In this document: piece by piece, positions 1 through 64,000 of the stretch
Layout of the letters: the number at the start of each line of letters is the position of its first letter
How positions within the stretch are numbered: the first letter of the stretch is position 1
NCBI GenBank assembly: GCA_013205085.1
Contig: JABMLH010000001.1
Coordinates: forward strand, 186,001 to 250,000
Length of the DNA: 64,000 nt
Source: Microbacteriaceae bacterium VKM Ac-2854
Lineage (GTDB): Bacteria; Actinomycetota; Actinomycetes; Actinomycetales; Microbacteriaceae
Reading direction: 5' to 3'
Program-made: the position numbers and the translations under genes
Notes under the pieces: model-generated
The model's database searches: none
What the model was told of the DNA's origin: nothing
The model's input: only the letters and a program-made list of their open reading frames with translations

Positions 1-13
1 CTTTTCGCCAGAA
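1..13. repeat. Right end of a family B palindromic repeat (cut by window edge)
   Basis: The first 13 bases match the right arm and flank of the family B hairpin at 54588-54632 (CTTTTCGCCAGAA). Only the end of the arm is inside the window, so the other arm must lie to the left. The following gene starts 40 bases later. Confidence 0.55.
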
Positions 14-52
14 CAGCAGCGGAACCATCGACCTGAAGGAGAAGACGAGAGC

Positions 53-871
53 ATGCGCGGATATGTGGACACGGACTGGGGACAGCTGCATTACCGGCAG
101 AGCGGCGGGCAGCCGAGCGCGGGCGCGCCGGTGGTGGTGCTTTTTCACGAGTCGCCGCGGACCTCGGCGGTGTACGAGCCGATCATGGCCGCCCTCGGGG
201 AGACGGTGAGCGCATACGCGTTCGATACGCCCGGGTTCGGGCAGAGCGACTCGGCGCCGGTGGATCAGCCGCTGGCGGAGTACGCCCGGATCTTCGTGCA
301 GGCCATCGACGCGCTGGGCATCGACTCCTTCATCCCGGTGGGCATGAAGACCGGCAGCTCGATCGTCACGGCGATCGCGACCCTCCTGCTCGGCACCGGC
401 CGCGTCGACCGCGCCGTGCTCTACGCACAGGAGAAGCCGGACGCGGCGGATGCGGAGTACTGGGCGCAGAACTGGGCGCCCGAGCTGCCGGTCACCGCCG
501 ACGGCGCGATCCTCGACTACCTCTGGCAGAAGAACATCGGCCTCTACGACGCCGACGACCCCACGGCGCTGCTCGGCTGCGTCGCCGACACCATCTCCAA
601 CCTCGACCGCTACAACTCGATCTACCCCGCGGTGTTCCGCGGCCGGGTGCAGACCTGGCAGCACAACCTCGAGCTGATCGAGGCCGGCGTCGAACTCACC
701 GTGATCCGCCCGCCGTGGGCACGGATGAAGCTGGACATCCCGATCGAGTTCGCGACGCTGCCCGGCGCGACCGAGGTCACGATGCCGGTCAGCGGCCAGT
801 TCCCGGCCCGCGCCCCCGAGGAGTTCGTCGCGGCCGTGCTCGCCGTGGCGACCCCCAGCGCGATCGTATGA
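53..871 (+). CDS. Alpha/beta hydrolase-fold protein lacking the catalytic triad
   Basis: This 272-residue protein has the layout of an alpha/beta hydrolase: an HE(S)P-type oxyanion loop near residue 32, a DTPGFGQSD segment near 58-66, and a cap-like middle. The nucleophile elbow reads VGMKTGSS (residues 96-103), so the usual Ser of G-x-S-x-G is Lys99. The place where the catalytic His is expected near the C-terminus reads SGQFPARAPEEF, putting Gln249 there. No acid is evident after the penultimate strand. Hydrolase activity is therefore unlikely; a binding role is inference. The ATG follows a GGAG-type site. The stop overlaps the start of the downstream MFS transporter (ATGA), so the two are translationally coupled. 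Confidence 0.85.
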   Translation: MRGYVDTDWGQLHYRQSGGQPSAGAPVVVLFHESPRTSAVYEPIMAALGETVSAYAFDTPGFGQSDSAPVDQPLAEYARIFVQAIDALGIDSFIPVGMKTGSSIVTAIATLLLGTGRVDRAVLYAQEKPDAADAEYWAQNWAPELPVTADGAILDYLWQKNIGLYDADDPTALLGCVADTISNLDRYNSIYPAVFRGRVQTWQHNLELIEAGVELTVIRPPWARMKLDIPIEFATLPGATEVTMPVSGQFPARAPEEFVAAVLAVATPSAIV

Positions 872-2343
872 GTACCGTCGGGGCGGATGCGCCGCCGCGC
901 ACCCGCCCCGCTCCCACCAGCCTGCGCCCCATCCTCGCGCCGCTGTCCGGCCTGATGATCGCCCAGTTCGTCTCCGGACTCTCGGCGACCATTGTCGCCA
1001 CCTCCATCCCGACGATCATGCGCACCCTCGAGGGCCCGGCGAGCATGTCCACCTGGCTGGTGGCCGCGACGATCCTGGGCAACACCGCGTCGACGCCGAT
1101 CTGGGGGCGCCTGGCCGATCTGTTCCCACCCAAGCGCATCCTGCAGGCCTCGATCTCCATCTTCATCGTCGGTTCCGTGCTGGCCGGACTCTCGGTCTCG
1201 ACCGGGATGCTGCTGGCGGCCCGAGCCCTGCAGGGCATCGGCCTCGGCGGCACCGGCGCGGTCACCCTCGCGGTGGTCGCATACCTGGTCGTCCCGCGCG
1301 AGCGCGGGCGGGTGAACGGATACCTGCAGTCGCTGCAGACCGCCGCGACGATCCTCGGCCCGATCGTCGGCGGCGTGATCGTGCAGTACCTCGGTTGGCG
1401 CTGGTGCTTCTTCGTCGCGCTGCCGCTGGCGATCGTGTCGATCCTGGTGCTCTCGCTCAAGCTGCACATCCGAGCCCAGCCGCGCACCGGTGCCCGCACC
1501 GACTACGCCGGCGCCGCCCTGATCGCCACGGGCATCCCTTCGGCGCTGATCTGCCTGACGATGCTCGGCGACGACGGCGGGCTCACTCCGGTGTCCGCTG
1601 CGTTCGGAGCGTTCGGGCTGCTCGCGCTGGTGGCGCTGGTGATCGTCGAGCTGCGCGTCAGCGCGCCGATCATCCCGGTGCGGCTGCTCGCGCGGCGGGT
1701 GCCCTTCGTCTGCGTGCTGGCCGGCTTCCTGCTCGGGTCCACGCTGTTCGGTGGCTCGGTGTTCGTGACGCAGTATCTGCAGATCGGCCTGGGCATCGAG
1801 CCCGCCGTCTCGGGCTTCCTCCTGGCGCCGATGGCGCTGGGCGCGGTCGCCGCCTCGTGGATCGCGGGCCGCGCGATCAGCCGCACCGCACGCGTGAAAC
1901 CGGTGTTGCTGATCGCCGCCACGCTGATGCTGCTCGGCAACGTCGCCCTCGCGCTCGCGCCGTTCGCCCCAATGCCGCTCGCGCTGGCCGGTGCCCTGCT
2001 GCTGTCGGCCGGCCTCGGCATGGCGATCCAGAACCTGGTGCTCGCGGCGCAGACCGTCGCCGGCACCGGCCGGGTGGGTTCCGTCAGCGCGGTGGTCGTC
2101 TTCTTCTTCACGCTCGGCGGCACCGTCGGCCTCGTCGGCTACGGCGCCGCGTTCTCCGCCCGGCTCGGCACGCTGGAGGCCGCCGGCGCGACCCAGGCCG
2201 AGGCTTACGCGCTCGGACTCCCGCTGGTCTTCGCGATCTCCGCCGTCGCGGTGACGGTGGCGTTCGGAGTGCTCTGCGCGCTGCCCGATCTGCGGCTGCG
2301 CTCGAGTTTCGACCCGGTGACGGAGCCGATCACCACCGGATGA
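868..2343 (+). CDS. MFS drug-efflux-type transporter (DHA2-like)
   Basis: This 491-residue integral membrane protein shows the early DHA2-family signature SATIVATSIPTIMRTLEG, the loop GRLADLFPPKR between helices 2 and 3, and about 14 hydrophobic segments. That number suits the 14-helix proton-coupled multidrug exporters. The start is the ATG at 868, which overlaps the stop of the hydrolase-like gene by four bases; longer in-frame starts upstream lie inside that gene and are unlikely. The substrate is unknown. Coupling to a catalytically dead hydrolase-like protein is unusual and may mean the partner binds the substrate. Confidence 0.88.
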   Translation: MSTVGADAPPRTRPAPTSLRPILAPLSGLMIAQFVSGLSATIVATSIPTIMRTLEGPASMSTWLVAATILGNTASTPIWGRLADLFPPKRILQASISIFIVGSVLAGLSVSTGMLLAARALQGIGLGGTGAVTLAVVAYLVVPRERGRVNGYLQSLQTAATILGPIVGGVIVQYLGWRWCFFVALPLAIVSILVLSLKLHIRAQPRTGARTDYAGAALIATGIPSALICLTMLGDDGGLTPVSAAFGAFGLLALVALVIVELRVSAPIIPVRLLARRVPFVCVLAGFLLGSTLFGGSVFVTQYLQIGLGIEPAVSGFLLAPMALGAVAASWIAGRAISRTARVKPVLLIAATLMLLGNVALALAPFAPMPLALAGALLLSAGLGMAIQNLVLAAQTVAGTGRVGSVSAVVVFFFTLGGTVGLVGYGAAFSARLGTLEAAGATQAEAYALGLPLVFAISAVAVTVAFGVLCALPDLRLRSSFDPVTEPITTG

Positions 2344-2363
2344 GCTCGGTCGAGTCGTCAGAG

Positions 2364-2439
2364 CGAGCACAACTTCGGCTGAGACGGCCCGTCAGCTCTG
2401 ATCAGCGCTGACGAAGGCTCTCAGCCGAGGTTGTGCTCG
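2364..2439. repeat. Long intergenic hairpin (single copy, family J)
   Basis: Arms 2364-2384 and 2419-2439 are 21 bp inverted copies with one mismatch; the left begins CGAGCACAACTTCGGCTGAG. The intervening bases hold a second, imperfect palindrome centred on CTGATCAG. Together they make one extended stem of about 76 bases between two genes on the same strand. It could end transcription of the MFS gene, but there is no T-run. Confidence 0.7.
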
Positions 2440-2490
2440 GTTCGGTCGGGAGCGCCGCGCCGCGCCGCGACGCCGCTGCATACTGGCCTC

Positions 2491-3264
2491 ATGCCGCCGT
2501 TCCCGCCGCCGCCGTCGCGCCAGCCCGACATCGCCGACGACTTCTCCGCGCCCGAGCTGGACGCGGGGCTCTGGGTCCCCGCCTACCTGCCGCACTGGAC
2601 CACACCCGAGCGCGCCCGGGCGCGCTGCGAACTCGGTGCGTCCGGCATCCGGCTGCTGATCGAGGCCGATCAGCCCGACTGGCGCGAGGAGGATGCGCCG
2701 CTGCGGGTCTCGAATCTGCAGACCGGCGTGTTCTCCGGGCCCGTCGGCTCGGCGCGCGGCGCGCATCGGCACCGGCCCGATGGCCTGACCGTGCGCACCG
2801 AGACGCCCGAGCGGCTGCTGTGGGCTCCATCCGCCGGCCGGCTCGACGTCTCGGTCAGCGCGAGCACCGATGAGGGCTGCATGCTCGCCGCCTGGCTCGT
2901 CGGCACCGAGCACCTCGATGAGCGGCACAGCGGCGAGATCTGTCTGTTCGAGATCGACGCGGCCGCGATCGGAACGGGGAGCAGCCGGGCGCGCTGCGGG
3001 ATCAAGGCGCACCACGACGAAGCACTGACGACCGAGATGGTCGAGGTCGACCTGCCACTGGACGCGTCCCGGCCGCACACCTGGTCGGTGCAGTGGGACG
3101 CGAGGGGGACGGTGATCGGCTGCGAGGGCGTCGTTGTGCTGCGAACGGAGCAGGCGCCGACGTACCCGATGCTGCTGATGCTCGATCTGTTCGAGATCGG
3201 ACCGAGGTCGGGCGCGTATCCGAAGGCGGCGGTCGTCCATTCGGTGCGCGGATGGGGTGAGTGA
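2491..3264 (+). CDS. GH16-like concanavalin-type lectin/glucanase-fold protein
   Basis: This is a 257-residue, apparently cytosolic protein. It opens with DDFSAPELDAGLW, typical of proteins distantly related to glycoside hydrolase family 16, and has a conserved central block around SGEICLFEIDAAAIG. In active GH16 enzymes this strand carries E-x-D-x-x-E; here the Glu and Asp are present but the second Glu is Ala, so glycosidase activity is doubtful. No signal peptide is visible. The ATG at 2491 was chosen because the family homology begins right after it, although no strong ribosome binding site precedes it. The gene stands alone after a hairpin and before a strong terminator. Confidence 0.65.
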   Translation: MPPFPPPPSRQPDIADDFSAPELDAGLWVPAYLPHWTTPERARARCELGASGIRLLIEADQPDWREEDAPLRVSNLQTGVFSGPVGSARGAHRHRPDGLTVRTETPERLLWAPSAGRLDVSVSASTDEGCMLAAWLVGTEHLDERHSGEICLFEIDAAAIGTGSSRARCGIKAHHDEALTTEMVEVDLPLDASRPHTWSVQWDARGTVIGCEGVVVLRTEQAPTYPMLLMLDLFEIGPRSGAYPKAAVVHSVRGWGE

Positions 3265-3294
3265 CCGATCGGAGCGGGAGCCGGCACGAAGAAC

Positions 3295-3335
3295 GCCCCA
3301 CCCTCGCCGGCTGGGGGAACCGAGGAGGGTGGGGC
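3295..3335. terminator. Bidirectional intrinsic-type terminator
   Basis: An 11 bp perfect stem (GCCCCACCCTC at 3295-3305, GAGGGTGGGGC at 3325-3335) sits between the convergent GH16-like gene and the flavin reductase gene. There is no long T-run, as is common in high-GC actinobacteria. Confidence 0.7.
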
Positions 3336-3474
3336 GAGGGGTCGACCGACGGCGAACGGCACAGAGTTCGCGGCCGGGACCGGTAGATGAAACTCGATCG
3401 GAGGCTGATGCGACCCATTGAGGGTCGCCGTTGCGTCTCGCAGGTGGTCGCGGCACGGCTGCCGCCTTTCGCCG

Positions 3475-3978
3475 CTACGCGGCGGAGTGCAGCTGCTTGA
3501 ACGCCGAACCGTGGAACACCAGCGGCGCGATGGTCTCGTCGTTGTGCAGCGCGGTGACTTCGAGCAGCACGACGTGGTGGTCGCCCGCAGGGATCTCGCC
3601 GAAGATGGTGCACTCGAGCCAGAGCGGCGAGCCGTGCACGAACACCGCGCCCGCCTCGCTCTTCTCGATGTCGAGGTTCTCGAAGCGGCCGGCCTTGTTG
3701 CGCGAGGCGAGCTGGCGGGCCGGGCCCTCGTGGTCGGCGCCCATCACGGAGACGCCGATCCGCTCGGCGCCGCGCAGGACGGGCCAGGTGGTAGAGGAGT
3801 TCTGAATGGCGAACATCACCAGCGGCGGGTCCATCGAGACGCCGACCGTGAACGAGGACGCGACCATCCCTTCGAGCTGGCCGTTCACCTCGGCGGCGAA
3901 GGCGGCGACGCCGGAGGGGAAGTGCGAGAACGCCTGGCGCAGCAGCTGCGGGTCGGGGGAGTAGGTCTCGAGCGTCAT
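3475..3978 (-). CDS. Flavin reductase family protein (HpaC-like)
   Basis: This 167-residue protein has the flavin reductase fold used by small components of two-component monooxygenases: HFPSGVAAFAAEVNGQLEGM near the N-terminus, a VASSFTVGVSMDPPLVMFA FMN-binding block (about residues 40-58), and the C-terminal H...LLE.TALHND segment. Such enzymes reduce FMN or FAD with NAD(P)H and release it to an oxygenase. Its start lies two bases after the stop of the upstream NADPH:FMN reductase, so the two form an operon. No oxygenase partner is nearby. Confidence 0.9.
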   Translation of the reverse strand: MTLETYSPDPQLLRQAFSHFPSGVAAFAAEVNGQLEGMVASSFTVGVSMDPPLVMFAIQNSSTTWPVLRGAERIGVSVMGADHEGPARQLASRNKAGRFENLDIEKSEAGAVFVHGSPLWLECTIFGEIPAGDHHVVLLEVTALHNDETIAPLVFHGSAFKQLHSAA

Positions 3979-3980
3979 GG

Positions 3981-4478
3981 CTATGCGGTCCTTCCGAGGA
4001 TCGAGTTGATGACGGCACCCCAGCGCGCCGTCCAAGCGTCGAGGGCGGGGTCGTCGGCGAAGTTGGAGTCGAGCTGGTACAGCCCGGGGGTGGCGCAGAT
4101 GCCGCCGATCTCGACCAGGACCGGCTTCAGGGTCAGGTCGCAGGCGAGGGCGTGGTTCGGCGCGGCGCCGAGCATCAGCGGGATCGCCACCACGCCCTGC
4201 AGGCCGGTGCCGCCGGCGAACTGGTCGAGGAAGAGTTTGAGCAGGCCGGTGTAGGTGGCCTTGAAGGTCGGCGTCGCGAAAACCGCGACGTCCGCGGCCT
4301 GGACGCGTGCGATCGCATCCTTCACCGCCGGGTCGCCCCAGCCGAGCAGGCCGGGGCCGAGCTCCGAGAGCTCGATCACGTCGGGGGTGTCGAGCCCGAG
4401 CTTGGCGACGAGGTTCTCGGCGGCGGCGCGGGTGCGGGAGTTCGGCTTCGGGTTCCCGACGACGATCACGGTACTCAC
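3981..4478 (-). CDS. NADPH-dependent FMN reductase
   Basis: This 165-residue flavodoxin-like reductase opens with TVIVVGNPKPNSRT, the FMN-phosphate-binding loop of the NADPH_FMN_red family, and has ATPTFKATYTGLLKLFLDQF near residue 75, the usual P-x-Y/F...LK..LD motif. The start is the GTG at 4478, preceded by GGAGGGAG at good spacing. Upstream in-frame ATGs would add an unrelated tail. It is the first gene of a two-gene operon with the flavin reductase. The pair resembles sulfonate- or nitrilotriacetate-type flavin supply systems, but the oxygenase is missing. Confidence 0.9.
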   Translation of the reverse strand: MSTVIVVGNPKPNSRTRAAAENLVAKLGLDTPDVIELSELGPGLLGWGDPAVKDAIARVQAADVAVFATPTFKATYTGLLKLFLDQFAGGTGLQGVVAIPLMLGAAPNHALACDLTLKPVLVEIGGICATPGLYQLDSNFADDPALDAWTARWGAVINSILGRTA

Positions 4479-4710
4479 GCCGACTCCCTCCATCGGCGGG
4501 CCGGGTGCCTGCCGATATCCAGAATCCTGGCACTCGGATGTTGAATCTGGATTGCGCCGGTCGACACATTCCATTGCGCTGCGTAACAAACGCTTTGCGC
4601 CGCGGTCGCGACCGGTTCCGGCCCGGAATCACGCGGATGTGCGGGAGGTATCGGCCGCGCGGACGCAGGATGTCCGCCCGCTCGCCCGCCCGCGGTCCGT
4701 CAATCCGCCG

Positions 4711-4908
4711 CTACTTCGCGGTGAGCGAGGACTCCTTGTGCGCGGCCTGAGCCCCGGTCTTCTCGCTCTCGACGATCCAATACGGCTCGTCACTGCTCGC
4801 GTTGAAGCTCTGCCCGTCGAACTGGAAGTGCGCGGTGCGCTTCTCGACGGTGTGCCCGTGCGTGGTGCCCTGGGAGGTGTTCCACGTGACTTTCTGCCCT
4901 TTTCGCAT
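4711..4908 (-). CDS. DUF2945 / hypervirulence-associated TUDOR-domain small protein
   Basis: This 65-residue protein begins MRKGQKVTWNTSQGTTHGHT and continues with a phase of short beta strands and a lysine-rich C-terminus (KTGAQAAHKESSLTAK). It matches the small DUF2945 family seen across bacteria and fungi. These are predicted SH3/TUDOR-like barrels of unknown role. The ATG at 4908 gives the full domain; only a weak purine stretch precedes it. It stands alone and is divergent from the NmrA-like gene. Confidence 0.8.
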   Translation of the reverse strand: MRKGQKVTWNTSQGTTHGHTVEKRTAHFQFDGQSFNASSDEPYWIVESEKTGAQAAHKESSLTAK

Positions 4909-4987
4909 CCCACCATGCGCCGCTTCCGGGCGTGCGGATGCACGGGCTTGCGGAATGCGGGGTGTGGGCTGCGCGGTTGCATCCGGT

Positions 4988-5824
4988 ATGACATCTGCGA
5001 CGCTGGCCGTGACCGGATCGACGGGGTACGTCGGAGGGGCGGTGGCACGGATGCTCGCCGCGGCCGGCATCCCGCAGCGGCTGGTGGTGCGCGATCCGAG
5101 CCGGGCGCCGGCACTCGGCGATGTCACCCGGGCGTCGTACGGCGACCGAGAGGCGACCCTGGCCGCGCTCGACGGCGTCGAGACCCTCTTGATGGTGTCC
5201 GCCTCGGAGTCCGAGACCCGTCGCGCCGAACACCTCGGCTTCGTGGCGCACGCCGCCGAGGCGGGCGTGCGGCACATCGTCTACACCTCGTTCTTCGGCG
5301 CCGCGCCCGAGGCCGTCTTCACCCTGGGCCGCGATCACTGGTTCACCGAGCAGGCGATCCGCGACTCCGGCATGGACTTCACCTTCCTCCGCGACGACCT
5401 CTACCTCGACTTCCTGCCGATGATGGCGGGGGAGGACGGAGTGCTGCGCGGCCCGGCCGGCGACGGTCGGGGAGCGTTCGTCGCCCGCGACGACGTGGCG
5501 CGCGTCGCGGCGACGGTGCTGCAGGATCCTTCCTCGCACATCGGCGCGAGCTACGACCTGACCGGCCCGGAGTCGCTGACGCTGACCGAGGTGGCCGCGA
5601 TCATCACCGCGTCGGGCACCCCGGTGCGCTTCCACAACGAGACCGTGCCGGAGGCGTACGAATCGCGCCTGGCCTGGGATGCGCCGCAGTGGCAATACGA
5701 CGCCTGGGTTTCGACCTACACCTCGATCGCGGCGGGCGAGATGGACGGCGTCTCCTCCGCCGTCCGCGACATCACCGGCCGCGAGCCGCTCTCCCTCGCC
5801 GCCTTCCTGTCGGGCGCGCGCTGA
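4988..5824 (+). CDS. NmrA/HSCARG-type atypical SDR, NAD(P)-binding protein
   Basis: This 278-residue protein starts with the Rossmann motif AVTGSTGYVGGAVARML (TGxxGxxG). It continues with VVRDPSR after strand 2, a VSASE segment after strand 4 and a LTLTEVAAIITA helix near residue 200. This is the arrangement of atypical short-chain dehydrogenases related to NmrA and quinone oxidoreductase 2 (QorB). The active-site YxxxK is not evident, as is usual for this group. The ATG at 4988 lies directly before the Rossmann strand. The gene is monocistronic and ends before a family A hairpin. Confidence 0.88.
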   Translation: MTSATLAVTGSTGYVGGAVARMLAAAGIPQRLVVRDPSRAPALGDVTRASYGDREATLAALDGVETLLMVSASESETRRAEHLGFVAHAAEAGVRHIVYTSFFGAAPEAVFTLGRDHWFTEQAIRDSGMDFTFLRDDLYLDFLPMMAGEDGVLRGPAGDGRGAFVARDDVARVAATVLQDPSSHIGASYDLTGPESLTLTEVAAIITASGTPVRFHNETVPEAYESRLAWDAPQWQYDAWVSTYTSIAAGEMDGVSSAVRDITGREPLSLAAFLSGAR

Positions 5825-5846
5825 ATCCGCCCTGCGCCGCGCCCTT

Positions 5847-5913
5847 CCCCGCGAGATGCCTCTTCTGTACACCTTTCACGGCGTGTCGCGTACAGAAGAG
5901 GCATCTCGCGGGG
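5847..5913. repeat. Family A palindromic repeat, copy 1
   Basis: A perfect 24 bp inverted repeat (arms 5847-5870 and 5890-5913, core GCGAGATGCCTCTTCTGTAC) encloses a 19-base loop ending GGCGTGTCGC. The same element occurs at 38593-38663 and, reversed, at 44840-44906. This copy lies between convergent genes. Confidence 0.9.
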
Positions 5914-5920
5914 ACGAGGG

Positions 5921-6522
5921 CTACCCGGTGATCGTGGTGGTGACCCGGACGATGTGCGGGTCGGCCGGGGCGGAGCCGAAGCCGAAGCGGACAGGCGGAT
6001 GCAGCCGCGTCAGCGCCCCCAGCGGCTCGCCCGCGCGCCGGGCGAAGACCGCCTCGATGCGGTGCGCGCCCGTGACGCCGTAGTACTCGCGCCGGCCGTT
6101 GCCCGCCGAGCCGGCCGTGCGCACGCCGGGCTGCACCAGCCGCGCGATCGGATCGATCGCGCGTAACCAGAGCGGATGCACGGCCAGCCGCTTCGGAACG
6201 CTGCGCAGCAACCGGCCCAGCGGCGAGATGCCGCCGACGCGGATCCGGAGGCGCAGTTCGCCCGCGTCCACCGCGACTCCGCCGTCGATCCGCCGCCAGA
6301 TCACGGGCACCCGGCGCACCTCGTCGAAGGTGTACGTCTCGCTCACGAAGTCCGCCACCTGCTGGCTCGGCGCGAACAGGATGCGGTGCCCGTCGGCCTG
6401 CTCCAGCATCACATCGCCGAAGCGGCCGAACGGCCCCTCGTCCCACATCCCCACCACGATCCGGGTGCCCGACTCGGTGCCGAACCCCGCGATGTGGCCC
6501 GTGAAGCGCTGGGTCGTCCGGG

Positions 6523-6526
<4 letters not shown>
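5921..6526 (-). CDS. Conserved hypothetical protein
   Basis: I do not recognise a named family for this 201-residue protein. It reads as a soluble, mostly beta protein with many paired strands (RIVVGMWDEGPFGRFGDVML near the N-terminus, HIVRVTTTITG at the C-terminus) and no signal peptide or membrane helix. It starts with GTG at 6526, overlapping the stop of glgX by four bases, so it is translated after GlgX and shares its transcript. A link to glycogen metabolism is inferred only from that coupling. Confidence 0.75.
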
Positions 6527-8553
<2,027 letters not shown>

Positions 8554-8614
8554 GCCTCCATCCTTCCGAAGACCACCGACATCGAAGGGTGCTTGCCCGC
8601 CGCCTCGCCCGCTG

Positions 8615-9451
8615 CTAGGCGTGCTTCTGCACGAACGCCAGCGCCGTGTCCGCGACGTCGCGCCAGCCGGCGTCGATGGTCAGCGAGTGGCCGCGGCCGG
8701 CGAACTGGAAGAACTCGGTCACGCCCCGGTTCTTGCTCTGCAGGCGGTAACCGGCCTTCGCCATCGCGGGCGGAACGGTGTGGTCGAACTCGCCCGAGAT
8801 CACGAGCATCGGTCCGCGGGCGGGGTTCTTCGTGTCGGCCGCCGTCTCGCCGCCGAAGCGGAAGTTGGCGGATGAAGCCTGGAACAGGGGGATGCCGGAT
8901 CCGGGCACCGAGAAGCGGGCGTAGAGCGCATCCGACTCGTCGGTGCTGAGCCGGTTGCCGAATCCGTAGCGGAACTGCTCCTGGGTCAGTCGCACCTGGC
9001 GGCGGTAGTTGGCGGGGTTGAGCACCACGCTGCTGGCGACCTTGAGCGCCGAGAGCGGCAGCGGCAGCACGCCCTTGATCGGCCCGGGATCGATGGCGAC
9101 GGTGCTGGCCGCGAGGCCCATACCGGCCAGCTTCTGCACGATCAGGCCGCCGAAGGAGTGACCGACGAGAACCGGTTTCGTGTCGAGCCGGCGGATGATC
9201 GCGGCGACGTGATCGGTGATGCCCTGCACCGACTTGCCGGCGAAGACAGTGGGATTCGCCAGCGCCTCCTCGATCGTCTCGGGGTCGTCGGGCCAGCCCG
9301 GGGTGAGGGTGGCGTAGCCGGCGGCGGCGAAGTGTTCGGCCCAGGCGGCCCAGCTGTTCGGCAGCAGCCAGAGGCCGTGCACGAAGACGATGGTCGGCTT
9401 GCCGGAGGCGTTGGCGGCATCGATCTCGGACTGTTCGCGGGTGGTGATCAC
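8615..9451 (-). CDS. Alpha/beta hydrolase
   Basis: This 278-residue serine hydrolase has an intact triad: oxyanion loop VFVHGLWLLP near residue 23, nucleophile elbow GHSFGG with Ser99, an acid in GEFDHTVPP, and His in GRGHSLTID near the C-terminus. The GTG at 9451 is preceded by AAGGAG at seven bases. It is divergent from a TetR regulator, and two similar palindromes lie between them, so it is probably the target of that repressor. The substrate is unknown; an ester or lactone is likely. Confidence 0.9.
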   Translation of the reverse strand: MITTREQSEIDAANASGKPTIVFVHGLWLLPNSWAAWAEHFAAAGYATLTPGWPDDPETIEEALANPTVFAGKSVQGITDHVAAIIRRLDTKPVLVGHSFGGLIVQKLAGMGLAASTVAIDPGPIKGVLPLPLSALKVASSVVLNPANYRRQVRLTQEQFRYGFGNRLSTDESDALYARFSVPGSGIPLFQASSANFRFGGETAADTKNPARGPMLVISGEFDHTVPPAMAKAGYRLQSKNRGVTEFFQFAGRGHSLTIDAGWRDVADTALAFVQKHA

Positions 9452-9476
9452 GGAATGCTCCTTCTCGTTTGTAGAA

Positions 9477-9554
9477 AGAACGGTCGTTCTCCCTGGTCTC
9501 GAATGTAGACCGGGATCGGATTCGTTGTCAAGCTAAAAAGAGAAAGAACGTTCT
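9477..9554. promoter_or_regulatory. Two TetR-type operator palindromes between divergent genes
   Basis: AGAACGGTCGTTCT (9477-9490) and AGAACGTTCT (9545-9554) share the half-site AGAACG and the leading bases AGAA. One lies next to the hydrolase start and the other next to the tetR start. This placement would let one repressor control both directions. Confidence 0.65.
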
Positions 9555-9568
9555 GCTACATTGGCGGC

Positions 9569-10141
9569 ATGACCAGCACCGCCCCCGCGAAGGCCTCGAA
9601 GGCCCGCGACCGCCTCCTCCGCATCGCCTCCGGGCTGTTCTACCGCGAGGGCATCCACACCGTCGGCCTCGAGCGGGTGCTCGCCGAGGCGGAGGTCACC
9701 CGGGCGACCATGTACCGGCATTTCGCGGGCAAGGAGGCGCTCGTGGTCGCGTATCTGCAGGAGGAGGACGCGGCGCTGCGGGCTTTGTTCGCCGAGGCGG
9801 CGTCCGCAGCGAAGCCGGACGCCCTGCTCGACGCGGTGATCGACGGCATCGCCGAGGACATCGCTCGGCACCACACGCGCGGCTGCCCGTTCATCAACGC
9901 GGCGGCCGAGTACCCCGATCCGGAGAGCGCTGTGCGGGCCGTGGTGGCGGCGCACCGGGCGTGGTTCCGCGAGACGCTGGAGCAGGTGCTGACCGCCTCG
10001 GGATCAGCGGATCCGGAGGCGGCAGCGGCGTCTTTGGTACTGCTGCGCGACGCCGCGCTCGTGGGCGGCTACCTCGACGGCGTGGCGCAGACCCGGGCGG
10101 CGTTCGAGCGCACGGCGCGGGCGGTGGCGGCGGTGGGGTAG
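9569..10141 (+). CDS. TetR/AcrR-family transcriptional regulator
   Basis: This 190-residue regulator has an N-terminal helix-turn-helix (SKARDRLLRIASGLFYREG through RATMYRHFAGKEAL, residues 9-62) and an all-helical ligand-binding domain with the RGCPFINAAAEYPDP segment common in one TetR subgroup. It is divergent from the alpha/beta hydrolase gene, and palindromes adjoin both starts, so it probably represses itself and the hydrolase until an effector binds. Start ATG at 9569. Confidence 0.93.
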   Translation: MTSTAPAKASKARDRLLRIASGLFYREGIHTVGLERVLAEAEVTRATMYRHFAGKEALVVAYLQEEDAALRALFAEAASAAKPDALLDAVIDGIAEDIARHHTRGCPFINAAAEYPDPESAVRAVVAAHRAWFRETLEQVLTASGSADPEAAAASLVLLRDAALVGGYLDGVAQTRAAFERTARAVAAVG

Positions 10142-10165
10142 CCGGCCGAACTCCCGGGCCGACCT

Positions 10166-10271
10166 CCGCGGAAATGCAGGGTGCGCGGCGAAGTTAGCGT
10201 GCGCATCCGCACGTGCTGGCCTCATTTCCGTCCACACCCTGCATTCCCGTCCCGACCCTGTATTTCCGCGG
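10166..10271. repeat. Family D palindromic repeat, copy 1
   Basis: Outer arms CCGCGGAAATGCAGGGT (10166-10182) and its inverse ACCCTGTATTTCCGCGG (10255-10271) pair 16 of 17. An extra inverted piece, CACCCTGCATTCCCG, lies in between. The loop sequence is also shared with copy 2 at 21353-21455 (GTGCGCATCCGC and CTCATTTCCGTCC). This copy sits between convergent genes. Confidence 0.85.
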
Positions 10272-10315
10272 TCGGGATTCGGGGCCCGGACGGCCCGTGT
10301 GACGCGACCCGAGGC

Positions 10316-11257
10316 TCAGAGCGTCGCGTCGTCCGGCGCGGTGAAGACGAGCTTGCCGGAGGGCGCCGGCCCGGCGAGCACCTCGATCGCGTCGGCCAGC
10401 GGATGCACGCCCGCGAACCGGACCCGGATGGATCCGGCCGCGACGAACGTGAGCACGCGGCGCAGCCGCTCGGCGTTGGCCTGCACCACCAGCGCTCGCG
10501 CTTTGGGGCGGCCCGGGAGCAGCGTCGCCGCCTCGTCGAGCGCGATGCGGGCATCCGGCACCAGCGCGTAGAAGGTGCCCGCCCCGCGCAGCCACGGCTT
10601 CGCCTCGGCGAAGTGCAGTGCGCCCGAGAGGTCGACCACCGCGTCGAAGCGGCCCGCGAGGGCAGCCGCGTCGAGCGCCCGGTAGTCGTGCGGCACGGCG
10701 CCGAGCCCGCGGAGGATGTCGGCGGCCACCGCGGATCCGCTGGCCTCCACCGTGCATCCGGCGAGCGCGAGCAGGCGCAGCAGGTACTGCCCGATGCCGC
10801 CGGCGCCACCGCTGACGAAGACGTGCGAGCCGCGCGCGGGCTTCATCGCCTCGACCACACCGACGGCGCTCGCGCCGGACATCGCGGCGGCCGCGGCCTG
10901 CTCGAAGTCGACGCCGTCGGGGATGCGCACCAGCCGGCTCGCCTTCGCGATCGTGGCTTGGGCGAATCCGTCGCCCGCGGAGGTCATCCCGGCCACCCGG
11001 TCGCCGATGACGAGGTCGCGGACGCCGGAACCGACGGCCTCGACGACCCCGGCGACGTCCATCCCGAAGCCGAACGGCTTTCGCCGCAGGATCGTCAGCG
11101 CCTTCAACTCGCCGGAGCGCACCTTCGTGTCGGTCGCGTTCAGTGTGGTCGCCCGCGTACGCACCAAGACCTCGTCGCGGCCGGGCATCGGCGTCGGTAC
11201 CTCGCTCCACGACAACACGTCCGCGTTGCCGAAGTCGGTGTAGCCGAGTCGCCGCAT
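10316..11257 (-). CDS. Zinc-independent MDR-family NADP-dependent oxidoreductase (quinone oxidoreductase-like)
   Basis: This 313-residue medium-chain dehydrogenase/reductase has a GroES-like N-terminal domain (EVPTPMPGRDEVLVRTRATTL), the GFGMDVAGVVEAVGSGV segment near residue 60, and the Rossmann motif VSGGAGGIGQYLLRLL near 150. The catalytic-zinc Cys/His ligands are absent, which fits the quinone oxidoreductase branch that reduces quinones or enones with NADPH. The ATG at 11257 follows an ideal AGGAGG. It is monocistronic. Confidence 0.93.
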   Translation of the reverse strand: MRRLGYTDFGNADVLSWSEVPTPMPGRDEVLVRTRATTLNATDTKVRSGELKALTILRRKPFGFGMDVAGVVEAVGSGVRDLVIGDRVAGMTSAGDGFAQATIAKASRLVRIPDGVDFEQAAAAAMSGASAVGVVEAMKPARGSHVFVSGGAGGIGQYLLRLLALAGCTVEASGSAVAADILRGLGAVPHDYRALDAAALAGRFDAVVDLSGALHFAEAKPWLRGAGTFYALVPDARIALDEAATLLPGRPKARALVVQANAERLRRVLTFVAAGSIRVRFAGVHPLADAIEVLAGPAPSGKLVFTAPDDATL

Positions 11258-11343
11258 CGTGCCTCCTGAGTCGCTTCAGTTTTCCCCGAGCCTATCCGGC
11301 GACCCCCTGACAGCCGCCCGAACCCGGTGCTACGGTGCCGAAC

Positions 11344-11592
11344 ATGTCGATCGATCAGCCGAACTACGACCCGACCGCCGAGAGCGGTACCGAGAACGCG
11401 CCGGAACACGAGTCGGGCCCGGTCGATCCCGAGCTCGTGCCGCCCGGCAGCACCGCCGAAGGCGCCGGCACCTCGTTGGGCGCGGAGCCCGACGAGCCGG
11501 AGCAGCCGCTCGACGCCGGCGAGGGCAGCGCCGCCTCCGAGCAACTCGCCGATGAGCGCTGGCGCACCAACGGGGTCGACCCGCTGGGCTGA
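11344..11592 (+). CDS. Small acidic hypothetical protein
   Basis: The predicted 82-residue product is very acidic, disordered-looking and rich in Glu, Pro, Gly and Ser (for example HESGPVDPELVPPGS). It ends WRTNGVDPLG. No family is recognised. The ATG at 11344 lacks a clear ribosome binding site. Codon use looks coding, with G or C in most third positions and no competing frame of better quality, but short acidic frames are common by chance in such DNA. Confidence 0.5.
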   Translation: MSIDQPNYDPTAESGTENAPEHESGPVDPELVPPGSTAEGAGTSLGAEPDEPEQPLDAGEGSAASEQLADERWRTNGVDPLG

Positions 11593-11719
11593 GCCCCGTA
11601 TCGACGAGCGAGGAGGGGACGGCGTCCAGGGAGCGTTCCGGCGACTCGGAGGCTGCACACCGGGGGAGCGCGTACGGTGCTGGGCAGCGCGGCCGAACCC
11701 GCGCGGATCGGGGAGCTCC

Positions 11720-12433
11720 ATGTCGTTGTTCGCCCACCGCACCCGGGCCACCGACTGGACGACGGACGAACGCGTCGCCCTCAGCGAGGCGGTGGCCGAA
11801 GATCGGGCCGAGGCGTGGCGCGGCGTCGGCGCGCTGGATCGCACGGTCGTCGCCACCCTGCGCGACCCGGCGGCCACCGGCGGCGCGCGCTGGCCGTCCG
11901 CTCACCAGTACTTCCTCCGGATCGCGCGGCACTCCTCCGCCGTGATCGCCTCCGACGGCCTGAGCGATCCGTTCGATCAGGAGCCGCTCCCGGGCACCGG
12001 ATGGGGATGCGAACTCTGCCTGGAGAGCTCGGCGCTGGCGCGCGTTCCCAGCGCGGAACTCTGGAACCACTGGCAGTTCCAGCTGCTCTACGAAGCCGCG
12101 CAGAGCGTGGCGCAGCTCTCGATCGACCTTCCCCAGCGGCTGCGCGAATCCGGGTTCGTCTCGATGGAGCTGCTCGGGATCGCGGCGCCGCCGGCGTGGC
12201 TCGGCGAGCGTGGGGGCGTGGGCGTTGTGCTCGGTCTGGAGCGTTCCGACCTCCCGTCGGAGATCGCGATCGCGACCGGCACCATCCGGCTGATCACGGT
12301 GACGCCGCTCTGGCCTCGGGAGCACACACTGCTGCGCGACGGCGACGCGGAGGACGCTCGCGCGCTGACGCAGCGCCTCGCCGCCCTGCCCGCGGAGGAA
12401 CTGGTGCATCCCTCCCGGCCGGAGCTGGTCTAG
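11720..12433 (+). CDS. Hypothetical protein, possibly suppressor-of-fused (SUFU)-like
   Basis: This 237-residue soluble protein has GTGWGCELCLESS near residue 95, a long helix WHFQ-like stretch ending LLYEAAQSVAQL, and IRLITVTPLWPREHTLL followed by a C-terminal helical tail. That order of blocks resembles bacterial SUFU-domain proteins, often immunity factors of polymorphic toxins, but I am not certain. The ATG at 11720 follows GGGGAG. No toxin gene is adjacent. A profile search with the SUFU Pfam model would settle it. Confidence 0.6.
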   Translation: MSLFAHRTRATDWTTDERVALSEAVAEDRAEAWRGVGALDRTVVATLRDPAATGGARWPSAHQYFLRIARHSSAVIASDGLSDPFDQEPLPGTGWGCELCLESSALARVPSAELWNHWQFQLLYEAAQSVAQLSIDLPQRLRESGFVSMELLGIAAPPAWLGERGGVGVVLGLERSDLPSEIAIATGTIRLITVTPLWPREHTLLRDGDAEDARALTQRLAALPAEELVHPSRPELV

Positions 12434-12456
12434 CTCGTCGGTCCGCGGAGGCGCCC

Positions 12457-12765
12457 CTACGGCTCCTCGCGCGGCTCGGGCGCGACGATCATCTCGCCGG
12501 TGTTGTTCGCTCCCCCCACCAGCAGTTCGATCCAGGCGCGATTCAGCGTCGGCCGCTTGCTGCCGAAGAAGCGGAAGTGCAGCGGGGTCGTCGGGTGCAC
12601 CCAGATCGAGCTGCGACCGTAGCCGCTGGACTCGGATTCCGTCCAGGAGAGGCTGAACGATTCGTTGCGCCGCATCTTCGTGAACATCGCGAGCTTCAGG
12701 TGTGCGAGCAGGCGGTCTTCGAAGTCGATCTCGAGGGACTGCGGTCCGTAGATGAGCTTGCCCAT
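12457..12765 (-). CDS. DUF7882-type small protein (often mis-annotated as DNA ligase)
   Basis: This 102-residue protein begins MGKLIYGPQSLEIDFEDRLL and contains SSIWVHPTTPLHFRF and LNRAWIELL. This is the pattern of a small Microbacteriaceae family that databases frequently call ATP-dependent DNA ligase although it has no ligase motif. The function is unknown. The ATG at 12765 follows GGGAGGA. Its presence supports the assignment to Microbacteriaceae. The next gene upstream runs the same way, 100 bases away. Confidence 0.85.
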   Translation of the reverse strand: MGKLIYGPQSLEIDFEDRLLAHLKLAMFTKMRRNESFSLSWTESESSGYGRSSIWVHPTTPLHFRFFGSKRPTLNRAWIELLVGGANNTGEMIVAPEPREEP

Positions 12766-12866
12766 GGTTCCTCCCAGTGCTTCCGGGAGCCCGGGAAGCG
12801 CGAATCAGCCAGCAATCCGAACTCTACCCATCAGATGCGGCGTGGCAGGCATTCGCGCGACGCGCG

Positions 12867-13208
12867 TCAGAAGAAGTCGTCGAACGGCGGCCCGGTGGGC
12901 TGGTCGTCGTCGGCGCCACTCCACGCCGAGGTGACCGGGAGCAGCTTCGAGGTGCGTCGATCCAGCTCGGCGGCGGTCGCCTCGTCGGCGAGGCCGGACG
13001 CGGAACCGTCGATGGGTGTCGCCAGCAGCATGCTCGCCGGGCCGATCAGGAATCGCGCGATCCGCACCGATCCGTCCGCGCTGCGCACCGGCACCTCGAC
13101 CACATCGGCGACGCTCCGGTTGGCGAGTGCACGACCGTAGCCGAGGAGCGCCTCGCACGTCAGGTCGCCCACGTCCGCTACCCCGCCCATGTAGTAGATC
13201 CGCTGCAT
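12867..13208 (-). CDS. Hypothetical protein (Microbacteriaceae-type)
   Basis: This 113-residue protein starts MQRIYYMGGVADVGDLTCEA and has a central block RIARFLIGPASMLLATPIDG with an acidic C-terminal tail ending FDDFF. I know it only as a type of hypothetical protein in this family. GGAGG lies one base before the ATG at 13208, which is too close, so the in-frame ATG pair about 50 bases upstream is an alternative start. It is upstream of, and co-oriented with, the DUF7882 gene. Confidence 0.65.
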   Translation of the reverse strand: MQRIYYMGGVADVGDLTCEALLGYGRALANRSVADVVEVPVRSADGSVRIARFLIGPASMLLATPIDGSASGLADEATAAELDRRTSKLLPVTSAWSGADDDQPTGPPFDDFF

Positions 13209-13360
13209 TCCTCCAGGGTGCGCTTCGGCGCGGCGCAGCAACAGGTCATTGCGGATCGGTGCACGATGCTCCATCATCGCGCCGCCCAGGAGGCTTCGCG
13301 ACCGCGAGGCTTCGCGCCGGCCGGGCATCGCGACCGCCGGGAATTGCGCCGGAAACGACG

Positions 13361-13410
13361 GAACGCCCCGCCGGCGCGGCACCCGGAGGTGCGTTGCCGA
13401 CGAGGCGTTC
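13361..13410 (-). terminator. Probable terminator of the cold-shock gene
   Basis: GAACGCC (13361-13367) pairs with GGCGTTC (13404-13410), with further partial pairing inside (CGGCACCCGG region). It lies just downstream of the csp stop. Confidence 0.4.
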
Positions 13411-13431
13411 TCGATTCGAGGTGCGGGGAGA

Positions 13432-13641
13432 TTACTCGCCGACGCCGCGGATGTTCGCGGCCTGCGGGCCCTTGCGGCCCTGCTCGACGTCGTACTCGAC
13501 GTGCTGGTTCTCGACGAGCTCGCGGTAGCCCTGCTTCGCGATTGCGGAGAAGTGCGCGAAGACGTCGGCGCCGCCGTCGTCGGGCGCGATGAAGCCGAAG
13601 CCCTTTTCGGAGTTGAACCACTTAACGGTGCCAGTAGGCAT
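13432..13641 (-). CDS. CspA-family cold-shock protein
   Basis: This 69-residue single cold-shock domain has the RNA-binding motifs KGFGFIAPD (RNP1) and DVFAHFSAI (RNP2) and the opening [16 protein letters not shown]. Such proteins act as single-stranded nucleic-acid chaperones. The ATG at 13641 is followed upstream by a long region without genes, where a structured 5' leader of the kind that regulates csp genes could lie. Confidence 0.97.
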
Positions 13642-14216
13642 TTCTTATTCCTTACGTGATGGTGACGTCGGCCGGGGCCGCGTCGTTAGATTCCGCACGA
13701 ATGTGCGGCACCCGATCGAGCCGTCGGCCCCGCGGTCGATGCACGCGTTGCAGGGGTTCGGTCGGGCAGTCGGTGGGATCGCGCACGGCGGTGGTGCGGA
13801 TCGGGCCGCGCCGAGGGCGCGGGAGGGACGAACCGTCTGACGGTGCGCCCTGTGTTCGGCAGTGCGGGAGAACGCGGCTCCGTGTCCGCCGGGTGTGTGC
13901 CGGTGTGGACGGGTGCGCTCAACAGCTGAGTCTCTTCGTCGGTGTCGACTTCTCAGCCGTGAATTCGGGCGAGCGCCCTGTAGATGCAGATGACTCTACG
14001 CGATGCGCCTGCCATCTGCGCTGTATTTCTTTTTGCTGTGGATAACTCGACTCTCCGGGACTCCCGCCGGCGGCGGTCATCCCCTCCTCAACAGGCGCGG
14101 ATCCGCGGAGTTGTCCACGGATCCGTCGGATCGGGCGGTGTCGAGACCGCGCGTGACGCAGGCTCGATGCATACGAGGGTCGACGATTCGGTGGCAGGGG
14201 GAAAGGGGATTGACAG
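13642..14216. other. 575-base intergenic region
   Basis: No convincing gene is seen. The left part would be the promoter and 5' leader of the cold-shock gene. The middle is less GC-rich (TGTATTTCTTTTTGCTGTGG near 14022-14041). The right part precedes hepT, with GGGGAAAGGGG before its GTG. Confidence 0.6.
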
Positions 14217-14651
14217 GTGGACGGCGAGGACGCGGGTGCTTTCGGCGCGACGAGGAGGGACGTCTCGGAGGAACGCAAGATCGCGCAGTGGCCGCTGACG
14301 GTTCGGGCGCTGGCCGAGGCGGTGACCGAACTCGAGGAGATCGCCGCGGGAGGTCGACGAGGCTTCTTCGCCGACGACGCTGCAGGGAGGATGGCTCGTC
14401 GGGCGGCGAAGTCGGCGCTGATCGACCTGGGGAATGCGGCGTTCTTCGTGCCGACGCCGGAACTGATCCGGTTCTCGTATGTGCCATGGGCGAATCTGCG
14501 CCAGACGCGCGACAAGCTGGCACATGTCTACACAGGCACCGACTGGACGACGATCTGGCGGGTCATCGCCGAACTGCTTCCGACCGACGCGCGCCGCTTC
14601 CTCGATGAGGTGGCCGGCGAGTACGGTGATGAGGGAGAAGGAGGCGCTTGA
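14217..14651 (+). CDS. hepT: HepT-like HEPN RNase toxin
   Basis: This 144-residue, mostly helical protein carries RDKLAHVY (R-x4-H-x-Y) near residue 98, the catalytic motif of HepT HEPN ribonucleases. It is followed at once by a MntA-type nucleotidyltransferase, the classic gene order of the HepT/MntA toxin-antitoxin. In that system MntA adds AMP to the Tyr of the motif and blocks the RNase. The start is GTG at 14217, and its stop overlaps the mntA ATG (TGATG). The pair sits at the edge of the defence-like island. Confidence 0.82.
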   Translation: MDGEDAGAFGATRRDVSEERKIAQWPLTVRALAEAVTELEEIAAGGRRGFFADDAAGRMARRAAKSALIDLGNAAFFVPTPELIRFSYVPWANLRQTRDKLAHVYTGTDWTTIWRVIAELLPTDARRFLDEVAGEYGDEGEGGA

Positions 14652-14956
14652 TGACTCTGCCCTCGACCGCACTCGCGGAGCACCGTGACGAGTTGCTCGA
14701 TCTGCTGCGTTCGCGTGGAGTGACCACAGCGGTCGTGTTCGGCTCAACTGCCCGTGGTGAGGACATCGAGGGTTCGGATCTCGATGTCGCCCTGAGACTC
14801 GCTGACCCGGGAGACGGTTGGGACTACTTCCGGATCTGGGGTGAGCTGCGCGACGACATCGCTCGCACGCTGGGTGTTCCCGCGGATGTGGTCTACCTCG
14901 ACGATCCCGGCGCCGACCGGGTGGTCACCGACGTCCTCCCGCTGCTCCCCGGCTGA
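14651..14956 (+). CDS. mntA: MntA-like minimal nucleotidyltransferase antitoxin
   Basis: This 101-residue protein has the signature FGSTARGEDIEGSDLDVALR (GSxxRG...SDxD, about residues 32-51) of MNT-superfamily nucleotidyltransferases. In the HepT/MntA pair it AMPylates the toxin. The ATG at 14651 overlaps the hepT stop, giving tight coupling; a TTG one codon earlier is a poorer choice. It converges with the giant helicase gene, with only six bases between the stops. Confidence 0.85.
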   Translation: MTLPSTALAEHRDELLDLLRSRGVTTAVVFGSTARGEDIEGSDLDVALRLADPGDGWDYFRIWGELRDDIARTLGVPADVVYLDDPGADRVVTDVLPLLPG

Positions 14957-14962
14957 GGCCGC

Positions 14963-17900
14963 CTACGCGCGGATCAGCTCGCCGTCCTCGCGCAGCCGCC
15001 CGTCCACCAGGGCCAGCTCCAGGCCGCGGCGCAGCTCGGCGGCACTGTTCGCGGTGACGCGCTTGCCGCCGAAGACCGCGAGCGTCGCCGAGAGCAACTC
15101 GGGTCGGCCGATGCCGCCGCTGGCGAGCACGATGTCGGCCATCGCGTTGGCGATCTCCTGGGGCGAGACCATGTCGATCGCCCGCGCCGTGCCCTCGGCC
15201 GGAACGCGGTAACCGCGCCAGGTCGCCGGGTCCAGGCTCTCGGGCCAGACGTAGCGGGCGCCGTCGCTGGTGACGGTGAGCGCCTCCGGCAGCAGTCGCA
15301 GGATGGACTGCGCCCGCGGCGCGCTCACGGTGCTCAGGCCGAACGCGTTGGCGACGTGCTTCGAGAGCGTGCCGACGTGGATCGGCCCCTCGGCGTTGAC
15401 CACCTCCAACAGCACGGCGCGCACGGCGCTGGCGCTGCGGGCGGAGGAGAGGGTGTCGAGCACCTCGATGCCGCCGGTCGGATGCGGCAGCCACGACACG
15501 TACGAGGTCGCGTTCGGGCCGTGGCTCGCACGGGCGTCGGCCACGGGCTCGCGGGCGTCGCGGGCGTCGCTGAGATCGTCGCGCAGCGGGGCGTCGACGA
15601 CGGCCGGGGCATCCTCGACCACGGGGGCATCCTCGGCGGCGGCGGCGGCGTCCTCGACCACCGGGGCATCCCCGACCGGGGTCGCCGGAGCCGCCGGTCG
15701 CGGGTTCTCCGCCGCCTCCGTGAGTCGCGCGAGCACCGCATCCGCATCCGCCAGCCATTCCGGCAGCCAGACCCGCTCCACGGCGGGCCAGTGCATCAGC
15801 TTCGAGAGCACCTCCAGCGGCAGGCCGTCGCGATCGGCGACGGTGCGCCGGGCGGCCCAAGCCGGACCGTCCAGCAGCACGGCGAGCACCGGAGCCTCCG
15901 GCGCGGACGGCAGCGCGACCGCCAGGTCGACCCGGAAGTCGGACAGGCCGACGTCGGTGCGAACGGCGAAGCCGCGGGAGCGCAGAGCCTCGGCGATCTG
16001 TTCGCGGTGCCGGTCGGTGGTGGCGGTCTGCGCGAGCGAGCCGAGCGTCGCCTCCGCGCCGTTGCGCGCCAGCTCGAGGTAGGCGCGGAGGTGCTTGATG
16101 CCCACCGAGCTGGTCTCGTCGGCGCGCAGATCCGCCGGATCGAAGCTGGAGAAGAGCACCACCTGACGTCGGGCGCGCGTGATCGCCACGTTCAGCCGGC
16201 GCTCGCCGCCGAAGCGCGTCAGCGGCCCGAAGTTCAGCGGCAGCACCCCCTTCTCGTTCGCGCTGAACGCGGTGGAGAACAGGATCGCGTCGCGCTCGTC
16301 GCCCTGCACGTTCTCGAGGTTCTTCACGAACAGGCCGTCGACGGCGTCGAGAGCGTCCACGATGCGCTGGTCACCCGCATCGCGCAGCAGCGACTCGATC
16401 AGGGTGCGCTGCTGGGCGTTGAACGTCACGACGCCGAGCGACGGCACGGCGTCCGCCGAGGCGCGGAACCGGGCGATGATCTCGTCGACGATCGCGTCCG
16501 CCTCCGCCCGGTTCGTGCGCAGCGTCTTAGCGGGACCGGTGCGCAGGAAGGTGCCCTCGACCCGCCGCCAGGAGACGCCGTGGCCGCCGGCCCCGGAGTC
16601 GATCGTGCCGTGCGAGGGCGACGGGAAGGAGGTGAGCTGGTTCTCGTAGTAGAACCGGTTCGAGAAGGCGATCAAGGATTCGTCCTGCGAGCGGTAGTGC
16701 CACGAGAGCCAACGGCTCTCGACCCGCGACTGCACGCATTCGGAGAGGATCGACTCCTCGTCCTCCGTGGCCAGCTCGCTGCTGTCGAAGACGTCCTCGT
16801 CGTCGCCGGAACCGGGCTCGGCGAAGCTCGTGGGCGGCATCTGCTTGCTGTCGCCGACCACGACCACCGAATTCGCGCGGCCCATCGCGCCGATCGCGTC
16901 CGCGACCCGCACCTGCGAGGCCTCGTCGAAGACCACCACGTCGAACAGCTCGCCCTGCGCGGGGAAGAACCGCGCGACCGAGTCGGGACTGACCAGCACG
17001 CACGGGGTGACCTGGGTGATCAACTCGCCGAACTCGATCATCAGTTCGCGCACGCTCAGACCGCCGCGCTGCCGGTCGAGCTGACGGCGCAGCAGACCCA
17101 CCTGGCCGCCGTCGGTGTTCGGGTCGAAGCGGCGTCGGCCCAGCAGTTCGTGCGGGATGGCGCGGGGCAGCTCGCCGCGGAGCTGTTCGGAGGCGTCGGC
17201 GAAGCGGGCGATCGCGCGGCCGTGCGCGACGGCGTCGAAGCTCTCCAGGCCCGTGCTGCGCGCGCGCTCGGTGCGGGCGGCGGCGGCGAAGCCCCGCTCG
17301 AAGGCGCGGATAGCATCGTCCGCCGGCACATCGCCCGGCAGCAGGGCGTCGGCCGCCGCGCCGAGGCCCGCGGCGCGGAGGGGCTGCAGCGCCAGCAGCC
17401 AGGCGATCCAGGCGGCGACGGGGACGGATCCGCTGCGCTCGCTGTCGCGGCCCGCGCGGCTGCTCCACCAGGCCTCGAGCACCGGGCGGTCGCCGAGCCA
17501 CGCCCGCCAGCCCTCGGGCGACGAGGAGGCCGCGATCAGGGCGGCGACGGCCTCGCCGACGGCCGCGACGCGCGCGGCGGCCTGCGGATCCGCGGGGCGT
17601 TCGGTCACGGCGTAGGAGGAGAGCGCGGAGCGGAATCCCGACTCACCCGCGTCGCCACGGGGCGCCGTCGCGCTCGCGAGCCAGCGCATCCAGCGCAGCT
17701 GCTGCCCGAGCTCGTCGGCCTCCGCCGCGACCAAGGGGTTCCAGCCCGGCGCGACGCGCAGACCCGCGGTGGTGTTCACCTGCGATCGCAGCGCCGATAC
17801 CGCGTCGTCGAGGTCGACGAAGCGCTGCGTGATCTGCGGCAGCAGCTTGAGGTTGAGCGTCTGCCCGGTGTTGAGCACGCCGGCGAACTTCTCCGCCACG

Positions 17901-20900
17901 GCGCGGCGGCGACCCTTGCGGCCGAAGAAGCCGGATTCGTGCGCCGCGACGGCCTCGGCGTGCAGCCGCTTCGCGTCCACCGTGAGCACCTGCGGGCCGA
18001 CCTGTGCGAGCACGTCGCCGAACTGGGCGGGCAGCCGGGCGAGATCGTGCTCGATCTGCTCGGTCGACTGGCTCCAGAACGGCGCGCGGGTCGCGGCCAG
18101 CGTCTCCAGCGTCAACGGAACCGCGCCGGCCAGTGCCGCGAGCGCCTGGAACTGCTCGGGGCCCCGCGCCTCGACCAGCACGCGGTTCAGCTCCTCGGTG
18201 GGCTTCAACGCCTCGATCGCGGCGTCGAGCGTGCGGGCGGCGGCGTCGATCCGCTCGGCGGCGGCCGCATCCGTGCGCTCGACGAAACCCCACGGATGCT
18301 CGCGGGCGGGCCGGGCCGGATCGGCCCGATCGGGTAGCTCGCGCAGCACGGCACGCAGGGTCGTCAGCTCGGCGGCGGTGATCCGCCCCGCCCATTCGAC
18401 CGGCACGGGCAGCGCGTGCGGTGCATCCGCGGTGGCCAACTCGGCGCCGCGGGCCGCGTAGAAGCTCAGCCCCGCGGGATTCGGCTCGTGCAGTCGGTTC
18501 GTGTAACGCGCCAGCGAGCGGCGCGCGCCGTCGATGGTGTCGCTCGCCGCCTGCATCCCGTCGGCGTCGACGCCGGTGCGCTGGGCGAGCGACGACTTGA
18601 GCTTCTGCCGCACGACCGCGGGCTTCGAGCCCTTGTCGTGCAGGTCGAGCGTGAACGGTTCCAGCCCCACGCTCGCGAGCCGGCGCTGCACCACGTCGAG
18701 CGCGGCGCGCTTCTCGGCGACGAAGAGCACCTTCTTGCCGTCGGCGATGGCCTTGGCGAGCAGGTTGGTGATGGTCTGCGACTTGCCGGTGCCCGGCGGG
18801 CCTTCGAGCACGAAGGTGCGCCCCGCGCTCGCGGCCGCGACGGCGGCGAGCTGGGAGGAGTCGGCGGAGACGGGCAGCCGGGTGAGCAGTTCGTCGAGGT
18901 CGGGCGACGGGTCGGCGCGGGCGGCGGCCGGGTCGGCGAAGGCCTCTGCCGGGGTCTCGATCAGGTGCCGGACCAGCGGGTTGGCGGCCAGCGCCTCCCA
19001 GTTCTCGTCGAGGTCCTTCCAGAGCCGGAACTTCGCGAACTGCAAGATGGCCAGGTCGACCGTGGGTTCGACGTGCGCCGTGAGGCCCGCGCCGGCGATG
19101 GCCTCGCGGACGGAGCGCATCGCGGCGGTGATGTCGATGCCCGCGTCGTCGCTGGTCGGATTGGCGAGCCCGGGGATCGTCACGCCGGTGTCGGCGCGCA
19201 GCTTCTCCAGCAGGCAGTAGTTGGGGGTGGAGGCGCCGGCCTCGTCGAGCACGAGCTGATACGCGCCGCCGCGGCTGAGCGGCTTCATCGTGACCGGCAC
19301 CAGGATCAGCGGCGAGCGCAGGGTGCGGTCGTGGCTCTGCCAGACCAGCGAGCCGATCGCCAGGTAGAGGTTGTTCGCTCCCGACTCCTCCACGATCGTG
19401 CGGGCCTTGTACGCCAGCGCGCGCATCCGGGTCGGGTAGCTCTCGGTGCTGACGTCGGTGTACAGCTGGCGCTTGCTGCGGAACAGTTCGAGCAGCGCGT
19501 CCGCGCCGAGCTCGCGGCCGAAGCGGATGCCGCGCTGGCGATCCACCGCGGCGAGCTCGTCCGAGGGGATCAGGGTGACCGCTTTGCCGGTGTTGATCAG
19601 GTCCTCGAACTCGGCGACGGCCTCCTCCGGAACGCCGAGCGGGAAGCGCGCGCGGTCGGTGAAGTTGATCAGACGGTTGCGCAGGCTGAGGTCGAGCAGC
19701 GCGTTCTTCCAGCGCGCCACGCGCGGAGGAGCCAGAGTGCGCTCGGTGGCGGCGGCGCGGTGTTCGGGGACGAAGGCGACCGCCTGCGAGTGCGCCGGGG
19801 TGTACTCGACGACGGTGACGGATCCGTCGGGCGCGACCGTGCGCGCCGGCAGCGGCAGGATGCGGCTGCGACGGGCCTGGTACACGTCGGTCACGCCGAC
19901 GACCTGGGCCAGGTCGCCGCGCAGGTACTTCTCCCGCGGTGCTCGCTGCAGCTCGGCGAGTTCGTGCTCGGACTCGTCGGTCAGCATCGTGGTCTCGAGC
20001 ACCCGGATCAGCTCGAGGTCGACGTAGTTGACGATCGGCGCGACCTCGGTCTGCGCCGGCGAGGCGAGGCTCTGCTCCTCCCGCCAGTAGCCCACGAAGG
20101 CGTGGCCCTCGACGACGAACAGCAGCGGGCGGATGCCGACGCGTTCCAGCGCGGCGGCGAGCACCACGGTGGTGTCGAGGCAGGTGCCCAGACGGCCCTC
20201 GAGCACCTCCTCGGGCGTGCGCACCTTCTGGCCGTCGTCCGACCAGCTGGCCGGCGGCACGCTGTAGCGGATCCGGCGGGCGCGGACGGCGCGCAGGATC
20301 GCGGCGACCGTCTGGTCGACCCGCTCGGGCCCCTGCTGGTAGCCGACGAGGTCGGCGGATCCGGTCTCGGCCTGCAGATGCAGGGTCGCCTCATCGATCA
20401 GCGTGCCGAGGGCCGGGTGGTTGGGCTGCACGTGCGCGGCGAGCAGCTCGAGCGACATCGGCAAGGGGCGGGCGACCCACTGCTGGGCGGCGAGCAGCAG
20501 CACCGGCTTCGTGGCGCGCGCGACCGCTGCGCCGTTCGGTGCCGTGACGGTGGCGGTCACGGTCGCGGGCCGCGCCTCCTCGATGCCGAGCATCACGGCC
20601 GGATCCGCACGGATGTCGAGCTGCGGCACGATCGTCTCGGACGGGGCCTCGGCCAGATCGACGAACCGTTCTGCGGTGGCGACCACGGTGCCGTCGGCGG
20701 TCGCGATCTCGACGCTCAGTCGCGCGCCGCGGACCGCCTCACGGCCGTTGCGGATGCCCAGCTGCGAGATCACGGTCAGCCGGTTGTGCGCCATCGCGTA
20801 AGAGAGCACGTCGGCGCAGTCGAGGTCGATCTCGGCCGGCAGGGCGTCGCCCGAGCCGTACGCGACCCAGGTGCCCTCCGGGGCGTCACCGCTCGCGGAC

Positions 20901-21235
20901 TCGATGCCGAAGCGGCGCAGGACGGCCGTCGCCGCCGATCGCAGCTGCTCGGCGGGCCCGTCGTCGCGGACCAGCCGCAGCAGCTCCTCCGCCGTGCGCG
21001 TGCCGGCGCGGCCGAGGCGATCATCGAACGGCCGGCCGAGCGGGCCGAGGGTCTCGGTCAGGGCGCGCAGGACGAGCTCGGGATCGCGCGGATCCGAGCC
21101 GGACTTGTTGGCGAGCAGGGCCGTCCACGGCATCCCCTCGCGCAGCTTCGGCTGGAGCTCGGCCGCGAGCACGGGCTCGATCGCGTCGACGAACGCGGCG
21201 AGTGCCCGCTCGACGTTCTCGGTGTTGCTGGTCAC
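14963..21235 (-). CDS. Giant transglutaminase-like/DUF4011/SF1 helicase/REase/DUF3320 protein (Hhe-like)
   Basis: The 2090-residue protein begins with a helical segment, then a transglutaminase-like fold with GTCLDTTVVLAAALE (Cys352) and VEGHAFVGYW (His378). A DUF4011-type region around 560-800 follows (WKNALLDLSLRNRLINF). Next is an SF1 helicase with Walker A GPPGTGKSQTITNLL (Lys818), Walker B VVVFDEASQV (Asp1437-Glu1438) and C-terminal motif ITRARRQVVLFSS. A Vsr/MTES_1575-like nuclease domain lies near 1755-1830 (DFRVDLAV, LLDGPAWAARRT), and DUF3320 closes the protein. DUF4011-helicase-Vsr-DUF3320 is the architecture of the single-gene anti-phage system Hhe. GTG at 21235 follows GGAGAG. An Ala/Glu/Asp/Val-rich linker (DAPVVED repeats) precedes DUF3320. 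Confidence 0.9.
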   Translation of the reverse strand: MTSNTENVERALAAFVDAIEPVLAAELQPKLREGMPWTALLANKSGSDPRDPELVLRALTETLGPLGRPFDDRLGRAGTRTAEELLRLVRDDGPAEQLRSAATAVLRRFGIESASGDAPEGTWVAYGSGDALPAEIDLDCADVLSYAMAHNRLTVISQLGIRNGREAVRGARLSVEIATADGTVVATAERFVDLAEAPSETIVPQLDIRADPAVMLGIEEARPATVTATVTAPNGAAVARATKPVLLLAAQQWVARPLPMSLELLAAHVQPNHPALGTLIDEATLHLQAETGSADLVGYQQGPERVDQTVAAILRAVRARRIRYSVPPASWSDDGQKVRTPEEVLEGRLGTCLDTTVVLAAALERVGIRPLLFVVEGHAFVGYWREEQSLASPAQTEVAPIVNYVDLELIRVLETTMLTDESEHELAELQRAPREKYLRGDLAQVVGVTDVYQARRSRILPLPARTVAPDGSVTVVEYTPAHSQAVAFVPEHRAAATERTLAPPRVARWKNALLDLSLRNRLINFTDRARFPLGVPEEAVAEFEDLINTGKAVTLIPSDELAAVDRQRGIRFGRELGADALLELFRSKRQLYTDVSTESYPTRMRALAYKARTIVEESGANNLYLAIGSLVWQSHDRTLRSPLILVPVTMKPLSRGGAYQLVLDEAGASTPNYCLLEKLRADTGVTIPGLANPTSDDAGIDITAAMRSVREAIAGAGLTAHVEPTVDLAILQFAKFRLWKDLDENWEALAANPLVRHLIETPAEAFADPAAARADPSPDLDELLTRLPVSADSSQLAAVAAASAGRTFVLEGPPGTGKSQTITNLLAKAIADGKKVLFVAEKRAALDVVQRRLASVGLEPFTLDLHDKGSKPAVVRQKLKSSLAQRTGVDADGMQAASDTIDGARRSLARYTNRLHEPNPAGLSFYAARGAELATADAPHALPVPVEWAGRITAAELTTLRAVLRELPDRADPARPAREHPWGFVERTDAAAAERIDAAARTLDAAIEALKPTEELNRVLVEARGPEQFQALAALAGAVPLTLETLAATRAPFWSQSTEQIEHDLARLPAQFGDVLAQVGPQVLTVDAKRLHAEAVAAHESGFFGRKGRRRAVAEKFAGVLNTGQTLNLKLLPQITQRFVDLDDAVSALRSQVNTTAGLRVAPGWNPLVAAEADELGQQLRWMRWLASATAPRGDAGESGFRSALSSYAVTERPADPQAAARVAAVGEAVAALIAASSSPEGWRAWLGDRPVLEAWWSSRAGRDSERSGSVPVAAWIAWLLALQPLRAAGLGAAADALLPGDVPADDAIRAFERGFAAAARTERARSTGLESFDAVAHGRAIARFADASEQLRGELPRAIPHELLGRRRFDPNTDGGQVGLLRRQLDRQRGGLSVRELMIEFGELITQVTPCVLVSPDSVARFFPAQGELFDVVVFDEASQVRVADAIGAMGRANSVVVVGDSKQMPPTSFAEPGSGDDEDVFDSSELATEDEESILSECVQSRVESRWLSWHYRSQDESLIAFSNRFYYENQLTSFPSPSHGTIDSGAGGHGVSWRRVEGTFLRTGPAKTLRTNRAEADAIVDEIIARFRASADAVPSLGVVTFNAQQRTLIESLLRDAGDQRIVDALDAVDGLFVKNLENVQGDERDAILFSTAFSANEKGVLPLNFGPLTRFGGERRLNVAITRARRQVVLFSSFDPADLRADETSSVGIKHLRAYLELARNGAEATLGSLAQTATTDRHREQIAEALRSRGFAVRTDVGLSDFRVDLAVALPSAPEAPVLAVLLDGPAWAARRTVADRDGLPLEVLSKLMHWPAVERVWLPEWLADADAVLARLTEAAENPRPAAPATPVGDAPVVEDAAAAAEDAPVVEDAPAVVDAPLRDDLSDARDAREPVADARASHGPNATSYVSWLPHPTGGIEVLDTLSSARSASAVRAVLLEVVNAEGPIHVGTLSKHVANAFGLSTVSAPRAQSILRLLPEALTVTSDGARYVWPESLDPATWRGYRVPAEGTARAIDMVSPQEIANAMADIVLASGGIGRPELLSATLAVFGGKRVTANSAAELRRGLELALVDGRLREDGELIRA

Positions 21236-21557
21236 GTGTCTCTCTCCGCTCGCTCGGCTCCACCGTAAGCCGGGGCACCGACATCGGCGGTGCTCCGCGC
21301 CGATGGCCGGCGGGCTCGGGGCGGATCCGGGGCGGATCCGGGGCGGCTGCCTCCGCGGAAATGCAGGGTGAGCGGCGATGTTGACGTGCGCATCCGCTTG
21401 TTCCACCCTCATTTCCGTCCCGACCCTGTATTTCCCTCCCGACCCTGTATTTCCGCAACGGCCAGGCGGGCGAGAAGAAGCGCGAAAGTTCTGCGGATTT
21501 GTCCTAACAAAGTCGGCTAGGCTCGGCGGACAGACACCGACGTCCGAAGGGGCCGAC
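21236..21557. other. 322-base divergent intergenic region
   Basis: It holds promoters for the giant helicase and the GNAT-AAA gene. It contains a short tandem run of GGGGCGGATCC (about 21318-21345) and family D repeat copy 2. No gene is seen. Confidence 0.7.
21353..21455. repeat. Family D palindromic repeat, copy 2
   Basis: The left arm CCGCGGAAATGCAGGGT (21353-21369) is identical to copy 1. The right arm ACCCTGTATTTCCG (21442-21455) is preceded by another partial copy at 21423. The loop keeps ACGTGCGCATCCGC and CCTCATTTCCGTCC from copy 1. This copy lies between divergent genes, so it cannot serve as their terminator. Confidence 0.85.
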
Positions 21558-22835
21558 ATGACCAGCTGGCGCATCCGCGACTACCACGCCGACGATGTCG
21601 ACGGCATCCTGCGCCTCTGGGAGCAGGTCACCGCCGCCGATTCGGAACCCGTGTACAACCTGGCCGAGGTGCTCGCCTCCTGCGCGAAGGACCACGCGGT
21701 CGTCGCGGTCGTCGGCGACCAGGTCGTCGGCGCCGCGGTCGGCCGCGCCGCGCACGCGCAGGGCTGGGTCGTGTTCCTCGCGACCGCGACCGATTCGCAG
21801 GGCCAGGGCATCGGATCCTCGCTGCTGGCGGCGTTGGAGGCGCGGATGGCGCCGTTCGGGATGTCGAAGCTCTCGGCGCTGATGCCGGCGGCGGAGACCC
21901 GGGTCGGCGCGTTCCGGCACCAGGGCTTCGAGCAGAAGCAGAACCTGCACTACTTCGAGCGGCACATCCCGGTGCAGCGGGAGGAGCTGAAGCTGCTCGC
22001 GGAGCTGGGCGGACGCGTGCTGCCGCGCGGACTCTGGGACGGCGTCGGCGGCATGACGGCCGAGAAGGAGATGCTGGAGCGGCGCCTGGTGATGCCGCTC
22101 GCGCAGCCGCAGCTGGCCGAGCGTTTCGGCGTCGCGCCGCCGCGGGCGGTGGTGCTGTTCGGCCCGCCCGGCACCGGCAAGACCACCTTCGCGAAGGCGA
22201 TCGCCTCGCGGCTGGAGTGGTCGTTCGTGGAGGTGTTCCCGTCGCGGCTCGCGTCAGATCCGGCGGGGCTGGCGGGCGCGCTGCGCGAGACCTTCCTCAA
22301 GATCAAGGACCTCGAGCATGCGGTGGTCTTCATCGACGAGGTGGAGGAGATCGCCTCGCACCGGCAGGGCGAGCCGCCGTCGCCGACGCAGGGGGTGACC
22401 AACGAGTTGCTGAAGATCATCCCGGCGTTCCGGGAGCAGTCGGATCGGCTGCTGATCTGCGCGACCAACTTCATCCGCGCGCTGGATTCCGCGTTCCTGC
22501 GGCACGGTCGTTTCGACTACGTGATCCCGATCGGGTTGCCGGATGCCGAGGCGCGCACCGCGATCTGGGAGCGGTACATCCCCGCCGCGGCCGTCGACAT
22601 CGACCTCTCGGTGCTGGTCGGGATGAGCGAGGGCTTCTCGCCCGCCGACATCGAGTACGCCGCCCGCAAGGCCTCGCAGGCGGCCCTCGAGAGCGCCGTC
22701 TACGCCGGCGGCGCGGATGCCCGAGGCCCGGCCCTCGACGACTACGTCGCCGCGATCGCCGCCACCCGCACCACCGTCTCCGCCGAGACCGCCGCCGAGT
22801 TCCTCGAAGACATCAAGACCGTCGGCCGCCTCTAA
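21558..22835 (+). CDS. GNAT acetyltransferase-AAA+ ATPase fusion
   Basis: This 425-residue protein joins two domains. Residues 1-150 form a GNAT acyltransferase, with the acetyl-CoA loop TDSQGQGIGSSLL and a C-terminal GFEQKQNLHYFER strand. Residues 160-420 form an AAA+ ATPase of the proteasome/spastin type, with Walker A GPPGTGKTTFAKAIA (Lys208), Walker B VVFIDEVEEIA (Asp260-Glu261), sensor ATNF, and the arginine-finger region FLRHGRFDYVI. The ATG at 21558 follows AAGGGG. It converges on the metacaspase gene. The AAA+ part could remodel a target and the GNAT part could modify it; that pairing with the neighbouring proteases is inference. Confidence 0.9.
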   Translation: MTSWRIRDYHADDVDGILRLWEQVTAADSEPVYNLAEVLASCAKDHAVVAVVGDQVVGAAVGRAAHAQGWVVFLATATDSQGQGIGSSLLAALEARMAPFGMSKLSALMPAAETRVGAFRHQGFEQKQNLHYFERHIPVQREELKLLAELGGRVLPRGLWDGVGGMTAEKEMLERRLVMPLAQPQLAERFGVAPPRAVVLFGPPGTGKTTFAKAIASRLEWSFVEVFPSRLASDPAGLAGALRETFLKIKDLEHAVVFIDEVEEIASHRQGEPPSPTQGVTNELLKIIPAFREQSDRLLICATNFIRALDSAFLRHGRFDYVIPIGLPDAEARTAIWERYIPAAAVDIDLSVLVGMSEGFSPADIEYAARKASQAALESAVYAGGADARGPALDDYVAAIAATRTTVSAETAAEFLEDIKTVGRL

Positions 22836-22843
22836 CAGAAACC

Positions 22844-22889
22844 CCCGCGCCAGGGAACAAGCGCCACGCGCGAAGCGCCGTGGCGCGGG
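22844..22889. terminator. Hairpin between convergent GNAT-AAA and metacaspase genes
   Basis: CCCGCGCCA (22844-22852) pairs with TGGCGCGGG (22881-22889), and GCGCCACGCGCG lies in the loop. It sits eight bases after one stop and eight before the other. Confidence 0.6.
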
Positions 22890-22897
22890 AGATCCCC

Positions 22898-25054
22898 TCA
22901 GCTCTCCAACAGCTTCGCCGTAGCCCGCAAGAACTCCGCGATCGCGCTCGTCCGATCCGTCCGTTGCACGCTCGATTCCGCGACGGGAGCGACCGCCGCG
23001 ACAGCGACGGGACTAGCCGCAACACCAGCCGCAGCCCCCGCAGCCACTCCCGCCTCCCGCTCCTCCACCGGCACCGGCGCGAGGAACAGCCGCGCGTTCG
23101 CCCGCCCGCTCTGGTACTCCCACAGTCCCGGCACCTGCTGGTAACCGGACGGCGGCACCAGCGCCGCCTTCACCTGCTCGGCGAACTCCGCGTTGGTGAC
23201 CTTCCCATCCGCCGCGGCGAGCAGCGGCACGGCCGCCCCGGTGAAGACGCCGCCGCCGTGCACCTCCAGCGCGGCCTCATCGGGTCGGCACGCGCTGAAC
23301 AGCAGGGCGTTCACCGGTGCGAGCCGGGTGACCTTCGGCGGGTTCCCGCGCAGTCTCCGGAACGCCGCCTGGGCGGGCTCCAACTGATCCACCCAGCGCA
23401 CCCGCACCCGGTCGTCCTCGCTCACCGGCTCGTTCACCGCCTTCGCCCGCAGCCGGGCTCCCTCCCCGGTGACCGAGCGCTCGCCGCGGATCCCGCTGCC
23501 CGAGTGGCACGAGTCGAAGAACGTGGTCACGTTCACGCCGGGTCGGATCGCCTGCCAGATCTCCGCCAGGTCGTCATCGAGGATCACCTCGCCCAGGGCG
23601 GCGCCGTGCGGGACGAGCGCCTGGTCCCGCGGCAGCTTCGCCGGGGTGAGCAGTTCGTCTCCGTCGAGGTCGGGCATCTCGGTGCCGTGCCCCGAGTACT
23701 GGATCGCGACCACGTCGCCGGAGCGAGCGCTGGTGACCAACTCCGTCATCGCCTTCAGGATCGCGGGGCCGCTCGCCTGCGCATTCGTCAGGGTGGTCAC
23801 CTCGTCGAAACCGAGTCCGCGGAAGGCCTCCGACCAGCGCTGGGCGTCGGCCACGCAGCCGCGCAGCGGCACCGTGACGTACTCGTCGATGCCGATGCAC
23901 AGCGCCCGCCGCGTGCCGGACCCGGTCGAGCGCTGCTGCACGGCCTCGACGTCCTCCGGCATGCTGCGCCGGCGCGGCGCCGGGAACGCGGTCGGCGCGG
24001 CCCCGCGGATCCGCTGCGCCACCGACTCCATGGTCGGCGCGTCGTTGTCGAAGTCGCCGTGCGCCCGCGCAGCGCTGCGCCGCCCCGGCCCCGCGTCGCT
24101 GGGCGACCAGACCACCTCCGCCATCCCCGGCGTGCCGTTGAGGCCGAAGGTGCTCGCCAGCTCGGTCACCGACGTCACCGAGTCCTGCAGGCCCACGATC
24201 GGCGAGGAGCGTTCGACCTCGAACGCCCGACTGACCAGGTACAGCAGCGACTTGCGGTACACGCCCATGCAGGTGTCGTCGTGTTCCGCCCGCTCGGTCA
24301 TCGTGAACATCGTCAACTCGCCGATGCGCCCGTTGCTGAGCCCGTCGCGGTACTGCTCGATGAACAGGTCCGCGCGGATCGCCGGCGCGAGCAGCGAGAC
24401 GGAGTCGAAACGCAGCCCCGCGCGATCCGCCACGGGGAGCCAGTGCGCGAGGAAGATCGACCCGGCGCTGTGGCCCACGCCGTGCAGGGCGATCGGATGC
24501 GTCTTCGCGAAGGCGCCGAGAAGCTGCGCGAAGACGCTCGCCCCGGCGCCCGCCGCCGAGGACCGCTCCGAATTCTCCTTCATCGTCGTCCACAGATCGC
24601 GGCCGAGCACGTTGCGGACCATCAGCTCGAAGGTCGGGTCGAAGAATTCGTCGGGGTAGAAGCCGCGGCCCGCGAAGCCGGAGAGCAGTTCTTTCAGCGA
24701 GCTCCACAGCCCCGACTCCCAGACGAAGAAGATCGGGTAGACACCGTTCGCCAGCCACCAGGGGATGACCGTGCGCGCGTATTCGAGGGCGCTCTCGGTC
24801 GAGACCAGGCCGCCGTGCGCGTGCAGCATCACCCGCACCGGCCCCGGATGCTCGGCCGCGAATGCGGCCAGATGCTCGTTCACCAGGGCGCGCAGTTCGG
24901 CCTCCGTGCTGCCGAAGTCGTTCGGCTTCGACGGGGCGGCCGTGCTCTTCGCGGCCAGCGCGCCCTTCTTCATGGCGACCACGTGGCGGCGCAGCAGCGC
25001 GTAGTCGTCGGGGGTGAATGCGGCGCTGCCGCGGGTCAGAGCTGTGTCGGTCAC
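22898..25054 (-). CDS. Alpha/beta-hydrolase-metacaspase (peptidase C14) fusion
   Basis: This 718-residue protein has two catalytic-looking parts. The N-terminal half resembles a serine hydrolase, with VRVMLHAHGGLVSTE and the elbow GVGHSAGSIFLAHW (Ser196). The C-terminal part, from about residue 365, is a caspase-fold peptidase: ALCIGIDEYVTVPLRGCVAD, His456 in YSGHGTEMPD and Cys516 in FFDSCHSGS, the complete metacaspase dyad. An Ala/Val-rich stretch precedes the end. GTG at 25054 follows GAGGAT. It lies 91 bases downstream of the CHAT-protease gene on the same strand, so the two likely form an operon. Signal-activated proteolysis is inferred. Confidence 0.88.
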   Translation of the reverse strand: MTDTALTRGSAAFTPDDYALLRRHVVAMKKGALAAKSTAAPSKPNDFGSTEAELRALVNEHLAAFAAEHPGPVRVMLHAHGGLVSTESALEYARTVIPWWLANGVYPIFFVWESGLWSSLKELLSGFAGRGFYPDEFFDPTFELMVRNVLGRDLWTTMKENSERSSAAGAGASVFAQLLGAFAKTHPIALHGVGHSAGSIFLAHWLPVADRAGLRFDSVSLLAPAIRADLFIEQYRDGLSNGRIGELTMFTMTERAEHDDTCMGVYRKSLLYLVSRAFEVERSSPIVGLQDSVTSVTELASTFGLNGTPGMAEVVWSPSDAGPGRRSAARAHGDFDNDAPTMESVAQRIRGAAPTAFPAPRRRSMPEDVEAVQQRSTGSGTRRALCIGIDEYVTVPLRGCVADAQRWSEAFRGLGFDEVTTLTNAQASGPAILKAMTELVTSARSGDVVAIQYSGHGTEMPDLDGDELLTPAKLPRDQALVPHGAALGEVILDDDLAEIWQAIRPGVNVTTFFDSCHSGSGIRGERSVTGEGARLRAKAVNEPVSEDDRVRVRWVDQLEPAQAAFRRLRGNPPKVTRLAPVNALLFSACRPDEAALEVHGGGVFTGAAVPLLAAADGKVTNAEFAEQVKAALVPPSGYQQVPGLWEYQSGRANARLFLAPVPVEEREAGVAAGAAAGVAASPVAVAAVAPVAESSVQRTDRTSAIAEFLRATAKLLES

Positions 25055-25145
25055 GGTGATCCTCGTCGATCGGTGTGGATGTGGGCGGTTCGGATGGTGG
25101 GTGCGGATGGGGCGGTGCGGATGGATGGTCGCTGCGGACAGGCGG
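25055..25145. repeat. GCGGATG-rich low-complexity spacer
   Basis: The gap between the CHAT and metacaspase genes contains a run of near-repeats of (G)TGCGGATG(G) and GTTCGGATGG. It may be an unstable microsatellite-like spacer in the operon; no promoter is recognised. Confidence 0.5.
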
Positions 25146-27287
25146 TCAGGGGAAGGAGACGACGGCATCGGGTTCGGCGTACACCGCGTAGGCGGCCCAG
25201 CCGGTGTCGCCGTTCGCGCGGGCGGCCGCGCGCGCGACCCGCGCCGCCTCGTGCACGGGGAGGGAGTGCCGCAGCTGCTCGTAGAAGCTCGACGCGAAGA
25301 ACGCGGCGGAGGAGTCGGGCACCGACCACTGCGAGCCGGCGAAGACGTCGACGCCGCCGCGCAGGAAGGCGGAGGCGAAGCCCGAGGTCTCCGACCAGAG
25401 CGAGCCGGCGTGGCACGCGTTCAGTACGACGACCCGACCGTGCTCGTCGGCATCGGCGCCGGCCTCCCGCAATGCCTGCTCCAGGTCGTCGCTGCCGAAG
25501 CGGTCGGGCGGCGAACCGGCTCCGGGGCCGGGCAGCAGGATCACCTGGCGCTGCGCATCCGTCTCGCTCGCCGCGCCGTGCCCGGCGAAGTGGAACAGGC
25601 CGAAGTGGCGGGCGCCGAGCAGGGCGGCCAGGTCGCCGAGGGTGGCGGGCTGCACGGGCACGGCTCGCAGGTTCGTGACCAGGTAGTCGCGCTCGGCCAC
25701 GATCGAGGGCAGTTCCTGCAGGGGCGGCTCGACCCCGCTGTAGTCCGGCGCGAGGAAGCGCAGGCCCCCGGCGTCGATCGAGATCGCGGAACGGGTGACC
25801 ACGCCGGAGAGCGCGCGGACGAGGCCGAACTCCGAGAGCATCCGTTCGCTCTCGCCGGGCACGCAGAGGATCTCCCACGGGATGCGCGGCTCGTTGGTGA
25901 CGATCGTGAGCCCCTCGAACCCATCCGGATCCGTGCGCAGTCGCTCCTGCAGCTCGGCGGGGAGGAACTGGGCGAACATCCGCTCGCCGCGCTCGCGCAC
26001 CTGGGCGGCGAAGGCGCGATCACGCTTCGACGGCGCGTCGGGATGCGCGGCCAGCGCGGCCTGCCAGGCCGCCTCCACGTCGTCGAAGAGCTCGGCGAGC
26101 AGGCTGTCGCGGTCGAGGGTGACCCGCCAGGCCTCGGTGCCGCCGAGCGTGCGCCATTCGAAGTCGATGTCGAGGGCCTCGGGCGTGCCGCCGGTGCCCA
26201 CGGAGATCTCCAGGGTCCTGTCGCGTTCCGGTCGGGCCACGAGCGGGCGGTCGTCGCGGCTCGGGGCGTCGTCGAGATCGGCACCCGCCGTCGCGGTGAG
26301 CTTCAACAGGCCGAGCGTGGTCTCGCCCTGGCGGAAGCGCAGGTGCACCTCGACCCGACCCGGGATCGGCGCCAGGAGCCGCATCGATCGGGTCTGCTGC
26401 TCGTCGCGACCCGGTACCGGGAAGTCGAGCTCGTCGAACTCGCCCTCGGGGGTCACGACGTTGCGCATCCGCAGCAGCTTGACCGTGATCCGCTCGTCCG
26501 GCTCCAGCCGGACGGGCATCAGCTGCTGGAAGTCCTCGCGCCGCGGCGCGTCCGGCCCGTCGAGGGCGATCTCCACGGTGAACGGGACGGCGGTGCGAAC
26601 GCGCGTCGGCATCCGCGCTCCCGCGGTGGCGGCGATCGTGGGTCCGGGCGGCTCGACGCGCATCTCGGCCTCGGGTCCGGCCTCCGCTTCCGCGGCGCCG
26701 ACATCCGTTTCTGCTTCCGCGGCGCCGACATCCGCATCCGCGGCCGCGTCGCCCGCGCCGAGGCCGTCCCCGGCCCCGTCGAACGGGCCGACCTCATCCG
26801 GTAGCTGCAGATCGGCGAGGAACTCGGGTTCGATCCGCACCAGCACCACGGGGAGGAGCGTCGCCGGATCCCAGGCGGATCCGATCGGCTCGCTCGACCA
26901 GCTCGGCACCGTGTGTTCCTCCGACCACGCCATCGTCGCGCCCTGCCAGCTCGGCTCGTAGGCGGGTTCCGCCATCGTGCGGAATGAGGCGGCGATGAGT
27001 TCGGTGAGCCCGGGCTCGAGGTGGATGCCGACGGCGAGGTACCCCGGCCCGGGCTCGCGGCGCTGCAACCACGCCACGATGCCGGCGGGCGCGAGCAGGG
27101 CGACCCTCTCGTCGTTCAGCGCCAGGGTCAGGGTGAGTGAGCGCGGGCTGTCGGCGAGTTCGGCGAGGTCGATCGTGCGCAGCTGCTCGGGCGGATGCGC
27201 GGCGTCCACGCCGATCGCGGCCAGGGCCGCGAGCGTCGTCGCGTAGCGCTCGTCGGCGGCGAACGTCTGCCAGGAGATGATGCTCAT
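25146..27287 (-). CDS. CHAT-domain caspase-like protein
   Basis: This 713-residue soluble protein ends in a CHAT (caspase HetF-associated with TPR) domain with HFAGHGAASET (His570) and VVVLNACHAGSLW (Cys625), then GVDVFAGSQWSVPD, the usual CHAT tail. The N-terminal 170 residues and the beta-rich middle (about 220-400) are not recognised and have no obvious TPRs. Between them is an acidic Ala/Glu/Asp linker with a repeated ADVGAAEAE unit. The ATG at 27287 follows AGAGGT. It is the first gene of the protease operon and divergent from an SDR gene. CHAT proteases act in type III-E CRISPR and gasdermin defence; this gene set is different. Confidence 0.88.
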   Translation of the reverse strand: MSIISWQTFAADERYATTLAALAAIGVDAAHPPEQLRTIDLAELADSPRSLTLTLALNDERVALLAPAGIVAWLQRREPGPGYLAVGIHLEPGLTELIAASFRTMAEPAYEPSWQGATMAWSEEHTVPSWSSEPIGSAWDPATLLPVVLVRIEPEFLADLQLPDEVGPFDGAGDGLGAGDAAADADVGAAEAETDVGAAEAEAGPEAEMRVEPPGPTIAATAGARMPTRVRTAVPFTVEIALDGPDAPRREDFQQLMPVRLEPDERITVKLLRMRNVVTPEGEFDELDFPVPGRDEQQTRSMRLLAPIPGRVEVHLRFRQGETTLGLLKLTATAGADLDDAPSRDDRPLVARPERDRTLEISVGTGGTPEALDIDFEWRTLGGTEAWRVTLDRDSLLAELFDDVEAAWQAALAAHPDAPSKRDRAFAAQVRERGERMFAQFLPAELQERLRTDPDGFEGLTIVTNEPRIPWEILCVPGESERMLSEFGLVRALSGVVTRSAISIDAGGLRFLAPDYSGVEPPLQELPSIVAERDYLVTNLRAVPVQPATLGDLAALLGARHFGLFHFAGHGAASETDAQRQVILLPGPGAGSPPDRFGSDDLEQALREAGADADEHGRVVVLNACHAGSLWSETSGFASAFLRGGVDVFAGSQWSVPDSSAAFFASSFYEQLRHSLPVHEAARVARAAARANGDTGWAAYAVYAEPDAVVSFP
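26686..26734 (-). repeat. 27-bp tandem repeat inside the CHAT gene
   Basis: GCTTCCGCGGCGCCGACATC occurs at 26686 and again at 26713, one 27-base unit apart, encoding a nine-residue acidic repeat. Being in frame, unit-number change would only lengthen or shorten the linker. Confidence 0.8.
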
Positions 27288-27441
27288 CGCGGACCTCTTG
27301 CGATCGCGCCACGTCGTCGGCGACGCGGCTGTGATCCGAGTGTACGACCGGGCCGATCCGGATAAAAGGGCTGATCAAGTGCAGTATTCGCGAACTTTCA
27401 GTGCGTGCCCCGATGCGCAGGGAAGAGGAGTAAGTTGAAGG

Positions 27442-27453
27442 CAACAAATGTTG
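27442..27453 (+). promoter_or_regulatory. Small palindrome upstream of SDR gene
   Basis: CAACA-AA-TGTTG (27442-27453) lies 30 bases before the SDR start, in a stretch less GC-rich than its surroundings. It is a possible repressor site; no regulator gene adjoins it. Confidence 0.35.
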
Positions 27454-27482
27454 GATAAACCGACGGAGAGAAGAGAAGAACC

Positions 27483-28238
27483 ATGGCTAGCTACGACGTC
27501 CAGAACCGATCCGCGATCGTCACCGGAGCGGGGTCGGGCATCGGCCGCTCGGTCGCGCTGGAACTCGCCGCGAGCGGCGCCTCGGTGCTGGTGACCGACC
27601 TGAACGGCGATGCCGCCGCTGCCGTCACCGCCGAGATCACCGAGGCCGGCGGTGCCGCATCCGCCTTCGTCGGTGACGTCGCCGACACCGCCTGGATCGC
27701 GGAGAGCATCCAGAAGGCCAACGCGCTCGCGCCGCTGAAGATCGCCGTGAACAACGCCGGCATCGGTGGCGCGGCGGCGCCGATCGGCGAGTATCCGCTG
27801 GACAGCTGGCGCAAGGTGATCGAGGTCAACCTGAACGCGGTCTTCTACGGGCTCAACGCCCAACTGCCGGCGATCGCGGCCAACGGCGGCGGTGCGATCG
27901 TGAACATGGCCAGTGTGCTGGGCAGCGTCGGCATCCAGAACTCGTCGGCCTACGTCACCGCCAAGCACGGACTGCTCGGCCTCACCAAGAACGCGGCGCT
28001 GGAGTACGGCGCGCAGAAGGTGCGCGTCACCGCTGTCGGCCCCGGCTTCATCAAGACCCCGCTGATCGACGCGAACATGGGCGCGGATGTGCAGGCCGCG
28101 CTTGCCGCGAAGCACGCACTCGGCCGCCTCGGCACCCCGGAGGAGGTCGCCGCGCTCGTCGCGTTCCTCGCCAGCGACGCCGCCACCTTCATCACCGGCT
28201 CGTACCACCTCGTCGACGGCGGCTACGCCGCGCAGTGA
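27483..28238 (+). CDS. Short-chain dehydrogenase/reductase (SDR)
   Basis: This 251-residue classical SDR has the cofactor motif TGAGSGIG (residues 15-22), an Asp at the end of strand 2 (VTDLNGD) that favours NAD(H), NNAG, catalytic Ser in NMASVLGSVG and YVTAK (YxxxK). The C-terminal GSYHLVDGGY is the usual SDR end. The substrate is not evident; relatives include 3-oxoacyl-ACP reductases and sugar or cyclohexanol dehydrogenases. GGAGAGAAG precedes the ATG at 27483. Confidence 0.95.
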   Translation: MASYDVQNRSAIVTGAGSGIGRSVALELAASGASVLVTDLNGDAAAAVTAEITEAGGAASAFVGDVADTAWIAESIQKANALAPLKIAVNNAGIGGAAAPIGEYPLDSWRKVIEVNLNAVFYGLNAQLPAIAANGGGAIVNMASVLGSVGIQNSSAYVTAKHGLLGLTKNAALEYGAQKVRVTAVGPGFIKTPLIDANMGADVQAALAAKHALGRLGTPEEVAALVAFLASDAATFITGSYHLVDGGYAAQ

Positions 28239-28434
28239 TATCGGGCTGATCTCCTCGTTCCTCGTCGATCAGCGGCAGTCGGCCAGGAGGGGTGTTGCGA
28301 TGCGTAGAGCCGGTGACGTCGCGCTGCGAAGATCCGCGCGGTGTTCGTCCGCGATTCGGCGCGGATTTCCGTCGCGGCGCTCCCCGCGCGACGGTGGTTC
28401 GGGTGAATGGACGTCTGGCCACCTCATTCGTCCT

Positions 28435-28487
28435 CAGGGGGTTGTCACTCCGTCCCACGGATCGTGGGACGGAGTGGCAACCCCCTG
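28435..28487. terminator. Strong bidirectional hairpin (single copy, family E)
   Basis: A 25 bp stem (28435-28459 with 28463-28487) with a three-base loop and one mismatch that would be a G-U pair in RNA. It lies between the convergent SDR and NADPH:FMN reductase genes. No T-run follows. Confidence 0.75.
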
Positions 28488-28498
28488 ATGTGTCGCGA

Positions 28499-29044
28499 CT
28501 ACGCGGCGGCCGCGACCAGGCCTGTGACGACGGCGGTCAGCTGGGCCGCAACCTCTGCGTCGTCCTTCGGGTGCAGTTCGGCGAAGCGGATGCCGGCCTC
28601 GGCGATCGAAAGGATGGATTCGCCCTGCACCGCCGCGCCGGCGATGCCGAACGCCTTGCGGGTCTCGTCCTGGGCCCAGAGCCCGCCGAAGCGGCCGAAG
28701 GCGCCGCCGATCGCGGCCAGCGGCTTGCCGGTGATCGAGCTGGCGCCGTAGGGGCGCGAGGCCCAGTCGATCGCGTTCTTCAGTACGGCGGGGATGGTGC
28801 CGTTGTGCTCGGGCGTGGCCACCAGGACGGCGTCCGCAGCGGCGACGGCGGCGCGGAACGCGACGACGGACTCGGGCAGCGCGCCCTCGACGTCGATGTC
28901 TTCGTTGTAGAAGGGCAGCTCGGACAGGCCCTCGTAGATGACGACGGATGCGCCCTCGGGCGCGAGGTGCACGGCGGCCTCGGCGAGCTTGCGGTTGGTG
29001 GACTCGGCGCGCAGGCTGCCGACGAGGGCGAGGATCTCGGTCAT
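28499..29044 (-). CDS. NAD(P)H-dependent FMN reductase / quinone reductase
   Basis: This 181-residue NADPH_FMN_red family flavoprotein starts MTEILALVGSLRAESTNRKL, the FMN-phosphate loop. It has LVATPEHNGTIPAVLKNAID (residues about 100-120), the P-E-x-N-x-(S/T)-x-P..LKNAID motif, and KPLAAIGGAFGRFGG. It probably reduces quinones or chromate-like acceptors by two electrons. It is divergent from a TetR gene with a 16 bp perfect palindrome between them, so it is likely under that regulator. Confidence 0.93.
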   Translation of the reverse strand: MTEILALVGSLRAESTNRKLAEAAVHLAPEGASVVIYEGLSELPFYNEDIDVEGALPESVVAFRAAVAAADAVLVATPEHNGTIPAVLKNAIDWASRPYGASSITGKPLAAIGGAFGRFGGLWAQDETRKAFGIAGAAVQGESILSIAEAGIRFAELHPKDDAEVAAQLTAVVTGLVAAAA

Positions 29045-29097
29045 TGCTTCTCCTTGGGGTCAGGTGGGGCGGCGGGGAGTGCCCCGAGAGGAGTCAA

Positions 29098-29113
29098 CCG
29101 GACCGCGGTCCGG
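29098..29113. promoter_or_regulatory. Probable TetR operator
   Basis: CCGGACCGCGGTCCGG is a perfect 16 bp palindrome 28 bases before the TetR start and 54 bases from the divergent reductase start. It is placed to repress both. Confidence 0.65.
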
Positions 29114-29140
29114 ATATTCCCGACTGCTACTCTCCGTGAC

Positions 29141-29923
29141 ATGAGCCGGACGCCGCTGTCGCTCCTCCCCGTGACGGAGGCGGTGCGAGCCGACGCCGCG
29201 CGCAACCGCGAGCGCATCCTCGTCGCCGCCCGCGAGATGCTCGACGAGCACGGCGTCGAAGGCATCACGATGGACGCCCTCGCGCGCCGAGCCGGGGTCG
29301 GCAAGGGCACGGTGTTCCGTCGCTTCGGCTCGCGTGCGGGTCTGCTGCGCACCCTGGTCGACGACATCGAGGTCGACTTCCAGCACGCGTTTTTGAGCGG
29401 GCCGCCGCCGCTGGGTCCGGGTGCCGATCCCCTCGACCGCCTGATCGCGTACGGTCGGGAGCGGATCGCGCTGCTGCAGACCCAAGGTCCGCTGATCCGA
29501 GCGGCGGAGGGGCAGGCGTGGTCGGGCTACGACGTGCCGGCGCGCGGCGCCGCCCACCTGCACATCGTGGTACTGCTGCGCCAGGCCGGCGTGCCCGGTG
29601 ATCTGCAGGTGCTGGGATTCCACCTCCTCGCCGCCCTCGACGCCACCCTGGTCGCCTACGAGGTCGCGCAACGCGGCATCGACCCGCCCCGCCTCGCCGA
29701 CGGTTGGGAGTCGCACGTGCGCCTCCTCTGGGCGGGACCCCGCTCGCGCGGGGGGGCGCGGCGCACGGCGGCGCCCTCGCGCGCTGAAGGGGTCCCTCGC
29801 GGGGTTACAGCGACGTGGCCAGGGCGCGGGCCTCGGCGAGGGCGGCGGCGAGCTCGGCCTCGGCCTGCGGACGCTCCGGCGCCATCGCGGGGAGGAAGTC
29901 GGCCAGGGTGCGACTCGTGGTGA
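29141..29923 (+). CDS. TetR-family regulator with a readthrough Arg-rich C-terminus
   Basis: The first 205 residues are a normal TetR protein: NRERILVAAREMLDEHG, then VGKGTVFRRFGSRAGLLRTL for the helix-turn-helix, and a C-terminal domain with GFHLLAALDATLVAYEV, ending near WESHVRLLWAG. The frame stays open for about 55 more residues of Arg/Gly/Pro-rich sequence (to 29923). These are encoded by a hairpin (29731-29799) and by the antisense of the azoreductase gene. The extra tail is unlike any TetR protein, so the original stop was probably lost. Its likely targets are the divergent reductase and itself. Confidence 0.85.
   Translation: MSRTPLSLLPVTEAVRADAARNRERILVAAREMLDEHGVEGITMDALARRAGVGKGTVFRRFGSRAGLLRTLVDDIEVDFQHAFLSGPPPLGPGADPLDRLIAYGRERIALLQTQGPLIRAAEGQAWSGYDVPARGAAHLHIVVLLRQAGVPGDLQVLGFHLLAALDATLVAYEVAQRGIDPPRLADGWESHVRLLWAGPRSRGGARRTAAPSRAEGVPRGVTATWPGRGPRRGRRRARPRPADAPAPSRGGSRPGCDSW
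29731..29799. repeat. Hairpin overlapping the TetR 3' end (family K)
   Basis: GGGACCCCGCTCGCGCG (from 29734) pairs imperfectly with CGCGCGCTGAAGGGGTCCC (29778-29796), with GC-rich bulges. It would be the expected terminator between the convergent tetR and azoreductase genes but is read through as coding by tetR. Confidence 0.6.
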
Positions 29924-30431
29924 TCACGTGCACGTTCATCCCCAGTGAGTCGCCGAGCACCAGGCGCAGCGGCGGCACCACGTGGTCCCACCCCTCGGTG
30001 GGCGTGCCGGCGTCGTAGACCGCGCCGCGACTGGTCACGATCACGGCGGCGCGGCCCCTCATCGGCTGGGTGTCGGCGTCGAACGCAGCGGTGATGCCGG
30101 GCACGTGGATCAGGTCGATCCAGTTCTTCAGCACGGCGGGCATCGAGTAGTTGTACATCGGCGCGCCGATCAGCACGACGTCGGCGGCGAAGAGCTGCTC
30201 GAGCACCTCCTGCTGCACGGCGTCCAGCTCGGCGGGCACCGCCTCCGTACGCATCCCCACGGGCCAGTGCTGCGCCGGCGTGGCCAGGTGCGGCAGCGGA
30301 TGCCGGTGCAGGTCGCGCACGAGGACGTCGCCGCCGCCCTCCCGCCAGGCATCGGCGAACGCGGCCGTGATGGCACGCGAACGGGACGAGACGAGATCGG
30401 CGGAGGAATCCAGCTGCAGGAGTGTGGGCAC
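29805..30431 (-). CDS. azoR: FMN-dependent NADH:quinone/azo reductase (AzoR/AcpD family)
   Basis: This 208-residue flavodoxin-like enzyme starts TLLQLDSSADLVSSRSRAIT and has the family hallmark GAPMYNYSMPAVLKNWIDLI (about residues 90-109) plus VIVTSRGAVYDAG. It reduces quinones and azo compounds with NADH through FMN. The GTG at 30431 gives the canonical N-terminus, without an obvious ribosome binding site, so a leaderless or weakly translated message is possible. It converges on the tetR gene, whose extended frame overlaps its last 119 bases. Confidence 0.92.
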   Translation of the reverse strand: MPTLLQLDSSADLVSSRSRAITAAFADAWREGGGDVLVRDLHRHPLPHLATPAQHWPVGMRTEAVPAELDAVQQEVLEQLFAADVVLIGAPMYNYSMPAVLKNWIDLIHVPGITAAFDADTQPMRGRAAVIVTSRGAVYDAGTPTEGWDHVVPPLRLVLGDSLGMNVHVITTSRTLADFLPAMAPERPQAEAELAAALAEARALATSL

Positions 30432-30485
30432 ACCACAACGCTACCGATACGGTGAGCGAACAAGACCCGATAGCAGGAGGCCACC

Positions 30486-30889
30486 ATGCTCGACACCTTG
30501 ATCGCCTACGCCCAGAACGATGCCCCTCCGGCTTCAACGCCGCGAGCTCCGTCGGCAGCTTCTTCGGCGGTCTGCTCGGCTACGTGCTGGCCGTGGTCGC
30601 GTTGTGGCCGGTCTTCACGAAGGCCGGTCGTCCCGGCTGGGGCGCCATCATCCCGATCTACAACACCTACCTGCTGACCAAGATCGCCGGGTACCACGGT
30701 GCGACGATGCTGCTGCTGTTCATCCCGTTCGTCAACATCATCTGGGGCATCTTCCTGGCGCTCGGCGTCGGCCGTGCGTTCGGCAAAGGTGGTCTCTTCA
30801 GCATCGTGGGTCTCTGGCTGTTCGCCCTGATCGGCTACCTCATCGTCGGCTACGGCTCCGCGCGCTACCAGGGCGACGGCGGCCGCTGA
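30486..30889 (+). pseudogene. Small multi-helix membrane protein (DUF5684-like) with a one-base frameshift
   Basis: AGGAGG precedes ATG 30486, which reads MLDTLIAYAQNDAP and then leaves frame. From about 30528 a second frame encodes SGFNAASSVGSFFGGLLGYV and three or four hydrophobic helices with GWGAIIPIYNTYLLTKIAG, the signature of small DUF5684-like membrane proteins. The two parts join perfectly if the CCCC run at 30523-30526 had one more C. This is either a real inactivating deletion or a homopolymer error in the assembly. Restored length would be about 134 residues. Confidence 0.8.
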
Positions 30890-30907
30890 CGCCACGCCCT
30901 TCCCCTG

Positions 30908-30951
30908 GCGAAAAGTTGCAGGCCAACGCGAGTTGACCTGCAACTTTTCGG
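30908..30951. repeat. Family B palindromic repeat, copy 1
   Basis: Left arm GCGAAAAGTTGCAGGCCAAC (30908-30927) pairs 18 of 20 with 30932-30951 around a four-base loop. The core GCGAAAAGTTGCAG recurs at 37737, 54588 and 63535. It lies between convergent genes. Confidence 0.9.
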
Positions 30952-30966
30952 CAAGGGGGGGGAGGG

Positions 30967-32100
30967 TCAGACGGTCTCGGGGCGCTTCTGACGCGCGGGC
31001 TCGGCGGGAGCGTCGGGTCCGTTCCAGACGGAGACGATGCCCCAGGCCACCGCGGCGATCGGCACCGAGAGCACCGCGCCGATGATGCCGGCCAGGATCG
31101 TGCCGGCGGTGAGCGCGACGAGCACGACCAAGGCGTGCAGGTTCAGCGAGCGGGCCATCACGACCGGCTGCAGGAAGTTTCCCTCGAGCTGGTTCACCAG
31201 GATCACAACGGCCACCACGATCAGCGCCTGGACGGGGCCGACGGCGACGAGCGCGACGAGGGCGGCGAGGATGCCCGCCGCGGTCGCCCCGACCAGCGGG
31301 ATGAACGCGGTGACGAACACCACGACCGCGAGCGGCAGCGCCAACGGCACCCCGATGATCCACAGCGCCACTCCGATGCCGATCGCGTCGACCGCAGCAA
31401 CGGTCGCGGTGCCGCGCACGTAACTACCGAGTACGTCCACCGTCTTGGCGCCGACGCGCTTCGCGCGGTCGTAGCGGCCGCCGGTGAAGGGGCGCAGCAG
31501 GAACTCCCAGATCTTGGGGCCGTCCTTCATGAAGAAGAACAACACCACGATCATCAGAACGAGCCCGGTGACGAAGTTGGTGGCGGCGGAGACGCCGGCC
31601 AGCGCGCCGGTGCCGAAGCTGGCGCTGGTGAGGAAGTCGGTCGCGGTGTCGACCACGTTCTGGATCTGCTCATCCGTGGGCGCGAACGGCAGGTGCGACA
31701 CGTAGTCCTGCAACTGCTTGAACCCATCGACCGCCTGATCGGCCAGTTCGCCCCACTGGTTGCGCACCGCGTTCACGATCAGCCAGATCACGCCGCCGAG
31801 CACCACGACGATGGCGGCGAGTGCGATCCAGGTGGCCCAGATCGACGCGATGCCCTTGCTGCGCATCCACCGCAGCAGGGGCGAGATCGCGGAGGCGAGG
31901 ATGAGCGCGATCAGCACCGGGATGATCACCAGGCTCAGCTGCGTCATGGCGAAGACGAGCACGGCGGCGATCGCGATGACGATCAGAACCTGCAGGCTGC
32001 GGGTGGCGAGTCGGCCGACGCCGTCACCCCACAGTCCCGGTCGCTTCTCGGGCGCCGGTTCGGCGGGTGTGGTCGGTTCGGTGCGGTCGAAGAGGCCCAT
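30967..32100 (-). CDS. AI-2E family transporter (PerM-like permease)
   Basis: This 377-residue membrane protein has about eight helices. A large soluble loop (NQWGELADQAVDGFKQLQDY to about residue 190) lies between the N-terminal and C-terminal bundles, as in the AI-2 exporter/PerM superfamily. FVTAFIPLVGATAAGILAAL and LEGNFLQPVVMARSLNLHAL near residues 285-345 are the conserved C-terminal motifs. Members export autoinducer-2 or act as Na+/H+ antiporters; the substrate here cannot be told. It is monocistronic. Confidence 0.93.
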   Translation of the reverse strand: MGLFDRTEPTTPAEPAPEKRPGLWGDGVGRLATRSLQVLIVIAIAAVLVFAMTQLSLVIIPVLIALILASAISPLLRWMRSKGIASIWATWIALAAIVVVLGGVIWLIVNAVRNQWGELADQAVDGFKQLQDYVSHLPFAPTDEQIQNVVDTATDFLTSASFGTGALAGVSAATNFVTGLVLMIVVLFFFMKDGPKIWEFLLRPFTGGRYDRAKRVGAKTVDVLGSYVRGTATVAAVDAIGIGVALWIIGVPLALPLAVVVFVTAFIPLVGATAAGILAALVALVAVGPVQALIVVAVVILVNQLEGNFLQPVVMARSLNLHALVVLVALTAGTILAGIIGAVLSVPIAAVAWGIVSVWNGPDAPAEPARQKRPETV

Positions 32101-32166
32101 GCCTCAACGGTAGGGGGTGCGCTCCGCGCGGCCGTCCATCCGGGGGCGGCTTGACACTCCGGGCTG

Positions 32167-32289
32167 TCGCGAAATTTCGCGAGATTCGCCGTTTCGGCGA
32201 CCTCTTGCGAGATGCGGTGTTACGGACGAGATGCCCTGCCGCGGCAGCGCACCTCGTCCGCAGAACCGAATCTCGCGAAATTTCGCGAG
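32167..32289. repeat. Family C palindromic repeat, copy 1
   Basis: Outer arms TCGCGAAATTTCGCGAGATT (from 32167) and its inverse (32268-32289) enclose an inner pair CGGACGAG/CTCGTCCG (32223 and 32253). Other copies are at 52005-52130 and 61091-61160. Here it separates two genes on the same strand. Confidence 0.85.
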
Positions 32290-32324
32290 ATTCGAGGGAG
32301 GGCGGGAGGGTGGGCGGGCGCGGG

Positions 32325-34112
32325 TTAGCGGCGTCCGCGGAGGGGGCTCTCCTCGTAGTCCCACTCGTCGAAGAAGGCGTCGGCCTTGCGGCGGGCGCGC
32401 TGGTCGAGCTCGAAGTTGGTGCGCTTGCCGGTGGCGAGGGCGAGTTCCTCCTCCTGCGCCGCCAGCTCGCGCTTGGTGGCGAGGCGTCCGGCGGCGATCT
32501 GCGCATCGAGCAGCGCCTCGTCGCGGTCGATGCCGTAGCGCTGACGCACCCGGGCCAACTGCGCCGCATCCTTCTCGCGGGCGGTGATGTCGTGCACCGA
32601 CTCCTTGTCGCCGAGGTTGCGCAGCAGCTTGATGATCACCGGCAGCAGCTCGATCGCGAAGAACAGCAGGAAGACCATGATGTGCGCCAGGCCTGCCGCG
32701 GGGTTGGAGTGGCTGAGCCGGTCCAGTGCGGTGAGCCGGTTGGCGATGCCGTCGGAGGCGCTCACCGCCGCGTCGGACTGCGCCTGGAAGTCGGTCTTGC
32801 GCTGCTCGATGGTGGCCAGCGACGCCTGCGCCGTCGCCAGGTCGGTCTGCGCCTGGGTCTTCGCCTGCGCGAGCTGCGACTCCAGCGCCGGCGTCGCGGT
32901 GGACAGCGCCGCCGCGGTCGCCGCCTGGGCCTGCTGGTACACCACCAGGGCCGCGTCCGCCGCCGCCTTGGCGATGTCGGTGATCGGGCCGGTGCCCACC
33001 ACGCCGGTGCCACCGGTGCCGTTGGACTCGGCGACCCAGGCGGCCTGCTTGGCGTTGTAGTCCGCGAGCGCGGCATCCTCTGCGGCCTTGGCGGCGGCGT
33101 AGCTCGGGTCCTGCATCGGGTCGACGGCGTCGCTCTGGTCGAGCGTGGTCTGAGCGGCGGCGATAGCGGCCCGCACGTCCGCCTCGGTGGAGAGGATCGG
33201 GTCGTTCGCGATCTCGGTCGCGTACGCGGTGCGCGCCTCCGCCTCCATCACCAGGATCTCGCTGGAGACCTCCGGCTCGAAGATCTGCAGGGTGACCGGG
33301 GTCGAGATCACCGCGCCCAGGATCGCGGCGAGCGCGAGGCGCGGGATCACGGCGAAGATGGTGCGCCAGGCGCCCTTGGTCTGCGTGAGCTGGATGGTCA
33401 GCGCGCGGTCGATCGCGAAGATGCCGGCGCCCCAGAAGATGCCGATCGGGATGAACCAGTACCAGGCGGCGTGGAAGACCATCCCGAGCGCGAAGGCCAT
33501 CGACAGCGCCGCGACGGTGGCGGTGAACATCAGGATGAGGGCCATCGCGGAGTAGGCCTGGCGGTCGCCGGGGGCGCTCGCGATCGCGTCACGCCGAGCG
33601 CCGCCCATCACGGCCAGAGTGTTCTCGTCGCGGATGAAGGTGAACCAGCGCCGGCGCGGCGTGGGCTCCGGGTCGGCGAAGGCAGCCCGGTCGCCGCGCG
33701 CCGGCTGGGAGGGAGCGGGTTCGGTGGTGACGGGGCCGAGGGGTTGCTCGGCGGCGGCGGGCTCGGTCGGCTCCGTCGCGGCGAGCTGTGCCACCGGTCC
33801 GGTCTCGAACAGCGACTCGATCGGCACCGTCTCGTTCTCGGAGGACGACTCGATCGGCTTCGTCGCACTGTCATCCCCGCGCGGCGTCCGCGGCGTGACC
33901 GGCTGCTGCAGCCAGGGTTCGAGCAACCGCTCGGTGCCGGCGTCGTCCGTCGGCACCTCGTCCGTCGGCAGCTCTGCCGTCGGCTCCGCCTCGGGCAGAT
34001 CCCCCGGCGCCGAGCGACGGATCTCGTCCGAGTGCGGGCGGGTGTCGCGGGCGGGGAGCCAGCTGCGCGGGTTGCGATCGCGCGGCGGGGTGGGCTCGAC
34101 GGAGTCGCTCAT
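32325..34112 (-). CDS. DUF4407 membrane protein
   Basis: This 595-residue protein has an N-terminal disordered region of about 165 residues rich in Pro, Glu and Thr, then FIRDENTLAVMGGARRDAIA and four membrane helices in two pairs (about 190-290 and 440-460). Between the pairs is a long coiled-coil or helical loop rich in Ala and Gln (ATPALESQLAQAKTQAQTDL). The C-terminal cytosolic tail is charged. This is the DUF4407 layout; the family function is unknown. The ATG at 34112 follows AAAGGA. Confidence 0.88.
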   Translation of the reverse strand: MSDSVEPTPPRDRNPRSWLPARDTRPHSDEIRRSAPGDLPEAEPTAELPTDEVPTDDAGTERLLEPWLQQPVTPRTPRGDDSATKPIESSSENETVPIESLFETGPVAQLAATEPTEPAAAEQPLGPVTTEPAPSQPARGDRAAFADPEPTPRRRWFTFIRDENTLAVMGGARRDAIASAPGDRQAYSAMALILMFTATVAALSMAFALGMVFHAAWYWFIPIGIFWGAGIFAIDRALTIQLTQTKGAWRTIFAVIPRLALAAILGAVISTPVTLQIFEPEVSSEILVMEAEARTAYATEIANDPILSTEADVRAAIAAAQTTLDQSDAVDPMQDPSYAAAKAAEDAALADYNAKQAAWVAESNGTGGTGVVGTGPITDIAKAAADAALVVYQQAQAATAAALSTATPALESQLAQAKTQAQTDLATAQASLATIEQRKTDFQAQSDAAVSASDGIANRLTALDRLSHSNPAAGLAHIMVFLLFFAIELLPVIIKLLRNLGDKESVHDITAREKDAAQLARVRQRYGIDRDEALLDAQIAAGRLATKRELAAQEEELALATGKRTNFELDQRARRKADAFFDEWDYEESPLRGRR

Positions 34113-34318
34113 TCGCGGTCCTTTCGGGGCGGTGTGGCCCGGATTCCGTGCCGTTCTGGGTGGATACGGGCGGATCGGGCGTGCGCCGGCGGGGGTGCGC
34201 GGACGCGGATGGGGGTTGTCGGAGCGGTCGCCCGAGAGCGACCGAAGCTCCGAGTATGCGTGGTCAGCAGGTGGGAAACCACACAGTTCCCCGGGAATCG
34301 CCCCAGGATCGCGGCGGG

Positions 34319-34546
34319 TCAGCGCGTTCCGGGCGCCCGCGACTGCGTGGCCGTGAACGACACGATGGCCGCGAGCGCGGCTTCCGCGGTGGCGTGATCG
34401 CCCAGGTCCTCGCGCTTCTCGCGGACGATGTGGTACGACTCGGCGTGATACTGCGACGGGCCCACCAGGGTGACGAATCCGCGCGCCGGCGCCATGGCCG
34501 TGTCCCTGGCCACCCAGCGGCCGGGCTCGTTCTCGATCAACATCAT
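34319..34546 (-). CDS. Small hypothetical protein
   Basis: This is a 75-residue protein (MMLIENEPGRWVARDTAMAP start, YHAESYHIVREKREDLGDHA in the middle). No family is recognised; it may be a small alpha/beta protein. Two adjacent ATGs (34546, 34543) are possible starts, with GGGAG upstream. A longer frame extends upstream but is Arg/Pro-rich and not credible. It lies upstream of the DUF4407 gene on the same strand. Confidence 0.6.
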   Translation of the reverse strand: MMLIENEPGRWVARDTAMAPARGFVTLVGPSQYHAESYHIVREKREDLGDHATAEAALAAIVSFTATQSRAPGTR

Positions 34547-34971
34547 GATGACGTGCTCCCGTGGTCGTTCGTCGGTCGGTGAGCAGGCCCGAGGCGGAAC
34601 GACGGGAGCGGCGAACATCCTGCCGTTCCGCTGCGGGAGACGACGGTGTCGAGCGCTCGCGATGAAAATACTCCCTCGCAGTGAACGACGCGTCGAATCC
34701 GGAGCGAAAGCACCCGGAACTGGGGACGGCGGGTGCGGAATCGGTTGAAGCACGACCCCCGTCCGGGTGTTTTCGACGCACCTCTTGTTCATCGGCCTCG
34801 GTTATCGGTAGCCTCTGATCGGTCGATGCGTACGCATAGGACGCGCGGATCCCCCCAACCGCGCCCCGCCGACCGCCGCCGCGGCAGCCGATCCGGAACC
34901 CGAACCTCCGGATCGATCCGCCCGGCACCGCACCGCACCCTGGGCGCGCTCGCGCGTCGCCTGCCGAGGGC
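34547..34971. other. 425-base intergenic region
   Basis: No gene is seen. It includes the promoter side of the small hypothetical gene, a less GC-rich patch (GCGATGAAAATACTCCCTCG), and at the right end the hairpin of the lipid kinase gene. The meaning of GGTTATCGGTAGCCTCTGATC near 34799 is unclear. Confidence 0.5.
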
Positions 34972-34986
34972 TCAGCCCTCGGCAGG
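34960..34986 (-). terminator. Terminator hairpin overlapping the lipid kinase stop
   Basis: CCTGCCGAGGGC (34960-34971) and GCCCTCGGCAGG (34975-34986) form a perfect 12 bp stem with loop TCA, which is the stop codon of the kinase gene. The right arm encodes its last four residues. Confidence 0.75.
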
Positions 34987-35970
34987 CACCCGCACCCGCA
35001 GACCGCCCGGCACCACCCAGGTCCTGAACGCGGAGGCCTCGCCGAAACTGTCGCCGTCGAGTTCGATCTCCTGCGGCTTGTCCAGACGCACCACGAGCTC
35101 GCGGCCCTTGACGTAGCGCAGCGCCTGCACCTCCTTGGTGAGCCCCATCAGCTTCTGGCCGACGACGCCGCTGCGGCGAAGGATGCCGTTCTCCCAGACC
35201 ACCTTGAAGATGATCTGCAACCAGCCGAAGAATCCCTCCGGGCGCAACAGCACGATGTCGAAGACGCCGTCGTCCACGGCCGCGTCGGGCAGCAGCAGGA
35301 TGTTGGCCGGTAGGGATCCGCAGTTGCCCACGATGATCGTGTGCGCGCGGATGTGCCGCTGGGGCGATCCGTCCAGCGAGAAGCGGAAGTGCAGCTGGTT
35401 CTTGTCGCGCAGCGACTTCGACAGGGCGTCGACGTAGGCGAGCCAGCCGGCGCGCTTCTTCAGGTCGTCGTTCGTGTTCGCGAGCATCTTCGCGTCGATG
35501 CCGAGACCGGCCATCACCACGTAGGCGTGTCGGCTGCGCTTCGCCCCGGGACGCGGCTCGATCTCGATCAGTCCGACGTCGATCGGTCGGTCGACTCCGG
35601 TGAAGGCGACCTTGACGGAGTTGGCGATGTCGGAGAGCGTGAGGTCGAGGTTGCGCGCGAGCAGGTTGCCGGTGCCGGAGGGCAGCAGGGCGAGGGCGGC
35701 GTCGGATTCGCGCATCGCCTCGGCCACGACCCGGACGGTGCCGTCGCCACCGGCCGCGATGATCACGCCCGCGCCGGCGGCGAGGGCCTCGCGCACCTGG
35801 CCGGCCCCCGGATCCTCGACCGTGGTCTCGTAGAACAGGGTCTCGGCCCAGCCGGCCTGCGCCTGCTCGGTCGCGATCGCCGCCTTGATCGCGTCGAGGT
35901 CGACCTTGACGGGGTTGTAGACGAGCGCAGCTCGTTGGCGGACGGTGGACGCGGCGCTCTCGTCGGTCAT
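34972..35970 (-). CDS. Diacylglycerol kinase-family lipid kinase
   Basis: This 332-residue DAGK_cat protein has YNPVKVDLDAIKAAI at the N-terminus, the nucleotide-binding GGDGTVRVVAEAM and PSGTGNLLARNLDL (residues about 84-120). The C-terminal beta domain has VGNCGSLPANILLLPDAAVDDG and LDGDSFGEAS. It phosphorylates diacylglycerol or a related lipid using ATP, probably in phospholipid turnover. The start at 35970 was chosen because homology begins there; an in-frame ATG about 96 bases further up is less likely. Confidence 0.93.
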   Translation of the reverse strand: MTDESAASTVRQRAALVYNPVKVDLDAIKAAIATEQAQAGWAETLFYETTVEDPGAGQVREALAAGAGVIIAAGGDGTVRVVAEAMRESDAALALLPSGTGNLLARNLDLTLSDIANSVKVAFTGVDRPIDVGLIEIEPRPGAKRSRHAYVVMAGLGIDAKMLANTNDDLKKRAGWLAYVDALSKSLRDKNQLHFRFSLDGSPQRHIRAHTIIVGNCGSLPANILLLPDAAVDDGVFDIVLLRPEGFFGWLQIIFKVVWENGILRRSGVVGQKLMGLTKEVQALRYVKGRELVVRLDKPQEIELDGDSFGEASAFRTWVVPGGLRVRVPAEG

Positions 35971-36168
35971 GCCTGGACCGTACCCCATGGGGGTCTGGTC
36001 GTGCGCCCCCTTGCCAGCCGACACGAAGCGGCCGACGACGCCCTCCTCGTCGCGACCGTCGGCCATTCGCCGTGGTTTTACGTCCGTGAAACCCGCGCGG
36101 GTCTAGCGTGATGCGAAACGGCACCGGCGACCCGAACGTCGCGCTCCCTCAGTGGAATGGAGTCAGAG

Positions 36169-37734
36169 ATGAGTAGCGAAGACCCGCACGGCCGCGAGGA
36201 CATCGCGGACAAACTGGAGAACTGGCGCGAGACCGTGGGCGACCGCGGCAACGCGGAGCACGAATTCGACGGCGAGGACGCCGGGTACCACAAGACGTTG
36301 AAACCCCGGCAGATCCAGATGATCGCGATCGGCGGAGCCATCGGCACCGGCCTCTTCCTCGGCGCGGGCGGTCGGCTCGCGTCCTCGGGGCCCGCGTTGA
36401 TCCTGGTCTACGCGGTCTGCGGATTCTTCGCCTTCCTCATCCTGCGCGCCCTCGGCGAGCTGGTGCTGCACCGTCCGTCCTCCGGCTCCTTCGTCTCGTA
36501 CGCCCGCGAGTTCTACGGCGAGAAGATGGCCTACGCGGCCGGCTGGATGTACTTCCTGAACTGGGCGATGACCTCGATCGTCGACGTCACGGCCGCCGCG
36601 ATCTACGTGCACTTCTGGGGCCAGTACATCCCGTTCCTCGCCGCGATCCCGGAGTGGATCACCGCGCTGGTGGCGCTCGCCGTGGTGCTCTCGCTGAACC
36701 TGGTGTCGGTGAAGGTGTTCGGCGAGATGGAGTTCTGGTTCGCGCTGATCAAGGTCACCGCGCTGGTGGCGTTCCTGATCGTGGGCATCATCTTCCTGAT
36801 CTTCGTCGGGCGCACGGATGCCGGGGTGACCGGCTTCTCGGTGATCACGGACAACGGCGGCTTCTTCCCGACGGACGCCTTCGCGCCGATCCTCGCCATC
36901 AGCGGTGTGGTGTTCGCCTACGCCGCGATCGAGCTGGTCGGCACGGCGGCGGGCGAGACGGCCGAGCCGGCGAAGGTGATGCCGAAGGCCGTGAACACGG
37001 TGATCTTCCGGATCGCGATCTTCTACGTGGGCTCGGTGCTGCTGCTCTCGCTGCTGCTGCCGTACTCGGCGTACAGCGCCGACGAATCGCCGTTCGTCAC
37101 CTTCTTCTCCAACGTCGGTGGCGCCGAGACCGGGGCGATCGTCGCGTCGATCATGAACTTCGTGGTGCTCACCGCTGCGCTCTCCTCGCTGAACGCGGGG
37201 CTGTACTCGACCGGACGCATCCTGCGCTCGATGTCGGTGAACGGATCCGCCCCGCGGTTCACGGGCAGGATGAACGCCGCCGGCGTGCCGTTCGGCGGCA
37301 TCCTGCTGACCGCGACGCTGACGCTGCTGGGCGTGATCCTCTCGGCGTTCCTCGGCGCGACGGAGGCGTTCAACGTGGTGCTGGAGATCTCGGCGCTGGG
37401 CATCATCGGCGGCTGGGCGACCATCGTCCTCTGTCAGATCCAGCTGCACCGCTGGGCGAAGCAGGGCAAGCTCGAGCGGCCGTCGTTCCAGCTGTTCGGG
37501 GCGCCGTTCACCGCGTACCTGACGCTGGCGTTCCTCGCCTTCGTCCTGGTCACGATGGGCTTCAGCGACACCGGCCGCTGGGTGCTCGCGAGCCTGATCG
37601 TGCTGATCCCGCTGCTCATCCTCGGCTGGTACCTGCAACGCGGCCGCATCCTCGCCGCCGCCGCCGCGCGCGAGGGCTACACCGGCGCCTTCCCGGTCGT
37701 CGCCGAACGCCCCGCCTTCGACAAGGACAAGTAA
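36169..37734 (+). CDS. Amino acid permease (APC family, AnsP/GabP/CycA-like)
   Basis: This 521-residue permease has 12 hydrophobic helices and the APC signature [19 protein letters not shown] (about residues 46-64), [15 protein letters not shown] in helix 3, and [20 protein letters not shown] near residue 265. The closest named relatives are asparagine, GABA and D-serine/D-alanine/glycine proton symporters; the exact substrate is not readable. ATG 36169 was chosen for the GGAG six bases upstream; ATG 36157 is in frame too. The N-terminal tail of about 45 residues is charged and cytosolic. Confidence 0.93.
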
Positions 37735-37736
37735 CA

Positions 37737-37781
37737 GCGAAAAGTTGCAGCCCTCGGCGGTCGGGGGCTGCAACTTTTCGC
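37737..37781. repeat. Family B palindromic repeat, copy 2
   Basis: Perfect 17 bp arms GCGAAAAGTTGCAGCCC (37737-37753) and its inverse (37765-37781). It fills the whole gap between the convergent permease and DoxX-like genes, three bases from either stop. Confidence 0.92.
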
Positions 37782-37783
37782 GA

Positions 37784-38125
37784 TCAGGGGCGGAGGGCCC
37801 AGAGGATCAGGGGCAGCTGGAGGGGGAGGCGCAGAAGCGTGACGGCGCGGGCGCGTGGGGTGCGGGCATCCTGGGCCATCTGGACGTTGCCGGGGAAGAC
37901 GGCGACCATCAGAGCGGCGGTGGCGAGGCCGCCGACGGCACGGGTACGCGGATGCGCGAGCGCGGCCGCGCAGGCCAGTTCGGCGACGCCGGAGACGTAG
38001 ACCCAGGCGCGCGCGGAGCCGGGGATCCAGCGCGGCACGACGCGGTCGAAGACGCGCGGCCTCGCCAGGTGGATGGTGCCCGAGGTCGCGAGGATCCCGG
38101 TCAACAGCTTGGTCGTCACGATCAT
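37784..38125 (-). CDS. DoxX-like small membrane protein
   Basis: This 113-residue protein has four hydrophobic helices with GTIHLARPRVFDRVVPRWIP and YVSGVAELACAAALAHPRTR, matching the DoxX-like family often annotated as quinol oxidase subunit or MauE relatives. Its role is undefined. ATG at 38125. It is divergent from a MarR gene only 41 bases away, suggesting shared control. Confidence 0.85.
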   Translation of the reverse strand: MIVTTKLLTGILATSGTIHLARPRVFDRVVPRWIPGSARAWVYVSGVAELACAAALAHPRTRAVGGLATAALMVAVFPGNVQMAQDARTPRARAVTLLRLPLQLPLILWALRP

Positions 38126-38166
38126 GGGGACAGTGTGACGCGCGAGCCTGGGCGTATCGTGGCGTT

Positions 38167-38586
38167 ATGGCTGATCAACGACCGATCGGATACTGGCTCA
38201 AGCTCGTCGACCGCCTGATCGACGAGCGCTTCGCGGAGACGCTCGACGAGCACGGCGTGACCCGACGGCAGTGGCAGCTGCTGAACGTGCTCAGCCGCGG
38301 ACCGGGCACCGCCGAGGAGCTCGATGCGGCGATCGCTCCGTTCCTGCACGGCGACGAGGGCGAGAGTTCGGCCGATCACCTCGCCGAACTCGTCGACAGC
38401 GGCTGGGTCGTGACGGGTTCTTCCGGATACGCCATCACGGAGCGGGGCACTCTGGCGTTCAGCCGTCTGGAGGAGGTCGTCGCGGCCAACCGCACCGCCG
38501 CGACCGAGGGCCTGACGCAATCCGAGTACAACGAGACCCTGCGCGTGCTGGAGGTGCTGGCCCGCAACCTCGGCTGGGACGGCTGA
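38167..38586 (+). CDS. MarR-family winged-helix regulator
   Basis: This 139-residue protein carries a winged helix-turn-helix: VTRRQWQLLNVLSRGPGTAE, then a recognition-helix area with SADHLAELVDSGWVV and a wing GYAITERGTLAFSRLEE. The dimerising helices are at both ends. The ATG at 38167 is the first in good context. The DoxX-like gene diverges 41 bases away and is the likely target. Confidence 0.85.
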   Translation: MADQRPIGYWLKLVDRLIDERFAETLDEHGVTRRQWQLLNVLSRGPGTAEELDAAIAPFLHGDEGESSADHLAELVDSGWVVTGSSGYAITERGTLAFSRLEEVVAANRTAATEGLTQSEYNETLRVLEVLARNLGWDG

Positions 38587-38592
38587 CGCGTG

Positions 38593-38663
38593 GATCCCGC
38601 GAGATGCCTCTTTCGTACACTTCTCCCGGCGTGTCGCGTATAGAAGAGGCATCTCGCGGGATC
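38593..38663. repeat. Family A palindromic repeat, copy 2
   Basis: Arms 38593-38618 and 38638-38663 pair around the core GCGAGATGCCTCTT with a few mismatches. The loop again ends GGCGTGTCGC as in copy 1. It lies between convergent genes. Confidence 0.9.
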
Positions 38664-38667
38664 GGGG

Positions 38668-40422
38668 TCAGCGCCCGCCCTGGGGGCCGCCGCCGCCGCC
38701 CATCCCCGTGCTCGCGGCCGCCTCGCCCGCGGTGACGGTGACGGAAACGCTGCCGGCGGTCACCGTGTAGCTCTCGCCCGAGGTGATCGCGGCGGCCGAG
38801 ACCACCACGTTCTGGAACGTCTTCTCGGCGGCGAAGCTCGCGATCACGGTGCCGGTCGAGTCGGTGACGCTCACCTCCGTGCCCGCGGACACCGAGGATC
38901 CGAGCGTCGCCGAGAGCCAACCCTGACTCGAATCCGACGCGGGCGAGACCACCATGCCCGAGCTGCCGGCCGCGATCAGCTCGCCGCCCGAGACGGTGAG
39001 AGTGCCGTTCACATCCAGTGCGCCGTTGCCGCTGCCGGTGGGCCCGTTCACCAGGATCGTGCCGCCCGTGATCGCGGCGCTGCCATTGGAATCGAGGCCG
39101 TCCCCCTCGGCGCTGATGGTCACGTCGCCGCCCGAGATGGTGATCACCGAGCCGTCGTCGCCCATGCCGCCGCCACCCATCCCGCCGGAGTCGGTCGTGG
39201 TTCCGGCTGACGCGTTCAGGCCGTCGTCGCTCGCGGTCGCCGTCACAACACCCGCCGCGATCCGGATGTCGGCGCTCTCGATCGCCTCGTACGACTCGGT
39301 GACGTCGACGCTCGCGCCGTCCAGCAGCAGGGCCGTGTCGGCGTGGATGCCGTCGTCGCCCGAGGCGAGGGTGAGCGTGCCGCCGGTGGTGTGCACCCAG
39401 GTGTCGGAGTGCACGGCGTCGTCGGCCGCGTCGATCGCGACGTCGCCGCCCTCGACATCGACCATCACGCCGGCCTTGAGCCCCTTGGCGCTGGCATCCT
39501 CGGCCACCGTGGCGCCGGATCCACCACCCGCGGTGATGTCGAGGGCGCCGCCGGTGACCACCACGTCGGTGCTCGACTGCGCGCCGTCGCCCTGCGCGTC
39601 GATCGTGATGTCGCCGCCGCTGATCTCGATCCAGCCTTTCGTCGCATCCTCGTCGTTGTCGGCCTTCAGGCCGTCGCCGCCGCTGATCACGCTGATCGTG
39701 CCGCCGGAGATGACGAGGGAGTCCTTGCCGCGGATGCCGTCGTCGGCGGCGGTCACCGTGATGGTGCCGGAGAGGATCGCGAGCGAGTCCTTGCCGGTGA
39801 TGCCGTCGTTGCCGTTGCCGGTCACGTCCAGCGCGCCGTCGCCGGTGATCACGAGGTCGGCCGCGCTGTAGAGCGCAGCGTTCGACTCGGCGTCCTCGGC
39901 GTAGGAGGAGGTGTCGCTGAGGGTGTTCGTGGAGCCGTCGGCCAGCACGACCACGGCTCTCTCCGCCGCGGCGACGGTGATCGCGGAGGTGGTCGAGCTG
40001 GCGATGCTGGCGTCGTCGAGCACGAGGTAGACGGTGCCGGTGTCGCCCGAGTCCACGATCAGCTGCCCGTTGGTCAGCGTGCCGCTGACCACGTAGCTAC
40101 CGCTCGCGGTGATGGTGACGGTACTGCCGTCGACGGTGACGCCGTCGCCGTCGACGCTCGCGGAGTCACCGCTGAGGGTGATCGTGGTGGCCGCAGCGGT
40201 GTTGTACTCATCGGCGTCCGCGGTGTCGACCGCGGTGGCGTTCGCGGCGATGATCTGCTGCGAGGTCGAGGTGAGCTCGGTGCCGACGGCCTCCACCGTC
40301 GTCGCGGTACCGGTGGCGGCGCTGTCGCCGCCGGTCGTGGCGGCCACGGTACTCGCGCAGCCGGCGAGGAGCGCGCCGGTCAGTGTGAAGCCGGCGAGGA
40401 GGGTGAGGGTACGGGGTTTCAT
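38668..40422 (-). CDS. Surface lipoprotein with Cthe_2159-type carbohydrate-binding beta-helix
   Basis: This 584-residue exported lipoprotein has the signal peptide MKPRTLTLLAGFTLTGALLA and lipobox LAGC (Cys22). The rest is a long array of short strand repeats such as ITGKDSLAILSGTITVTAAD and DGIRGKDSLVISGG, with many DDG/GDG turns. This is characteristic of the calcium-binding, polygalacturonate-binding Cthe_2159 family, a parallel beta-helix. The C-terminus is Gly-rich. The ATG at 40422 follows TGAGGA. It is eight bases downstream of the VTC-domain gene. These two families usually occur with DUF4956 and CotH proteins, which are absent here. Confidence 0.88.
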   Translation of the reverse strand: MKPRTLTLLAGFTLTGALLAGCASTVAATTGGDSAATGTATTVEAVGTELTSTSQQIIAANATAVDTADADEYNTAAATTITLSGDSASVDGDGVTVDGSTVTITASGSYVVSGTLTNGQLIVDSGDTGTVYLVLDDASIASSTTSAITVAAAERAVVVLADGSTNTLSDTSSYAEDAESNAALYSAADLVITGDGALDVTGNGNDGITGKDSLAILSGTITVTAADDGIRGKDSLVISGGTISVISGGDGLKADNDEDATKGWIEISGGDITIDAQGDGAQSSTDVVVTGGALDITAGGGSGATVAEDASAKGLKAGVMVDVEGGDVAIDAADDAVHSDTWVHTTGGTLTLASGDDGIHADTALLLDGASVDVTESYEAIESADIRIAAGVVTATASDDGLNASAGTTTDSGGMGGGGMGDDGSVITISGGDVTISAEGDGLDSNGSAAITGGTILVNGPTGSGNGALDVNGTLTVSGGELIAAGSSGMVVSPASDSSQGWLSATLGSSVSAGTEVSVTDSTGTVIASFAAEKTFQNVVVSAAAITSGESYTVTAGSVSVTVTAGEAAASTGMGGGGGPQGGR

Positions 40423-40430
40423 CGGGGTCC

Positions 40431-41189
40431 TCAGGCTGCGGCGACGTCGGTCGCGAATGACTGGCGCAGGGTGCGCGCCCACTTGTTGGCTGGCAGGTCG
40501 CCGCGGAAGGCGGCGAGCCCGGTGGCGTACTTCGAGAGCGACGTCGGCCGGTGGCCGTTCGCCCAGAGCGCCCTGTCGACCTCGGAGGCGCGGGCGCCCG
40601 ACTTGGTCTCGACGATCACGATCTCGGGGCGGTCGAGGGTGAGGGCGCCGAGTTGCCAGCTGAGCCCGGTGTCGATCGTGGCGCGACTCTCGGAGGCGGG
40701 GAGGTAGAGCGTGGTGCGGGCGTAGCGGGTGATCATCGTGGCCACGAGGCTGGCGGGATCGATGTCGGAGACGCCGTCGAGGGTCTCCGCGATGTAGTCC
40801 AGGCCCGCGGCGGTGAGGCTGTCGCGATGAGCGATGTCGTATTCCAGCCGCTCCTTGACGGTGGCGCTGCGGGCGCCGCGGGTCTTCACCTCCAGATACG
40901 ACTGGCCGGAATCGAGGTAGCTGCGCGTGCGGATCTTGAAGCGCTTGCGTCGGCCGCGCGCGGCGAGCAGGTAGCTGGTGAGTTCGGGGGTGTCGAAGTA
41001 GACGGACTCGTAGTCGGAGTGCCGCTGGCCGTCGATCTCGAGGACGCGCGTGCCCGGGTCGAGATCGGCGAGCACCGCCTCCAGGCCTTCGGCCGGGACG
41101 ATGTACTTGCGGTCGACGCGGGTCTGCAGGGCCGCCTTCTCGATCAGCTCATCGAGCGAGATGGCGGCGAACGTGTCGAGAAGGGTCAT
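40431..41189 (-). CDS. VTC-domain (polyphosphate polymerase-like) protein
   Basis: This 252-residue protein belongs to the CYTH/triphosphate-tunnel superfamily VTC branch. It has TRVDRKYIVP at residues 24-33, YFDTPELTSYLLAARG, RKRFKIRTRSYLDSG and YLEVKTRG...KERLEYD. The alternating basic and acidic tunnel residues are intact. Eukaryotic VTC4 makes polyphosphate; the bacterial members' product is unproven. It precedes the carbohydrate-binding lipoprotein by eight bases, so they are co-transcribed. The ATG at 41189 follows CGGAG. Confidence 0.9.
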   Translation of the reverse strand: MTLLDTFAAISLDELIEKAALQTRVDRKYIVPAEGLEAVLADLDPGTRVLEIDGQRHSDYESVYFDTPELTSYLLAARGRRKRFKIRTRSYLDSGQSYLEVKTRGARSATVKERLEYDIAHRDSLTAAGLDYIAETLDGVSDIDPASLVATMITRYARTTLYLPASESRATIDTGLSWQLGALTLDRPEIVIVETKSGARASEVDRALWANGHRPTSLSKYATGLAAFRGDLPANKWARTLRQSFATDVAAA

Positions 41190-41285
41190 GGGAACTCCGA
41201 ACGGTTGGTGTCGTGGTGGTGTCCATTCGACGGCGGGGCGCTGTGCGGCTGCTATGCGCGGTCTATGGCGCGGGTTCGGGTTGGT

Positions 41286-41366
41286 GCCTGCAGCAGATGA
41301 CGATGATCGGGGGTGTGGCACGCGTTCGAGGCATCGGCAGGGCCGATCGACGTCATTTGCTGCGGC
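41286..41366. repeat. Family H palindromic repeat, left copy
   Basis: GCCTGCAGCAGATGACG (from 41286) is inverted as CGTCATTTGCTGCGGC ending at 41366, and outer bases GATGATC/GATCGA pair partly. The right arm overlaps the last codons of the AbiEi/DUF559 gene. A second copy lies 1 kb away at 42308-42392. Confidence 0.75.
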
Positions 41367-42237
41367 GACGGCCCCTCCGAAGGTGCGCACCGCGCTCGAT
41401 CGCGCGCTCGATGACGGACTGCGTATGCTCCCAGGTGTTCATCACCTGCTTGCGGTCGATCCGCACGCGCTCGTAGTCCTGATCGAAAAGCTCCAGATCG
41501 CGCCGGTAGTCCTCGTCGAGCTGTTCCTGGGTCGAGTGGTAAGTGCGGCCATCCGTCTCCACCACCATCCGGTCGCCGATCACGACATCGACGTGCCCGA
41601 CGCCCGAGATGAACACCTGTGTGCGGACCTGCAGTCCGCGGCGCGTGAAGGCGAGTCGCACCCGGGACTCCAGGCCCGACTGGCATTTCGGATCGACCTT
41701 GTCGAGGATCCAGCGTCTGGTCGCGGGCAGGAGCGAGCCCAACGCCATCAGATCGTCGAACCCGATCGCCCCCGTGTTGACCGCGGAGTCGAGCGTCACG
41801 ATCGCATCCGACGGGTCGATGCACATGATCATGTGCAGCAGCGCGGACGCGATCCCGTCGACCGAGTTCGATGCGGGCTCGCAACCAGGCCAGCGTGCCC
41901 AGTGCACTCGGACGACGCCGTGCGAGCGCACGTCTCCACTGCGACGCTGGATCGCGATATGCACACCCTTCGCCTCGACGACCCAGAGCCCTGCCTTCTT
42001 CAACGCTGAGACGCAGGTGAGCACGCCGCCGTGCGCGACCGCGATCGTCTCGAACTCATCCACGCCGGGCAGGGCGAACCAGCCGCGGCGAACACGCACG
42101 ACGAGCCCGTCCGCGACGGCCCGGCGCAGGGTGTTGGCTTGCACCCCGGCACGATTCAACTGAGCGGCGGACGCGAAGCCGTGGTGTTCGGCGAGGGTGT
42201 TCAGCAGAAATTCCATGCAGTCCAGCGTGACGATCAT
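41353..42237 (-). CDS. AbiEi-like winged helix plus DUF559/Vsr-like nuclease domain protein
   Basis: This is a 294-residue protein. The N-terminal 80 residues (FASAAQLNRAGVQANTLRRA, then VRRGWFALPG) look like the AbiEi antitoxin winged helix. The C-terminal 100 residues hold GVGHVDVVIGDRMVVETDGR followed by YHSTQEQLDEDYRRDLEL, a DUF559-type restriction-like fold with a D...E-x-D/K-like core. Such genes are common in actinobacterial accessory regions but their role is unproven; no AbiEii partner is adjacent. GAGGA precedes the ATG at 42237. The gene is flanked by two copies of the family H repeat. Confidence 0.8.
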   Translation of the reverse strand: MIVTLDCMEFLLNTLAEHHGFASAAQLNRAGVQANTLRRAVADGLVVRVRRGWFALPGVDEFETIAVAHGGVLTCVSALKKAGLWVVEAKGVHIAIQRRSGDVRSHGVVRVHWARWPGCEPASNSVDGIASALLHMIMCIDPSDAIVTLDSAVNTGAIGFDDLMALGSLLPATRRWILDKVDPKCQSGLESRVRLAFTRRGLQVRTQVFISGVGHVDVVIGDRMVVETDGRTYHSTQEQLDEDYRRDLELFDQDYERVRIDRKQVMNTWEHTQSVIERAIERGAHLRRGRRRSK

Positions 42238-42307
42238 GAGCCGTCCTCGCTTCACTGAGCGGGCCGAACGGGAAAGGTCGCCCCTCTCGGGAGGCTGTGG
42301 AGGAGGA

Positions 42308-42392
42308 GTGCCTGCAGCAAATGACGTCGAGCGTGCTCTGGAGCGCGATTTCGAACCGCCGGGCCCTCGTTCATCGTCATGTGCTGCACGCC
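42308..42392. repeat. Family H palindromic repeat, right copy
   Basis: GTGCCTGCAGCAAATGACG (42308-42326) is inverted as CGTCATGTGCTGCACGCC (ending at 42392). With the left copy it forms direct repeats bracketing the DUF559 gene. Confidence 0.75.
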
Positions 42393-42399
42393 TGCCACG

Positions 42400-43695
42400 A
42401 TGGATGCCGTGACGGACAGCCTGCGGATCGAAGCGACCCTCCTCGAGACCGGGATCCGACGGGTGATCCAGCTCGATGGCGCGATGACCCTGGCCGCCGT
42501 CCACGACGTGCTGCAGACCGTGTTCGGTTGGGAGGACCGCCACCTGCACGAGTTCAGCGACGACGAGGTGTCGACCTCGGCGTCGCTGCGCTGGCTCGAC
42601 GCCGAGGGGCTCGCGGAGGGATTCGACGGGCTGCCCGAGACCGAGTGGAGCATCGCCTCGGCGTTCGGCGCGTCCGGCGGCGTGCTGCACTACCTCTACG
42701 ACTTCGGCGACAACTGGACCCACCGGCTCGAACTGCTCGCCACGCGTCCCGCGCTCGACGGCGAGCCGATGGCGCGCGTGGTGGCCGGCGAGCTCGGAGC
42801 GGCCCTCGAGGACTCCGGCGGCAGCTCCGGCTACGCGACGGCGGTCGAGGCCTGGGGCGACCCCACGCATCCGCTGCGCGAGTACGCCCTCAGCGCCCCC
42901 GGCCCGTGGCGCCGGTTCGACCCGCAGCTCTTCGACATCGACACCGTCAACGACGAACTCGCCGAGCTCGATCCCGTCACCGCGCCGACCCCGATGATGC
43001 CGAGACTCGTGGCCGACCTCGACGAGGGCGGGGCGCGGGCGTTCCGCCGCTACATCGCCCCCGTGCGCCGGGGTCCGGCGCCGGAGCCCGCCGAGATGGC
43101 GCGGTTCCTGCATCCGTACCTGTGGTTCATCGGGCGGATCGGCGAAGCCGGGGTCCCGGTGACGGATGCGGGCTGGCTGCAGCCCGCCTTCGTGCGCGAG
43201 GTGATGGACGAGCTGGGCTGGGCGGTGCGGTACCCCGCGACGGTGCGCAGCGAGAGCAGCACGCCGCCGGTGCGCCGGATGAAGGAGAACCTGCGCCAGC
43301 TGGGCCTGGTGCGCAAGTACCGCGGCCGGCTGCTGCCGCAGGCGAAGACCGCCGAGATCGTGGCGACGCCCGAGCGGCTCTGGGCGTACCTCGCCGCCGC
43401 GATCGGGCGCCTCGGCGTCCCCGCCGAGGTCGACGCGACCCTGCTGTACGCCGCGGAGATCGCCCTCGGCGGCGACGGCACGGGCCGTGACGAGCGGGTC
43501 GCCTTCGGTCTCGGCGCCCTCGGCTGGCAGCTGCGCGGCGAGGAGTGGCCGAGCGAGGCGGATGCGGCCGAACTGACCACAACGGTCCGGCGGATCTTCG
43601 CCGAGCTGGGTGAGCCACGCCGCCCGGGGTCCGCCGTCGTGGCGACTCCGATCCAGCGTGCCTTCGCCCGCGCGATCGTGCTCGCGGCGCCGTAG
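42400..43695 (+). CDS. Plasmid pRiA4b ORF-3-like domain protein
   Basis: This 431-residue soluble protein has an N-terminal pRiA4b_Orf3 domain: TGIRRVIQLDGAMTLAAVHD, VFGWEDRHLHEFSDD, LHYLYDFGDNWTHRLELLA, and an acidic WGDPTHP end. The C-terminal 250 residues are helical and unassigned. The family is spread on plasmids and in accessory regions; its function is unknown. ATG 42400 was chosen. It begins eight bases after the family H repeat, and the GTG of the next gene follows its stop directly, so it is coupled to the MFS gene. Confidence 0.88.
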   Translation: MDAVTDSLRIEATLLETGIRRVIQLDGAMTLAAVHDVLQTVFGWEDRHLHEFSDDEVSTSASLRWLDAEGLAEGFDGLPETEWSIASAFGASGGVLHYLYDFGDNWTHRLELLATRPALDGEPMARVVAGELGAALEDSGGSSGYATAVEAWGDPTHPLREYALSAPGPWRRFDPQLFDIDTVNDELAELDPVTAPTPMMPRLVADLDEGGARAFRRYIAPVRRGPAPEPAEMARFLHPYLWFIGRIGEAGVPVTDAGWLQPAFVREVMDELGWAVRYPATVRSESSTPPVRRMKENLRQLGLVRKYRGRLLPQAKTAEIVATPERLWAYLAAAIGRLGVPAEVDATLLYAAEIALGGDGTGRDERVAFGLGALGWQLRGEEWPSEADAAELTTTVRRIFAELGEPRRPGSAVVATPIQRAFARAIVLAAP

Positions 43696-44880
43696 GTGAG
43701 TGTCCTCAGCTACCAGGCCGCCTCCATCCCGCTGCGGTTGGCGAGTTCGGGCACGATCGTCGCCCTTCCGGTGCTCGCCGTCGAGCGCCTCGACGACGTC
43801 GCGGTCGGCGGGCTGCTCACCGCCCTCGCGCTGTTCCCGAGCATCGTCGCGGCTCCGCTGGTCGGCACGGTGCTCGACCGGCTGCGCCGCCCCAAGCTGC
43901 TCCTGATCGCCGCGGCCGTATCCACCGCGGCCGCCTATGCGCTCGCGGCCTTCCTCGGCGACGTGCCCACCGTTCTGATCGCGGTGGTGCTGCTGGTCGC
44001 CGGGCTCGGCGGCCCCGTGTTCACCGGCGGGATGTCCAGCTTCGTCACCAGCGCGATCCCGGATGCACGCACGGCCTACGCGCAGGACTCGCTCTCGTAC
44101 ACCGTCGCGCAGATCGGCGGCCCGGCCATCGCGGCGCTCGCGATCGCTGTGGACTCGGCTCGACTGGCGATGCTCGGGATGGCGGTGCTCGCCCTGGTGG
44201 GCGTCATCGGAGCGCTCGGACTGACCATGGCGGCCCGACCCGTGCCGCAGTCGGGCGTGCGAGCCACGATCGCGGCGGGCATCCGGCACCTCACCACCCA
44301 CCGGCCGATCGCGGTCGTCACGCTGGCCGGCACTCTGAGTCAGGTCGCCGGCGGGGCGGCGGGCGTCGCGGCCGTCGGACTCTCGCTCGAGCGCGCCGGT
44401 GGCCCGGGCGCCGCCGCGTGGATCGTCACCGCCTTCGCGATCGGCGGGCTGGTCGGTGCGATCGCGGTGGCGGCGCGGCGCGGGACGGATCGGCCACCCG
44501 CCTGGGTGATGGGCGCCTGCTACGTGGTGACCGGGCTCCTGCTGTTCGTCGCCGTGCCGGACCTGGGCATCCTCGTGGTCATCGCCGCGTTCGGCCTCGC
44601 CGGCGTGTTCACCTCGCCGTCGAACGCCGCGATGCTGCTGCTGCGCGATCTGGAGAGCCCGGCGAGCGTGAAGTCGCAGGTCTTCACGATCGGCTCGGGC
44701 CTGCGCTCCGCGGCCGCCGCCGTCGGCGCCGCGCTAGCGGGCGCGCTGTCGGGCCTGGACGCCGGGTGGCTCGTCGCCGGCATCGCCGCGGTATGGATCC
44801 TCTCCGGCTGCATCCTCGCGTGGTTCCCCCGCCGCCCGACCCCGCGAGATGCCTCTTCTGTACGCGACACGCCGCGCTGA
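43696..44880 (+). CDS. MFS transporter with a repeat-derived C-terminus
   Basis: This 394-residue membrane protein has 10-12 helices, with the MFS loop VLDRLRRPKLLL after helix 2 and ERAGGPGAAAWIVTAFAIGG starting the second half. It resembles exporters of the MFS drug-resistance group without a clear substrate. The GTG start directly follows the upstream stop. The last 14 residues, ending RDASSVRDTPR, are encoded by the left arm and loop of family A repeat copy 3, so the native C-terminus was probably replaced. Confidence 0.88.
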   Translation: MSVLSYQAASIPLRLASSGTIVALPVLAVERLDDVAVGGLLTALALFPSIVAAPLVGTVLDRLRRPKLLLIAAAVSTAAAYALAAFLGDVPTVLIAVVLLVAGLGGPVFTGGMSSFVTSAIPDARTAYAQDSLSYTVAQIGGPAIAALAIAVDSARLAMLGMAVLALVGVIGALGLTMAARPVPQSGVRATIAAGIRHLTTHRPIAVVTLAGTLSQVAGGAAGVAAVGLSLERAGGPGAAAWIVTAFAIGGLVGAIAVAARRGTDRPPAWVMGACYVVTGLLLFVAVPDLGILVVIAAFGLAGVFTSPSNAAMLLLRDLESPASVKSQVFTIGSGLRSAAAAVGAALAGALSGLDAGWLVAGIAAVWILSGCILAWFPRRPTPRDASSVRDTPR

Positions 44881-44906
44881 GCGTACGAAAGAGGCATCTC
44901 GCGGGG
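44840..44906. repeat. Family A palindromic repeat, copy 3 (inverted)
   Basis: Arms 44840-44863 and 44883-44906 share the core GCGAGATGCCTCTTCTGTAC. The loop begins GCGACACGCC, the reverse complement of the GGCGTGTCGC loop end in copies 1 and 2, so this copy is inserted in the opposite orientation. It overlaps the MFS 3' end. Confidence 0.9.
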
Positions 44907-44951
44907 GCGAGACGGGGTGAGGCGGGCGCGAGGCGGGCGTACGATCGCGGC

Positions 44952-45392
44952 ATGATCACCTCCGCGGGGCTCGTGCTGTACCGGGGTGAGCCGCGCGCGG
45001 TGTGGCTCGGGCGGATGGGCGGGCCGTTCTGGGCGCGGAAGGAGCGCGCGTGGTCGATCCCGAAGGGGGAGTACGGGCCGGAGGAGGATGCGCTCGCCGC
45101 GGCGAAGCGGGAGTTCGCGGAAGAGATCGGCCAACCGGCTCCGGATGCCGACTACCAGCGGCTCGGCGAGTACCGACTCGCCTCCGGCAAGCGGATCACC
45201 GCCTTCGCGGCCGAGGTCGAGCAGGCGGAATTCGTGGCCAGTAACACCTTCGAGATCGAATGGCCGCCGCGCTCGGGACGCCGCCAGTCGTTCCCCGAGA
45301 TCGAGTCCGCGCGCTGGATCCCCCTGGACGAGGCACGCGCCCTCATCACCCTCGGTCAGCTCCCCATCCTGGACGCTCTGGCCGCCAACTGA
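44952..45392 (+). CDS. NUDIX hydrolase
   Basis: This 146-residue protein has the Nudix box GEYGPEEDALAAAKREFAEE followed by IG (about residues 38-59), with the metal-binding REFAEEIG intact, and RAWSIPKGE just before it. It belongs to the group acting on diadenosine polyphosphates or nucleoside diphosphate derivatives (cf. the WSIPKGE motif). ATG at 44952. It follows a family A repeat and is probably transcribed alone. Confidence 0.93.
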   Translation: MITSAGLVLYRGEPRAVWLGRMGGPFWARKERAWSIPKGEYGPEEDALAAAKREFAEEIGQPAPDADYQRLGEYRLASGKRITAFAAEVEQAEFVASNTFEIEWPPRSGRRQSFPEIESARWIPLDEARALITLGQLPILDALAAN

Positions 45393-45541
45393 CCGACGCC
45401 ACCGTCTCCGCGCGAGCGTAACCGGCGAAATGCGTTTTCAGCATTTCGTCGTACGCGAACGTCGGACGCTCCATGGTTCCGTCACCGTCGCGAAGCCGAC
45501 CGCGGCCGGTCGACGAGGAACGAGGAGACCGGCGGGAAAGC

Positions 45542-46246
45542 TCAATCCAGCGCGGCGAAGTCCTCGATCTTCTTCGGGCGGCCGGCGACGAGGATGAGGT
45601 CGTCCTGGTGGATCACCGTGTCGGCCTTCGTGTAGTCCCAGCCCTCGTCGGTGCGCACGGCGACGATCGTCACGTCGTACTGCAGCTTGGGCTGGATCAC
45701 CGAGAGCGGCTTGCCGCACATGCTCGGCGGCGCGGGCGTGGTGATCAGGGCGAACTCGCTGTCGAGCTCGATGTACTCGCTCAGCGATCCGCGCACCAGG
45801 TGCGCCACGCGGCGGCCCATGTCGTGCTCCGGGTACACCACGTGCGGCACGCCGAGCTGCTCGAGGATGATGCCGTGGTGCTCGCTGATCGCCTTCGCCC
45901 ACACGTTCTGCACCCCCATCCGCAGGATCAGCGAGGCGGTCAGGATGTTCGCCTCCAGGTCGGTGCCGATGCCCACCACCACGTGCGAGAACTCGTGCAC
46001 GCCGAGTTGACGCAGGGCCGCCTCCTGCGTGGTGTCGGCTCGCACGACGTGGGTGAGCTGGCCGTTGAGCGATTGCACCACGGCGTCGCGGGCGTCCACG
46101 CCGAGCACGTCGACGCCCAGTTCCATCAGTTCCAGGGCGAGCGCGCTGCCGAATCGGCCGAGGCCGATCACGGCGACGGAGTCGGCGCGCGCGATCTTCG
46201 CGGCGGTCTGCGATCGGCCCGATCCGCCGAACAGCTTCTTAACCAA
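45542..46246 (-). CDS. ktrA: KtrA/TrkA-type potassium channel regulatory subunit
   Basis: This 234-residue RCK protein has the Rossmann motif VAVIGLGRFGSALALELMEL (about residues 24-43), VVRADTTQEAALRQLGV, and a C-terminal TrkA_C domain (TIVAVRTDEGWDYTKADTVI). One RCK_N/RCK_C pair fits KtrA rather than the doubled TrkA. It gates KtrB in response to nucleotide. The start is TTG at 46246, overlapping the ktrB stop by eight bases and preceded by GAGAGG; no ATG gives a full Rossmann strand. Confidence 0.93.
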   Translation of the reverse strand: MVKKLFGGSGRSQTAAKIARADSVAVIGLGRFGSALALELMELGVDVLGVDARDAVVQSLNGQLTHVVRADTTQEAALRQLGVHEFSHVVVGIGTDLEANILTASLILRMGVQNVWAKAISEHHGIILEQLGVPHVVYPEHDMGRRVAHLVRGSLSEYIELDSEFALITTPAPPSMCGKPLSVIQPKLQYDVTIVAVRTDEGWDYTKADTVIHQDDLILVAGRPKKIEDFAALD

Positions 46247-47570
46247 TGATCGGCCTCTCTTCGGGGTACTCGTACAGTCTCGTCGTCCGCTTCAACGCGA
46301 GCGAGGAGGCGAGCGCGATCGGGCCGAGTCGGCCCAGGAACATCAGCACGCAGAGGATGAGCTGCGCCGCGATCGGGAGGTCGGCCGTGATCCCGGTGGA
46401 CAGCCCGACGGTCGCGAAGGCGGAGATCACCTCGAACAGGATCCGGTCGAGGTCGATGTGGGTCATCATCATGATCGCGATGGTCGAGCCCATCACCGCG
46501 GCGACCGCGAGCAGTGCGACGGCCGTCGCCTCGCGGATCACCGCGCTGGAGAGCCGCTTGCCGAAGATGTGCACGGCGCCCTCGCCGCGGATCTCGGTCC
46601 AGACGACGAAGAGCAGCGCCGAGAAGGTGGTCACCTTCAGCCCGCCCGCGGTGCCGGCCGGGCCGCCGCCGATGAACATCAGCACATCCGTGACCAGCCA
46701 CGACGCCGAATCCATCTGGCCGACGTCGATGCTGTTGAAGCCGCCGCTGCGGGGTGTGACGGAGGCGAAGAAGCCGGCCAGCAGCTTGGTCGGCCAGTCC
46801 AGCGGCCCCAGCGTGCGCGGGTTGCTCCACTCGATCGCCGTGAGTACGAACCAGCCGCCCAGCAGCAGCACGACGGTCGAGGAGAGCACGAGTTTGGTGT
46901 GCATCGACCACATCACCGGCACCTTGTAGCGGCGCCAGAGTTCCAGGATCACCGGGAAGCCGATGCCGCCGATGATGATCGCCGCCGCGATGGGCAGGAT
47001 GATGAACGGGTCGCCGACGTAGCCCATCAGGCTGTCCGAGAACGTCGAGAAACCGGCGTTCGTGTAGGCGGCGACGGCGTGGAAGGCGCCGGTGCCGAGG
47101 GCGTCGATGAAGCTCATCCGGTACTCGGACGCGAAGCGGATCGTGAGCGCCAGCGTCACCACCGCCTCGACGATGGCGGTGGTCAAGAAGACGCCGAAGA
47201 TCACGGCGCGCACGTCGCCGGGGTTGAGGCTGTGCGTCTCGTTGGCGGTGTTCATCCGCGAACGCAGGCCGAGCCGGCGGGCCACGAGCAGGCCGAGCAG
47301 GGTCGCGATCGACATCACGCCGAGCCCGCCGATCTGCGCGAGGACCGCGATGATCACGTGCCCGGCGGGTGTCCAGTGCATCGAGGTGTCGACCACGATG
47401 TGGCCGGTGACGCAGACCGCGGAGGTGGCGGTGAAGAAGGCCTCGAGCGGGGAGGCGCCGTTCGTCGAGGCGAACGGCAGCATCAGCAGCAGCGTGCCCA
47501 CCAGGGTGACGCCGACGAAGCCGAGCACCACGACCTGGGTCGGATGCAGGGAGAAGGGGCGTCGTTGCAC
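46239..47570 (-). CDS. ktrB: KtrB/TrkH-type potassium transporter
   Basis: This 443-residue membrane protein has the repeated pore signatures TATSAVCVTGHIVVDTSMHW (filter-like TxCVTG), AYTNAGFSTFSDS, SVTPRSGGFNSIDVG and SAFATVGLSTGITADLP. These are the four selectivity-filter segments of Trk/Ktr channels. Together with KtrA it forms a K+ uptake system, probably Na+-linked. GTG at 47570 begins MQRRPFSLHPTQVVVLGF. It is in an operon with ktrA and possibly the DUF2332 gene ten bases upstream. Confidence 0.94.
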   Translation of the reverse strand: MQRRPFSLHPTQVVVLGFVGVTLVGTLLLMLPFASTNGASPLEAFFTATSAVCVTGHIVVDTSMHWTPAGHVIIAVLAQIGGLGVMSIATLLGLLVARRLGLRSRMNTANETHSLNPGDVRAVIFGVFLTTAIVEAVVTLALTIRFASEYRMSFIDALGTGAFHAVAAYTNAGFSTFSDSLMGYVGDPFIILPIAAAIIIGGIGFPVILELWRRYKVPVMWSMHTKLVLSSTVVLLLGGWFVLTAIEWSNPRTLGPLDWPTKLLAGFFASVTPRSGGFNSIDVGQMDSASWLVTDVLMFIGGGPAGTAGGLKVTTFSALLFVVWTEIRGEGAVHIFGKRLSSAVIREATAVALLAVAAVMGSTIAIMMMTHIDLDRILFEVISAFATVGLSTGITADLPIAAQLILCVLMFLGRLGPIALASSLALKRTTRLYEYPEERPIIG

Positions 47571-47579
47571 GCGCTCAAT

Positions 47580-48533
47580 CTAGTCGTCGGCCGGATGCAA
47601 CCAAGAAAGCCGGTCGCCGTGCGGGGACACGCACGCTAACGGCCGCCCGTCGAGCGCGAGGATGAACGGGGTCGGTTCCGCGGCGACGAGCGCGGCTCGC
47701 GCGGCGGCGAGCTCGGGCAGCGCGGACTCGGGCTCGAGCGTGACGAGGTGCACCGAGCGGGTCAGCCCGACGATCGCCTGCCGGTCGGCGGGTGAAAGGT
47801 AGATCAGGGTGCCGAGGGAGGCGACCACGATCCGCAGGCCCGGAGGCACGCTCGCGAGCACGGCGGGCAGCGCGGCGAGCGCGTCGCCGGCGACGATGAC
47901 GGGCGGATCCGCGTCGATCCGGTCGAGCGCCTCAGCGAGCCGCTCGGCGCGCTCGGGCCGGTCGGGTGGCAGCAGGGCGTGCAGCCAGCGCCGGTCGTCC
48001 GCGTCGCGGGCGTCGAGCGGATGCAGGTCGATGCCGCGCCGCCAGGCGATCCGCGGCCGGCGGGTCGGGGTGGCGCCGCCGGTGACGACGCAGCTCAGCC
48101 GAGGGGCGCCGTCGCCGAGCGTGGTGTCGCCGAAGTCGTACGAGTAGCGCTCGGGCACGAGGCACAGCCCGGCGGAGGCGCCCACCTCGATCAGCGCGAT
48201 CGGCTCGTCGGGCAGCTGGGCGAGGGCGGCGACCAGCGGGGCGCAGCGGTTGGCCTCATTGGTCTGGGTCTTGCGGCTCGCGGCGAGCCGGGCCGCGTCG
48301 ACCCAGTGGGCGCGCAGCCAGTCGCGCATGTCGGTATTCGCATCCGCGCCGAGGTACCGCGCGACCGAGAACAGCAGGGACGGCTGCCGGTGCTCGCGCG
48401 GCAGCTGCTCGATCAGGGCGATGACCTCGGGGTCCGCCGCGATGGCGTGGGCCCAGCCGACCTGCACGGCGGAGGTGCCGGCCAGCTCGCCGGCCGCGCG
48501 CCGGTACCACTCGGCGGTCGGATTCGGGTTCAC
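47580..48533 (-). CDS. DUF2332 family protein
   Basis: This 317-residue soluble protein begins VNPNPTAEWYRRAAGE. It has YSYDFGDTTLGDG, RIAWRRGIDLHPLDARDADD and the conserved LIEVGASAGLCL (about residue 125), the DUF2332 hallmarks. The GASAG segment resembles a methyltransferase nucleotide-binding loop, so an SAM-linked role is possible but unproven. The GTG at 48533 lacks a strong ribosome binding site. It lies ten bases upstream of ktrB on the same strand. Confidence 0.88.
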   Translation of the reverse strand: MNPNPTAEWYRRAAGELAGTSAVQVGWAHAIAADPEVIALIEQLPREHRQPSLLFSVARYLGADANTDMRDWLRAHWVDAARLAASRKTQTNEANRCAPLVAALAQLPDEPIALIEVGASAGLCLVPERYSYDFGDTTLGDGAPRLSCVVTGGATPTRRPRIAWRRGIDLHPLDARDADDRRWLHALLPPDRPERAERLAEALDRIDADPPVIVAGDALAALPAVLASVPPGLRIVVASLGTLIYLSPADRQAIVGLTRSVHLVTLEPESALPELAAARAALVAAEPTPFILALDGRPLACVSPHGDRLSWLHPADD

Positions 48534-48572
48534 CGGACCAGTCTGGCGCCGGGTCTTGGGCTCGTGGTGTGT

Positions 48573-48684
48573 GTCAGGGCTGCACGAAACTATTCGCACG
48601 TGACCCGCGGCACGCCGGACTCGCGTGATTCCGCGGAGTTCTCAGACGGCCGAAGCGGTGGCGTTCGTTTCGAGCAGCCCTGAG
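48573..48684. repeat. Long-armed inverted repeat (single copy, family I)
   Basis: GTCAGGGCTGCACGAAAC (48573-48590) and its inverse GTTTCGAGCAGCCCTGAG (48667-48684) pair 16 of 18 around a 76-base loop. It fills the gap between the OhrR-like and DUF2332 genes. Confidence 0.65.
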
Positions 48685-48692
48685 TCACGCCC

Positions 48693-49124
48693 TCAGCTCG
48701 TAGCCGCCCCGATCAGCCGCGTCAGCGAGTCGCGGATCGCGACCAACTCGTCCATCGGCACGTCGAGCCGCTCCACGATCTGCGGCGGAACCGTCAGTGC
48801 TTGCTCGCGCAGGGCGGCGCCGGAGTCGGTGAGCGCGATGTCGAGCAGCCGCTCGTCCGCGGTGTTGCGCCGTCGGGTGACGTAGCCGATCGCCTCCAGC
48901 CGCTTCAGCAGTGGGCTCAGCGTGGCGGGCTCCAGCTGCAGCGCGCGCCCGAGGTCGCTGACGCTGCGCGGGCTCTGCTCCCAGAGCGCCAGCATCACCA
49001 GGTACTGCGGATGCGTCAGACCCATCGGCTCGAGGATCGGCCGGTACAACGCGATCACGGTGCGCGCGGCGACGGCGAGCGAGAAGCAGACCTGGTTCTG
49101 CAGGGCGAGCGGATCGGGCGTCAT
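48693..49124 (-). CDS. ohrR: OhrR-like MarR-family regulator
   Basis: This 143-residue winged-helix protein matches organic-peroxide sensor OhrR: NQVCFSLAVAARTVIALYRP with the single redox Cys13 near the N-terminus, GLTHPQYLVMLALWEQ, LQLEPATLSPLLKRLEAIGY for recognition, and NTADERLLDIALTDSG for the wing. OhrR normally represses ohr and loses DNA binding when the Cys is oxidised. No ohr gene adjoins it. The ATG at 49124 follows GGCGGG. It is divergent from a small putative zinc-ribbon gene. Confidence 0.85.
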   Translation of the reverse strand: MTPDPLALQNQVCFSLAVAARTVIALYRPILEPMGLTHPQYLVMLALWEQSPRSVSDLGRALQLEPATLSPLLKRLEAIGYVTRRRNTADERLLDIALTDSGAALREQALTVPPQIVERLDVPMDELVAIRDSLTRLIGAATS

Positions 49125-49146
49125 ACCCGCCATCTTCCCACGCGGG

Positions 49147-49165
49147 CTAATCGTTAGTACACTAA
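49147..49165. promoter_or_regulatory. Palindromic operator between ohrR-like gene and small gene
   Basis: Two overlapping inverted repeats, CTAA-TCG-TTAG and TTAGT-AC-ACTAA, lie in an AT-rich patch between the divergent starts (22 bases from one, 5 from the other). The setting suits an OhrR/MarR site. Confidence 0.65.
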
Positions 49166-49170
49166 TAAAT

Positions 49171-49386
49171 ATGACACGAAGCAAATCGGAGCGGACGCTC
49201 TACCAGCGCTTCAACGACCGCCTCTTCCCCTGGCTCGGCCCGCCGCCGCTCGGCCCGTACGACCAGCCGGAGCCGCCCGCCGTCGCGACGCGCGCCTGCC
49301 CGCTCTGCGGTGCGGCGATGTCCGAGCACGAGGTCGACCGCACGGGGGAGCGCACCCAGCTGTATTGCCCGACCGCCGCCGACTAG
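49171..49386 (+). CDS. Small putative zinc-ribbon protein
   Basis: This 71-residue protein starts MTRSKSERTLYQRFNDRLFP, is Pro-rich in the middle (LGPPPLGPYDQPEPP), and carries ACPLCGAAMSEHEVDR with one further Cys near the end (QLYCP). That is half a zinc ribbon plus one Cys. No name is known. The ATG at 49171 lies directly after the OhrR-type operator, so it may be the regulated target. It overlaps the convergent AraC gene by four bases. Confidence 0.7.
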   Translation: MTRSKSERTLYQRFNDRLFPWLGPPPLGPYDQPEPPAVATRACPLCGAAMSEHEVDRTGERTQLYCPTAAD

Positions 49387-50306
49387 CGCGACAGCATCCG
49401 GTAGTCGCGCATCGACATACCGAAGCTGCGCTGGAACTGCCGCAGCGCGGCACGCGGCGAGTAACCGTTGCGTTCGGCGACGTCGCCGATCGGCGATTCG
49501 CGATCGGCGCGGAGGGCCGCCGCGAGCCGGTTCAGCCGGCGCTCCAGCACCAGGTCGCGGAACGTGGTCACGTGGATCAGAGCCAGCGCCTCGATCTGGC
49601 GCTCGGTCATCCGCACCTTCGGGGCGAGGGACGCGGCGGTGAGGAAGTCGTTGTCCAGCTCGTCATCGATCGCGGCGACCAACCGGCTGTAGTCGAACAC
49701 CCGATGGCCGACCTCCTTCGGATCCTCGTGCTGGATCATGCCGTGCACCACCGACACGAGGGCCGCCTCGATCGCCCGCGCGGATGCGCTGCCGACGTCG
49801 GGCGGATCATTCAGCACCGATTCGCAGAGGCTGGCGAAGGAGTAGGTGAGCGCATGCGGCCCGAAGGCGGTGGCGGAGACGAGGCGGAGCACGTTCTGCG
49901 ACGACTCCGGCAACAGCGCGATCGGCAGATGCAGAGAGAGCAGCCGGAAGGGTTCGGCGGAGACGTTGTCCCATGGGCGGGCGTTGTCGTAGATCCACAC
50001 GAGACCGGGCCCGCTGCGATAGGTATGCCCGTCCTGATGACCGACCGATTGCCCCGCCGGAAGGTAGTTGACGTAGACGCTCGGCTCCTCATCCGCGTAC
50101 GCGTGTCCCGGGACGTAGCCGTTGCGCATCGGCGTGGCGCGCGACTCGAGCACGGTCGCCTCGACGAGGGGTTCGGCGTGCATGTCCAGCCGGAACCCGT
50201 CCGGATCCGGAATCGACGCCGACGCCTGCATCTGCAGGAACGCCGCGACGCCTTCTCGGCCGCGCAGACTGTACTTCACCGTTTCCGTGACTCGGGGCAC
50301 GCGCAT
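49383..50306 (-). CDS. AraC-family regulator (AraC_binding_2 type)
   Basis: This 307-residue regulator has an N-terminal cupin-like sensor (about residues 20-180, with DEEPSVYVNYLPAGQS and WIYDNARPWD) of the AraC_binding_2/FeaR type. The C-terminal double helix-turn-helix carries TERQIEALALIHVTTFRDLV, SPIGDVAERNGYSPRAALRQ and FQRSFGMSMRDYR. It may sense an aromatic or amine compound, but no catabolic genes are near. ATG at 50306. Confidence 0.9.
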   Translation of the reverse strand: MRVPRVTETVKYSLRGREGVAAFLQMQASASIPDPDGFRLDMHAEPLVEATVLESRATPMRNGYVPGHAYADEEPSVYVNYLPAGQSVGHQDGHTYRSGPGLVWIYDNARPWDNVSAEPFRLLSLHLPIALLPESSQNVLRLVSATAFGPHALTYSFASLCESVLNDPPDVGSASARAIEAALVSVVHGMIQHEDPKEVGHRVFDYSRLVAAIDDELDNDFLTAASLAPKVRMTERQIEALALIHVTTFRDLVLERRLNRLAAALRADRESPIGDVAERNGYSPRAALRQFQRSFGMSMRDYRMLSR

Positions 50307-50425
50307 CCTCTCCGTTCAGAATGCTAGGCGACCCGCGCCGCGCGACCCAGAGCGGGAATCCCTCCTCTCCCGCGCGCGTTCTCTCCACGCACGCCAGACT
50401 GTGCAGGGAAGAATGGGAGCAGCGC

Positions 50426-51988
50426 ATGGATCCGGTCGTCTCGATCATCTGGATCGTCTCGTTCGTCGTTGTGACGGTCACCGTCACCGGCCTCTCCGGC
50501 CGCGCGAACTGGTCCGCCCCCGTCGCCCTCGTTGTGGTGGGCGCGCTGGTCTCATTCATCCCCGCCGTGCCGCAGATCACCGTCGAGCCCGACCTGGTGC
50601 TCTACGGCATCCTGCCGCCGCTGCTGTACGCCGCCGCGCTGCGCACCTCCTTCGCCGACGTCCGCGCCCGCGGCGACAGCATCCTGCTGCTCTCGGTCGG
50701 GCTCGTGGTGTTCACCGTGCTGGCGGTCGGCTTCGTCGCCTGGGCGGCGATCCCCGCGATCGGGATCGCGGCGGCCCTGGCCTTCGGGGCGGTGGTCGCG
50801 CCGACGGATGCGGTGGCCGTGACCGCGATCGCGGGTCGGCTCGGACTGCCCCGGCGGGTCGTGACCGTGCTCGAAGGGGAGAGCCTGCTGAACGATGCGA
50901 CCGCGCTGGTCGCGCTGAACGCGGCCGTCGCCGCCCTGGTCGGCATCGTGAATCCGGGGATGGTCGCCGTCGAGTTCGTGATCGCCGTGGCGGTCGGCAT
51001 CGGAGTGGGTTTCGCCGTCTCGTTCGCGCTGGCCTTCATCCGGCGGCAGGTGACGATGCCGGTGCTCGACACGAGCCTGTCGCTGGTGACGCCGTACCTC
51101 GCGTTCATCCCGGCGCAGCTGCTGCACGGATCCGGTGTGCTCGCCGTGGTCGTCGCCGGGCTGTTCCTCGGTTACAAGGCGCCGGTGATCCAGTCGGCGC
51201 AAGCGCGGATCGCGGAGGGGCTGAACTGGCGCACCATCCAGTTCCTGCTTGAGAACGCGGTGTTCCTGTTCATCGGCCTGAGCCTGTCGACCGTGCTCGC
51301 GGCCGCGGCGGATTCGGGGATCGGCTTCTGGCAGACGGTGCTGATCGGCGTGCTGATCCTCGCGGCCCTGGTGGTGAGCCGGGTGCTCTGGATGGCGATG
51401 ACCACCACGCTGTACCGGCACGGGCCGCAGCGACTGAAGGATCGCGGCTGGACGTGGCGGGTGTCGACGGCCGTCTCGGCGGCGGGGATCCGCGGGGTCG
51501 TGACGTTGGCGGCGGCGTTCCTGCTGCCGGAGGAGACGCCGCAGCGCGAGTTCCTGCAGCTGATGGCGTTCGTGGTGGTGGCCGGCACGCTGGTGGAGGG
51601 CCTCGCCCTGCCGCGGATCATCCGGCTGCTGAAGCTGCCCGCGCCGAACACCATGCAGGAGCACGTCGAGAAGCAGATGCTGCTGGCCGAGGCGCAGAGC
51701 GCGGGGCTGGCGAGACTGGAGGAGGAGGGCACGGACGGCGTGGAAGAGCGGGTGGTCGCGCGCTTGCGCACCAACGCGACCTTCTTGGCCGACGCGCTGG
51801 AGCATCCGGCCGCGGGAGAGGAGCCGCTCCCGGCGTCCTACAACCGCCTCCGCCGCGTCATGCTGGCCGCCGAACGCGACGCCGTGCTCCGCGCCCGCGC
51901 GGAGAACCGCTACCAGGAGCGCGCGGTGCGCTCGGCGCTCGCCTTCCTCGACGTGGAGGAGCAGGCCCTGACCGTCGGCCGCGACTGA
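50426..51988 (+). CDS. CPA1-family Na+/H+ (cation/proton) antiporter
   Basis: This 520-residue protein has 12-13 helices and the CPA1 core motifs AAALAFGAVVAPTDAVAVTA (about residues 115-134) and VTVLEGESLLNDATALVALN (ND ion-binding pair), then AGIRGVVTLAAAFLLP near 355. A C-terminal cytosolic helical tail of about 110 residues follows. It exchanges Na+ (or K+) for protons in pH and salt homeostasis. ATG 50426 follows GGGAGC. Monocistronic, ended by a family C repeat. Confidence 0.95.
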   Translation: MDPVVSIIWIVSFVVVTVTVTGLSGRANWSAPVALVVVGALVSFIPAVPQITVEPDLVLYGILPPLLYAAALRTSFADVRARGDSILLLSVGLVVFTVLAVGFVAWAAIPAIGIAAALAFGAVVAPTDAVAVTAIAGRLGLPRRVVTVLEGESLLNDATALVALNAAVAALVGIVNPGMVAVEFVIAVAVGIGVGFAVSFALAFIRRQVTMPVLDTSLSLVTPYLAFIPAQLLHGSGVLAVVVAGLFLGYKAPVIQSAQARIAEGLNWRTIQFLLENAVFLFIGLSLSTVLAAAADSGIGFWQTVLIGVLILAALVVSRVLWMAMTTTLYRHGPQRLKDRGWTWRVSTAVSAAGIRGVVTLAAAFLLPEETPQREFLQLMAFVVVAGTLVEGLALPRIIRLLKLPAPNTMQEHVEKQMLLAEAQSAGLARLEEEGTDGVEERVVARLRTNATFLADALEHPAAGEEPLPASYNRLRRVMLAAERDAVLRARAENRYQERAVRSALAFLDVEEQALTVGRD

Positions 51989-52004
51989 CCGCGGAGTCTC
52001 GCGC

Positions 52005-52130
52005 AATCTCGCGAAATTTCGCGAGATTCGCTGCTGCGGACGAGGTGCCAGGCCGCGGCGTGGCACCTCGTCCGCAGAGTGGCATCTCGCCAGCGGCCTG
52101 CCGAAACGTCGAATCTCGCGAAATTTCGCG
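52005..52130. repeat. Family C palindromic repeat, copy 2
   Basis: AATCTCGCGAAATTTCGCGA (start of a perfect 24 bp palindrome, 52005-52028) recurs at 52112-52130. Between them TGCGGACGAGGTGCCA (52035-52050) and its exact inverse (52061-52076) form an inner 16 bp stem. It lies between convergent genes. Confidence 0.9.
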
Positions 52131-52145
52131 GAGGACGCGGCGGGG

Positions 52146-52748
52146 TCAGCGCAGCGCGGTGCGGAGCGCCTCGCGGGCGGCGGCGAGGGATTCGCGCAGG
52201 GCCGGGACGACGGAGGCGGGCAGCTCGCCGCGGGCGGCGGCGGTGCGCAGATCGGCCCGCACCTCGGCTCGGAACTCGGTCAGCGCGACCTCGGCGTCCC
52301 GCAGCGCAAGGCGCGAGCGCGAGCGGGCGTCGTCCGAGATCGGCGACTCCTCCGCCCGCGTCTTCGCCTCGCTCGCCGCGCTGGCGAGATCGGCGCGCAG
52401 GCTCTTCATCGCCGCGTTCACCCCGGCACGGACCTCGTCGGCGAGCCGGCGGACCGAATCCGTCAGCTCGTCCTCGATGTCGCCGAGTTCGGAGGCGCGG
52501 GAGGCCAGCTCGGCCCGCCCCGCGTCCGTGATCTCGTAGACGGTCTTGCGTCCGTCCGTGCTCTTGGTGACCAGCCCCTCCTCCTCCAGCTTGGCGAGCC
52601 GCGGATACACGGTGCCGGCGCTGGGGGAGTAGGTGCCGCCGAAGCGGTCGCTGAGCGCCTGGATGAGTTCGTAGCCGTGCTTGGGCGACTCCTCCAGCAG
52701 GCTCAGCAGGTACAGGCGCAGTCGCCCGTGGGCGAAGACGGGACTCAC
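52146..52748 (-). CDS. PadR-family regulator
   Basis: This 200-residue regulator has a PadR winged helix in residues 1-80: RLYLLSLLEESPKHGYELIQ, SPSAGTVYPRLAKLEEEGLV and the DGRKTVYEITDAGRAEL wing. A long helical C-terminal region for dimerisation follows, rich in Ala and Glu. GTG 52748 overlaps the stop of the DUF4097 gene by four bases. Co-transcription with a DUF4097 adhesin-like protein is a common actinobacterial arrangement. It likely represses its own operon via the palindrome at 53656-53689. Confidence 0.93.
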   Translation of the reverse strand: MSPVFAHGRLRLYLLSLLEESPKHGYELIQALSDRFGGTYSPSAGTVYPRLAKLEEEGLVTKSTDGRKTVYEITDAGRAELASRASELGDIEDELTDSVRRLADEVRAGVNAAMKSLRADLASAASEAKTRAEESPISDDARSRSRLALRDAEVALTEFRAEVRADLRTAAARGELPASVVPALRESLAAAREALRTALR

Positions 52749-53608
52749 AGTGCATCTCCTTCGGTACTGTCCTGCGGACGCTGCTCGCTCGAGTGGTGCG
52801 CATGCGCCCGGCGGACGACGGTGACGTCTCCCGAGACGGTGTTCGCGGCCACGTCGACCCAGACGGAGTCGAGCGAGCCGGAGGTCGAGTTGTAGCTCTG
52901 ACCGAAGCTGCGCTTGATCACGACGTTGTCGATCTGGATCGCACCGGAGACGGTGTTGATCGCGTAGCGGGCGCCGAGGCCCTCGTCGATGCGGAGGGTC
53001 AGGTCGCCGCTGACGGTGTTCACCTTCACCTCATCGGGCTCGCCCTCTGCGTCGACGAACACGTTGCCCGAGACGCCGTCGCAGGTGAAGCGGCTGATCG
53101 CGCCCGAGACGGTGACGTCGCCGCTGACCGTGTGGGCGTTGATCCGCCCGGTGTGGTTGCGCACCGAGACCTCGCCGTTCACGGCGTTCACCTCGATCTC
53201 GCCGTGCAGGCTGTCGACCACGAGGTCGCCGCCGACAGTGGAGATCTTGGCGTCGGAGTGCAGGCCGCTGACGAGGCCGGAGGCGTTGACCACGCCGAAC
53301 TTGAGGGCCACGTCGCGCGGCACCATCAGGCTGATGTCGGCGCGGTCGCCGGAGCGGCCGAAGCGGCTGAACACGTCGAGGAAGTTGTCCCAGCGCAGCT
53401 GCACGTGGTCGACCTCGAGGGTGTCGCCGTCGATCGAGACCTTGATCTCGCGGCCGGTGACGCTGTGCACCTCGACGCGGGCGCCGGGTTCGTCGTGGGC
53501 GATGACGTCGATCTGGCCGCCGATGAGGCCGACCTTGACGGAGCGGACGAGCTCGAGGTCGATGACCTTCGACTCGCCGGGTTGCACGAGCCATTTCTCG
53601 AGCGACAT
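52745..53608 (-). CDS. DUF4097 beta-strand repeat protein
   Basis: This 287-residue protein is built of about a dozen short strand repeats such as VVDSLHGEIEVNAVNGEVSV and AHTVSGDVTVSG, the right-handed beta-helix of DUF4097. There is no signal peptide or membrane helix, so it is probably cytosolic or membrane-peripheral. It is always seen next to PadR- or stress-type regulators; its role is unknown. AAGGAA precedes the ATG at 53608. First gene of the operon with padR. Confidence 0.92.
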   Translation of the reverse strand: MSLEKWLVQPGESKVIDLELVRSVKVGLIGGQIDVIAHDEPGARVEVHSVTGREIKVSIDGDTLEVDHVQLRWDNFLDVFSRFGRSGDRADISLMVPRDVALKFGVVNASGLVSGLHSDAKISTVGGDLVVDSLHGEIEVNAVNGEVSVRNHTGRINAHTVSGDVTVSGAISRFTCDGVSGNVFVDAEGEPDEVKVNTVSGDLTLRIDEGLGARYAINTVSGAIQIDNVVIKRSFGQSYNSTSGSLDSVWVDVAANTVSGDVTVVRRAHAHHSSEQRPQDSTEGDAL

Positions 53609-53655
53609 GGGGTTCCTTCTCTCCTGGTGTGGGTTGCAGCGCGCTGTGTCTTCGA

Positions 53656-53689
53656 GATATAACGCGACTTGATGACATCACGCTATATC
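53656..53689. promoter_or_regulatory. Probable PadR operator
   Basis: GATATAACGCGA (53656-53667) and TCACGCTATATC (53678-53689) are an inverted repeat (10 of 12) in an AT-rich island 48 bases before the DUF4097 start, and also upstream of the divergent MerR gene. Confidence 0.6.
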
Positions 53690-53767
53690 GCGTATCGGGG
53701 GTGCTCAACCCCGAGAGCGGGGTTTCAGGGTCAGCGTCCGGGTTCACCCTGAGCGATCCGCTTGACC

Positions 53768-53782
53768 TTGACGCAGCGTCAA
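53768..53782 (+). promoter_or_regulatory. MerR-type operator in the tipA-like promoter
   Basis: TTGACGCAGCGTCAA is a perfect 15-base palindrome 18 bases before the MerR gene start. It is preceded by TTGACC (53763) and lies where MerR proteins bind between promoter elements. The message may be leaderless or nearly so. Confidence 0.6.
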
Positions 53783-53799
53783 CCCGTAGCGTCGAAGAC

Positions 53800-54555
53800 A
53801 TGACGGAACGGGAGTGGTCGATCCAGGAGATCGCCAAGGCGGCCGGCACCACGAGCCGCGCGCTGCGGCACTACGGCGAGCTCGGGCTGCTGCGTCCGAG
53901 TCGCATCGGCGCGAACGGTTACCGCTACTACGACCGCGGCGCGTTGCTGCGGCTGCAGCGCATCCTGCTACTGCGCGAGCTCGGGCTCGGCCTACCAGCC
54001 ATCGCCTCGGTGCTCGATCAGGAGACGGATGCGCACCGCGCGCTCGACGGCCACCTCGCGTGGCTGCGCAGCGAGCAGGACCGGCTGTCGAGGCAGATCT
54101 CGGCGGTACAGAACACGATGAGAAGAATGGAAGGAGGGGAGGAGCTCATGGCGGACGAGATGTTCGACGGCTTCGACCACACGCAGTACAAGGACGAGGT
54201 CGAACAACGGTGGGGTGCGCAGGCGTACGCCGACTCCGACCGCTGGTGGCGCTCCCTGAGCGCCGCGGAGAAGGCGGACTGGCAGACGCGGCAGCAGCGG
54301 CTCGCCGCCGACTGGGCGGCGCTCGCCGCCACGGGCGCGGATCCGACGGGCGCGCCGGCACAGGCCCTGGCCGAGCGGCAGGCGCAGTGGCTCGGCGCCA
54401 TCCCCGGCACTCCGAGCGCCGCGGGCCGCCCGACCCGCGCGTACTTCGAGGGCCTCGCCGAGCTCTACGTGGCCGACGACCGCTTCGCCGCCGGCTACGC
54501 GGGCGGCGCCGCCTTCGTCCGCGCCGCGATGCTCGCCTACGCGCCGGCGCTCTGA
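53800..54555 (+). CDS. MerR/TipA-like regulator with TipAS ligand domain
   Basis: This 251-residue regulator has an N-terminal MerR helix-turn-helix (EWSIQEIAKAAGTTSRALRH, YGELGLLRPSRIGANGYRYY), a coiled-coil linker near 80-110, and a C-terminal TipAS antibiotic-recognition domain (FDGFDHTQYKDEVEQRWGAQ, YADSDRWWRSLSAAEKADW, and GLAELYVADDRFAAGYAGG). TipA-type proteins activate their own promoter when they bind thiopeptides or other drugs. The ATG at 53800 has no ribosome binding site, consistent with a leaderless transcript. Confidence 0.93.
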   Translation: MTEREWSIQEIAKAAGTTSRALRHYGELGLLRPSRIGANGYRYYDRGALLRLQRILLLRELGLGLPAIASVLDQETDAHRALDGHLAWLRSEQDRLSRQISAVQNTMRRMEGGEELMADEMFDGFDHTQYKDEVEQRWGAQAYADSDRWWRSLSAAEKADWQTRQQRLAADWAALAATGADPTGAPAQALAERQAQWLGAIPGTPSAAGRPTRAYFEGLAELYVADDRFAAGYAGGAAFVRAAMLAYAPAL

Positions 54556-54587
54556 CACCGGGCGGTGCCGACGGGTGCCCTCTCTTA

Positions 54588-54632
54588 GCGAAAAGTTGCA
54601 GCCCTCGGCCCGCCAGGGCTGCAACTTTTCGC
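54588..54632. repeat. Family B palindromic repeat, copy 3
   Basis: Perfect 18 bp arms (54588-54605, 54615-54632; core GCGAAAAGTTGCAGCCCT) between two genes on the same strand. The flank after the right arm (CAGAAC) matches the window's first bases. Confidence 0.92.
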
Positions 54633-54746
54633 CAGAACGGGCGGGCGGGCGGCAATCCGGGGGGAGGAATGGCTGCGAATGCAAGTAGTCGCCCCGGATC
54701 AGCATCCGTGGTCGGATCAGAACGTCGCCGACCGAAAGGGTCCACC

Positions 54747-56765
54747 GTGGCCATCCAGACCGCCCTCGATGCCGTGCGCTCCGCCTCCACCCTGCTGGAG
54801 GGGATGCGCCGCGCCGACGAACTCACCGTCGCAGCCGTGAGCGACGGCGGCACCCGTGCCGTCAAGGTGCTCGCCCGCGCAGCGCGTGACGACGCCGACC
54901 AGCTCACCGCGATCGCGGCGGTGCACGCGCTCGCGCAGATCTTCGACGACTCCGCCGACGCCGCCCTGCTCGATCTGCTCGACGGCGAGCGCGCCTTCCT
55001 CCGCGAGCACGCCGCCTGGGCGATCGGCGGCCGGCTGCCGCGGCTCGAGGCGATCGCCGCGCTGATCCAGCTGGTCAGGGCCGGCGGATTCGCGGGCATG
55101 CTGGCCCAGCGCACCCTGGGCCTCTGGGGCGCCTCGCTGCCCGACCACCTCGGCCTCGCGCTCGAGAGCACGCTGCTCGCCGAGACCGACGGCGAGCGTC
55201 GCGCCCGCCTGGTCGAGACCATCGGCCTGGTGCCCGGCGTCATCCCCGACCGCCTGCTGCTGAGGGTCGCCGGCGACTCCGACGAGTACTTCGCCGCCCG
55301 TTCCGCGGCGGTCGCGGCGCTCGGCGACCGCCGGATCGGTGCGGTGCTGCTGGCCACCCTCGCGGCGACGGAGGGACCGCTCACGGCGACGGCACGGCTC
55401 GCGGCGGCCGATCATCTGGACCTCACCGCCACGGCGCACGGCCGCACCGTCGCGCAACTCTTCCTGCACGCCGACATCGACGGCTCGCTCAGCCGGGTCG
55501 GCGCGGGCGACAACGGCGGCATCGCCACCCTGCTGGTGCGCTTGGGCGATGCGCTGATCGCGCAGGGCGCCGCGGATCGCGTCGTCACGCTCTCCCGCGG
55601 CACGCCCGCCGACGCGCTGCGTCCGCTCGCCGCCGGCCACGCCTTCGCCGCCGTGCCGTTCGACGGCGCGCCGGTCTCGATGGCCGAATCCTGGCCGCGC
55701 CGGGTCGCCGCCGAGCGCGGCATCCGCCGGGCCCTGCGCCAGGCCGGCCGGGTGGACGTGCTGCACCTGCGGATGGCCGACGTCGGCTCCCTGGCTGCCG
55801 CATCCGTCGCCCGCGAGCTCGACATCCCGGTGGTGTTCACCGTCGCCCCGGATCCGCACGGCGCGATCGCCGCGCAGGAGCGCGCCGGTGTGCTGACCCG
55901 CGCGAACTTCGGCGAGCGCGACGCGATCGAGCACCTCTGGTTCCGGGTGCGCTTGGTGCAGCGGCTGGCCGCCGACTCCGCGCACACGGTGTTGTTCCCG
56001 CGACCCGACCTGGAACAGAGCCTGCGCGAGCTGATCGGGATCGACGTCTCCGCGCATCCGGAGCGGCACACCGTTGTGCCCGAAGGCATCGACCTCGACC
56101 GAGTGGATACCGCCGTCGCCGCCCGCGGCGCCGACGCACCCGAACTGGACGCGCTGCTGGCCGAGCTGCCCGCGGACCGTCGCGCACTGCCGCTGCTGAT
56201 CAGCGTCGGGCGGATGCATCGGGTCAAGGGCATGGCGACGCTCGCGGAGACCTGGGCGGCCGAGTTGCAGGGTGTCGCGAACCTGCTGATCGTCGGCGGC
56301 GACCTCGCCGAGCCCAGCGCGGACGAACGCGAACAGCTCGACCGGATCGCGGCGGTCGCGCAGCCCGGACTGTTGCTCGCCGGCCACCGTCCGAACGATC
56401 AGGTCGCGCGCTGGCTGGCCGCGGCCCGCTTCGGCCGGCCCGGTCTCGCGACGCCCGGTGGCGTCTACGTGTGCGCCAGCCAGAAGGAGGAGTTCGGCAT
56501 CGCCCTGCTGGAGGCGATCGCGACCGGGCTGCCGGTGGTGGCACCGAACGCGGGCGGCCCGGCGACCTACGTGGTCGAGGGCGCGACCGGCCTGCTCGTC
56601 GACACTGCGGATCCGCGCGCCCTGGCCGCGGGCATCCGCGCGGCGCTGGGACTGCAGCCGGTCGGCGGGCGCGACATGGTCGCCGAGCGCTACACGATCG
56701 CGGCGATGGCGCGCGCCCTCGCGCCGGTCTACGCGGACGCCGCACGGCAGGCGGTACCGGCGTGA
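54747..56765 (+). CDS. HEAT-like repeat-GT4 glycosyltransferase fusion
   Basis: This is a 672-residue protein. Residues 1-240 are helical repeats of HEAT/PBS-lyase type (TAIAAVHALAQIFDDSADAA, FLREHAAWAIGGRLPRLEAI). Residues 250-672 form a GT-B glycosyltransferase: VLHLRMADVGSLAAASVARE, VPEGIDLDRV, ISVGRMHRVKGMATLAETWA and the GT4 donor motif KEEFGIALLEAIATGLPVVA with GLLVDTADPRALA. It probably transfers a sugar from a nucleotide donor. GTG 54747 follows AAAGGG; an in-frame ATG at 54669 with GGGGAGG is an alternative. It overlaps the next gene by four bases. Confidence 0.88.
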   Translation: MAIQTALDAVRSASTLLEGMRRADELTVAAVSDGGTRAVKVLARAARDDADQLTAIAAVHALAQIFDDSADAALLDLLDGERAFLREHAAWAIGGRLPRLEAIAALIQLVRAGGFAGMLAQRTLGLWGASLPDHLGLALESTLLAETDGERRARLVETIGLVPGVIPDRLLLRVAGDSDEYFAARSAAVAALGDRRIGAVLLATLAATEGPLTATARLAAADHLDLTATAHGRTVAQLFLHADIDGSLSRVGAGDNGGIATLLVRLGDALIAQGAADRVVTLSRGTPADALRPLAAGHAFAAVPFDGAPVSMAESWPRRVAAERGIRRALRQAGRVDVLHLRMADVGSLAAASVARELDIPVVFTVAPDPHGAIAAQERAGVLTRANFGERDAIEHLWFRVRLVQRLAADSAHTVLFPRPDLEQSLRELIGIDVSAHPERHTVVPEGIDLDRVDTAVAARGADAPELDALLAELPADRRALPLLISVGRMHRVKGMATLAETWAAELQGVANLLIVGGDLAEPSADEREQLDRIAAVAQPGLLLAGHRPNDQVARWLAAARFGRPGLATPGGVYVCASQKEEFGIALLEAIATGLPVVAPNAGGPATYVVEGATGLLVDTADPRALAAGIRAALGLQPVGGRDMVAERYTIAAMARALAPVYADAARQAVPA

Positions 56766-58072
56766 CGCTGCTGATCGTCAGCCCCGACTACGCCTCGCAC
56801 TTGCTGCCGCTGGCGACGTTGGGCACCGAATGGCTGCGCCGCGGTGAACGCGTTGTGGTCGCGACCGGCTCCTCGACCGCCGCGATCGTCGCCGCGTTCG
56901 GCTTCGAGCATGTGCCGCTGCGGTTGGGACGCGGCTCGAATCCGGGCACGATCCGTGCCGAGGAGCAGGTGGCGGAGGAGGACGCGTCGCTGCGCGGCTT
57001 CTTCGCCGCGACCCGCGTGGGCATGGTCGCCACCCTCGACTACCAGGCGAAGGAGCGGCTGACCGACCTGCTCTGGGATCCCCGTGGCGTCGCCTCCGCG
57101 CTGGCCGCGATCCTCGCCGAGGTGCGGCCCGATCAGGTGATCGTGGACCACCTCGCGTTCACCGCCCGACTCGCGTTGGATGCGGCGGGGGTGCGCTACG
57201 GCGACGTTGTGCTCGGGCATCCGTCGGCCCTGACGGTGCCGGGCGAGGTGTACGGCTTCCCGCCGGCGTGGCCCGCAGCCTTCGACCCGTCCGCCGAATC
57301 GCTGGACGCGCTCTGGGAACGCTGCACCCAGGTGCGCGATCACTTCACCGCCGAGTGGAATGCGGCGCTCGCCGAACTCGACGCGACGGCAGCACCGGTA
57401 GCGGATGCGTTCGCGACGGCCGGCGCCGTCCTCCTGCTGAACTACCCCGCGACGCTGCATCCGCCGGCGCGCACCGCCGCGCTGCCGCCGCACGCCTTCC
57501 TCGGTTCCGCCGTGCGGGAGGAGCCCGTCGACGACGAGGTCGCCGCCTGGCTCGCCGCCGACGACGCGCCGGTGGTCTACGTCAGCTTCGGCAGCTTCCT
57601 CTCGGTGCGGGCCGACGTCCTCGCCCGGGTCGCCACCGCGTTGCAGGGCGTGCGGATCCGCGGGCGAGCGGTGCGGGTCGCCGTCGCGATCGGCGCGGCG
57701 GATCCGATCGAACTGGCCGACGCGGGCTGGGATGCGGTGCCGGAGGGTTGGCTGGTGCGCGGCTTCCTGCCGCAGGTCACCCTGCTGCGCGCGGCCGCAC
57801 TCGCGGTGACGCACGGCGGCAACAACAGCGTGACGGAGTCGCTGACGGCGGGGGTGCCGATGCTGGTGCTGCCGTTCTCGACCGATCAGTTCGCGGGTGC
57901 CGCGGCGCTGGTCGACGCCGGGTTCGCGGAGGCGCTCGACCCGAACACGGCGACCGTGGGCGAGTTGCGAGCGGCGGCGGATCGAGTGCTCCGGGGGCCG
58001 CGGCCGACGGGGTTGTCCGCCTCACTGCAGGCGATGCCGGGCCCGGCGCGCGCGTACGCGGCGCTGGCGTGA
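56762..58072 (+). CDS. GT1-type (UDP-glycosyltransferase/MGT-like) glycosyltransferase
   Basis: This 436-residue GT-B enzyme has PDYASHLLPLATLGTEWLRR at the N-terminus, VDHLAFTARLALDAAGVRYG, VVYVSFGSFLSVRADVLARV, and the C-terminal donor motif GWLVRGFLPQVTLLRAAALA followed by VTHGGNNSVTESLTAGVPML. This is the macroside/MGT family pattern seen in natural product and glycolipid glycosylation. GTG 56762 overlaps the upstream stop. Two different glycosyltransferases in one coupled operon suggest consecutive sugar additions to a shared acceptor. Confidence 0.92.
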   Translation: MTLLIVSPDYASHLLPLATLGTEWLRRGERVVVATGSSTAAIVAAFGFEHVPLRLGRGSNPGTIRAEEQVAEEDASLRGFFAATRVGMVATLDYQAKERLTDLLWDPRGVASALAAILAEVRPDQVIVDHLAFTARLALDAAGVRYGDVVLGHPSALTVPGEVYGFPPAWPAAFDPSAESLDALWERCTQVRDHFTAEWNAALAELDATAAPVADAFATAGAVLLLNYPATLHPPARTAALPPHAFLGSAVREEPVDDEVAAWLAADDAPVVYVSFGSFLSVRADVLARVATALQGVRIRGRAVRVAVAIGAADPIELADAGWDAVPEGWLVRGFLPQVTLLRAAALAVTHGGNNSVTESLTAGVPMLVLPFSTDQFAGAAALVDAGFAEALDPNTATVGELRAAADRVLRGPRPTGLSASLQAMPGPARAYAALA

Positions 58073-58329
58073 CCGCCCTCTACACGGATGCGGTGCTGAC
58101 CGCACCGGAGGCGCTCGCCGCGGTCGCCCGCGCGCTCGGCGCAGCCGTGGTCGGCGCCGGGACCGCCGCGGCCCACGTGCCGTTCGCCGGCGGTCGCGCG
58201 ACGGTCACCGTCGCGAAGTTCCGGGATGAGGTGCCGGTGACGGTCGATGTGGAGGGTGATTCGGCCGCCGTCGCCCAGGCCCTCCGCGCCGCGGGCTGGT
58301 CTGTGCGGCTCGGGACGCGTCGCGTGTGA
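58069..58329 (+). CDS. Small hypothetical protein of the glycosyltransferase operon
   Basis: This 86-residue protein, VTALYTDAVLTAPEALAAVA start, has an Ala/Val-rich body and a predicted alpha/beta fold (GGRATVTVAKFRDEVPVTVD, ALRAAGWSVRLGTRRV). No family is recognised. GTG 58069 overlaps the GT1 stop, making a three-gene coupled operon. Its last two codons lie in the left arm of hairpin F. A role in the same sugar pathway is inferred from coupling only. Confidence 0.7.
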   Translation: MTALYTDAVLTAPEALAAVARALGAAVVGAGTAAAHVPFAGGRATVTVAKFRDEVPVTVDVEGDSAAVAQALRAAGWSVRLGTRRV

Positions 58330-58434
58330 AACGAAGGATCGCGTCGGCGGCCACGGGTTTCTCGAGCCGGAGATCCGCGAGATTCCGGGGGTGCGCCGAG
58401 GTGGCGTCTCGAGCGGTCCTTCGTTTCACACGCG
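58321..58434. repeat. Long hairpin between convergent genes (family F)
   Basis: CGCGTGTGAAACGAAGGA (from 58321) pairs with its inverse at 58413-58434, 21 of 22 bases, around a 70-base loop with GAGATCCGCGAGA-type internal repeats. The left arm overlaps the end of the small hypothetical gene; the right ends two bases before the glycosyltransferase stop. Confidence 0.8.
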
Positions 58435-58435
58435 T

Positions 58436-59098
58436 TCAGTCGCCGAGCTCCTCCAGGAACGTGACGAAGGCCGACTTTCCCTGCGCCGCGGCGTCGCGGT
58501 AGCGCTGCATCCGCGCCGCGTTGGCCTCGTACTGCTCGCCTTCGCGCAACTGCGTCAGGTGGTGCAGCGCGTAGACCCGGCCCTCGTGCCGCGCGGGTTC
58601 GGCGCCGAGCAGCATCCGGTGCGCCACCAACCAGGCCGAATCCTCGAAGCCCCAGCCGCGGAAGCCCTCATCCTGCCCGGCATGCGCGGCCCAGACGCGC
58701 GGGGTGCTCACGTAGACCCCGGAGCAGGCGCCGTGCACAACGGTGTATTCGCAGTCCGGTAGCGCCGTGCCGGCGAAGTACTGCGCGGTGCCCTCCGGCC
58801 CGAGCCAGCGGTACTCGGTGTAGGGCAGGTGGGTGACGCCGTCGCCGGCGGCCGCGATGGCTGCGCGCAGCGGCGCCTCCTCCGGAAAGGTGTCCGCATC
58901 CGCGATCACGATCGGCTCGTCCGGCTCGACGGACGCGACGCCGAGGTTGCGGCATCGGGCCAGGTTGAAGGGTGTGTCGCCGCTGTCGATCGGCAGGATG
59001 CGCGCCTCCGGCAGCACCTCGCGGTACCAGGCCGTCACCGCGTCGTACGCGGCCAATCGGCTGGGCTGCGCCCGCCAGGGGATGATCACGGTGGTCAT
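58436..59098 (-). CDS. GT2/GT27-like glycosyltransferase
   Basis: This 220-residue single-domain GT-A enzyme has TTVIIPWRAQPSRLAAYDAV at the N-terminus, the metal-binding DAD motif in PIVIADADTFPEE (about residue 65), and GFRGWGFEDSAWLVAHRMLL near 145, like the galactosyltransferase C-terminal GWGxEDxxL motif. It probably transfers a hexose to an unknown acceptor. No signal peptide or membrane anchor. ATG at 59098. It runs towards the three-gene glycosyltransferase operon, facing it. Confidence 0.85.
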   Translation of the reverse strand: MTTVIIPWRAQPSRLAAYDAVTAWYREVLPEARILPIDSGDTPFNLARCRNLGVASVEPDEPIVIADADTFPEEAPLRAAIAAAGDGVTHLPYTEYRWLGPEGTAQYFAGTALPDCEYTVVHGACSGVYVSTPRVWAAHAGQDEGFRGWGFEDSAWLVAHRMLLGAEPARHEGRVYALHHLTQLREGEQYEANAARMQRYRDAAAQGKSAFVTFLEELGD

Positions 59099-59107
59099 CT
59101 CTGAAGC

Positions 59108-60010
59108 CTAGGCGCGGGCGGCTCCGCCTCGGGCGGCCGACTCGGCCAGAGACAGCGCGCCCAGCACGCCGGCGTCGTCGCCGAGGGCGGGCGGCAGGAT
59201 GCGGATGCGCCCGGCGGCCGTGCCGTTCGCGCCGGGCGGGCCCATCAGCCGCTCGACCTCGCGCTCGACGAGAGGCAGCAGGCCCGGGGTCTTGGCGACG
59301 CCGCCGCCGATCACGGCCAGTCGCACGCCCACCGTGTAGGCGAGCGTCGCCACGAGTTGAGCCAGGTAGTAGGCGCTGAAGCGCAGGTTCTGCGCCGCGC
59401 GTTCGGGGTCGAGGCTGGAGCCGTCCGTACCCCAGCGCCCGAGGATCGCCGGGCCCGCGACCAGCCCCTCGACGCAGTCGCCGTGGAACGGACAGGTGCC
59501 CGCGAAGTCGTCCTCCGGATGCCGGCGCACCAGCACGTGCGCGATCTCGGGCCAGCCGCTGCCCGCGAGCAGCCGTCCGCCGTTGATCAGCCCGCCGCCC
59601 ACCCCGGTGCCGACGGTGAGGTAGACGAAGTCGGCGACCCCCGCGCCGGCGCCCCAGCGCGCCTCGCCGAGAGCGGATCCGTTCACATCCGTGACCAGCC
59701 GCGCCGGCACGCCGGGCAGCGCGGCGCCGATCGCGCCGAGCACATCGGTGCCCTCCCAGCCGAGCTTGGGGGTCGAGGTCAGGTGGCCGTACGTCGGCGA
59801 GGCGGGGTCGACGTCGAGCGGACCGAAGGAGGCGACGCCGACGCCGGCGATGTCGCCGGTCAAGAAGGCGGCGATGTCCGCCAGCGTCTCGACCGGGCCG
59901 CGGGTGGGCAGGCTGATCCGGCGCAGGATGCGGCGGGGTTCCTCGAGGGGGGCGAGGGCGCAGACGACCTTCGTTCCTCCGGTCTCGATGCCGGCGATCA
60001 GGGTGCTCAT
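59108..60010 (-). CDS. ROK-family sugar kinase (fructokinase-like)
   Basis: This 300-residue kinase has the phosphate loop AGIETGGTKVVCAL at the N-terminus, VTDVNGSALGEARWGAG, YLTVGTGVGGGLINGGRL (about residues 125-142), and the zinc site HVLVRR...CPFHGDCVEGLVAGPAI. The CPxHGxCxEG form is that of YdhR/GmuE-type fructokinases. It phosphorylates fructose or mannose with ATP. GAGGAG precedes the ATG at 60010. It is divergent from a LacI regulator, its probable repressor. Confidence 0.92.
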   Translation of the reverse strand: MSTLIAGIETGGTKVVCALAPLEEPRRILRRISLPTRGPVETLADIAAFLTGDIAGVGVASFGPLDVDPASPTYGHLTSTPKLGWEGTDVLGAIGAALPGVPARLVTDVNGSALGEARWGAGAGVADFVYLTVGTGVGGGLINGGRLLAGSGWPEIAHVLVRRHPEDDFAGTCPFHGDCVEGLVAGPAILGRWGTDGSSLDPERAAQNLRFSAYYLAQLVATLAYTVGVRLAVIGGGVAKTPGLLPLVEREVERLMGPPGANGTAAGRIRILPPALGDDAGVLGALSLAESAARGGAARA

Positions 60011-60091
60011 GCGGATCCGCTCCTCAAAATGTCTCACGTTGGCATCCGCCACGATAGCGTGCCACGATGCAGTCGTGGGGAGGAGATGCGG

Positions 60092-61063
60092 ATGAGGACA
60101 CGCGCGACCATCGCCGACGTCGCCGAGCGCGCCGGCGTCAGCCTGCGCACCGCATCCCGCGCGTTGACCGGCTCGCCGAAGGTGGCCGCCTCGACCCTCG
60201 CGCGGGTCGAAGCGGCGGCGGCGGAACTGCGGTTCCGGCCGAGCGCGGCCGCCCGCGAGCTGCGCGACGGTGGGCGCGGATCGGCGCTCGGCTTCGTGAT
60301 CGGCGACCTGACGAATCCGTTCTACGCCGCGGTCGCCGCCGGCATCAGCGAGGAGGCGGCGGCGCGCGAGGTCACGGTGCTGGTCACCGCCTCCGGCGAC
60401 CGGATCGAGGCGGAGCAGCCGGCCGTGGTCAGCATGCTGGAGCGGCGGGTGCGGGCGCTGCTGCTCATCCCGATCGCGACCGACCACCACTACCTCGACG
60501 ACGAGCGCGCCCTGGGCACGCCGGTGATCGCGGTGGACCGCCCGCTGTCGCGCGCGGCGAGCGACGCCGTGCTCTTCGACAACCGCGGCGGCGCGCGCGA
60601 GGGGGTGCGCGCACTGGTTGCGGCGGGGCATCGGCGCATCGGTTTCGTCGGCTCGCCGCGTGGGCTGTACACCCACGGCGAGCGGCTGCGCGGCTACCTC
60701 GACGCGGTGGGTCCGGAGCCGCGGCTGCTGCGGGAGGATGCCGTGACCGTCGCGGAGGCGGAGCTCGCGACGGCCGCGCTGCTGCGCCAGGAGGATGCGC
60801 CCGACGCGATCTTCGCGGGCAACAACCGGGCGATGCTGGGCGCGTGGAAGGCCATCCGGGAGGTCCGCCCCGGTACCGCGCTGCTCGGCTTCGACGACGC
60901 GGAGTTCGCGGAGGCGCTGGGCGTCAGCGTGGTCGCGCACGACCCGCGTGAGATGGGCCGCGTCGCCGCCCGCCTCGCCTTCGATCGCGTGGCGGACCTG
61001 CACGGCGAGCTCCGCGAAGTCGTGCTCCCGACCCGGCTGGTGCTGCGCGGCTCCGAGCGCTGA
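60092..61063 (+). CDS. LacI-family transcriptional regulator
   Basis: This 323-residue protein has a LacI helix-turn-helix (TIADVAERAGVSLRTASRAL, then SPKVAASTLARVEAAAAELR, hinge FRPSAAARELR) and a periplasmic-binding-like sugar domain (SALGFVIGDLTNPFYAAVAA, GHRRIGFVGSPRGLYTHGER). ATG 60092 was chosen because GGGGAGG lies eight bases upstream; the in-frame ATG at 60086 is too close. Divergent from the ROK kinase gene with 81 bases between, so it likely controls it in response to a sugar. Confidence 0.94.
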   Translation: MRTRATIADVAERAGVSLRTASRALTGSPKVAASTLARVEAAAAELRFRPSAAARELRDGGRGSALGFVIGDLTNPFYAAVAAGISEEAAAREVTVLVTASGDRIEAEQPAVVSMLERRVRALLLIPIATDHHYLDDERALGTPVIAVDRPLSRAASDAVLFDNRGGAREGVRALVAAGHRRIGFVGSPRGLYTHGERLRGYLDAVGPEPRLLREDAVTVAEAELATAALLRQEDAPDAIFAGNNRAMLGAWKAIREVRPGTALLGFDDAEFAEALGVSVVAHDPREMGRVAARLAFDRVADLHGELREVVLPTRLVLRGSER

Positions 61064-61090
61064 GGCGGTCGCCCGCGAGATCGGTCGCCG

Positions 61091-61160
61091 CGGACGAGGT
61101 GCCCGGCCGCGGCGTTGCACCTCGTCCGCAGCTGCGAATCTCGCGAAATTTCGCGAGATT
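61091..61160. repeat. Family C palindromic repeat, copy 3
   Basis: The inner stem CGGACGAGGTGC (61091-61102) with its inverse (61117-61128) is followed by the 24 bp palindrome starting AATCTCGCGAAATTTC at 61137. Only one copy of the outer palindrome is present, so this is a shorter form. It lies between convergent genes. Confidence 0.88.
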
Positions 61161-61170
61161 TCGCGAGACT

Positions 61171-61833
61171 TCAGCGGCGGGTGTACTCCAACTCGGGGCG
61201 GCCGGGGGAGCCGTAGCGGGGGGAGCGGGAGGCGGTGCCGGCGTCGGCGAGGTGTTCGAGGTAGCGGCGGGCGGTGACGCGGGAGATCTCGAGGGCGGCG
61301 GCGACCTCGGTGGCGGAGATGCCGGTTGCGCCGAGCAAGTCGGTGATCGCGGTGAGGGTCTCGGGGGAGAGGCCCTTCGCCAGGCCGGGTGAGTTGGAGG
61401 TGCGCAGCGCGGCGAAGGCGCCGTCGACCTCCTGCTGGCTCGCCACCGCGCCGCCGTGCATCCGCTCGCGGAAGGCGCGGTAGCTGGCGAGTTTCGCCGC
61501 GAAGACGCTGAACACGAACGGCTTGATCAGGTACTGCACGATGCCCGCCGAGACGGAGGCGCGCACCACCGCCGCGTCCCGCACCGCGGTGATCGCGATC
61601 ACGTCGACCTCGAGCCCCGCCGCGCGGATCGCCCGGCACAGCTCCAGCCCGCCCATGTCGGGCAGGTTCATGTCCAGCAGCACCAGGTCGACGCCGCCGA
61701 CGCGCAGCGCCCGGATCGCCTCCGCTCCCGTTCCCGCCACCGCGGCGAGCTCGAATCCGTCCACGCGGCGTACGTAGTCGGCGTGCGCCTGGGCCGTCAG
61801 CGCCTCGTCCTCGACCACCAGAACGCGGATCAC
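61171..61833 (-). CDS. CitB/DcuR-type response regulator
   Basis: This 220-residue response regulator has a receiver domain (RVLVVEDEALTAQAHADYVR, phosphate acceptor Asp54 in VLLDMNLPDMGGLELCRAIR, YLIKPFVFSVFAAKLASYRA) and a C-terminal helix-turn-helix (SATEVAAALEISRVTARRYL). This is the CitB family, which controls uptake of citrate and C4-dicarboxylates. GTG 61833 overlaps the kinase stop by four bases, so the kinase and regulator form an operon. Confidence 0.93.
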   Translation of the reverse strand: MIRVLVVEDEALTAQAHADYVRRVDGFELAAVAGTGAEAIRALRVGGVDLVLLDMNLPDMGGLELCRAIRAAGLEVDVIAITAVRDAAVVRASVSAGIVQYLIKPFVFSVFAAKLASYRAFRERMHGGAVASQQEVDGAFAALRTSNSPGLAKGLSPETLTAITDLLGATGISATEVAAALEISRVTARRYLEHLADAGTASRSPRYGSPGRPELEYTRR

Positions 61834-63413
61834 GGCGTCACCCCCGACGCGACCGGGATCTGCACCGTGAACACCGCGCCCAGGTGCCGGGTCACCTCGA
61901 CCGTGCCGCCCAGCCGGCGCACCGACTGCGCCACCAGGGCGAGCCCGATGCCGCGGCCGTAGGCATCCGCATCCTTCGTCGACCAGCCGCGCTCGAACGC
62001 GCGCTCGACATCGGCGACCCCCGGCCCGCTGTCCGAGACCTGGATCAGCAGTTCGCCCGAATCCGAGAGCCCGAGGTACACCTCCACCCACGGCTCCGGT
62101 GAACCCGCGGCGGCGTCGAAGGCGTTGTCGATCAGGTTGCCCAGGATGGTGACCAGCTCGCCGGGATCCAGGCCCTGCGTGCCCGGCGCGAGGTGGGTCT
62201 CCAGGTGCAGCTCGACCCCGCGCTCGCGCGCCTGCGCGGCCTTGCCCAGCATCAGCGCGGCGATCACCGGCTCGTGCACCGAGCCGAGCACCCTGTCGGC
62301 GAGCCGCTGCGAGAGGTTCAGCTCGCCGGCCGCGAACTCCAGCGCCTCCTGAGTTCGCCCGAGCTCGATCAGCGAGGCGATGGTGTGCAGCCGGTTGCTG
62401 TGCTCGTGGGTCTGCGAACGCAGCGCATCCGACATCGTCCGCATCGACTCCAGCTCTCCAGTCACTCGCTGCAATTCGGTGCGATCGCGCAGGGTGGTCA
62501 CGGTGCCGAGGGTGCGGCCGTCGGCCGCGGCGGGCCGCTCGTTCACGACCAGGACCCGGTCGTGCGTGAGCACGAGCCGATCGGCGACCGGATCGGGCGC
62601 GAGCAGCACCTCGCGCAGGCCGTCGGGCACGTCGAGATCGGCGACGGGGATCGGGATGCGCACGCCGACCAGGCCGAGAAGTTCCAGCGCGTGGTCGTTC
62701 GCCAGCACGAGCCGCTGCTTGTCGTCGACCAGCAGCAGGCCCTCGCGCACCGAGTGCAGCACTGACTCGTAGTACGCGAACACTTGGCTCATCTGCTCGG
62801 GCCCGCGCCCGCCGGTGACCCGGCGCAGGTAGCGCGCCAGCAGCCAGGAGGCGAGGCCGCCCAGCGCGACCGTCGCCAGTGCCGCCCACGCGACGAACTG
62901 GATCCGCGAGCCGAAGCTCGCATCCACCGCGGTCAGCGTCACCCCGGCGGACACGAGTGCCACGATCTCGCCGTCGGCGCTGCGGATGGGCGCGACCGCG
63001 CGCACGGACGGGCCGAGTGTGCCCGCATAGGTCTCGGTGAAGGTCTCGCCGCGCAGGGCCGGGGCGATGGTTCCGATGAAGCTCTTGCCGATCTCGTCGC
63101 GGTCGCGGTGCGTGTACCGGGTGCGGTCGGGGTTCATGATCGTGAGAAAACCCACGCCGGTGTCGGCCATCACCGCCTCCGCGTAGGGCTGCAGCAGCGC
63201 GGAGGGATCCGCCGTCTGCACCTGCTCGATCACGAACGGGTTGTCGGCCACGGTGCGCGCGACCAGCAGCCCGCGCTGAGCCGCTTCCTCCGTGGCGCGC
63301 CCCCGCGCATCCGCTGCGAGCACCGCCATGGCGACGCCCGCGGCGAGGAGGATGCACACCAGCTGCACCGCGAACAGGCGCGCGGCGATGCTCGTGCCCT
63401 GCCAGCGGCGCAT
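61830..63413 (-). CDS. CitA/DcuS-type sensor histidine kinase
   Basis: This 527-residue membrane kinase has a first helix (AARLFAVQLVCILLAAGVAM), an extracytoplasmic PAS-like sensor (about residues 40-170, with MADTGVGFLTIMNPDRTRYT and VALVSAGVTLTAVD) and a second helix. A cytosolic PAS (YESVLHSVREGLLLVDDKQR), a SpoOB-like phosphoacceptor segment THEHSNRLHTIASLIELGR with His336, and ATPase boxes (VTILGNLIDNAFDAAAG, AYGRGIGLALV) complete it. This is the CitA/DcuS/DctB-like group sensing di- or tricarboxylates. GGAGG precedes ATG 63413. It is divergent from the DctA gene, its likely target. Confidence 0.94.
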   Translation of the reverse strand: MRRWQGTSIAARLFAVQLVCILLAAGVAMAVLAADARGRATEEAAQRGLLVARTVADNPFVIEQVQTADPSALLQPYAEAVMADTGVGFLTIMNPDRTRYTHRDRDEIGKSFIGTIAPALRGETFTETYAGTLGPSVRAVAPIRSADGEIVALVSAGVTLTAVDASFGSRIQFVAWAALATVALGGLASWLLARYLRRVTGGRGPEQMSQVFAYYESVLHSVREGLLLVDDKQRLVLANDHALELLGLVGVRIPIPVADLDVPDGLREVLLAPDPVADRLVLTHDRVLVVNERPAAADGRTLGTVTTLRDRTELQRVTGELESMRTMSDALRSQTHEHSNRLHTIASLIELGRTQEALEFAAGELNLSQRLADRVLGSVHEPVIAALMLGKAAQARERGVELHLETHLAPGTQGLDPGELVTILGNLIDNAFDAAAGSPEPWVEVYLGLSDSGELLIQVSDSGPGVADVERAFERGWSTKDADAYGRGIGLALVAQSVRRLGGTVEVTRHLGAVFTVQIPVASGVTP

Positions 63414-63534
63414 CGGACCTCCTCGTCTCGCCTCCGATTCTCGCCTGCCCACGCGCCTCGTGGCCGTTTCCCCCGCGAACACTATGAACACAACCCGCGG
63501 TGTCGCCTTCGTGCGCCGCACCATCGACTCCTCA

Positions 63535-63579
63535 GCGAAAAGTTGCAGCCCCCGCCCGCTGAGGGCTGCAACTTTTCGC
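63535..63579. repeat. Family B palindromic repeat, copy 4
   Basis: Perfect 17 bp arms GCGAAAAGTTGCAGCCC (63535-63551) and its inverse (63563-63579). Unlike other copies it lies between divergent promoters (sensor kinase and DctA), where a terminator would not be expected; it could lie in the dctA leader. Confidence 0.92.
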
Positions 63580-63634
63580 CACAATGCTGCACCCCACCCA
63601 TGCACTGCACTCGACGGAGAGAACAGGAACCCCG

Positions 63635-64000
63635 ATGATGACGAAAGCCACCAAGCGACGGACGCTGGATAAGAACCATTACCTGTACCTGGCGGTGATC
63701 GTGGCGGTGTTCGCCGGCATCGTCGTCGGGTTGGCCGCCCCCGAGGTCGGCAAGGCGCTGGTGCCGGTCGGCAAGGCGTTCGTCGGCCTGATCCGGATGA
63801 TGATCGCGCCGATCATCTTCTGCACGATCGTGATCGGCGTGGGCTCGATCGCCAAGGCGGCGACCGTCGGCAAGGTCGGCGGCCTGGCGCTGGGCTACTT
63901 CATCGTGATGTCGACCTTCGCGCTCGGCATCGGCCTCGTGGTCGGCAACATCCTGCACCCGGGCGAGGGTCTGAACATCGCCGGCGCCACCTTCGACACC
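63635..64000 (+). CDS. dctA: DctA-type C4-dicarboxylate:cation symporter (partial, runs off window)
   Basis: The first 122 residues are visible: a basic start (MMTKATKRRTLDKNHYLYLA), helix 1, and LVPVGKAFVGLIRMMIAPII followed by TIVIGVGSIAKA, the conserved helix 2-3 region of the DAACS family. These proteins import succinate, fumarate, malate or glutamate. AGGAA precedes the adjacent ATGs at 63635 and 63638. A CitAB-type two-component system diverges from it, the usual control arrangement. The stop lies beyond the window. Confidence 0.9.
   Translation, partial: MMTKATKRRTLDKNHYLYLAVIVAVFAGIVVGLAAPEVGKALVPVGKAFVGLIRMMIAPIIFCTIVIGVGSIAKAATVGKVGGLALGYFIVMSTFALGIGLVVGNILHPGEGLNIAGATFDT

Follow-up and report, generated by a model that had tools for sequence, protein, structure and literature searches.

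A CHAT protease gene kept beside a hydrolase-metacaspase fusion gene: a candidate two-gene cell-death or immunity unit in Microbacteriaceae

Do three adjacent genes of Microbacteriaceae bacterium VKM Ac-2854, encoding a GNAT-AAA+ ATPase, a fusion of an alpha/beta-hydrolase-like module to a metacaspase (HC) and a CHAT protease, form a single conflict system, as a first-pass annotation had proposed, or does only a part of the cluster belong together? The question was addressed in a 64,000-nucleotide stretch of contig JABMLH010000001.1 (the window; positions 186,001 to 250,000) and by comparison of its genes with relatives in other genomes.

Genes and domains of the locus

All three proposed open reading frames were present with intact active sites, and the following features were delineated.

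21558..22835, forward strand: GNAT-AAA+ gene, 425 aa; convergent neighbour, judged not to be in the unit
22898..25054, reverse strand: HC gene (alpha/beta-hydrolase-like half plus metacaspase), 718 aa, GTG start
22901..22936, reverse strand: C-terminal tail of HC, EFLRATAKLLES, similar by eye to the tails of some relatives
23120..23911, reverse strand: metacaspase (Peptidase_C14) domain of HC (Pfam, 79.5 bits; PDB Metacaspase-4, 1.6e-21)
23954..25036, reverse strand: alpha/beta-hydrolase-like domain of HC, from alignment, unmatched by Pfam in the window protein
25055..25145, reverse strand: 91-base gap separating the CHAT stop from the HC start; degenerate repeats occupy 25071-25124
25146..27287, reverse strand: CHAT-protease gene, upstream partner of HC (Pfam CHAT 71.3 bits, DUF7363 32.8 bits)
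25188..25931, reverse strand: CHAT peptidase domain (Pfam, residues 453-700; profile match to PDB 8tl0, 9.2e-05)
26298..26618, reverse strand: DUF7363 domain of the CHAT protein (Pfam, 32.8 bits)

The CHAT-HC pair is flanked by an SDR gene and by the GNAT-AAA+ gene, annotations that differ from the gasdermin gene expected beside the protease of a bacterial gasdermin system, and no match to a sigma-70-type promoter was found in the 91-base gap between CHAT and HC. A longer HC frame (22898-25168, ATG start at 25168, 38 additional aa) can be read, but relatives start close to GTG 25054, which makes the ATG an unlikely start and the GTG probably the true one. A terminator-like hairpin is located at 22841-22858, between HC and the GNAT-AAA+ gene, although terminator-like matches (two found versus a shuffle mean of 1.4) were not above chance.

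With the GTG start, the His456/Cys516 dyad of the metacaspase carries the numbering given in the first-pass annotation and is intact; together with the C14 match, it assigns the second half of HC to the metacaspases. The first half can be described as alpha/beta-hydrolase-like on the basis of a serine nucleophile elbow (GHSAG, Ser196), a downstream histidine and weak profile matches. Pfam returned no match for it in the window HC, and none of the proteins that we scanned placed the module in a Pfam family dedicated to it, weak Pfam hydrolase matches being seen in two relatives (L059 and L071); a profile match to cinnamoyl esterases, centred on the GHSAG elbow, was non-significant (E = 0.4). 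Ser196 and His332, the latter being the presumed catalytic histidine of the hydrolase, as well as His456 and Cys516, were all retained in 18 of the 19 aligned HC proteins (alignment A1, which omits L048, L053 and L074). The HC protein of locus L061 had lost all four catalytic residues and had no partner protease. A separate alignment of the hydrolase half (A5, 29 sequences) contained 11 invariant columns.

Tails resembling EFLRATAKLLES could be recognised by eye in L030, L031, L032, L033, L034, L040, L041 and L074, and more weakly in L014, and were absent from most other proteins of the 22-member HC set; a docking or inhibitory segment would be our guess. The His570/Cys625 dyad reported for the CHAT protein was likewise intact, and was invariant in all six aligned CHAT proteins.

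Neither CHAT nor HC contained a sensor, NTPase or second-messenger domain in the Pfam scan, and a simple hydropathy scan gave no N-terminal leader in either. A description of the proteins as free of membrane helices was dropped, with several internal 19-residue means exceeding 1.6 (maximum 2.02; 1.88 for residues 670-688 of the window HC). HC reached only the general 'caspase' model of PADLOC, neither protein matched a named multi-gene system there, and both scored below every NCBIfam cut-off.

Distribution of the three genes and exchange of the partner protease

The domain make-up proposed for the GNAT-AAA+ protein was confirmed by Pfam (Acetyltransf_1, 33.5 bits; AAA, 92.1 bits). Co-occurrence of the three genes had been suggested in the first-pass annotation as a check of a common system, and the outcome was split: CHAT and HC were found together, while the GNAT-AAA+ gene was distributed independently of them, a pattern that the first-pass annotation had itself named as grounds for rejecting a three-gene system. 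Within the family, the GNAT-AAA+ gene was spread over 24 of 85 genera (43 of 199 genomes), versus seven of 249 genomes for HC. It was located on a different contig from HC in three genomes (G091, G153 and G204), gave no full-length match in the pair-bearing genome G011, and in locus L036 stood beside a thioesterase gene and a transaldolase-family gene. Being convergent with HC, it also lies outside the HC operon. A three-gene machine, in which the GNAT-AAA+ protein would remodel the proteases, could draw on the adjacency of the genes in the window and in genome G010, but is already contradicted by these data and scarcely credible. On distribution, orientation and linkage, we reject the GNAT-AAA+ gene as a unit member, and it appears to be an unrelated neighbour of CHAT-HC.

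The pairing of CHAT with HC, on the other hand, is well supported as evolutionarily kept. Both genes were present and adjacent in three of 15 genus genomes, the other 12 having neither, and all three CHAT-bearing genomes among the 249 family genomes had HC next door. Every full-length CHAT relative found adjoined an HC gene. A CHAT gene neighboured HC in six loci and was fused to it in a seventh, a Cryobacterium locus (L040) where CHAT and HC make up a single 1462-residue protein. CHAT was upstream of HC in five loci, with gaps of 91, 168, -4, 75 and -4 bases, and a different CHAT protein was encoded 77 bases downstream of HC in Hymenobacter (L045), a member of another phylum. The claim of two caspase-clan peptidases in one operon, maintained across genomes, is supported. 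An extra match to the CHAT domain only (E = 7e-10) was located far from HC in genome G092. Over seven pairs, the identities of CHAT and HC showed only a weak correlation (r = 0.39; p = 0.13 in an exact Mantel test), which rose to r = 0.57 (p = 0.025) when L045 was left out.

CHAT was exchanged for another protease in many HC loci. Hydrolase and caspase shared a single chain in 22 proteins, of which seven had CHAT and 12 a thermolysin-like metalloprotease as partner, so that a second protease accompanied HC in 19 of the 22 loci; three had neither, one of which (L048) reaches a contig end. Gene calls in the relatives came from a simple in-house caller, and the searches of genomes scored few candidates in each and may have missed some relatives. 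The count omits duplicate short loci (L001-L009, L020-L028, L062-L067), together with 17 rows whose hydrolase shared its chain with no caspase, among them L051, which reaches a contig end. The HExxH motif was kept in all 12 HC-adjacent metalloproteases. Neither of the two metalloprotease matches in 246 phylum genomes was beside HC, and the three plasmid copies examined, of 58 matching records, had other partners; the metalloprotease family is therefore not specific to HC.

Proposed action of the pair and its genomic setting

We propose with moderate confidence that CHAT and HC, in this order, would form a two-gene unit in which HC is a latent effector and CHAT its partner protease, the hydrolase and caspase freed on triggering harming the cell and most likely blocking a phage or other invader. 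In the resting cell, HC would be held as a latent serine hydrolase and metacaspase. On triggering, CHAT would cleave HC, or the caspase of HC and CHAT would activate each other, after which the hydrolase may attack esters or lipids of the cell itself and the caspase its proteins, with growth arrest or death as the outcome; in other bacteria, an HC protein has the thermolysin-like metalloprotease as its partner instead of CHAT. The role of HC would then probably be abortive infection or programmed cell death, in a scheme whose activation order, substrates, trigger and anti-phage purpose we infer. That one protease may activate the other had been suggested in the first-pass annotation, and both the interchangeable partner proteases of HC and the CHAT proteolytic cascade described in type III CRISPR (PMC11229360) lend it circumstantial support.

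The same components could operate in a reverse or mutual order, with the metacaspase of HC maturing CHAT (or each cutting the other), CHAT as executioner and the hydrolase as sensor or regulator. The intact sites of both peptidases suit this order as well, since the sequences leave the direction unfixed. HC, however, stays constant while its partner protease is swapped (CHAT or metalloprotease), and such exchange suits an activator better than a sole executioner; we consider the reverse order unlikely.

The conflict-type setting that had been read from the neighbouring genes was borne out: the pair resides in a variable island with a ProA anti-phage family (a name whose meaning in print was not found in our literature search) and a HepT/MntA-like gene pair. 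The island lies between AI-2E transporter and cold-shock genes, a site occupied in this way only in the window genome and G010, with 0-4 intervening genes, by our gene calls, in the 13 other genomes of the genus. When two sister genomes were compared, neighbouring genes were 64-100% identical, as against 32% for CHAT and 43% for HC. The partner metalloprotease family, in turn, was also found near Hachiman and Lamassu-like genes, between a patatin phospholipase gene and an MBL-fold gene just upstream of Hachiman HamA-HamB (L140), and between an LmuB-like ATPase gene and an LmuA-like MBL gene in a Lamassu-like operon (L142).

Many other HC loci are surrounded by genes that, by eye, look metabolic or housekeeping. 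A non-immune role in regulated autolysis, developmental death or material turnover, with the nearby defence genes as chance neighbours in a variable site, would account for such surroundings. BTAD regulators near HC in L033, L050 and L054 also favour it, as does a peptidoglycan amidase domain (Amidase_2) in two relatives of HC; the domain exceeded the Pfam cut-off in L049 and fell just short of it in L043, and amidase-metacaspase fusions have been linked to autolysis in a 2012 survey (PMC3501461). In G092 and L041, the pair had common, conserved-looking neighbours, which fits vertical inheritance. Against a non-immune role stand the sporadic distribution of the hydrolase family (five of 396 phylum genomes), the strong divergence of CHAT and HC next to better-conserved neighbours, and the presence of the metalloprotease family in Hachiman and Lamassu-like loci. 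We view this role as rather improbable, though less so than the reverse order.

Matches to HC were present in 199 plasmid records. Among the 40 listed, one (Kovacikia) covered more than 80% of HC, and the rest corresponded mainly to the hydrolase half, often named 'C1 family peptidase', or to the caspase half alone. For the CHAT protein, one partial plasmid match was obtained, on a plasmid of Hymenobacter that carries two CHAT genes, near neither of which HC was found. No relatives of the hydrolase half were found in the phage collection, and no HC was confirmed in viral contigs.

If the two-gene reading is right, bacterial immunity and cell death would gain a compact cascade of protease and caspase into which a second hydrolase is built, and the swapped activators, the three-domain fusion and the relative lacking both active sites would amount to a natural experiment on activation order. 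More tentatively, and with somewhat less confidence than in the two-gene reading, an undescribed family of cell-death or immunity switches can be envisaged, in which CHAT in some lineages and a thermolysin-like protease in others would release a latent hydrolase-metacaspase, sometimes joined to a peptidoglycan amidase as well. This would be an apoptosis-like two-protease cascade acting on esters or membrane lipids and on proteins, within the same exchange network as the accessory proteases of Hachiman and Lamassu; the thermolysin-like family may then be a partner of loci of the Hachiman and Lamassu types that has so far gone unrecognised.

Comparison with known systems

Our literature searches returned no published description of a CHAT and hydrolase-metacaspase pair. 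The combination of alpha/beta-hydrolase and caspase has, however, been published for VMAP ternary conflict systems, where, according to a statement in Kaur et al. 2020 (PMC7159879), a caspase domain is in every case neighboured by an alpha/beta-hydrolase. Those systems resemble HC in joining a caspase-superfamily peptidase with an alpha/beta-hydrolase, and differ in that here both are in one chain and have a CHAT partner. Since that statement is the nearest description of the pairing, CHAT-HC could be taken for a trimmed relative of VMAP systems, an origin that we find very improbable. VMAP-C had no match in the window's genome and matched two of 119 phylum genomes, one of them above the cut-off. 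In one genus, 68 of 81 genomes matched, and the 40 VMAP loci fetched with their flanks, all from that genus and taken among the matches listed, had no hydrolase, caspase, CHAT or metalloprotease model matches nearby. The VMAP locus of genome G281 was of trypsin-like type, as judged from its sequence.

A model of EACC1-associated caspases gave 16.5 bits with the CHAT protein (cut-off 140), no match with the window HC at E 0.1, and 24.5 and 18.8 bits with the HC relatives L049 and L041. In the SAVED-CHAT cascade of type III CRISPR, the downstream target is a caspase. The window CHAT protein shares with SAVED-CHAT (PDB 8tl0; PMC11417357, PMC11229360) a CHAT peptidase with a His/Cys dyad, and the proteolytic cascade in immunity described there is the idea proposed here for CHAT-HC. 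Unlike SAVED-CHAT, it carries DUF7363, no SAVED domain was found in it (CHAT and DUF7363 being its only Pfam domains), and its partner is a hydrolase-metacaspase fusion.

For alpha/beta-hydrolases of bacterial conflict systems, a role as effectors directed at lipids has been predicted (PMC8195603). The Amidase_2-metacaspase fusion of the 2012 survey recurs in L049 and, just below the cut-off, in L043; by contrast, the hydrolase module of HC fell into no Pfam family dedicated to it among the proteins scanned, and the term 'CHAT' appears nowhere in the survey's main text (PMC3501461).

In Hachiman, AVAST and Lamassu, MBL nucleases are released by a protease, and caspase-released nucleases have also been described (PMC12799240). 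No MBL-fold nuclease gene, as in Canu, was found beside the window pair, its flanks being the SDR and GNAT-AAA+ genes, and the presumed effector here is a serine hydrolase plus metacaspase with CHAT or thermolysin-like partners. As in our proposal, the effector in the protease-gated MBL nuclease systems and Canu is latent until its partner protease acts, and, as with HC, the activating proteases belong to different families, that of Canu being a caspase (PMC12799240).

The CHAT-HC pair and its convergent neighbour

All three open reading frames that the first-pass annotation had grouped into one candidate conflict system are present, with the following domains.

21558-22835, plus strand: AAA gene, a GNAT-AAA+ fusion (Pfam: GNAT and AAA)
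22898-25168 as an open reading frame, likelier 22898-25054, minus strand: HC gene, an alpha/beta-hydrolase-like half fused to a metacaspase (Pfam: Peptidase_C14)
25146-27287, minus strand: CHAT protease gene (Pfam: CHAT and DUF7363)

The most likely start of HC is a GTG at 25054, giving 718 aa, since relatives begin nearby and the originally assigned His456 and Cys516 match that numbering. The solved structures that best match the caspase half are metacaspases (Metacaspase-4, 1.6e-21), which identifies its type. The first half of the window HC returned no family in a Pfam search and no significant match in a profile search against PDB (best E = 0.4, centred on a cinnamoyl esterase elbow). With few exceptions, 29 aligned relatives of this half share an elbow of GHSAG type and, further along, a His; these motifs suggest an alpha/beta-hydrolase. 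Imperfect tandem repeats were seen within the CHAT gene (26683-26753, 27-base unit) and in the CHAT-HC gap (25071-25124, 14/27-base units).

CHAT and HC constitute a pair. Both occurred in the same three of 15 genus genomes, where they are adjacent. Across the family, HC was found in 7/249 genomes (counting G020, which matched weakly and over the hydrolase alone) and CHAT in 3/249, with HC adjacent in all three; a second CHAT match in G092, away from HC, comprises the CHAT domain only. The phylum sample of 396 genomes contained the hydrolase family in five and CHAT matches in five, full length only in G000 and G092, both adjoining HC, while the remaining three cover the CHAT domain only. Further weight is added by two named relatives reached via the hydrolase query: in Agromyces sp. 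Marseille-P2726 (L041) the genes overlap by 4 bases, and in Cryobacterium cryoconiti (L040) a single 1462-aa chain carries CHAT (355-697), hydrolase (742-1088) and caspase (1131-1378). Judging by these two genera, the window probably belongs to the family Microbacteriaceae. In a different phylum, Hymenobacter sp. 15J16-1T3B (L045) encodes HC and, 77 bases downstream, a CHAT protein of 1091 aa (93.6 bits). Identity to the other copies is just 22-29% for its CHAT domain, against 37-45% for its HC, so this pairing may represent an independent recruitment. By eye, this HC has an N-terminus similar to the amidase portion of L043 and L049.

The AAA gene, proposed as a component of the same system, is a neighbour outside the CHAT-HC unit, as its orientation, distribution and linkage all indicate. 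It is convergent with HC. Among the 15 genus genomes searched, it was present at high score in five lacking the pair (G001, G005, G006, G007 and G014), and no full-length match was found in G011, which carries the pair. Family-wide, it occurred in 43/199 genomes and 24/85 genera, including some genomes of only 1.2-1.8 Mb, and it lies on a different contig from HC in G091, G153 and G204. At L036 (G007) it adjoins a 4HBT thioesterase and a transaldolase-family gene in one row. Another GNAT-AAA match in that genome, at G007:C3:87956-88672, is shorter and contains one internal stop.

Exchanged partners and active sites

Among 39 hydrolase family sites, 22 carried the caspase within the same chain. 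CHAT was beside or within seven of these 22 (one fused), a thermolysin-like metalloprotease was beside 12, and three (L043, L061 and L048, which reaches a contig end) had neither. The 12 metalloprotease loci are not independent, L033/L034/L074 and L050/L053/L054 being closely related sets. HExxH is kept in the metalloproteases at all 12, and four of seven scanned gave a weak, below-cut-off match to thermolysin (Peptidase_M4). In L033, L034 and L074 the metalloprotease is on the strand opposite HC. BTAD-type regulator genes were observed near the HC-metalloprotease pair in L033, L050 and L054, and a flotillin-like gene also in L033.

Other hydrolase relatives differ in arrangement. Arthrobacter copies stand alone (L042, L046, L047 and L055-L058), those of L055-L057 near a probable glycyl-tRNA synthetase gene. 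Annotation and Pfam place the module C-terminal to papain-like (C1) peptidases in L015, L016, L018, L019 and L071; L072 groups with these fusions by tree placement, and genes for trypsin-like, 'YEATS-associated helix' and caspase proteins lie close to the L019 fusion. A separate caspase gene adjoins the hydrolase in L073 and, by annotation, in L017.

Hydrolase Ser196 and His332 and caspase His456 and Cys516 were all retained in 18/19 aligned HC proteins. The sole exception, which has no partner protease, is the following.

L061, 7668-10370: planctomycete HC relative, four catalytic residues lost together

This joint loss, a single case, matches what would be predicted if hydrolase and caspase activities were coupled. 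CHAT His570 and Cys625 are intact, as first annotated, and are retained in 6/6 aligned CHAT proteins. No N-terminal leader was detected when 43 HC, CHAT and metalloprotease sequences were scanned for hydropathy by a simple method (highest first-40-residue mean 0.91). Internal peaks reached 2.02, and the window HC has an Ala/Val-rich hydrophobic stretch at residues 670-688 (mean 1.88 over 19 residues), immediately preceding the conserved C-terminal tail, so membrane contact is possible.

A variable site around the pair

The genes lie in a variable site (13432-32100), whose ~17 kb of island genes were found in no genus genome other than that of the window and G010; the same interval holds 0-4 genes in the other 13 genus genomes (own gene calls).

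13432-13641: cold-shock gene, island border
14217-14956, plus strand: HepT-like/MntA-like pair (MntA scores 36.4 bits, short of the NCBIfam cut-off of 60)
14963-21574, minus strand: ProA-family protein (NCBIfam), DUF4011/helicase/REase-like, 2203 aa, 79-81% identical in G010
30967-32100: AI-2E transporter gene, island border

Against the NCBIfam model 'anti-phage protein ProA', the 2203-aa protein, which lies beyond the AAA gene, scores 1752 bits, above the cut-off of 1500. G010 has a single 139-aa gene in place of the HepT/MntA-like pair. Protein identity between the window and G010 was 64-100% for neighbours, 32% for CHAT and 43% for HC, and DNA matches of more than 150 bases break off where the CHAT-HC block begins and ends, with the exception of a single 64% stretch inside HC. 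This divergence is consistent with the pair having been replaced or having changed rapidly. The hydrolase tree clusters the copies of the window, G010 and G011 with moderate support (90/97), which favours rapid change or within-genus exchange over a distant source. Many other HC loci lie, by eye, among metabolic-looking genes, which counts against a general defence-island rule.

Proposed mechanism and known systems

Most likely, HC would be kept inactive until CHAT cuts it upon a trigger; the freed hydrolase and caspase would then attack the cell's own components. The reversed direction, with HC activating CHAT, appears improbable.

The metalloprotease family occurs also without HC (0 of its 2 matches in 246 phylum genomes were beside HC). 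Three of 58 matching plasmid records are L140, L141 and L142, two of which adjoin or resemble known defence loci.

L140, Agrobacterium plasmid, 3869-11818: patatin phospholipase, metalloprotease, MBL-fold, HamA (3.9e-145), HamB (E = 0)
L142, Hymenobacter plasmid, 2598-8345: LmuB-like ATPase (3.9e-24), metalloprotease, LmuA-like MBL (1.8e-10)

In L140, patatin-metalloprotease-MBL directly precedes hamA-hamB of Hachiman, and L142 is a Lamassu-like operon carrying an extra protease. In L141 the metalloprotease forms a fusion with an S8 peptidase, and a cell-wall hydrolase gene lies nearby. According to PMC12799240, a partner trypsin releases MBL nucleases in Hachiman, AVAST and Lamassu, and a caspase releases the nucleases of Canu. 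By analogy with these protease-released nucleases, the metalloprotease, and CHAT in the window, may each activate a latent partner. Counter-evidence comes from L143 (G092), whose metalloprotease lies among metabolic-looking genes, and from the phylum matches above, neither of which is beside HC.

Part of this architecture is already known. Kaur et al. 2020 report that the caspase domain in proteins of VMAP ternary conflict systems always has an alpha/beta-hydrolase neighbour (PMC7159879), Kaur et al. 2021 count alpha/beta-hydrolases among predicted effectors (PMC8195603), and a 2012 survey listed fusions of an amidase with a metacaspase (PMC3501461). Our literature search found no description of a CHAT partner, a single-chain hydrolase-metacaspase or partner exchange.

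A further comparison is SAVED-CHAT, whose cascade passes through a caspase. The only significant PDB relative of the window CHAT by sequence is 8tl0, SAVED-CHAT by name (PMC11417357). Immunity in that system is described as proceeding via a proteolytic cascade (PMC11229360). The SAVED-CHAT cascade is a precedent for the mechanism proposed here, in which CHAT would cut HC.
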